Made by a program: the position numbers and the translations under genes | IMG/VR virus record: IMGVR_UViG_3300042945_003542 | Span: 1-26,702 of that record | Reading direction: 5' to 3' (one strand) | Length of the DNA stretch: 26,702 bases | Source: a virus | In this document: positions 1 through 26,702 of the stretch, in pieces | Numbering within the stretch: the stretch's first letter is position 1 | How the letters are laid out: every line of letters begins with the position of its first letter | The notes under the pieces: model-generated | What the model saw: only the letters and a program-made list of their open reading frames with translations | The model's database searches: none | Told to the model about the DNA's origin: nothing

Positions 1-297
1 GTCGCCGAACTCAGGCGCAAGCTGCACCTGCGGAACCGGCACCATTTCGCCGCGGTTGCGCGCGTCGTAGTAGCCCTGGAACTGCTGACGTACCTGTCGC
101 GCTTGCACGCCGACCGCATCCGGTCGCATCGCAGCGGCTTCCAGCCTGCGCGAGAGTTGCAGCCCTGCGGGGCCAGCCTCCGGCACGCCGCGCTCGTGGT
201 CCTGAATGGCGAGGCTCAGCGCCTCAACCAGCTTGCGTCCGGTTCGTCGATTACCGGCGTCCGCGCCGCTTTGCGCGATCCCGTTGGGCTCGTTCAT
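1..297 (-). CDS. Partial virion protein, N-terminal 99 aa, runs off left edge
   Basis: An open minus-strand frame begins at ATG 295-297 and continues without a stop to base 1, so only the first 99 codons are present. It begins MNEPNGIAQSG and is rich in Arg, Ala and Gln, with a helical, charged stretch around residues 20-80. The start lies inside the end of the upstream 572-aa gene (47-bp overlap), as is common in this tightly packed operon. No clear Shine-Dalgarno precedes it. Its position at the distal end of the late operon, after two other Ala/Gln-rich genes, suggests the first part of a large internal or ejection protein. That is inference from position and composition only; I recognise no domain. 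Confidence 0.7.
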   Translation of the reverse strand, partial: MNEPNGIAQSGADAGNRRTGRKLVEALSLAIQDHERGVPEAGPAGLQLSRRLEAAAMRPDAVGVQARQVRQQFQGYYDARNRGEMVPVPQVQLAPEFGD

Positions 298-1969
298 TGG
301 CTTGCGTCTCGCGCAGAGGTTTCACCGCCGCTTCGGAGATGAGACCCTGCGAGATCGCCAAGGTAGCGATCCGCTCGAAGTCCGACGAGCCGCGACTCGC
401 GTGCTCCCGCAACTTCTCGCGGATCATCGCGCGGCCCTGCGGCGAGTTGAGCGTCTCGGAGCCGCCGCCGTTGACGCCGCCCACCAGCTTGTGCAGTTCG
501 TCGACCGGACGCACGACGCGCGCGGCGGGGGCCTGCGGACGCGCCGGAGCCTGCGGCTGCGGGCGAGCGCCACGCATGGACTGCGGAGCCTCCTGCATCC
601 CGCCGCGCTGCGGTGCGGCCTGCGGTTCAGCTTGCGGGGGAGCCTCGACGGGAGCGGAGCCCGCGCCGACGCGGCCGAAGTACGCCTGCTCGGCCGCCTG
701 CGGTTCCATCACCGGCTGCGCTTGCTGCGCGCCCGGAGCCGTCGGTTCCTTCATCGTGAGGAACGACATCGACGACGCGAGATCGGGCGGCGGCGGGGGC
801 GGCGGCGGGGCCGACGCGGCGCCGGGACCGGACATCCCGGACATCAACGCTTGCCCGGCCTCGCGCTGCTCCGTTGGAAGCCCGTAGGCAAGCGCGCTTG
901 CGCCCGAGAACGCTGCGCCGAGCCGCTGATCGCCAGCGATGGCGGCCTCGATGCGCGAGCGGACGTCAGGCGTGAGATTGCCACCCACGATGCGGCCGCG
1001 CCTGGCGTCCCACATGACCGGCACGCCGTTCGTCGACGCGGCCTCGAGGTCGGCCTTGAACGCCGAGCGATCCGACGCCGAAACCGTGTAGGTCTTACCG
1101 AGCGCGTCAAGCGCGCCGGGAGACACGGGAAACACGGGCTCGCCTTGCAGCATGAAGCCGCCATCGCCCTGTATCGCGCCGACCGCGCGCATCCGATCCG
1201 TCTCGGCCCCAGCGGCGCCCGTTGCCATCTGCTGCTGCTGCTGGACTTGGCCCATGAACGCCTCGGTCGCGCCAGCCTGGAACCCGTCGCCCGGCTGGAA
1301 CTGGCCCGGACCCGGAGGCCCGACCTGCGGCCCCTGCATCGACTGGAGCGTCTGCTGGAACGCCTGGAACTTCTCGGGGTCGAACCGCCCGAAGGCGTCG
1401 ACGGGGCTGCCCATCGAAGCTACGAAGCGCGTCGCGGCGTCCCGGCCCGCGCGAATCTGGCGCTGGTAGCTGTCGTTCTCCCGCGCACGCGCCATGTCGT
1501 CGGCCATCTTCTGGCGCGACGCCTGGCTATCTGCCTGCATGATGCCGAGCTGCTCGCGCTGGAGCCCCTCCATCACGCCGCGATAGCGCACGTCCTCGCC
1601 GAACTGGCGTTCGTTCAGGCCAAACGCGCGGTCCGCGTTCGCCTGGTCCATCGTGCGGCCTTCACGCCGGAACGAGAGATCGGCCCCGAACTCCGTACGT
1701 CGCTGCTCGAGCTCCGCGTTCGCGCGCCGATCCGCCGCCGCCTGCCGGATCTGCTCGAGCGTGCTCTGCGCTTCGATCTCGCGGAGCTGCTCGTCCTTGC
1801 GCTGCCGGATCTGGAGGCCGAACTGCAAGCCCTGCACGGCCTGCGCGACGGCTCCCTGGATCGCCGCAAGCTGCGACTCGGCCGCACGCGACTGCGCGCC
1901 GATCAACGACGACATCGCGCCGCCGGTGTCCTGCGGGTTGGGAGCGCCGAAGAGTTGCGGAGTCGCCAT
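251..1969 (-). CDS. Gln/Ala-rich internal (ejection-type) virion protein, putative
   Basis: The product is 572 aa and starts MATPQLFGAPN. Residues about 25-170 are rich in Gln, Arg, Glu and Ala and should form long helices or coiled coil. A Gly/Pro/Gln-rich middle (about 205-260) contains a run of five Gln. A smaller globular-looking part (about 280-375) follows. A proline-rich linker has eight consecutive prolines (bases 785-808), and the tail is very basic, ending KRRGRR. There is no signal peptide or TM segment. Proteins of this composition at this place in short-tailed phages are often internal proteins ejected with the DNA, and that is my inference; no family is recognised. The start has no Shine-Dalgarno; the preceding leader is pyrimidine-rich. 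It follows the 203-aa gene by 30 bp. Confidence 0.8.
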   Translation of the reverse strand: MATPQLFGAPNPQDTGGAMSSLIGAQSRAAESQLAAIQGAVAQAVQGLQFGLQIRQRKDEQLREIEAQSTLEQIRQAAADRRANAELEQRRTEFGADLSFRREGRTMDQANADRAFGLNERQFGEDVRYRGVMEGLQREQLGIMQADSQASRQKMADDMARARENDSYQRQIRAGRDAATRFVASMGSPVDAFGRFDPEKFQAFQQTLQSMQGPQVGPPGPGQFQPGDGFQAGATEAFMGQVQQQQQMATGAAGAETDRMRAVGAIQGDGGFMLQGEPVFPVSPGALDALGKTYTVSASDRSAFKADLEAASTNGVPVMWDARRGRIVGGNLTPDVRSRIEAAIAGDQRLGAAFSGASALAYGLPTEQREAGQALMSGMSGPGAASAPPPPPPPPDLASSMSFLTMKEPTAPGAQQAQPVMEPQAAEQAYFGRVGAGSAPVEAPPQAEPQAAPQRGGMQEAPQSMRGARPQPQAPARPQAPAARVVRPVDELHKLVGGVNGGGSETLNSPQGRAMIREKLREHASRGSSDFERIATLAISQGLISEAAVKPLRETQANERAQRDRAKRRGRR

Positions 1970-1999
1970 GACGGATCAGGAGAAGAGGTTGCCGAATCC

Positions 2000-2611
2000 C
2001 TACGCTGCGCCGCCCGCGCCAAGCAGGCCGCCCGCCAGCGAAGCGAAGCCGCCGATCCCGGCCGCCTTGCTCGACGCCTTCGCCGCCTTGTCGGCCGCCC
2101 ACTTCTGCATCCCCACCGAGTCGTAGTACGCCTCGATCTGGTTGAGCGCGTTGAGCACCTGCGCCGAAAGGTCCATCTGGCCCTGCGCCATCTGGCCGCG
2201 CGCACCAGCGGCGAGCCCGCCAAGCTGCCCCGCGAACTGCATGTTCGCCTGCGGCGTGAAACGCCCGATGGCCGCCGCCGGGTTCACGCCGAGCATGGCG
2301 AGTTGATCGCCGAGCTGCCGCTGCGAGTCGCGGAAGATCCCGCCCTGCGTGGCGAGATTCTGGCCGAGCGCGCCCATCGTCGCCTCGCGGATCAGCGGGA
2401 GAGCGTCCTGCGCGTACTGCTCCACGCGCTGCGGAGCGCCCGTGGTCAGGAAGTACGGCGTCACGCCCTTCACTGGAGCGCCGGGATGCCCGTAGCTCGA
2501 GTACGCGCCCGTGAACTGCCCGGAGCCCGGCGTCACAGTCGGCGCCGGCCCCTTCGGCTTGTTGACGCCGTACGGGTCGAATCCTTGGGAGTAGCCGGGC
2601 TGTGCGTACAT
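2000..2611 (-). CDS. Ala/Gly-rich structural or internal virion protein, putative
   Basis: The product is 203 aa. The N-terminal 50 residues are Gly/Pro/Tyr-rich (MYAQPGYSQGFDPYG) and probably unstructured. A helical middle follows (about 60-170, with many Gln, Ala and Leu). The C-terminal tail is small and Ala/Gly-rich with a hydrophobic character (GGFASLAGGLLGAGG), reminiscent of the membrane-active tails of small phage ejection proteins. A strong Shine-Dalgarno (CGGAGG, about 6 nt before ATG) supports the start. It lies between a small beta-rich gene and the 572-aa protein, so a minor virion or ejection protein is the likeliest role. That role is inferred from context; no family is recognised. 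Confidence 0.8.
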   Translation of the reverse strand: MYAQPGYSQGFDPYGVNKPKGPAPTVTPGSGQFTGAYSSYGHPGAPVKGVTPYFLTTGAPQRVEQYAQDALPLIREATMGALGQNLATQGGIFRDSQRQLGDQLAMLGVNPAAAIGRFTPQANMQFAGQLGGLAAGARGQMAQGQMDLSAQVLNALNQIEAYYDSVGMQKWAADKAAKASSKAAGIGGFASLAGGLLGAGGAA

Positions 2612-2630
2612 GGGAACCTCCGGGTGAATC

Positions 2631-2963
2631 CTACACGCTCAGCGGGTACTCCAAGAGCGTCAGCGTGCAGTCGATGGCCGCGGCGGCGGTTGCGATCGCC
2701 AAGATCGACGTGTCCGGCTCGAGCACCATGCGCACAGAGCCGAGGTCGTAGCCGTTCGTCGCCGTGCCTACCGCGCCCAACGACTGTCCGGCGATCTGCG
2801 TGCTTCCCGCGCGCGTGCGCACGAACACCGAGCCCGTCGCGGTCGAGCCCGACTTGTTCAGCATCCGCAGCGAAACGAGCACGGCCCAGCGATCCGCCGG
2901 AGCCCGGTAGAGCACCTGCTCGCCTGCGGTCAGCTCTCCGTTCAGCGTGCGCGGCGTCGGCAT
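2631..2963 (-). CDS. Small beta-rich structural protein, unknown
   Basis: The product is 110 aa from the ATG at 2963, which overlaps the stop of the preceding 61-aa gene as TGATG. This is preferred over an in-frame upstream GTG. The sequence alternates short hydrophobic and Thr/Ser/Gly stretches (VLVSLRMLNKSG, then IDCTLTLLEYPL), typical of a compact beta-sandwich. The C-terminal pattern resembles the end of the 201-aa protein at 10370..10975, hinting that the two share a fold. It could be a small decoration, fibre-tip or tail-hub accessory protein. The function is unknown; the operon position supports only a virion role. Confidence 0.75.
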   Translation of the reverse strand: MPTPRTLNGELTAGEQVLYRAPADRWAVLVSLRMLNKSGSTATGSVFVRTRAGSTQIAGQSLGAVGTATNGYDLGSVRMVLEPDTSILAIATAAAAIDCTLTLLEYPLSV

Positions 2964-3148
2964 CAGAGCACCCACGGAAGAGGATCGCTGCTCGCCATGA
3001 TCGGCGCTGCGGGCGGGGCCTCCATGTTGGAGCGCTCCATCACGCGACGAATCGACGCCTCGAGCACGCGCTGCACGGCGGCGGCGTCGTACTCACGCGG
3101 CACTTGGTCGAGCTGGATGGGCTCAGGTTGGATCGGTGTCGGACACAC
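2963..3148 (-). CDS. Small Pro/Glu-rich protein, unknown
   Basis: The product is 61 aa with a GTG start at 3148, overlapping the end of the 1008-aa gene by 26 bp. Its stop overlaps the next gene's ATG as TGATG. The sequence is Pro- and Gln-rich at the N terminus, has a short amphipathic helix in the middle (about residues 22-42, ending SIRRVMERS), and ends with Pro-rich text and PLPWVL. A GAGG sequence lies about 10 nt upstream of the GTG. It fills the gap between two confident genes with coupled overlaps on both sides, which is the main reason to call it. Function is not recognisable. Confidence 0.6.
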   Translation of the reverse strand: MCPTPIQPEPIQLDQVPREYDAAAVQRVLEASIRRVMERSNMEAPPAAPIMASSDPLPWVL

Positions 3149-6100
3149 GGAACACGACCTCGATGATCTCGAAGGGCGAATCAGACTCGAACCGGAACTT
3201 GAAATGCCGGGCGTTCAGGTGCCCGATGTCGAAGCGCGTGACGGCGCGCGCGGCGGTGTCGATCTGGCTCGCTGGCGGGTTGGATGCGTGCGGGATCAGC
3301 GAGCGCGCGGTCGCGTTGTCGTCCAGGAACGCCGACACGGTGATCGCGCCGGTCCCGAGCGTCGTCGTCACGTCCAGGTAGCGGGCGCGCTTGACGCTCT
3401 CGCTGTCCTCGAAGTCGAGCCACCGCGTCTCCCACACGCGCGGAGACACGCCCAGCTTGATCGCGTCGCCGTTGGCGGGAGGTGCGCTCGCGGGCCGATC
3501 GAGGAGGATGAGCCCTGCTTCTCCACCCAGCGCAACACCTCGCTGGTTTCCCCACGAGACAACCGCCCCGCGCGGACCCGCGAGCGCGAGATCGAGAGTA
3601 CCACTCGCCACAACGATCTGCGTGGTGGTGCTGCCGACGCCGGCCACGAGCGCCGAAGCGCCGTGCGTCGCCGCGGCCCCGAGCATGAACAGCCCCGTGT
3701 CCTGGCGGTCCAGCCAGACGAAGAAGCCTTCCTCGGTTCCGCCGACGAACTCGCCGACCTCGCCCTCGTCGGTCGCGTGATCGCACAGCGCCGTGAGGTT
3801 GGGGGACTCGTACCGCGAGAAGCGCAGGCCGCCGCCGAACGGCTCCGCGCTCAGCCGGTGGCTCGTGTCCAGCGCGTCGCGCTCGCGCAGCGTCATCACG
3901 ATCTGGCTGCGGCGCGGGTTCACGGCCGCCACAGCGCGCAACGCGGCGCCGGGCTCGACGCCGTTCTCGAACAACTCGCGCACGTTCGCGCCGACCCAGC
4001 GCGGGATCCCCGAGCCGTCGTAGGCGTACACGCCGCGCTTGCCCCAGAACAGCAGCACGCCCTCGTGCTCGATGAGAGCCGCTCCGCTTGACGCCCCGAA
4101 CGTCTTGCTCACAACTTCGCTCTGTGCGGCCCCCTGGCGCAGCACGGCGCGGTGCATCGTGTCGCGCTTCGTGATGACCAGTCGGCCGTTGAAGTCGCGC
4201 AGGCCCGTGATGCCCTCGCGCGAAGCGTCGGGCACGGCCACGATGTTCTCGGCGGGGAACGCGAGCGGCCGGTTCGGCTTCGAGAACACGGCCACGTCCG
4301 GGAAGTCGGTCGGCTCGCCCTCGTCGCTGTTCACCCAGCGCTTCAAGTTGCCGCACACGAGCGAGCCCTGAGACACCTCGAGCACGCTGCAATCGGGCGG
4401 CGGCCAGTTGTCGAACTCCAGGGGCAACCCGCGCGCGAGCTCGTCCAGCGTCGGCGAGAACGAGGTGCTTGTCGCGCCCTTGGGAACCTCGGCGACCTTG
4501 AAGAACGAGAACGTGCCGGGCAGCGTCGCGTAGACCCACGTTTCGATCTCGCCGCGGTCGGGCGATGCGGGCAAGTCCAGGAGTTGGACTTCGATCTTGC
4601 TGCTCGTGTTGCTGGCGTCGTCGCCCGCCGGGTCGATCTCCAGTTCGGGACCGGGCGCGGACACCTGGGCCTGGGCCGGGTCGTAGAACGCGCAGCGCAC
4701 GCGAAACTTCTTGCTGAGCTCGCCGCGTTCGCGCAGGAACTTCCACGTCGGCGTGGTCGCTCGCGCGCTCGAGGCCGCCGCGGTGATCGCCACCTGCATC
4801 TTCTCGTTCGGCTTGGAACTGGCCGCGTCGGCAAGTCCGTAGGGCTGCGTGTCGACCGCGGTGAAGGCGTCGGCCGCCGACTCGTTCGCGTGCAGTTCTC
4901 CGGGGCCGGCGATGCCCGCGGTGAAGATTTCCGTGTTGCCGAACAAATCGCATCCGTCGTCCGCGAGGTCGGCGTTGAGGCCGCCGCCGGTGGCGCTGTT
5001 CGACGGCTCGAAGATCGCCGGTGCCGCGCCCGCTTCCACGGTGTACGCAAACGACGCGAACTCGCCAACGAACGGCATCACGCCGCTGGACGCATCCAGC
5101 GCAAGGTGCGAGCCGAACAGTTCGATGGGGTAGCTCGACTGGTCGACGTTCTCGCTGTCGGCGAAGCCCTCGGACTTGATGAGCTTGACGCCGGTGTAGA
5201 CGCCGCCCGGATCGCTCACGAGCGTCGAAAGGTCCGGCGCCGCGCCCGTGATCGGGTCCACGACGTTCACCACCGTCGACGAAGTGAAGGCGTTGATGAC
5301 GAACGACTGGCCCGCGAAGGGTCCGGTCCCTGGGCAGAACAGCATCCCCAGGAAGTCGGCGGTGAAGCACGCCGCGCTCGCCGTCACCTGGCCCGCTGCG
5401 TTGCCCGTGAAAGTGCGGTCGTTGCGCGAGACGAGGCCCGTTCCCGACGAGTCCGCGACGCTCTGCTCCAAATCGGTCGTGAACCCGACGAACTGGCGCA
5501 CGCTCGAGCTCGGCTTGTAGTCCCACGTCCGGCGCAGGAAGTTCGACGCCGAGGTCTTGCGGAACCGGCGCACCAGCAGCACGTCGTTCAGCGTCGATGC
5601 CGTGAGCCCAAAGAGCGTGTCTCGCCAGCAGCCAGATCCGAGCGTCTTGCTGGGGTAGCGCTTGCGCACATAGACGTAGTGCCAGTGGTGCGGGTCGAAC
5701 ACGGGCACGGAGGTTTCGATCCACACCTCGCGCTTCTGCACCGTGTCGTACCAGCCGACGCGCGCCTTGCCGTCGAGCATGTCGACGAAAATCCCGCCCG
5801 ACGCTGCGCTCTCGCCCTTGCTCGAGAACAGCAGGCGTCGCCCGTTGATCGAGTGCGGCTTGACCAGGCACTTGAACGCGAACACGTCGGCGCTGCCCGG
5901 CGTGAGCGCCGTGGGCTCGAACGCCATTTCGGTATCCCACCGCTGGTAGAGGTAGGCGTTCCCGTCGGTCTGGTAGTGGAAGATCGCGCCGTCGCTCGCC
6001 GAGGACGGGCCGATGGGGTCAGCGTCGGGATTGGCGACCGATGCGTCGCGCGCGTTCGGCTTCCACAGCGGCGCACCGCGGCGCAGCTTGAAACGCGGCT

Positions 6101-6149
6101 CCGACACCGGCGGGCGCACTCCCGCGTGCTTGGCGCTAGGGACGGACAT
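3123..6149 (-). CDS. Tail-hub/stabilisation-type virion protein with LamG-like domain (C-terminal part of a split family?)
   Basis: The product is 1008 aa. Residues about 75-175 look like a LamG/concanavalin-A-type beta sandwich. Residues about 480-570 carry a fibronectin-like module (start KKFRVRCAFYD), then a DNWPPPD element (about 580). The segment at about 650 (ITGLRDFNGRLVITKRD) and that at about 700 (GVLLFWGKRGVYAYDG) look like propeller blades. This order is familiar from large phage hub or stabilisation proteins that sit below the portal in short-tailed phages. What is unusual is that the usual N-terminal part of such proteins appears to be in the upstream 1408-aa gene, which overlaps by 14 bp in another frame. 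A GGGAGG sits 7 nt before this ATG, so independent initiation is also possible. Confidence 0.8.
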   Translation of the reverse strand: MSVPSAKHAGVRPPVSEPRFKLRRGAPLWKPNARDASVANPDADPIGPSSASDGAIFHYQTDGNAYLYQRWDTEMAFEPTALTPGSADVFAFKCLVKPHSINGRRLLFSSKGESAASGGIFVDMLDGKARVGWYDTVQKREVWIETSVPVFDPHHWHYVYVRKRYPSKTLGSGCWRDTLFGLTASTLNDVLLVRRFRKTSASNFLRRTWDYKPSSSVRQFVGFTTDLEQSVADSSGTGLVSRNDRTFTGNAAGQVTASAACFTADFLGMLFCPGTGPFAGQSFVINAFTSSTVVNVVDPITGAAPDLSTLVSDPGGVYTGVKLIKSEGFADSENVDQSSYPIELFGSHLALDASSGVMPFVGEFASFAYTVEAGAAPAIFEPSNSATGGGLNADLADDGCDLFGNTEIFTAGIAGPGELHANESAADAFTAVDTQPYGLADAASSKPNEKMQVAITAAASSARATTPTWKFLRERGELSKKFRVRCAFYDPAQAQVSAPGPELEIDPAGDDASNTSSKIEVQLLDLPASPDRGEIETWVYATLPGTFSFFKVAEVPKGATSTSFSPTLDELARGLPLEFDNWPPPDCSVLEVSQGSLVCGNLKRWVNSDEGEPTDFPDVAVFSKPNRPLAFPAENIVAVPDASREGITGLRDFNGRLVITKRDTMHRAVLRQGAAQSEVVSKTFGASSGAALIEHEGVLLFWGKRGVYAYDGSGIPRWVGANVRELFENGVEPGAALRAVAAVNPRRSQIVMTLRERDALDTSHRLSAEPFGGGLRFSRYESPNLTALCDHATDEGEVGEFVGGTEEGFFVWLDRQDTGLFMLGAAATHGASALVAGVGSTTTQIVVASGTLDLALAGPRGAVVSWGNQRGVALGGEAGLILLDRPASAPPANGDAIKLGVSPRVWETRWLDFEDSESVKRARYLDVTTTLGTGAITVSAFLDDNATARSLIPHASNPPASQIDTAARAVTRFDIGHLNARHFKFRFESDSPFEIIEVVFRVSDTDPT
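6136..6149 (-). other. Candidate +1 frameshift / reinitiation junction
   Basis: The 1408-aa frame ends GTC CGT CCC TAG. The next frame starts at an ATG 13 nt upstream of that end and reads through the same bases as GTC CCT AGC. If the proline tRNA on CCC slipped forward one base to CCT, translation would continue in the 1008-aa frame and join VYVRP to SAKHAGVRPP. CCC followed by a stop is a known type of +1 slip site in some phage structural genes. A GGGAGG at the proper distance from the ATG makes ordinary initiation equally possible. Confidence 0.4.
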
Positions 6150-9100
6150 ACACCGGCCTCCCGCCCGTGGTGACGAACAGAGACGCGCCGTACAGGCCCC
6201 AACTCGCCGGGTTGTCGTGCAGGCCCATTTCGTGGAAGAGGCTGATCGCCGGGTGCGATTCGATCACTCCGTACTGCGCGCCGCCAGAGTCGAGCGTCTT
6301 GTGCCCCACGCCTTCGGGCGCCGCGAGCGCTAGGAACGTCGGGCTTGCGTCCGCGAGCGCCTCCGGCTGGAACCCCGAGGATGCGGCTCCGGCGCGAGCA
6401 GCGACGCGCGCAAGCAGCCCGCCGAGGCCATGCACGCGACCGTGCAAACGGTCAGGCCGAAGAACCTCGCCGCCGACGGCCCCGTCGGTGAATGTGCGCG
6501 CCGAGCGCGGCTCCGCGTAGGACGCCCGCGCGACGCCCAGCAGCACCGAGCAGCCCGTGATGGGCACGACGTTCGCCAGGTCCAGCCACGATCCCGCGGC
6601 CGCGCCGTTCTCCGTCGCCAGCAGCCGCACCGACACCGGGCGCCCGTTGACGAAGCACAGCACGCCGCTCGAAATCCAGGAATTGGACTGCGCGCCGACC
6701 AGCGTGAATCGAACGTGGGTCCACTCGCCCGGCGTCAGCGCCGCAGCGCCGCGCGCGACGAACAGGCCGCCGTCGGGACGGTTCGTGCCGTCGAACGTCG
6801 CGGTCGATCCGATGGCGAGCTCCGGCGAGCCGTTCGCCAGGCGCAGCCACAGGTGAACCTTGTGCTGCCCGGCCGAGCCGCTCGCGTTGCGCATCGGGTT
6901 CGTCGACAGCGAGCCCACCCAGAGGATCGTCTGGAAGTCGGCCAGGCCGTCGAGCTTGACCCAGGCGTCGATCGAGAACTGCGTCCCCAACCGCGCCGAG
7001 GTGACCTCGAGCCCCGTCGCAGTATCGAAGCGCACGGCGTCGCCCTCGAGCGGAACGTAGGACCCCGATTCGCGCACGCGCGTCGCGCGCATGTGCAGGC
7101 TGCGCTTGATCGTGTCGGTCGGTCCCTCGATGCGCCAGCGGTCGTCGGCGAGGTACAGAGCCCCGCGGGTCGCCGCGAACAGGTCGCCGCGGTGCGATCG
7201 CATCCCGAGCACCGGATTGCGCCGCGGAATCGAAGGAGCACGCCACCAGCGCGGCGCCGCGTCCAGCGCCACGACGGCGGGCGAATACGTGCGGATGCGC
7301 CACTCGGCGGCGCATGGCGCGATGTTGGCGAACACCTCGCGCGTGAGCGCCGCCTCGCTGGGAACCGTCACGCCGACCTCGAACGGGTCCGACATCGACG
7401 TCTGCACCGTGACGTGCGAGAGATCGTCCTCGAAGGCCGTGTAGCCGATGACTCGGAAGCTCGCCGCGGCTGCGTTCCGCATCGTCGGGCCGTCAAAGGG
7501 CCGCGAGAGCGTGATGCTCGATCCCGACGCCGAGGGCGCGTAGTAGAACTCGTCCAGCACCAGCGGGGCCGTGTCGTCTTGCCGCACTTCCAGCGTGTCG
7601 CGCGAGACGCGCAACAGCGTTTCAGCTACAGCCTCGAGCGTGTCCTCCGGCTGGCCGGCGAAGAACGCCAGGCCATCCGCCGACGTCACCGTCGCCGAGT
7701 CACGCGTCACGTTCACGCCCGGCGCCGAAGGCCCCAGCGGGCGCAGCAGGTCGGCCCGCGTGAGCTTCCCAGGAGGCAGCGCGCGGCCGCCGGTCAGCTT
7801 CCCCGTCCCGGCAGCCGTCACGCCGCCGCTCGCAGCAGGCAGCGCCCCAGGAGCCGCCACGCCGAACACCCGCACGTCCTCGACGATCAGGCGCGCGCTC
7901 AGCTCGTCGGCTCGCAGCGAATCCGGGCGCCACGCGCCGCCGATGGTCACGACCGAGCGCAGCAGGTCGCGCTTGGGGATCGTCAGCGTCGAGAAGTAGG
8001 CGAACTCGGCCCCAGCGGGATCACCAGCCGCCGGGCTCAGCACGCTCTTGGGCGTCGCCGCCAGATAGACGCGGTACTCGTTCGCGTTGCCCGTCGACTG
8101 CACGCCGATCTGGATGCGGATGCGCTCGCCGACCCACTCGGCCGTGGTCGAGAAGTTCGCCACCGGCCCGGTCGACCAAGGCTCGACCGCCACTGCCACC
8201 GAGCCCGTCTCGTTGTCGAGCGTGGTGTCGACCTCGAGCGTGAAGCCCTGCGGGAAGAAGAACGGATCGGAGCCAAGCGCGAAGTCCACCACGCTCGCGT
8301 TCCACAGCCGCAACATGGGACGCGCCGCCACGTCCAGCCCCGTGTTGTCCTCGCGCAATTCCCACGAGGCCAGGACCGGCGCCCCCTGCGTTCGGCGCTG
8401 CGTCGAGCCCACAGGCACCTCGCGCCCGTAGTACGCCTGCGGGATCACGCACGAGAACTCGATGGCGAACCCCGACGAGCCGGAGCGGAACATTTCGGTC
8501 AGCTCGCGCCGGAGAACGCTGTCGTCCTCCATGTCCAGCGTCAGCGCCTCGCCCTCGCCGCTCAGGAACAGCTTGCCCGCGCCGCGCCCGAGCGTGTACG
8601 GCGCGAGGAACGCCGTGTTCCCCAGCACGAGCTCGCGCAGCGCCGCGCCGCCCGCGTCGTCCAGCGGCCACGCGCCCACGAGGCTCGACACGTCCTGCTC
8701 GGCCAGGTCGTCCGGCAGCGAGTACGACGCCAGCGAGAAGCGCGCCCGCGCCGTCGTCAGGTCGCGCGCCGTCGTCCAGATGCGGAAGCTCGAGAGCCGC
8801 AGCGGGCGCTGATGCCAGCGGAACACGATCACAAAGAACGGCGACGACGTGAATCCCGTGACCGCCGAGAAGTTGTCGGCGCGGTTCAGCCGGAAGTTGC
8901 CCGCGACCTCGGTGTAAGTGCCGATGCGGATGCGCCCGCCGCGGACACTCGCCGGCGTCGCGCCGCTCTGGTTTCCCCACAGTGCCGCCCAGCAGTTGCG
9001 CAGCGCCTCGCTCGTGTTCGCCACAGCCTGACCCGGCACAGCGCCCGTCCCCGTGTTGAACAGGCCCGGCCACGGAGCGGCCGCGCTCGCCAAATCCAGC

Positions 9101-10362
9101 GGGTCGTAGGGGCTCGGCAGGTTCGAGGCCGTCGAGTCGTGCATCCCTCGGAGGTTCAGCCCGAGGAACGGCGTCCCAGCCGTGTAGACGCACGTTTGCC
9201 CCGCCGGATACGCCACCGGTGGATTGATCGCCGACACGTCCACCATGCGATGTCCGGCCGAGTCCATGTGCGCCGAGTCGAGGCCCAGCGGCGCGAACCC
9301 CTGCGTCGCCCACGGAGCGAAGCGCATCCCCAGGCCCAAGAACATCGGATCGCGCCCCGAGAACCGCACGCCGTAGCGCGTCAGATAGTCGAAGTTGTCG
9401 GTCGGACCCTTCCACGAGAACAGGTCGGTCCCGCTCGTCGCGCAGCGCGTCACCGTGCCCGCGTCGTCGCGCAGCACGATCTCGAACGCGCCATCGCTGT
9501 TCCACGCCGCCGTGGGGTTGGAGCTCGTCGCGTCGCCCGGCGTGCCCGTGTCCAAGCGCAGCCGCACCGCCACCTGGTACGCGCGCCCCGGCTCGATGAA
9601 CGCCTTGGCGATGATCGCGCGCAGTCCCATCGTCGCTTGGCGGCCGGACGAACCGACGTTCGCGCCGCCCGCGCCCACGAGGTAGCGCATCTGGTTGCCG
9701 CCGTACGCACCCCACCCCGGAGCGTCGTACCACATGAACACCAGCGCGTAGTTACTCGGCCGGTCGAACGCCGCGGCGCCCGTGATCGTCTCGAACTGGT
9801 CGCCCGTGTTCACCACGCCCAGCGCCCACGACATCGGCGAAAAAGCGTCCCCGCCCTTCTGCGCGATCAGGAAGCACTCTTCGAGCGCCTCGTCGTAGGT
9901 GTTGATCTCGCTGTTCGGCGACGCCGGAGCGCCCGACCCCGCGCGCGGCGAGTAGAGCCGCTCGTCTGCCGGCAACCCGAACCCGATGGAGAACGTGAAC
10001 GAGCGGCCGCGCCGCCCGTGGAACTCGTGCGTCAATGGCGACAGCGCCGTCCCCGAGAGCGCGAAGTCGCCGCCAAGATCCTGCTCGCGGCGGTACGGCA
10101 CGAACACGTAGCCGCGCGACGGCACGCCGCCCAGCGCAGCCTCCGACACCGTGGTCAGCACGCCCGAGTGCGGCGCCGGCTGGTTGTTGAACTTGATCGC
10201 CCCGCCGTGCCCCGACACGCTCTCGCGGTCGAAGTCGATGTTCTCGCAAAACGGAGTCTGCCCGTCCTCGAGGAGAGCGGGGTTTAGCGCATCGTTCAGG
10301 CCGAGCGCCAGCGGCTTGATCGGATAGCGCCGGTAGTGCCGACGCCCCGGCTGGTTCGGCAT
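6136..10362 (-). CDS. Giant LamG-containing tail-hub virion protein (N-terminal part of a split family?)
   Basis: The product is 1408 aa. The N-terminal segment (residues 20-60, LNDALNPALLEDGQ then ENIDFDRESV) resembles the opening of phage tail-hub/stabilisation proteins. Two LamG/concanavalin-like regions can be seen, at about 560-800 and about 1115-1250 (FSIDAWVKLDG, then GEWTHVRFTL). A blade-like repeat lies at about 1055-1080 (GDLFAATRGALYLADD). The end, LFVTTGGRPVYVRP, is where the family normally continues into a GIxPP-type linker; here that linker (AGVRPPVSEP) is in the next gene's frame. The start has GAGG 5 nt before ATG, in the same 12-nt context as the portal gene. The LamG-like domains suggest glycan or receptor contact, which is inference. 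Confidence 0.8.
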   Translation of the reverse strand: MPNQPGRRHYRRYPIKPLALGLNDALNPALLEDGQTPFCENIDFDRESVSGHGGAIKFNNQPAPHSGVLTTVSEAALGGVPSRGYVFVPYRREQDLGGDFALSGTALSPLTHEFHGRRGRSFTFSIGFGLPADERLYSPRAGSGAPASPNSEINTYDEALEECFLIAQKGGDAFSPMSWALGVVNTGDQFETITGAAAFDRPSNYALVFMWYDAPGWGAYGGNQMRYLVGAGGANVGSSGRQATMGLRAIIAKAFIEPGRAYQVAVRLRLDTGTPGDATSSNPTAAWNSDGAFEIVLRDDAGTVTRCATSGTDLFSWKGPTDNFDYLTRYGVRFSGRDPMFLGLGMRFAPWATQGFAPLGLDSAHMDSAGHRMVDVSAINPPVAYPAGQTCVYTAGTPFLGLNLRGMHDSTASNLPSPYDPLDLASAAAPWPGLFNTGTGAVPGQAVANTSEALRNCWAALWGNQSGATPASVRGGRIRIGTYTEVAGNFRLNRADNFSAVTGFTSSPFFVIVFRWHQRPLRLSSFRIWTTARDLTTARARFSLASYSLPDDLAEQDVSSLVGAWPLDDAGGAALRELVLGNTAFLAPYTLGRGAGKLFLSGEGEALTLDMEDDSVLRRELTEMFRSGSSGFAIEFSCVIPQAYYGREVPVGSTQRRTQGAPVLASWELREDNTGLDVAARPMLRLWNASVVDFALGSDPFFFPQGFTLEVDTTLDNETGSVAVAVEPWSTGPVANFSTTAEWVGERIRIQIGVQSTGNANEYRVYLAATPKSVLSPAAGDPAGAEFAYFSTLTIPKRDLLRSVVTIGGAWRPDSLRADELSARLIVEDVRVFGVAAPGALPAASGGVTAAGTGKLTGGRALPPGKLTRADLLRPLGPSAPGVNVTRDSATVTSADGLAFFAGQPEDTLEAVAETLLRVSRDTLEVRQDDTAPLVLDEFYYAPSASGSSITLSRPFDGPTMRNAAAASFRVIGYTAFEDDLSHVTVQTSMSDPFEVGVTVPSEAALTREVFANIAPCAAEWRIRTYSPAVVALDAAPRWWRAPSIPRRNPVLGMRSHRGDLFAATRGALYLADDRWRIEGPTDTIKRSLHMRATRVRESGSYVPLEGDAVRFDTATGLEVTSARLGTQFSIDAWVKLDGLADFQTILWVGSLSTNPMRNASGSAGQHKVHLWLRLANGSPELAIGSTATFDGTNRPDGGLFVARGAAALTPGEWTHVRFTLVGAQSNSWISSGVLCFVNGRPVSVRLLATENGAAAGSWLDLANVVPITGCSVLLGVARASYAEPRSARTFTDGAVGGEVLRPDRLHGRVHGLGGLLARVAARAGAASSGFQPEALADASPTFLALAAPEGVGHKTLDSGGAQYGVIESHPAISLFHEMGLHDNPASWGLYGASLFVTTGGRPVYVRP

Positions 10363-10369
10363 GGCGGCC

Positions 10370-10975
10370 TCAGTTCAGCGTGAACGTAACGGTGCAGTCG
10401 AAGTTCGCAATCGTGTCCGTGATGAGCCCGAACGGGCCGCCGAGCTGGATGTCGAGGTCGACCGACCCAAACTGGCCGACGACGCTCGCCCACGGCAGAA
10501 CCGGCGTCGCCGTCGCCATGCGGTAGTCGAGGATGTGCGACGCCGCAACGCCCGTGACGGCCTTGGTGACGATCATGCGCAGCAGGCGCACCTTGGTCGA
10601 GCCCGCCAAGCAGGAGCCCGCCGGGAAGAACCGGATCGTCTCGGTCGCAGCGGGGCCACGCCCGGCGCCGCCGGAGTCGTCTTGCCGAGCGTTGCGCCAC
10701 TTGTCGACCGTGATGACGCCCGTACCCGCGTTCACGTTGGTCACGGTCCCGAAGAACCCGCCCGACGTGATGGCGAGCTGGCCGTTGGCGACCGACGTGG
10801 TGGCCGTCAAGCGAGCCTGCGTTCGCAGATTCGTCACGTCCGCGTTCGGAGCGACGACCGTGGTGTTCACGACTTCATTGAGGCGCGAGCCTGCGCCGTC
10901 GCCAGGGATGCAGCGAGTGTTGTTGGTCGCGCCCGTGAGATGCACCCACTTCGCGCCGCGTTCGTAGATCGACAT
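10370..10975 (-). CDS. Beta-rich structural protein, unknown
   Basis: The product is 201 aa from an ATG with the clearest Shine-Dalgarno in the operon (GGAGGTGA, about 4-6 nt upstream). The sequence alternates Thr/Val/Ala-rich strands and loops, with three cysteines (RCIPG, SCLAG, FDCTVTF) and no helix-rich part. The C-terminal half (VRLLRMIVTKA through FDCTVTFTL) resembles the small 110-aa protein at 2631..2963, suggesting a shared beta-sandwich. It sits between the connector-like 321-aa gene and the giant hub genes, so a tail-completion, fibre-anchor or head-decoration role fits. Function not recognised. Confidence 0.8.
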   Translation of the reverse strand: MSIYERGAKWVHLTGATNNTRCIPGDGAGSRLNEVVNTTVVAPNADVTNLRTQARLTATTSVANGQLAITSGGFFGTVTNVNAGTGVITVDKWRNARQDDSGGAGRGPAATETIRFFPAGSCLAGSTKVRLLRMIVTKAVTGVAASHILDYRMATATPVLPWASVVGQFGSVDLDIQLGGPFGLITDTIANFDCTVTFTLN

Positions 10976-10979
10976 GGGC

Positions 10980-11945
10980 TCACCTCCAAAGAGGGTACTG
11001 AGTGTCCTCGGTGCGCAGAATACCCTGCGCTCCCGCCGGAAGGATCGTGTGTCGCATGTAGTACGGCTGCGCGACCTGCCGCGGCGTGATGTGCCGCTGG
11101 AAGGACGAGTATTCGTCCGCGAGCACCGCCGCAAACGCCTTCTGCTGCTCGTACTGCCCGCGCGTGCCCCACAGCGAATTCGCCGCCATGTAGAGCACGA
11201 GCTGCATGTGCTGCTCGGGGATCTCGAAGTGCAGCTCGTAGGTGTCGCCAGCCTGCGGCGCGACCGTCCACGCGCTTTCCATCTGGAGCACCGTGTAGAG
11301 CGTGCCCGCCTCGTTCTGGAAGTGCGTCGAGCCAACCACAGCGAGCATCTGGCCCGACCGCGCCGAGTTGCCCGTGATCTCGACCACCGCGTTCGTGTAG
11401 GAGCCCGCCAGCGTCTCGTGCGGGAACACCTGGGCGTCTGTGCTCGTGTCCGCGTCAAGGCGCAGGAACGCGCCCGTCGGCGTCGCCGGGAGGTTCGCCT
11501 GCGTCGGCAGCGTGCCCTTCGTCACCGCGGCCGGGCGCTTCGCCACGGCGAGCTCGAGGTCCAGCGCGCCGCGCGTCGTCACGAGGCGCAGCCCGTTCAG
11601 TTGGGGCAGCCAGCCGCCGGTCCCGTACTTCGTCGCCAACGGCACAACCGTCGTGCGGCCGATGCCGGTCGGGTCCGTCGTGCTCGCGTTCTCGCGCACT
11701 TCCACGATGCGCTCGGTCCACGACGGCAGCGTGTAGTCGAACACGTCAGCCTTGGCCTGGCGCGCGGCCGTCTTGGCGAGCCGCACCGTCGCGTTGAAGT
11801 AGCCCTCGTCCACCTCGGCCATGCGCCGCGACAGCGACAGCGCGTGGCGGTTCAGGTGCAGGCCGATTTGGTTGTCGCTCCAGTGCGTCGCGTCCGGCGC
11901 CTGGAGCAACTCCCGTACGGCCTCGATGGCTTTCGAGAGGCGCAT
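10980..11945 (-). CDS. Head-tail connector/adaptor-like protein, putative
   Basis: The product is 321 aa. The N-terminal 60 residues (MRLSKAIEAVRELL, then WSDNQIGLHLNRHALSLSRR) have the helical layout seen in phage head-completion/adaptor proteins that bind the portal ring. A beta-rich insertion follows (about 70-230) and the C-terminal part is helical again (about 235-300, EQHMQLVLYMAANSLWG). It lies after the capsid gene and just before the tail-hub genes, where short-tailed phages encode the portal-to-tail adaptor. The assignment rests on position and the helical pattern, not on a recognised signature. Only a weak Shine-Dalgarno (GGGG) is visible, and it is 3 bp from the upstream gene's stop. 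Confidence 0.75.
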   Translation of the reverse strand: MRLSKAIEAVRELLQAPDATHWSDNQIGLHLNRHALSLSRRMAEVDEGYFNATVRLAKTAARQAKADVFDYTLPSWTERIVEVRENASTTDPTGIGRTTVVPLATKYGTGGWLPQLNGLRLVTTRGALDLELAVAKRPAAVTKGTLPTQANLPATPTGAFLRLDADTSTDAQVFPHETLAGSYTNAVVEITGNSARSGQMLAVVGSTHFQNEAGTLYTVLQMESAWTVAPQAGDTYELHFEIPEQHMQLVLYMAANSLWGTRGQYEQQKAFAAVLADEYSSFQRHITPRQVAQPYYMRHTILPAGAQGILRTEDTQYPLWR

Positions 11946-11948
11946 GGT

Positions 11949-12245
11949 TCAGGCCCCGCGGCGAGCCGTTCCGTTCGTGCGCGGGACCCCCATCGAGTCG
12001 ATCTTGTCGGCCAGGCGATCCATCGCCGCCACGAACAGCTTGTCACGCTCAAGCTGCTCGGTCTGCATCAACTGGAGCTGCTTCTGGAACTCGTCCTGCG
12101 ATTCCTTTTGGCGGCGCAGAAACAGCACCACCACGGCAATCACGGCAGCAACGGACACGCCCTCGGGGATCATCTTGCCCAGAAGGCTCCAGGCTTCTGC
12201 ATCTCCGGGGGTTTGCATCACGGCGAGGGAGAAAAGTTGCAACAT
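11949..12245 (-). CDS. Small one-TM protein with coiled-coil tail; holin candidate
   Basis: The product is 98 aa. A single hydrophobic segment lies at about residues 27-43 (EGVSVAAVIAVVVLFL), immediately followed by a charged region (RRQKESQDEF) and a predicted coiled coil (about 46-85). This layout, an N-terminal TM segment followed by a charged helical tail, resembles BhlA/UviB-type holins. It could instead be a membrane-anchored accessory of the virion or a spanin-like factor. No endolysin is visible beside it, which weakens the lysis call. GAGGA lies about 8 nt before the ATG. It sits in the middle of structural genes, 3 bp after the 175-aa gene. Confidence 0.7.
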   Translation of the reverse strand: MLQLFSLAVMQTPGDAEAWSLLGKMIPEGVSVAAVIAVVVLFLRRQKESQDEFQKQLQLMQTEQLERDKLFVAAMDRLADKIDSMGVPRTNGTARRGA

Positions 12246-12248
12246 TCT

Positions 12249-12776
12249 TCACTTTCCTCGTGCGATTCCACGCAGGCCCAAATCCGTGACTGCTTCGTTT
12301 CGCTCGCGCAAGGCGTCCTGAGCGGCAGCGCCGCCCATCTCCATCCGGCGCATGATCGTCGGCATCCGGCGCCGCGCCCACTGGAGGTATGCCTGCATCT
12401 TCCGCGCGATCTCGTAGCGCGTGACGATGGCGGCCTTCGCGCGCTTGCTCGCGCCCTCGGCTTCGAGGTTCGCCGCGAACTCGCGCAGCCCCACGCTCGA
12501 GCGCTGGAGGTCGACCTCGCGGAGCTTCTGGATCAGCGGCTCGGCCGTGAACGGCAGCGGCCGGTAGACCGGCGCGTTCCACGGGCCGTCGCACCAGAAG
12601 AACACATGCGACCAGCGGCCGCTGCGGCGAAGGTGCTCCTGCACCTCCCAGACGGAGCGGCGCGTGTTGAACACGCAGCGCAGCCGCGAGTCGAAGTCTC
12701 GCAGCCCGTCTTGGATGTTCTTGGGGCACGTCGGCACTTCACCGACGCGCCCCACGCTCACAACGGCGTCGCTCAC
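12249..12776 (-). CDS. Conserved-looking hypothetical phage protein
   Basis: The product is 175 aa from GTG 12776, which overlaps the stop of the 431-aa gene as GTGA. GGAG lies 5 nt upstream. A much longer reading in the same frame exists but is a shadow of the 431-aa gene. The first 90 residues are mixed alpha/beta with CPKNIQDGLRDFDSRLR, then a strand carrying VFNTRRSVWEV, the residues PLPFTAEPLIQKLRE, and DLQR. I associate this layout with a phage family of unknown function found near head and neck genes. The C-terminal half is basic and helical (about 95-175). I would guess a neck, assembly or packaging accessory. Confidence 0.8.
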   Translation of the reverse strand: MSDAVVSVGRVGEVPTCPKNIQDGLRDFDSRLRCVFNTRRSVWEVQEHLRRSGRWSHVFFWCDGPWNAPVYRPLPFTAEPLIQKLREVDLQRSSVGLREFAANLEAEGASKRAKAAIVTRYEIARKMQAYLQWARRRMPTIMRRMEMGGAAAQDALRERNEAVTDLGLRGIARGK

Positions 12777-14068
12777 ATGCGCTCCGCGTTTTCGCCGTCC
12801 TCGTAGATCAGGCGGGCACGCTCCCACGACGCGCGCGGGCGCAGCACCTCGATCGCCTCGCCGCTGACGAAGTTGCCGCCAGTGCCGAGCGCCGCCAACA
12901 CAACAACGCCCATGCCGGTCGAGTCGGCCGTGAAATCCACGGCGCCGCCGCCGACGGTGCGCTCGATCTGAATGTTGTTCGCGTCCACAGCCAGGGCGAA
13001 GTAGATCGCAGACGTGGACAGCGCGGTGCCCGAAACGGTCGGGAGCGCCTGCAAGACACTGCCGACGTTTGCGGGTTGCAGCAAGAGCGGCGTTCCAGCC
13101 GCGATGCCGTGATTGGTCAAGCCCACCCGATCGGTGCTGGCCGTGGCCGTGGCCGTGCGCGCCGTCGCGTCCGCCGCAAGGCGGAAGCTGTTGGCGTCGA
13201 CTCCGGGCTGCACGTAGTAGTTCGTGTTCAGCGAAAGCCCGGTCGGCAGGCCGTTGTCCAGCGGCCGCACTCGCACCACGTCGCCCTTGCGCAGCCCGTG
13301 CGCGGTGAGGGCTACAGACCGATCCGCGGTCGTGCTCGTGACCGCGCAGGCGCCGAGCGACACGTCGAAGTTGCGCGCGCGGCCCGGAATGGCCATCCAT
13401 CCAGCGGCGTTGTCGAACTGGAAGGACGCCTGCGTAGTGCCCTGCACGGCCGCCTCCCCGGTGTCGGGGAAAAACAGCGCGCGAACCTGACTCGGCAGAT
13501 TGGGGCGCATCGGCGCCAACATCCGCGACGCCTGCAAGGGCGCCTCGCCGAGCAGCGCGATCCCCGTGCCGACCCCGATCTGGAGGGCGTTGAGCGTCCC
13601 CCAGGTGCCCGTCTTGGTCCCGTGGCTGATGGACGTGATGCGGTCGTAGAAGCGCGAAGTGCGGACGTGCGAAAGCTGGATGCCGTTCGGCTGCAACAGC
13701 GTGCCGATGTTGATGGTCAACGTCTCCACCTGCGGGCTGCCGTTGAGGAAGCCGCTGACCGTAATCGGGAGCGCGTTGGTCGAGCCGGAAATGTTGGGCG
13801 TCGCCTGGACGGCCCCAGGCTTTCCGGTGGGCGACGTGCGGTTGTTCTCCAGAACGATGCTGATTTGCTGCGGCCACGGCAGCACTTGGCCGCGAGCGAC
13901 AAAATCAGGGTTCAGCGTCAGATTGCCGTTCGCCGTGTTGCTCGCCAGCGCTTGGAAGAGGCAAATGTGCTGCGGGTCGCCAGGCGGGCACCAAACGTCC
14001 GTCCCGTAGTGGAATTGGCGGCCGAGAAGGCTGGCGGGGTGCAGGTTTTTGAGGCGGATGCCGGACAT
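12773..14068 (-). CDS. Beta-rich virion protein with repeated Ig-like modules
   Basis: The product is 431 aa, starting MSGIRLKNLHPASLLGR. Most of it looks like beta-sandwich material. Two related modules occur in the C-terminal half: one with TAHGLRKGDVVRVRP and LNTNYYVQP, ending DANSFRLA, and a more divergent second with TNHGIAAGTPLLLQP and ending DANNIQIER. Such HGL-GD-V / YYV / DANTF-type repeats are common in phage structural proteins and are taken to be Ig-like surface modules. It lies directly after the capsid gene, so a capsid decoration or head-fibre protein is plausible. An AGAGAG sequence about 5 nt upstream may serve as a weak Shine-Dalgarno. Its stop overlaps the next start. Confidence 0.8.
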   Translation of the reverse strand: MSGIRLKNLHPASLLGRQFHYGTDVWCPPGDPQHICLFQALASNTANGNLTLNPDFVARGQVLPWPQQISIVLENNRTSPTGKPGAVQATPNISGSTNALPITVSGFLNGSPQVETLTINIGTLLQPNGIQLSHVRTSRFYDRITSISHGTKTGTWGTLNALQIGVGTGIALLGEAPLQASRMLAPMRPNLPSQVRALFFPDTGEAAVQGTTQASFQFDNAAGWMAIPGRARNFDVSLGACAVTSTTADRSVALTAHGLRKGDVVRVRPLDNGLPTGLSLNTNYYVQPGVDANSFRLAADATARTATATASTDRVGLTNHGIAAGTPLLLQPANVGSVLQALPTVSGTALSTSAIYFALAVDANNIQIERTVGGGAVDFTADSTGMGVVVLAALGTGGNFVSGEAIEVLRPRASWERARLIYEDGENAERM

Positions 14069-14120
14069 GACTGCTCTCTTGGGCCGGATGCCACTCGGCT
14101 ACTCTCGCGGGGCTTGGATG

Positions 14121-14153
14121 GGCGTGCCGGTTGCCCCGCGGCTCCGGCACGCC
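14121..14153 (-). terminator. Perfect 10-bp hairpin after the capsid gene (terminator or attenuator)
   Basis: Arms 14121-14130 (ggcgtgccgg) and 14144-14153 (ccggcacgcc) are perfect complements, 13 nt apart. They lie in the largest gap of the late operon (14069..14180), 28 nt after the capsid stop. There is no T-run on the minus strand after the stem, so it may act as a partial attenuator or 3'-end stabiliser that keeps capsid mRNA abundant, rather than as a full intrinsic terminator. The rest of the 112-bp gap holds no ORF. Confidence 0.55.
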
Positions 14154-14180
14154 TTCGTCTCACTCAGGCGACGAGAGCGA

Positions 14181-15695
14181 TCAGCTCTCCTCGATGTCCA
14201 TGATTCGGACGCCGCAACGATCGCGGACGCCCACGCCCAGCGTGCACTCTTCGACCGTGCGCGCCTGGTAGCGGTCCATGTCCTGGAGGTACTGCCAGAT
14301 GTTGGCGCCCTGCTCCGAAGCCCACGAGAGCGGCTCCGTGACCCAGTTCTGGAACCCGCCCTGCTCGAGCGACAACCCGTGGATGTTGTTCTTCGGGTGC
14401 AGGCGGTCGACCAGCCACGGGATGCCGCCGGGGCCGACCATCGTGCGGTCCCAGCCACCGGGCAGGTTCACCGTGTTCACGAAGCGCTTCTCGCCCGTGA
14501 GCTGCGCGCTGTACACGCGCTTCGGTGCGTAGCTCGAGAGCCACACCTGGATCTCGGCGCTGTTGCGCTCCTCCACCTCGTCGATGATCTGCATGAGCAG
14601 GTTCTCGGTCGGGGTGCGCAGCGAGCCGCTGTTGTGGTTGACGACGCCCTGGTTGAAGGCGAGCTCGCTGTTCCAGCCGGCCGCGGCCGACGTGCACGCG
14701 AGGCCCTGGAAGTAGTTGCCGGTCGTGCTGGTGCGGTCGTCGGTGCCGCCCCACTGCCACGCGCCGTTGTCCGTGCCTTCGATGCCGCCGCCGGCGAAGT
14801 CAGCGCCGACTTCCGCAGCGCGGCCGTTGCCGTCGAGCGGGCCGCCGTAGCCGAGGATGCCCAAGAGGCCCTGCGGCTCGGCGCGGAACGCCGAGTTCTG
14901 GACCATCTGCGCGTTGCTCGAGTTGTCGGTCGAGCCGGTCTTGACGACCCAATCGCCGATCACGATGGTCGAGAGATCGGTGACGCCGGACGCGCCCGCC
15001 AGGAACTCAAACGTGGCCTGCGAGGAGTCGTCGACCGACGTGATGTTGCAGATCGCCTTGGGCACGCCAGCGCCCGTCAGGACGAGCACGCGCATACCCG
15101 CGGTGAGCCACTTGGTCGGCGCTTCGTTCGCCATGCCGGTTGCGCTGGCGCCAGGCGCGTTCAGGCCCGTGCCGATGTCCTGGTTGATGCGCAGCGTGAA
15201 CTGCTGCGAGCCCGCGGCCGATCCGGCCTCGGCGATCTCGCACAGGCGGCCCGAGCCGTCGCTGTAGAGCATCCGCGCGCGGTCGAGCTCGTAGTCGTCG
15301 AGGAACTGCTGGATCTCCAGCGCCATCGGCTCGACGTCGCCCGCGCCGTTCGACATGGCGCGCACGAGCTTGCCGTCGAGGATGAAGCGGCCGAACTGCT
15401 GGCGCGAGCGGTAGGCGTACCACGCCATGCGCCGCTGGCCCGGATCGGGGAACTTGCCGTTGTCGCCGACCGCGTTGAACGCGCGCGGGTTGCGACCGTA
15501 CATCGCGCGTTCGCGGACGTGGCGGCCCCCGACGTACTTCGTGTTCTCGGGGATCAGGGAGAGGATGCGCGCGTTGTTGTTGCGCGTGTCGTGCAGCACG
15601 TTGCTCACGAAGTCGTGAGTCAGGTAGTGCAGGAACGGGAATTGGCTCGAGGACGAGCCGAAGCCCAAGCCCAGGTTTGCGTCGGTGGCTGCCAT
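14181..15695 (-). CDS. Major capsid protein
   Basis: The product is 504 aa and is expected to form the icosahedral shell (HK97 fold). The call rests on its place directly downstream of portal and scaffold genes and on typical capsid text: an N-terminal arm, then YGRNPRAFNAVGD, the aromatic segment RRMAWYAYRSRQQFGRF, and EIQQFLDDYELDRARML. Gly/Thr-rich loops follow, and a C-terminal region carries AEIQVWLSSYAP and LPGGWDRTMVGPGGIPWLVD. It is larger than minimal capsid proteins; residues about 150-260 look like an inserted beta-rich domain. The start has no Shine-Dalgarno; instead a 14-bp inverted repeat surrounds the ATG (see the separate entry). It is separated by 49 bp from the scaffold gene. 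Confidence 0.88.
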   Translation of the reverse strand: MAATDANLGLGFGSSSSQFPFLHYLTHDFVSNVLHDTRNNNARILSLIPENTKYVGGRHVRERAMYGRNPRAFNAVGDNGKFPDPGQRRMAWYAYRSRQQFGRFILDGKLVRAMSNGAGDVEPMALEIQQFLDDYELDRARMLYSDGSGRLCEIAEAGSAAGSQQFTLRINQDIGTGLNAPGASATGMANEAPTKWLTAGMRVLVLTGAGVPKAICNITSVDDSSQATFEFLAGASGVTDLSTIVIGDWVVKTGSTDNSSNAQMVQNSAFRAEPQGLLGILGYGGPLDGNGRAAEVGADFAGGGIEGTDNGAWQWGGTDDRTSTTGNYFQGLACTSAAAGWNSELAFNQGVVNHNSGSLRTPTENLLMQIIDEVEERNSAEIQVWLSSYAPKRVYSAQLTGEKRFVNTVNLPGGWDRTMVGPGGIPWLVDRLHPKNNIHGLSLEQGGFQNWVTEPLSWASEQGANIWQYLQDMDRYQARTVEECTLGVGVRDRCGVRIMDIEES

Positions 15696-15728
15696 GTGAG
15701 TTGAAGGTGGTTGGGGCAGCCACCGACG
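15680..15728 (-). promoter_or_regulatory. 14-bp inverted repeat enclosing the capsid start codon
   Basis: Plus-strand arms 15680-15693 and 15715-15728 are perfect complements, separated by 21 nt. In the capsid mRNA the loop is a C/A/U-rich, purine-poor leader, and the start codon straddles the loop and the 3' side of the stem. Codons 2-6 (Ala-Ala-Thr-Asp-Ala) are paired with the upstream arm. No GGAGG-like sequence precedes the ATG. A role in controlling capsid translation is inferred. Without it, a structure this close to the start should hinder initiation. Confidence 0.7.
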
Positions 15729-15744
15729 TTAGACCGGGGGCCGC

Positions 15745-16743
15745 CTAGACGGATTGATTCGTGCCGTTCAGCGCTTGGCGGAACGACGACATGAGGCCGC
15801 GGAGACCTTGCACCGCCGACCCGTCTTTGAGCGCCTTGCGCGTCGCGTACTTCGGGTCCAGGCGCGGGATCTGCGGAGCCCCGCTCGGCGTACGAGGCAC
15901 GGCAGCATCAGCGCGCGATTGACGCGCCTTGCGCTCGACCTCCAGGTGACCCTCGACCAGCCGCTTCACTTGTGCGGCGATGATCGGCGCGGCGTCCTCG
16001 GGGGTCTCGAACTCGCCAGCGGCGAGAGACGACTCCAGGAGCCTGCGGGCCACGTCCCCAGCTTCGGGGTTTTCGTTCAGGTACGCCTGGGAGGACAGTG
16101 CGCGCTCGACCCTCGTGTGACGGTCCCTCTGGTGGAGGGCCTGCTCGGTCTGGTTGTACCGGGCTTCGAGGGCGGCGATGCGCCGCTCCCATTCCGTCGG
16201 GATTTGAGCCTGCCGCGCCTGCGGCGTCAAGGGCTCATCCAGAGGATCGCCTGCGGGCTCTTCGCGCCGCGCGGGCTGGACGCCTCGCATCACGTCGAGC
16301 GCAGCCTGGAAGCGCTCCGGGTGCGTCTGGCGCAAAAGCTCCAGGTCGCGCACCACGGCGAGGCGCGCTTCGTTGTCGCGCTGCTCACGCTCGACCTGCT
16401 GGCGACGCTCCTCGAGCTTGTCGGCCGCGAGGCCCTTCTGCGCAAACTTCACCAGGTCGTCGTGCGAGAGCTCGATGTCCTGGTGACGGAACCGCACCTT
16501 GGCCTTCGGCGGAAGCGTAGGCGCGGGCGCAGCCGGGGCCGCCGGCTGTTCGGGCGCGGCCGGCTCGCCGCCTTGCTCCGGCGCCTGCGGGGCCATGCGG
16601 TTCAGGATGCTGTTCGGGCGCAGCGTCGGCGCGGCCGCGGGCTGCTCGCCGCCACCGCGACGGATGGCGTTCAGCACGTCGAACTGCGCTTGCGGCGCGG
16701 ACGGTTGCCCGTTGGTGGGCTTGATGATCTGGTTCTCGGACAT
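15745..16743 (-). CDS. Scaffold protein, putative
   Basis: The product is 332 aa. The N-terminal about 80 residues are Pro/Ala/Gln-rich and disordered. Residues about 80-140 and 185-260 are charged and helical (for example LAADKLEERRQQVEREQRD), typical of the extended coiled-coil middle of phage scaffolds. The C terminus is basic (KYATRKALKDG, then SSFRQALNG), as expected for capsid-binding tails. Its location immediately before the major capsid gene and after the portal is the standard scaffold position. GAGGAGG lies about 11 nt before the ATG, somewhat far. Family identity is inferred from this architecture, not from a specific motif. Confidence 0.82.
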   Translation of the reverse strand: MSENQIIKPTNGQPSAPQAQFDVLNAIRRGGGEQPAAAPTLRPNSILNRMAPQAPEQGGEPAAPEQPAAPAAPAPTLPPKAKVRFRHQDIELSHDDLVKFAQKGLAADKLEERRQQVEREQRDNEARLAVVRDLELLRQTHPERFQAALDVMRGVQPARREEPAGDPLDEPLTPQARQAQIPTEWERRIAALEARYNQTEQALHQRDRHTRVERALSSQAYLNENPEAGDVARRLLESSLAAGEFETPEDAAPIIAAQVKRLVEGHLEVERKARQSRADAAVPRTPSGAPQIPRLDPKYATRKALKDGSAVQGLRGLMSSFRQALNGTNQSV

Positions 16744-16746
16744 GGC

Positions 16747-17337
16747 TCAGACGACCTCCTCACCGACAGACTCGTTGATCTCACCGGCACGACGCTCGAA
16801 CTCCTCGCGGGAGCACGAGCCGAGCACGTACTCGCGTTTGACCATCACGTAGAACGTGACGTTTCCCTCGACATCCCGCTTGGGCGTCAGGTGCGGCGCC
16901 CACGGGCGCGAGTCCCCGGACAGCAAGCACTCTTGGCAGGGGATGTGATCCCGCGTCCAAATGTGCGTCGTCTCCGGCTTGACCAGCGAGAACCACTGAT
17001 CGGGCCGAATCGCCCCCTCGTAGGGGCCGGTCAGGTAGGCCGCGTGGTGCTCGCGGTTCCGCGGGCAGTAGAGGAAGTGGATGTTCTCCTCCGCGTCGCG
17101 CTGGCGCTCCTCCTTGGCGCGCTGGGCGTCGCGCTCGCGCTTCTTCACGAGAAGCTCGGCGGCGCGGCCGTACAGCGGCTTGCGCGGGGCCTTGGTGGGT
17201 GCAGGCGCTTCCTGCGGGGCGGGTTCAGGCGTGCCCGGTTGGGGCGTCGCCTCGGCCTGCGGCTCCGTCGTCTGCGGCGTGGTGGCCGCCTGTGCGACGG
17301 AAGCCGCGAGGGCCTCCTTGTTGATGGTCTTAGCCAC
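16747..17337 (-). CDS. Hypothetical protein with Cys/His motif between portal and scaffold
   Basis: The product is 196 aa from GTG 17337, with AAGGAG 6 nt upstream; it overlaps the portal stop by 8 bp. The first 55 residues are Pro/Gln/Ala-rich and probably disordered. A basic helix follows (about 60-85). The rest is a compact domain with CPRNREHH (about 92-99), then CQEC (about 134-137) and a later SCSREEF, which could bind zinc. The adjacent scaffold also has a Pro-rich N terminus. It may be a portal- or scaffold-associated assembly factor. The role is unknown. Confidence 0.8.
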   Translation of the reverse strand: MAKTINKEALAASVAQAATTPQTTEPQAEATPQPGTPEPAPQEAPAPTKAPRKPLYGRAAELLVKKRERDAQRAKEERQRDAEENIHFLYCPRNREHHAAYLTGPYEGAIRPDQWFSLVKPETTHIWTRDHIPCQECLLSGDSRPWAPHLTPKRDVEGNVTFYVMVKREYVLGSCSREEFERRAGEINESVGEEVV

Positions 17338-19465
17338 GGGTGGCTCCTTGGGATGCCTTCGGTTTCGGCTTCGAGGGTTGGCCCTTGTTGGCCCTCCCCC
17401 CCGGCTGGGTCATCTGCTGCAACTGGAGTTGCTGCAACATGGCCTGCTGGAGTTTCTGCTGGTGCTCCTGGTAGTGCTGGATCACCAGCTGGCGCGCGAT
17501 CGGATCGAGCCGGCGGAACTCGTCGGTGCGCATCCGCCGCGACATGACGCGCATGTGCGCATCGTCGTCGTCGAACGGGTTGGTCTTGTAGTCGAGCATC
17601 GGCTCGCCAAGCTGGCTCTGCACGACGAACTTGAGCGGGTCGGCGACCATCTCGTCCCACTCGCGTTCCTGGTTCTCCTCTTCGACGAGGCGCTGCGCGA
17701 GCACGTCCTCGGCGCCGCCGTAGGCCAGCGTCTTGAGCACGCTGAGCTTGTCCTCGGGGTTGTTGATCGGGTCGAGCACGCCCGCCTGCACGTACTCGAG
17801 GATGCGCGCCCGCTCGACGCTCCGGCTCTGGAAGAAGTCGGGCTCGCCGACGATTCGAATGTCCTCGCGGATGTCCGCGGCCTCGAAGCGCTGCACGCGG
17901 TAGGCGTTGTCGGCGCCCACGTAGGTCATCGTGCGCTGCGTCGTGTAGAACTTCCGCGCCGTGGCGAGCATGATGCGCCCGCCGAGCAGCGTCGCCCGCA
18001 AAGCGCTGCGCGCCGCCGGCGTGAGCGCCTTGTTCTTCTCCTCGATCATCGCGTCGAGGCCGGGCCGCGAGCGGATCTGCCCCGGCAGCTTGCTCATATC
18101 GGGGTCGGCCTGGCTCGAGATCATCTGCATCTCGGCGAGCGCGCGGTTCGCCCCGTCGGCGAGCTCCTTGGGGATCATCGGCACCGGGCCGGGCATCATC
18201 GGCTTGCCGCCGGTTGCGAGCAGGTCGCACTCGTACACGACGCCGGGCTCGATGGCGAGCTGACCCTTGGGCAGCCCCGAGCGCTTGTCGACGAACATCG
18301 GCGGCGTCGAGTGGACGTTGGCGACTTCGGTTTGCTTGCCGCGCGCGTTGTTGTACTGGAACTGCGGATTGCGCAGGTCGTCGATGAGCGGGTGCCCCAT
18401 GAACGAGCCCGGCTTCTTCTGCCAGTCGACCTTGATGAAGGGCAGCGGGTACTTCGTCGCCTGCATCGGGTTGTCGCGGTTCACCAGCACGGTGTCGCCC
18501 GCGATCACGATGTAGCGGCCTTTCCAGTTGTTGCGCCGCATCGGGCGCTCGAAGAAGCGCGTGAGCACCGTGCGATGGCGGTTCTTGTCGCGCGGCTGCA
18601 TGTTCGCGTGCGGCGTGTTCGCGCCGCCCTGCATGAACGAGAGCAGCTCGTCCCACCACAGCGACGTGGTGCGCGGCTCCGCGGGCTTGATGTCCTTGAC
18701 CGCGGCGAACCCGTAGGTGTCCTCGAGCGTCGAGAGGTCGACCATCTCGTTCGTGCCGCACCACGAGCAGGAGTCGTCCTGGAAGTCCGTGCGGGAAGTC
18801 CAGTCCCAATGCACGCGCAGCGGCGAGTGAACGCGCGCCGTCACTTCGCCCGGCGGGATGTCCTCGAAGCGCCCCTCGTCCTCGGCGACGCGTTGCTGGT
18901 CGGGCGTCAGGCCCACCACGGTCTCGCCGTTGTCGCCCAGGTAGAAGCGATCCGGCGAGCCCGCCTCCGGGTTCCAGCCGATCTCGATGAAACCAGAGCC
19001 GCACGCGGCCGCCCAGGTGAGCGCTTCCTCGAGAAGCTCGCTCCAGTTGACCACGTTGTCGCGCAGGTGCTCGAACAGCTTTTCGCTGACGAAAGCCTTG
19101 TCGCGCTCGGCCTTGGTGTGGTCCCTGGTCGGCGCCCGGAACACCGACGAACTGGCGAGCACGGTGCTGATCGCGCGCGTGACCAGCGTGCGCACGAAGT
19201 TGGCCCGGTACAGAACCTTGTGCGGCGGAAGCTGCGGCGTGCGGAACGCGATTCCGTCGTCGACGAAGTGCTGGTTCCCGTTGAGGAACGCGAGGTTTTT
19301 CACCCACTCGCGTTCCATCGGGTTGCGGTGCTGATCGTTCAGCTTCGGGCTGATCCGAGAGCGCACGTACTGCATGGCGTCGCTCTTGGTGAGCTTGCCG
19401 CGCGGTACGACCAGCGAGGGGCCGGATCCTTGCGTCTGGGAGTTGCGCGAGAGCTGAAACTGCAT
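17330..19465 (-). CDS. Portal protein (large, P22-type)
   Basis: The product is 711 aa, the ring through which DNA is packaged and ejected. Its length and position beside TerL fit the large portals of podoviruses. The N-terminal half has portal-like text such as NPMEREWVKNLAFLNGNQHF (about 49-68), RANFVRTLVTRAIS (about 88-101) and FIEIGWNPEAG. A helical central region (about 440-540) includes RSALRATLLGGRIMLATARKF. The C terminus is a long Gln/Leu-rich helix (about 660-690, QEHQQKLQQAMLQQLQLQ) that could form the barrel seen in P22-type portals. GAGG 5 nt upstream supports the start. The 12-nt start context GAGGCCGCCATG is shared with the 1408-aa gene. Confidence 0.87.
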   Translation of the reverse strand: MQFQLSRNSQTQGSGPSLVVPRGKLTKSDAMQYVRSRISPKLNDQHRNPMEREWVKNLAFLNGNQHFVDDGIAFRTPQLPPHKVLYRANFVRTLVTRAISTVLASSSVFRAPTRDHTKAERDKAFVSEKLFEHLRDNVVNWSELLEEALTWAAACGSGFIEIGWNPEAGSPDRFYLGDNGETVVGLTPDQQRVAEDEGRFEDIPPGEVTARVHSPLRVHWDWTSRTDFQDDSCSWCGTNEMVDLSTLEDTYGFAAVKDIKPAEPRTTSLWWDELLSFMQGGANTPHANMQPRDKNRHRTVLTRFFERPMRRNNWKGRYIVIAGDTVLVNRDNPMQATKYPLPFIKVDWQKKPGSFMGHPLIDDLRNPQFQYNNARGKQTEVANVHSTPPMFVDKRSGLPKGQLAIEPGVVYECDLLATGGKPMMPGPVPMIPKELADGANRALAEMQMISSQADPDMSKLPGQIRSRPGLDAMIEEKNKALTPAARSALRATLLGGRIMLATARKFYTTQRTMTYVGADNAYRVQRFEAADIREDIRIVGEPDFFQSRSVERARILEYVQAGVLDPINNPEDKLSVLKTLAYGGAEDVLAQRLVEEENQEREWDEMVADPLKFVVQSQLGEPMLDYKTNPFDDDDAHMRVMSRRMRTDEFRRLDPIARQLVIQHYQEHQQKLQQAMLQQLQLQQMTQPGGRANKGQPSKPKPKASQGATRG

Positions 19466-19477
19466 GGCGGCCTCGGG

Positions 19478-19795
19478 TCAGGTCTGGAGGTTGTTCGGCA
19501 GGTCGTAGCCGTCCGCATCCTGCTGGTACGTCGGCTGCATCGGAATCCGCGTGAACTGCGGTTGCGCGGGCTCCTGCGGCTGACCCATCGTAGCAACGAG
19601 GGGCGCCTGCGCTCGGATCGCGGGATCGGCGGCGCCGGAGAGGTGCGTCACCACGAGCAGCTTCTCCATGTCGGCCTGGCGCCGCATGGCTTCGCGCGCC
19701 ATGCGCGCCGTGCTCGAGATCGAGTAGATCGCGGCCGCCAGCGCGAGCACCACGACCACCAGGGCGAACCAGTCCATCGTTCCGTTCATCGTCAC
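19478..19795 (-). CDS. Small one-TM protein between TerL and portal
   Basis: The product is up to 105 aa. A GTG at 19795 overlaps the TerL stop (GTGA); an ATG at 19789 is also possible. A single TM segment lies at about residues 9-27 (WFALVVVVLALAAAIYSIS). A short basic amphipathic helix follows (ARMAREAMRRQADMEKL), then a Pro/Gln-rich tail. The layout, a short outside part, one TM segment and a charged tail, is like several small phage membrane proteins. A lysis (holin-like) or membrane-anchoring role is possible but there is no direct evidence. A second protein of this type lies at 11949..12245. It is unlikely to be an error, because it is exactly packed between two confident genes. Confidence 0.78.
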   Translation of the reverse strand: MTMNGTMDWFALVVVVLALAAAIYSISSTARMAREAMRRQADMEKLLVVTHLSGAADPAIRAQAPLVATMGQPQEPAQPQFTRIPMQPTYQQDADGYDLPNNLQT

Positions 19796-21759
19796 AGTCC
19801 TTGCCCGTTCGGGGCGGTGTCCCAGCGCCGTTTGGTGTTGAGCCCGTCGTCGCCGCGGCGCTCGTTGCGGCGACGCCAGAAATCCTCATCGGAGCCAGTC
19901 GGCGGAAGCCGATCGGGCTCCTCGTGCGTGGCCTGTTCCGCGGCCGTCAGCTCGAGCAGCTTGAGCGCGATGCCGTAGGCCATGATGCAGTCGTTCCTGC
20001 ACTTGCGGTCGATCTTCTCCTTCTCGTCGAGCTGCGCGTCGAGGCACTCCTGGAGCAGTCGCTTCGAGGGCGTGTCCGCGTCGGGGTTGGCGAGCGCGAT
20101 CGCCACGCGGTCGATCACGAGGGCCTTCCCGCTCGTGCTCATGATCCAGCCCTTGCGCGGCACGAACTTGCCTTCGCGGTCCTCCCAGCGCTGTTGCACG
20201 AACAGGCGTTCGCAGCCCGCGGCCTCGGCGGCTTCGTACACGGCGAGCCCGTGCTGCGAGGGATGCGTCTCGACTGCGACGGTGGCGCGGTACAGATCAC
20301 TGAGCAGCTTCACCGTGCGGCCGAACAGGTGCGGAGGCTCCCATCCGTACCACTCCGCGACCACAGCCTCGGTCTTGCAGTCGATCACGCACGCGACGCA
20401 CGGGTCGCCGCCGCGCACGCCCGCCGCGGTGTCCACGCCGATCACGTAGTTGCGCCCGGCCGCCGGCCAGCGCCACACGCTCACCTCGCCGTGGCGGTCC
20501 TCGAGGATGCGCGGCTCGCCGGCGTCGTCCACGATGCGCCCCACCTGGATCGGCGGGCGAACGTGCGCGGTCATTTTGTGCTGGACGTGCTCGAGGTTGA
20601 ACGCGCTGCGCCCCGACGCGAGCAGCGCCTCCTCGGGGAACGCCGGGCACTGTTCATGGAACGTCTGGATGTTCCCGTTGCACTTCTCCGCGATGTAGTA
20701 GCGGCGCCATGCCAGTTGGTCGTAGTCGACGTTCTTCGGCGGCGCCCCGCGGATGTGCACGCGCTGCGCGAGCAGGATGCGCTCCTCCGGCGTCAGCGTG
20801 CGCTCGATGCGCGCGCGGATGTCGCTCGGCAGCGCGCTCGGGTTCGAGCCGATCTTCGTCCAGCGATACTCCTCGTGGAGAAACCACGGGATGAACATGG
20901 CGGCCCAGCCGATGCCGTAGTCGACGCCCGAACCGTCCTCGCGCCGCAGGTCGTCGGGCATCGCCAAGCCCTGCTGCTTGTACCAAGCGCGCCGGAACTT
21001 GTCGGCGAAGTAGCCCGTGTTCCCCTTGGCCTGGGAAACGTCGATGGCGAGCGACTCGGGGACCTCGGGCAGCGCGAGCTCGATGCCCTTGCCCTTTTCC
21101 TCGGCGTCCGGCCACTTCGAGGTTTCCTCCATGTCGACGTAGAGGTTCGTCTCGCCGAAGCCTGGGTTCGGCGTGTTCGCGCTCACGACCTGGATGCGCG
21201 AGTTGAACGGCGGCCCCATGACGATCATGTCGCGGTTCGACTTGTCCGGCGTGAGGCTCCACGACGCGCCGCTCGACATCCGCAGCCGGGTGAACATCAG
21301 CTTCACGCGGCCGAGCAGCGTCTCGCACAGCTCCTCGCGGTCCGTGACCACGCGGAGGTTCAAGTTCGCCATCGTGAGCATCGCGTGCAGGAACACGGCC
21401 AGCGTGTAGGTGCTGATCCCGTTCTGGCGCACCTTGAGGATCACGACGCGCCGCGGGGCGCCGCGCCGCTCTTGCCTGAGCAGGATGGCCTCGAGGTTGC
21501 GCTGCGACTGGTTGTAGACGAACGGAATCGGGCGGGCCTTCTTGTCGACGATCACCACCAGGCGCTCGATCCACTCGCGGCGCGACATCCGCCACTGGTT
21601 GCCCCGCCGGTCGCCGAACACGCCGCGCTCGCGGTTGTAGAGCAGGAAGAAGTGATTGAGCCGCTGTTGCTCCGGCGAATCGCCGGCCGCCTCGTAGGCG
21701 CGGCGCTTGGCGTCCGTGAGCAGCGCCAGCAGGCGCGGATCGTCCTCGCGGAACCGCAC
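19792..21759 (-). CDS. terL: Terminase large subunit
   Basis: The product is 655 aa from GTG 21759, one base after the TerS stop; longer upstream reading overlaps TerS and is not needed. ATPase: a Walker-A-like VRQNGIST (about residues 110-117, the form seen in many phage terminases) and Walker-B LYVDMEE (about 206-212). Nuclease: acidic motifs GVD (D443), VAVETH (E497) and RNDCIMAYGIAL (D590), matching the three acidic positions of the RNase-H-like headful or cos nuclease. The text CPAFPEEAL (about 371-379) is also typical of this family. It would dock on the portal, cut concatemers and pump DNA. The weak AAAGG upstream suggests translational coupling to TerS. Confidence 0.93.
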   Translation of the reverse strand: MRFREDDPRLLALLTDAKRRAYEAAGDSPEQQRLNHFFLLYNRERGVFGDRRGNQWRMSRREWIERLVVIVDKKARPIPFVYNQSQRNLEAILLRQERRGAPRRVVILKVRQNGISTYTLAVFLHAMLTMANLNLRVVTDREELCETLLGRVKLMFTRLRMSSGASWSLTPDKSNRDMIVMGPPFNSRIQVVSANTPNPGFGETNLYVDMEETSKWPDAEEKGKGIELALPEVPESLAIDVSQAKGNTGYFADKFRRAWYKQQGLAMPDDLRREDGSGVDYGIGWAAMFIPWFLHEEYRWTKIGSNPSALPSDIRARIERTLTPEERILLAQRVHIRGAPPKNVDYDQLAWRRYYIAEKCNGNIQTFHEQCPAFPEEALLASGRSAFNLEHVQHKMTAHVRPPIQVGRIVDDAGEPRILEDRHGEVSVWRWPAAGRNYVIGVDTAAGVRGGDPCVACVIDCKTEAVVAEWYGWEPPHLFGRTVKLLSDLYRATVAVETHPSQHGLAVYEAAEAAGCERLFVQQRWEDREGKFVPRKGWIMSTSGKALVIDRVAIALANPDADTPSKRLLQECLDAQLDEKEKIDRKCRNDCIMAYGIALKLLELTAAEQATHEEPDRLPPTGSDEDFWRRRNERRGDDGLNTKRRWDTAPNGQGL

Positions 21760-21760
21760 G

Positions 21761-22156
21761 TCAGACGGACGCCTTTCGCGTGAGCTTGAGCCGGTTGATG
21801 AGGCTCGCCACCGCCCAGGGCTCGATCTCGAGCGCCCGCGCGATCTGCACATGGCTCATGCCCACGTCGAGCAGCGCCCGCAGCTTCTTCGCCTCGAGCT
21901 GCGCCAGGTCGCGCAGGTTCCGGTTCTTGCGGCGGAACGTCTTGTTCCGGTTCCACTGGAATTGGCACGCCGGGCACACGCGCACGCGCCGCCCCTCGGG
22001 GCCGCCGTCGACGACGAACTTGCCCATGCCGGGATACTCGCCGCACACGAACACGGTCGTTCTCACGACCCGCCCCGACGGGTATCGGTACTCCCACGGA
22101 GCCCCGCACGCCTCGCACGTCGACGGGACTTCGGCGTCCGGTTTTCGCTTTGCCAT
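21761..22156 (-). CDS. Terminase small subunit, zinc-ribbon plus helix-turn-helix, putative
   Basis: The product is 131 aa from ATG 22156. A 66-residue upstream extension in frame exists but is low-complexity and crosses two hairpins, so I exclude it. Residues 14-17 (CEAC) and 61-64 (CPAC) form a probable zinc ribbon, with one extra Cys at 38. The C-terminal half is basic and helical; residues about 97-127 (LLDVGMSHVQIARALEI, then ASLINRLKL) look like a helix-turn-helix. A DNA-binding protein directly before TerL, with one base between the genes, is the standard small terminase position. It would recognise the packaging site. A transcriptional regulator is the main alternative. No strong Shine-Dalgarno is visible. 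Confidence 0.75.
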   Translation of the reverse strand: MAKRKPDAEVPSTCEACGAPWEYRYPSGRVVRTTVFVCGEYPGMGKFVVDGGPEGRRVRVCPACQFQWNRNKTFRRKNRNLRDLAQLEAKKLRALLDVGMSHVQIARALEIEPWAVASLINRLKLTRKASV

Positions 22157-22199
22157 GCGCGGAGCATAGAGCCCACGTATCTCTCTGCGCAAGCCCCTG

Positions 22200-22220
22200 T
22201 TTCCGCGCGAGTTGCGGAAA
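22200..22220. repeat. Inverted repeat, 7-bp stem, 7-nt loop
   Basis: tttccgc (22200-22206) and gcggaaa (22214-22220) pair perfectly around gcgagtt. It sits in the divergent region, 4 bp from the larger hairpin. It could be an operator or the second stem of a tandem RNA element in the TerS leader. Confidence 0.6.
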
Positions 22221-22224
22221 AGGC

Positions 22225-22273
22225 GCGAGCCCCGCCGGTGTGCGATGCAAGACGCACACCGAGCAGGGCTCGC
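22225..22273 (-). terminator. Large two-part hairpin, terminator- or attenuator-like on the minus strand
   Basis: Outer arms gcgagccc (22225-22232) and gggctcgc (22266-22273) and inner arms ggtgtgcg (22237-22244) and cgcacacc (22253-22260) form a 16-bp interrupted stem with an 8-nt loop. Reading leftward it is followed by GCCTTTTC, so it looks like an intrinsic terminator for minus-strand RNA, or an attenuator or antitermination site in the late leader. It lies upstream of TerS, so it would not end the operon itself. Confidence 0.5.
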
Positions 22274-22302
22274 TTGACCCTCACGCGGGCGAGGCGTACA
22301 AG
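22274..22302 (+). promoter_or_regulatory. Candidate sigma-70-like promoter for the replication operon
   Basis: TTGACC (22274-22279), a 17-bp spacer and TACAAG (22297-22302) match the -35 well and the -10 at four of six positions. The start site would be near 22309, giving a leader of about 118 nt that carries the small ORF and the 22321-22356 inverted pair. It is weak by itself but well placed. The -35 abuts the large hairpin, which could be an operator. Confidence 0.4.
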
Positions 22303-22370
22303 GGGCGCTCACGCGCGAGGAGTTGGAGTCTCCCCGGCGGAACTTTTCACCCAACTGGAGTCAGCAGTCG

Positions 22371-22430
22371 ATGAACGAGACACATCGTAGCCGCTTGGGC
22401 GGCCGGCGCAATACCGGGGTTCGCCTATGA
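22371..22430 (+). CDS. 19-aa leader ORF coupled to the initiator gene
   Basis: ATG 22371 opens a 20-codon frame (MNETHRSRLGGRRNTGVRL) whose stop TGA shares bases with the ATG of the next gene (ATGA). GGAG lies 10 nt upstream. The initiator gene has no clear ribosome site of its own, so its translation could depend on reading this ORF. It is basic, with five Arg. The ORF may be chance; the exact overlap is the evidence. Confidence 0.35.
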   Translation: MNETHRSRLGGRRNTGVRL

Positions 22431-23305
22431 GCGCGCCCCAAAGTCGGGAGCCTCTCCCGTGGTTTCGGTTCGACGTGGCCGAGGTCGCCACAGCCCGCGG
22501 CGGGATGCGCGTGCTCGGCGATGACGCCGCGCTCGCCGCGATGATGCGCTTCGCCTGGCGCTCCTGGCGCGAGGGTCGTCTCACCGAGGACGACGCGCGC
22601 CAGACGTGCGGCGCCGGGTTCGAGACGCTGCTCGCCGCCATGCTCGAGCGCGGACCCGACGGGCTGCTGTCGCTGCCCTGGATGGAGGCCGCTCGGACCG
22701 AGGCCGACGCCTACCGGCTCCAGCAGCGGGAATCCGGCCGTAGGGGCGGCATGGCGAAGGCTGCTAATGCCAAGCGACCCTCTAGCGACCCTACAGGCTC
22801 GCTTAGCGACCCACTAGCGAAGTCTACCCAGGAGAGGAGAGTAGAGGAGAGTAGAGATTCAGCCCTACAGAGTGCTTCGCACTCTTCCGGGCTGGAGCCG
22901 GCGCCTCGCGGCGCGTCTCCGGGCGAACTCTTCGAGAACCCGAAGAGGCCCAAAACCGAGGCGAAGAAGGGCGAGCACGTCCAGGCGGTGGAAATGTTCC
23001 AGCGGGCTTGGGCTCGCATCCGGCACGGCGACCTCACGGTGACGGTCAAGACCGACCCGAAGGACATCCCGCCGGCTGAGCGGTACACGCCGACCGCAGC
23101 GGACTTCATCCACGCCGCGAGGCTCTGGAAGCGCATTGGCGGCGACACGGCCCTCCTGCGCGAGCGGATGAGCAACTTCTTCCAGAGCGATGCGCCCTGG
23201 ATTCGGGCGGGCGGCTTTGCGCTGTTCGCCACCAAGTTCGATCTCCTGACCGACCCGATCATGGCGCTGAACGGCAGCAGCAGCGCCCAACACACCGAGA
23301 GCTGA
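22427..23305 (+). CDS. Phage replication-initiator-like protein (DUF1376/O-type layout)
   Basis: The product is 292 aa. An N-terminal helical domain (residues about 5-105; PWFRFDVAEVATARGG, then ALAAMMRFAWRSWREGRLT) resembles the DNA-binding part of phage replication proteins that begin by describing a D-x-A-L-like fold. It is followed by QQRESGRRGGMAKAANAKR and a Ser/Glu-rich linker (about 105-165) of the sort found in these proteins. The C-terminal part (about 185-280) is helical and could contact a helicase or loader. It would bind the origin and load the replisome; the linker DNA itself carries origin-like repeats. Family identity is a pattern judgement. It probably depends on coupling with the 19-aa ORF. 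Confidence 0.65.
   Translation: MSAPQSREPLPWFRFDVAEVATARGGMRVLGDDAALAAMMRFAWRSWREGRLTEDDARQTCGAGFETLLAAMLERGPDGLLSLPWMEAARTEADAYRLQQRESGRRGGMAKAANAKRPSSDPTGSLSDPLAKSTQERRVEESRDSALQSASHSSGLEPAPRGASPGELFENPKRPKTEAKKGEHVQAVEMFQRAWARIRHGDLTVTVKTDPKDIPPAERYTPTAADFIHAARLWKRIGGDTALLRERMSNFFQSDAPWIRAGGFALFATKFDLLTDPIMALNGSSSAQHTES
22772..22914 (+). other. Putative replication origin inside the initiator gene
   Basis: Four copies of AGCGA, three extended to AGCGACCC, start at 22773, 22784, 22805 and 22816. The spacings of 11, 21 and 11 bp keep them on one helical face. A perfect 10-bp tandem, GAGGAGAGTA, occupies 22834-22853 in a purine-rich tract. A 35-nt hairpin follows (22860-22894: 6 bp, 3x3 loop, 7 bp, TTC loop), then a smaller one (22901-22914). 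This order is reminiscent of lambda, whose origin lies in gene O. No strongly AT-rich unwinding element is visible. Confidence 0.5.
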
Positions 23306-23308
23306 GCC

Positions 23309-23977
23309 ATGCCCCTTCGCTACTGGACCGAATCCGAAGTCCCCGAGGCCATGCTTCGCGGGCACAATCTCCACGCCCACGAAGTCCTGAGCCTTGCGCA
23401 CATCGCCTGGTTCTGGCTGGTCGGCCCCGGCTCGAGCTCCTTGCTCGGCCCGGTGTTCTACGAGGGCTCGCGCCATTGGGACGTCGCCGTCGAGCGCAAG
23501 AAGTCGCACCTCGACTGCCGCTCGCGGGGCTGGACCGCGGACACCTTGCGCGAGGTTCACACCTTCGTCGAGCGATTGCGCGCCCGCAAGAAGGCCGTGC
23601 AGCCAACGCAGCAGGCCCGCCCCTCGCGTTCGAGGGCTCGACGCGACATCGACGTCGACGGCTCCGACGACGTGCAGCAGGCGCTCTCCCAGAGCGATCT
23701 GGGGCCAGGGCGGATTTTGCCGACCGTCGAACGTGACTGGCCGGAGACGTTCCACATGACCGACGAGGAGCGCGCCGAGAAGTGGCGAGCCGTGCAACGC
23801 GCATGGTCGCCCCGCGGTGCGCCGCCGCCCGAGCGCAACGACCGAGACCCCGACCAGCCGCGCGAGCGCATGAGCCACGTCAAGGCGCAAGTGCTATTCG
23901 CCGGCGACGACCAAGGCAACGATCCCGTCCGCGAGCCCACGGCCGCGGAAATCCACGCAGACGAGGAGTACTTCTGA
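23309..23977 (+). CDS. Unknown early protein, 222 aa
   Basis: It starts 3 bp after the initiator stop; GAGAG lies about 8-10 nt upstream. Residues 1-95 are the folded part, with HAHEVLSLAHIAWFWLVGPG, the stretch FYEGSRHWDVAVERKKSH and a single Cys in LDCRSRGW. Residues about 95-222 are charged, Arg/Asp/Pro-rich and probably mostly disordered (for example RAPPPERNDRD-like composition). No domain is recognised. Co-transcription with the initiator suggests a replication or early takeover role, perhaps helicase loading, but that is only context. Confidence 0.75.
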   Translation: MPLRYWTESEVPEAMLRGHNLHAHEVLSLAHIAWFWLVGPGSSSLLGPVFYEGSRHWDVAVERKKSHLDCRSRGWTADTLREVHTFVERLRARKKAVQPTQQARPSRSRARRDIDVDGSDDVQQALSQSDLGPGRILPTVERDWPETFHMTDEERAEKWRAVQRAWSPRGAPPPERNDRDPDQPRERMSHVKAQVLFAGDDQGNDPVREPTAAEIHADEEYF

Positions 23978-24420
23978 TGACACTGAACGAATTGATTTTG
24001 AACGCTGACGGAGACGATCCGATGGACAAGTTCATGAAGAGTTCCGACCTGGACGGGCGCGATTTGGCGTGTCTCGAGCAGGGCGTAAACGACACTTTGC
24101 GTCAAGCAGAGTCTCGCTTTGGGATGCTTCCGTTCAGAGTCGACGCCTGGACCGAAGGCGTGGATATTTTCGCTGGCGGCAGCGTCTCCGCACGGCATGG
24201 ACCCGTACCGATTGAGTCTCCGGTCAGAGCGGTGCGCGTGGATCCGGGCGGCGTGATCTTCGCTAGGGGCCACAGCAACCACTCCCCCGAGATCCGCGTT
24301 CTCGATGCGCCGCTGCATTGGCGCATCGCGGCCGTCACCATGCTCCCCGCTCTCGCGCAGGCCCACGCGGAGAAGATCGCGGCTCTTGTGGCCGCCGCCA
24401 AGAAAGCGCTGGGCTCGTGA
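23977..24420 (+). CDS. Unknown early protein, 147 aa
   Basis: The ATG at 23977 overlaps the previous stop as TGATG, with GAGGAG 8 nt upstream. A longer upstream in-frame reading is not needed. The middle (about 45-115) alternates strands and turns, including VDAWTEGVDIFAGGS and VRVDPGGVIFARGHSN, and the C terminus is a long Ala-rich helix (about 115-147). It looks like a compact alpha/beta protein. The final bases overlap the next start (TGATG). Function not recognised; it belongs to the same operon as the initiator. Confidence 0.8.
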   Translation: MTLNELILNADGDDPMDKFMKSSDLDGRDLACLEQGVNDTLRQAESRFGMLPFRVDAWTEGVDIFAGGSVSARHGPVPIESPVRAVRVDPGGVIFARGHSNHSPEIRVLDAPLHWRIAAVTMLPALAQAHAEKIAALVAAAKKALGS

Positions 24421-24749
24421 TGGATACCAAGCCCGACCCCACCTACGACAAGCTCCCCAAGGACGACGCAATGCCGGATGGCTTCACAGCCTGGCCCAAG
24501 TTCCCCGGCGATCCCGCACTGCTCGAGATCAGCCCGCAAGCCACACGTAAGCCGCGGAACATCCGGCGCCTGCTCGGCGAGAACCCGGTCAGCACCGAGT
24601 CTCTGCGGGCCGATATCTACGCCGCCGGGCGCCGCGCGCAGAAGCTCCACCGAGAAGCGCTCGAGCGTGAGGAACCCGAGCGTCCGGCCGCCCAGGCCCG
24701 CGAGAATCTGCACCCGGACGCCTTCGTCGATGACTTCGACGACGAATAG
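24420..24749 (+). CDS. Unknown small acidic/charged protein, 109 aa
   Basis: The start ATG at 24420 shares its A with the upstream TGA. The first 40 residues are Asp/Pro-rich, the middle (about 45-85) is basic and helical (KPRNIRRLLGEN, then ADIYAAGRRAQKLHREALERE), and the end is acidic (DAFVDDFDDE). The mixture of a basic helix and an acidic tail is often seen in small phage DNA- or protein-binding factors, but no family is recognised. It is the last gene of the rightward early block; only 13 bp separate it from the convergent minus-strand gene, and no terminator is visible there. Confidence 0.78.
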   Translation: MDTKPDPTYDKLPKDDAMPDGFTAWPKFPGDPALLEISPQATRKPRNIRRLLGENPVSTESLRADIYAAGRRAQKLHREALEREEPERPAAQARENLHPDAFVDDFDDE

Positions 24750-24762
24750 GCGACTAGGCGCG

Positions 24763-25173
24763 CTACATCAGCCCGGCGTTGGCGTCCAGGCCGTTCGCCT
24801 TGCGCATCTTCTTCTCGTCGCCCTTGCTCAACAAGAGGCCCTTGAGGCGCAAGTACGCCTCTCGTCCACGCTGGGCCACGGTCTGCCGGTCGCTGAGCAT
24901 CATCTCCAGCACGCACATCAGCGCGAGCTTCTGCTCATCGTCCGGCAGAGCCTCCAGCCTGTCGAGCTCACGCTCCACCAGCCGCGAAATGCCCTGCACG
25001 GCACGCAGCCTTTGAGGATGGGCCGCCCCACGCAGCTCCGCGTTCATCGCCTTCGATGTCTGCGCTCCGTACGGCCGCGAAGGACGCGAACGCGGAGGCA
25101 CGTACCGCCCTTCCGCCCGCGCGTCCAGCACCGCGTCGTGGCCGTTCACGCCACCATCGAAGCTCGACCCCAC
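24763..25173 (-). CDS. Unknown helical protein, 136 aa
   Basis: It is read leftward from GTG 25173 (GAGGG about 8 nt upstream) toward the replication operon. The N-terminal 45 residues are Gly/Arg/Pro-rich and likely flexible. Residues about 50-120 form two or more helices (LRAVQGISRLVERELDRLEAL, cut here to its core; then KLALMCVLEMMLSDR), and the tail is basic (SKGDEKKMRKANG). No domain is recognised. A small DNA-binding or host-takeover protein is possible. It lies 19 bp after the 64-aa gene and probably forms a two-gene unit with it. Confidence 0.7.
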   Translation of the reverse strand: MGSSFDGGVNGHDAVLDARAEGRYVPPRSRPSRPYGAQTSKAMNAELRGAAHPQRLRAVQGISRLVERELDRLEALPDDEQKLALMCVLEMMLSDRQTVAQRGREAYLRLKGLLLSKGDEKKMRKANGLDANAGLM

Positions 25174-25192
25174 GAGTCAGCCCTCAGCGACC

Positions 25193-25387
25193 TCAGCGCA
25201 TCCCCAGGCGCCGGCCCTTGATGCTCGGCACCTTGCACTCCCCGCCAGCCGCAGGGCCGCTCGTCACCTTCGTCTTGCCCTTCATCACCACGCCGCCAGC
25301 CTCCTTGTGACCGCTCGTCCCCACGATCTTCGCCGGGCTCCGCTGCACGCTCGGGCTGATGACACGCCGCTGAATCTGCTTCTTCAT
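25193..25387 (-). CDS. Small basic protein, 64 aa
   Basis: It starts at ATG 25387, chosen because AGGAGG lies 10 nt upstream; a longer frame reaching 25456 crosses the promoter region and is rejected. The sequence is rich in Lys, Arg and Gly (MKKQIQRRVISPSVQRSPAK, then VMKGKTKVTSGP), with one Cys. It would be a nucleic-acid-binding or virion-associated peptide by composition, but that is inference. It is the promoter-proximal gene of the leftward pair. Confidence 0.7.
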   Translation of the reverse strand: MKKQIQRRVISPSVQRSPAKIVGTSGHKEAGGVVMKGKTKVTSGPAAGGECKVPSIKGRRLGMR

Positions 25388-25443
25388 CTCGAGGAATCCT
25401 CCTGCTCCCCAGCTTCGCGCCGCAACTTCTCCCGCGCAAGCCC

Positions 25444-25473
25444 TTGCCACGCGCATAGCACACGCGCTATTCT
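25444..25473 (+). promoter_or_regulatory. Candidate promoter with overlapping inverted repeat
   Basis: TTGCCA (25444-25449), an 18-bp spacer and TATTCT (25468-25473) form a fair plus-strand promoter. The expected start site is 25479-25482, directly before the ATG at 25483, so the mRNA would be nearly leaderless. The inverted repeat ATAGC-N6-GCTAT (25455-25459, 25466-25470) overlaps the -10 and could be an operator for a divergent pair. No good minus-strand promoter was found in the 95-bp gap. Confidence 0.45.
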
Positions 25474-25482
25474 CTGTGCACC

Positions 25483-25908
25483 ATGGAAACCACCAACACC
25501 ACCGCGCCCAAACCCACCGAACCCTACGACGTGAAGATGCGCACGATCCCTCTGCGCATCAAACCGAAGGGCCAGCCCGCGCCGCAGAACGCCGACGCCG
25601 AGGACCCCTTCGAGGAAGCCGGCGACGCACAAGCGGACAGCCCGCCGCGCGCTCGCGTCCGGGTCCACCCTTCGGAGCGCGTCATCCGTGAGCTCGGCAA
25701 GTGCTCCGTCGAGGAAATCGACGCCGTGGCGTACCACCTCGCCATCTACCGGCCGGCCCTCGCACACTTCCTCCACGCCAGCCTCGAGAACTGCGCCCGC
25801 ACCATCGCCGCCGAACGCAACCGTCAGCTCGAAGCCAGCGCCCGCGCCGCACAGCGCGCCACGAACGACCCGCCCAGCGAGACCAGCGGGCAAGCCCGCG
25901 TACACTGA
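25483..25908 (+). CDS. Unknown early protein, 141 aa
   Basis: The N-terminal 55 residues are Pro/Thr/Asp-rich and probably unstructured. The domain from about 57 to 125 is helical, with PSERVIRELGKCSVEEIDAV and HLAIYRPALAHFLHAS, ending in a basic helix (ERNRQLEASARAAQ). It has the size and shape of a small DNA-binding or anti-host factor, but I recognise no family. The absence of a Shine-Dalgarno and the position of the promoter suggest leaderless translation. The tRNA-like gene follows after 11 bp, probably in the same transcript. Confidence 0.75.
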   Translation: METTNTTAPKPTEPYDVKMRTIPLRIKPKGQPAPQNADAEDPFEEAGDAQADSPPRARVRVHPSERVIRELGKCSVEEIDAVAYHLAIYRPALAHFLHASLENCARTIAAERNRQLEASARAAQRATNDPPSETSGQARVH

Positions 25909-25919
25909 CCACCGCACAC

Positions 25920-25992
25920 CGCAGGCGGTCCTGGTGACCCCCGACGGCTCATAACCGACGGGAGCGGGGTTCGACCCCCCGGCCTGCTACCA
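25920..25992 (+). tRNA. tRNA-like gene, CAU anticodon, initiator-like
   Basis: 73 nt including an encoded CCA (25990-25992). The acceptor has 6 perfect pairs (25921-25926 with 25982-25987), with C·U in place of the first pair, like the unpaired end of bacterial initiator tRNAs. The T-arm is perfect (CGGGG-TTCGACC-CCCCG). The anticodon loop is CTCATAA, with three G-C pairs next to it, one A·A mismatch, then a G-C pair. The D-arm is short (GGTC-CTGGT-GACC), with no spacer to the acceptor. This deviation lowers the confidence. A tRNA-Ile with modified CAU is an alternative. Confidence 0.6.
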
Positions 25993-26004
25993 CCACAAGC
26001 GCCG

Positions 26005-26023
26005 CGCGCTCCTGACCAGCGCG
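26005..26023 (+). repeat. Short hairpin after the tRNA-like gene
   Basis: cgcgct (26005-26010) and agcgcg (26018-26023) pair around a 7-nt loop, 13 bp after the encoded CCA. It could assist processing of the tRNA 3' end or form part of the termination region. Confidence 0.4.
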
Positions 26024-26029
26024 ACGCCC

Positions 26030-26074
26030 AGGCCCGACGCTCGAGACCAACTCCCTCGACGCCGGGCCTTCTTC
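26030..26074 (+). terminator. Intrinsic-like terminator after the tRNA-like gene
   Basis: aggcccg (26030-26036) pairs with cgggcct (26063-26069). A further inner stem of gc plus tcgag pairs with ctcga and gc, with small bulges, around the loop accaactcc. The 3' arm is followed by TCTTC, a weak U-rich tail. It fits as the terminator of the 25483 gene and tRNA-like transcript. Confidence 0.55.
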
Positions 26075-26081
26075 GTGCCCA

Positions 26082-26153
26082 TGGGACCCAGCCCAAATTT
26101 CCCGGCGCGGGCAAAACGATACGGGACTCCAGCGAGCCTCTGCATGGGACCCA
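26082..26153. repeat. Two TGGGACCCA palindromes 63 bp apart
   Basis: TGGGACCCA occurs at 26082-26090 and 26145-26153, each as part of the identical 12-bp CATGGGACCCAG. 63 bp equals six helical turns, which would suit a protein bridging both copies. An AAATTT and an AAAAC patch lie between them. Confidence 0.55.
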
Positions 26154-26258
26154 GAGCGGAGGATGGCGGGAGAGGAGGGATGAGGGATCACCCTACGCCC
26201 TCCACCGCCAAAACCCCCCGGCCACCCCTCCCCGCCCCGGTCGCGCGCGCCCCGACGG

Positions 26259-26352
26259 TCCAGGATCTGGATTCCAACTCTTGGACTCGCTGTCTGGAAG
26301 CTGGACGGACGGGCTGTCCAGCGGTTGGACGCGAGCGGTCTGGGGATTGGAC
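26259..26352. repeat. YTGGAC iteron cluster
   Basis: TTGGAC at 26281, CTGGAC at 26301, TTGGAC at 26325 and TTGGAC at 26347 give spacings of 20, 24 and 22 bp. Inverted copies (GTCCAG) lie at 26259 and 26316. The density over about 94 bp is higher than elsewhere nearby and resembles a protein-binding array. Confidence 0.5.
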
Positions 26353-26440
26353 GGGTTGCGGGCTGGCGATGGGCGAGAGGGGAGAGCGGGCGGGCTGGTG
26401 GATGATCCGTCCCGCCATCCCGTCCTCCGATCCGATCATC

Positions 26441-26527
26441 CGCTCCGAGGCTTGCGCACCGGTCGATCCGATGCGAGCAGCGGTCCACGCTCCGAGCATC
26501 CGTGCGCAGGATGCGAGCGACGGAGCG
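26441..26527. repeat. Direct repeat pair with a strong hairpin
   Basis: CGCTCCGAG (26441-26449 and 26488-26496) and GATGCGAGC (26470-26478 and 26510-26518) repeat in the same order. The second unit also folds: cgctccg (26488-26494) with cggagcg (26521-26527), and gcatcc (26496-26501) with ggatgc (26509-26514). Confidence 0.55.
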
Positions 26528-26630
26528 GCGCAGTGTGCGGAGTGTCGTAGGTGGACACGTTCGGCCACGCTGCTTCGCCGTGCCAGCGTGAGGACACCCG
26601 GCCTCGCTGCGCTCAGCGCCGCCCGGCTAA

Positions 26631-26663
26631 GACAGCGCACTGTCAAGAGCCCGTGTCAAGAGC
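26631..26663. repeat. TGTCAAGAGC direct repeat with adjoining inverted repeat
   Basis: TGTCAAGAGC occurs at 26641-26650 and 26654-26663 (13-bp period). Just before it, GACAG-CGCA-CTGTC (26631-26644) is a 5-bp inverted repeat that overlaps the first copy. Confidence 0.5.
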
Positions 26664-26702
26664 GGAGAGAGCGGCTCGCGTGGACGCTCAGGCCCGGCCC
26701 GA

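Follow-up and report, generated by a model that had tools for sequence, protein, structure and literature searches.

The start codon of the major capsid gene in this phage sits at the edge of a perfect 14-bp hairpin in the mRNA, and the upstream arm of that hairpin can pair instead with a strand that begins at the stop codon of the preceding gene. Three segments are involved: segment 3 overlaps the capsid start, segment 2 is its non-coding partner, and segment 1, further upstream, is a partial copy of segment 3, so that segment 2 can form either a 2:3 or a 1:2 helix. Our preferred reading, to which we give a probability of about one half, is that this RNA structure acts in cis to keep the capsid start closed, with segment 1 as a competing decoy that would make the start usable during a time window on fresh mRNA. 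We infer this from the complementarities, the missing Shine-Dalgarno (SD) sequence, the retention of the hairpin in a diverged lineage, and the computed energies and barriers; translational control as such is plausible.

The capsid gene and its neighbourhood

The DNA analysed, hereafter the window, is a stretch of 26,702 nt (IMGVR_UViG_3300042945_003542, positions 1-26,702), part of a 52.9-kb phage contig that also appears as IMGVR_UViG_3300044611_001951 (99.99-100% identical). The genome looks complete, either circular or terminally repeated, because the two ends of the contig overlap by ~124 nt (window 2168-2291 is present at both; window 1-2291 and 2168-26702 compared with L030 and L028). 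The last bases of the contig also form an 18-bp hairpin, which may be an assembly fold-back.

On the minus strand, the gene order is terminase (19792-21852), a small gene, portal (17330-19465), a 196-aa gene, a 332-aa gene (15745-16743), capsid (14181-15695, 504 aa, with its ATG at 15695), and further genes. A 914-aa frame that overlaps the real portal is probably no gene. The label "capsid" rests on this order (terminase, portal, two small genes, capsid) and on a match to phrog_14242 "major head protein" (1.1e-18) that is confined to residues 351-503, the last third of the protein; the relatives' homolog, which starts at the same ATG, matches this family more strongly (3e-24). The window capsid also has a weak profile match to the capsid of Arthrobacter phage Jasmine, and an AlphaFold model (pLDDT 33) did not confirm an HK97 fold. 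Directly 5' of the capsid, the 332-aa gene has a strong SD (GAGGAGG, -12.2 kcal/mol) and ends with a UAG stop at 15747-15745; no family match was found for it, and the name "scaffold" would apply by position only.

A perfect hairpin at the capsid start

The hairpin spans 15680-15728 on the minus strand. Its downstream arm, segment 3 (15680-15693), extends from the G of the AUG to the second base of codon 6 and is complementary at 14/14 positions to the upstream non-coding arm, segment 2 (15715-15728); between them lies a C/A/U-rich loop of 21 nt (15694-15714). These arms and the loop agree with an earlier sequence-only reading of this DNA, which had also placed the ATG at the boundary between loop and stem: the loop ends with the A (15695) and U (15694), and the G (15693) belongs to the loop-closing pair. 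In mRNA order, the region around the capsid start reads UAG (the stop of the 332-aa gene), GCGGCCCCCGGUCUAA, CGUCGGUGGCUGCC, CCAACCACCUUCAACUCACAU, GGCAGCCACCGACG. A region of 81 nt folds at -40.1 kcal/mol (z -4.8), a stability reached by 0/200 shuffles. The proposed sequestration of codons 2-6 is borne out by computed folding in a 400-nt context, where the stem has a probability near 1 and the bases from the G of the AUG to codon 6 are paired.

A match of this length is rare. The hairpin is the sole perfect inverted repeat of at least 11 bp in the window (loops of 3-40 nt), and 100 dinucleotide shuffles yielded a mean of 0.01 stems of at least 14 bp, with 14 bp reached anywhere in the window in 1/100. 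The chance of such a stem somewhere in the window is thus about 1%, and by our estimate far less, ~1e-4, at one given start codon, in line with the earlier judgement that a chance match at the start is unlikely. The arm sequence GGTGGCTGCC was found in either genome solely as the two arms of the hairpin; no second copy of an arm that might act in trans was found in either genome, except one single-mismatch 11-mer in G002. Rfam 15 at the gathering score gave no match in the window (only sub-threshold matches), and no intrinsic terminator (a GC hairpin with a short loop, then a T run) was found.

Two simpler accounts of the gene arrangement were set aside. Fusion of the 332-aa gene and the capsid by frameshifting or readthrough is ruled out by a stop in the capsid frame at the hairpin foot (15729-15731, minus strand; by reading the sequence, TAA in the window and TAG in the relatives), and any N-terminal extension of the capsid is therefore limited. 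A wrongly chosen start codon is unlikely, as homology begins at codon 1 and no other ATG occurs before codon 65.

A long perfect duplex at a gene junction could also be a processing site for a double-strand-specific enzyme of the RNase III type, which would separate or stabilise the capsid mRNA; processing hairpins at gene junctions are known from T7. Here, however, cleavage of the stem would split off or shorten capsid codons 2-6, and a duplex of 14-15 bp is on the short side for this type of enzyme, so we regard this explanation as improbable.

The capsid start lacks an SD and has the highest computed opening cost of the matched genes

The capsid AUG has no SD in the 18-20 nt before it and, by reading, none before the hairpin either. 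Its best upstream duplex with the anti-SD, at +3.2 kcal/mol, is the worst among 13 genes whose starts are matched in both genomes; the corresponding value is 0.2 kcal/mol in L004, the relative used for comparison, and most phage genes lie between -3 and -12 kcal/mol. The absence of a ribosome site noted from the sequence is thus upheld. The computed cost of opening the capsid start (20.3 kcal/mol in the window, 18.2 kcal/mol in L004) is the highest of the 13 matched genes in both genomes, most other matched starts having an SD. Closure, as computed, depends on segment 2: when this segment is covered and thereby removed from pairing, the cost falls from 21.6 to 2.9 kcal/mol in the window and to 5.2 kcal/mol in L004. 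A closed start with no SD fits the high expression of a capsid badly unless an opener exists, and none was identified.

Inhibitory structures at translation starts have been described for the T4 genes e, soc, 49, and I-TevI (PMC3014915). The present element resembles these in that a helix at a phage initiation region buries the SD and/or AUG on long transcripts (PMC3014915): in computed folds the capsid start region is sequestered in a stable helix with upstream RNA, and this trait is conserved in all close relatives found (one lineage, three contigs), though absent in very distant capsid relatives. It most likely works like the e/soc/49 structures and is a candidate member of that group. It differs from gene e, where late promoters give transcripts without the 5' strand, in having no SD, no recognisable promoter, a capsid gene as its target, and a second upstream strand that competes. 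Timing of the gene e kind is nevertheless a possible, if unlikely, alternative, in which the hairpin would silence the capsid on long read-through transcripts while a promoter or an RNA cut in the loop gives an efficiently translated, short-leader or leaderless mRNA without segment 2. Such a scheme is documented for T4 gene e, whose late transcripts lack the 5' strand (PMC3014915); it would explain why the SD is missing here while the neighbours have one, and it would draw on the same drop in opening cost, from 21.6 to 2.9 kcal/mol, once segment 2 pairing is gone. Against it, a scan restricted to the sigma-70-like type found no such promoter in the region, no PF00940 RNA polymerase gene was found (the controls of that search likewise gave no match), and segment 1 would be left unexplained.

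Retention of the hairpin in a diverged lineage

Relatives were sought in IMG/VR with a capsid alignment, the terminase, tail, portal, one unknown gene, and two DNA patterns. These searches yielded the window's own lineage and one other, represented by three nearly identical contigs (L002-L004) with a capsid at 79% amino acid identity; the only other returns were unrelated matches to the arm pattern, and no relatives were found in phage, plasmid, and species-genome collections. DNA identity between the lineages is ~80%, and identity at fourfold sites is 71%. The sequence-only reading held that relatives lacking complementarity upstream of the capsid ATG, or using another start codon, would speak against it; the hairpin and the same ATG are kept in all relatives found. 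In L002-L004, the stem has 15 pairs, 12 of them in an unbroken run and three beyond a single A.A mismatch, while the loop has diverged and is 6 nt longer. Segment 3 is unchanged, segment 2 keeps 13/14 bases, and an identical 10-bp core of the inverted repeat is present in both lineages.

The arms, which the earlier reading had proposed to examine for covariation, show no two-sided compensatory change between the two lineages. The only change inside the stem turns T-A into A.A, and the new outermost pairs of L002-L004 relative to the window (G-C at the foot and A-U into the AUG) likewise arose by changes on one side. Against the fourfold background of 71%, conservation of segment 2 at 13/14 positions corresponds to p ~0.06 by our estimate, which is not far above background and makes its retention suggestive, not conclusive; the four unchanged codons in segment 3 would be expected about a third of the time. 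Two lineages, the only ones found in IMG/VR, cannot prove selection on the structure. The inverted repeat could have no function and be a chance or historical feature inherited by two related lineages, given that these are ~80% identical in DNA, that the arms are conserved just modestly over background, and that 1/100 shuffles gives such a stem. We consider this a little less probable than timing of the gene e kind, in view of the exact placement at the start codon, the retention of 15/16 pairs against turnover of the loop, and the least accessible matched start in both genomes.

The longer loop also bears on whether the repeat acts as DNA. An operator or recombination site that overlaps the start codon by accident would account for the identical 10-bp core in both lineages and for an arm sequence that is unique in both genomes. 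Its arms, however, differ in spacing by 6 bp between the lineages, a shift of about half a DNA helical turn that takes them out of phase and is easier to reconcile with an RNA hairpin than with a phased DNA operator; moreover, it is a single site inside a gene cluster, and the wobble-containing 1:2 pairing is meaningful in RNA only. We therefore think a DNA-level site very improbable.

Among distant capsid relatives, the fold at the capsid start is unremarkable in Arthrobacter phage Jasmine, in ctLwi270, and, as annotated, in Xp15, and an SD-like stretch is visible in Jasmine and ctLwi270. Because these three phages have no unusual fold there, the hairpin is, on present evidence, probably a feature of this small clade. 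Elsewhere in IMG/VR, the arm pair was found at an ATG start in no unrelated phage. In about ten contigs of unrelated phages (L010-L014, L017-L019, L021, L022), the same 10-nt arms, GGTGGCTGCC and GGCAGCCACC, form an inverted repeat around a conserved loop of 25-27 nt. The copy in L021 (L021:2784-2828) lies, by reading, between terminase-like and portal-like genes, and the repeats in L021, L022, and L013 had no Rfam match.

A competing strand upstream of the hairpin

The earlier reading missed an upstream strand that competes with the hairpin. Segment 1 (15733-15745, minus strand) starts with the final base of the upstream stop codon and copies segment 3 (GGCAGCCACCGA) imperfectly: it reads GGCGGCCCCCGG in the window (9/12 identical) and GGCGGCUACCGA in L004 (10/12), and pairs with segment 2 at 12/13 positions in each lineage. 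The 1:2 hairpin has a computed energy of -18.0 kcal/mol in the window and -21.2 kcal/mol in L004, and shuffled versions of segment 1 were as stable as the real one in 1.9% and 0.06% of trials, respectively (p 0.019 and 0.0006; the 1:2 fold was a post hoc observation). Three differences between the lineages fall within this helix: C-G to U-G preserves a pair, C.U to A-U creates one, and the third loses a wobble pair. Both helices use 15715-15727 and are mutually exclusive, one strand being common to the two.

The balance between the isolated hairpins differs between lineages. In L004 they are nearly equal (-24.1 kcal/mol for 2:3, -21.2 for 1:2), whereas in the window 2:3 (-28.6 kcal/mol) is ahead of 1:2 (-18.0) by ~10 kcal/mol or more, which makes an equilibrium switch doubtful there and counts against the preferred reading. 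Folding of the growing transcript gives a different picture: 1:2 is the best fold until ~9-13 nt of capsid coding sequence have emerged, after which 2:3 takes its place, and the computed barrier from 1:2 to 2:3 is ~11 kcal/mol in both lineages.

Taken together, these folds suggest how the proposed control might operate. With segment 2 paired to segment 3, a 30S subunit would have no SD to bind and would face a cost of ~20 kcal/mol for opening the start region. Segment 1, as a mimic of segment 3, would take segment 2 first on nascent RNA and leave the capsid AUG open, until 2:3 takes over after ~9-13 nt of capsid coding sequence. The start would thus be usable during a time window on fresh mRNA, or while segment 1 is free, and would shut when a ribosome terminating on the upstream gene covers segment 1, or once the RNA reaches equilibrium.

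Upstream translation may close the capsid start

The effect of the upstream ribosome follows from the spacing. In both lineages, 16 nt separate the stop of the 332-aa gene (15747-15745) from the foot of the 14-bp 2:3 register downstream, and a terminating ribosome reaches ~11-12 nt past the stop. A ribosome terminating there should therefore cover segment 1 and not enter 2:3. With the 12 nt after the stop treated as covered, the opening cost is unchanged in the window (~21 kcal/mol), and in L004 it climbs from 11.1 to 20.1 kcal/mol. Coupled ribosomes had earlier been proposed to open the hairpin; the anatomy does not suggest this, since the stem is just out of their reach and covering segment 1 never lowers the opening cost, while covering segment 2 does. 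Closure by coupled ribosomes would be the more natural direction. The earlier reading also suggested that ribosomes might stand by on the loop and that the hairpin might set the ratio of capsid to scaffold. A full three-strand switch by negative translational coupling, in which the ribosome ending the upstream gene hides the decoy and shuts the capsid start, is a doubtful elaboration, to which we give a low probability, just below that of an element with no function. The phage might use the structure as a timer on nascent RNA, as negative coupling, or as a silencer of long transcripts accompanied by a separate short transcript.

Other systems share single traits with the arrangement favoured here. 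Mutually exclusive pairings around one common strand, with the location of a ribosome potentially deciding between the two, recall the three-segment translational attenuator of the ermC leader, although here there is no leader peptide or inducer and the stop codon of the upstream gene takes that place. In the RNA phage MS2, the coat start codon lies in a hairpin, as the capsid start does here, and the maturation start is translated while the RNA is still nascent and an inhibitory fold has yet to form; the MS2 coat hairpin differs in being much weaker and having an SD. The T4 genes 25 and 38 likewise have a hairpin that adjoins the start codon, but it lies between SD and AUG in a split initiation region and helps initiation (PMC3014915). 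At the capsid start, no SD was found 5' of the hairpin whose distance to the AUG could be shortened, and the AUG is inside the structure, at the loop edge.

In tailed phages, a single gene cluster must supply capsid protein in large excess over scaffold and portal, and the way in which translation sets such ratios is known for few phages. If the preferred reading holds, a decoy under the last ribosome of the upstream gene would be a compact device for setting this ratio and an example of negative coupling between neighbours. What would be new relative to known inhibitory structures is the lack of an SD, the capsid as target, and the decoy strand under the upstream stop codon.

Other features of the phage genomes

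Several further features were recorded in these genomes. An open reading frame at window 22427-23305 (plus strand) has 95% amino acid identity to the sister lineage, compared with ~80% for most structural genes, and gave no Pfam or PHROG match. Two proteins are very large: one of 2709 aa (L030:6805-14934, minus strand), with no Pfam match, and one of 1408 aa (window 6136-10362, minus strand), with no PHROGs match. A long inverted repeat at a contig end (L006:8945-8994) is either a fold-back artefact or a hairpin end. Finally, at L029:11326-13824 (plus strand), a YqaJ-type exonuclease precedes a RecT match that is weak and below threshold; together they are likely a recombination module, and an AAA_5 ATPase lies nearby.
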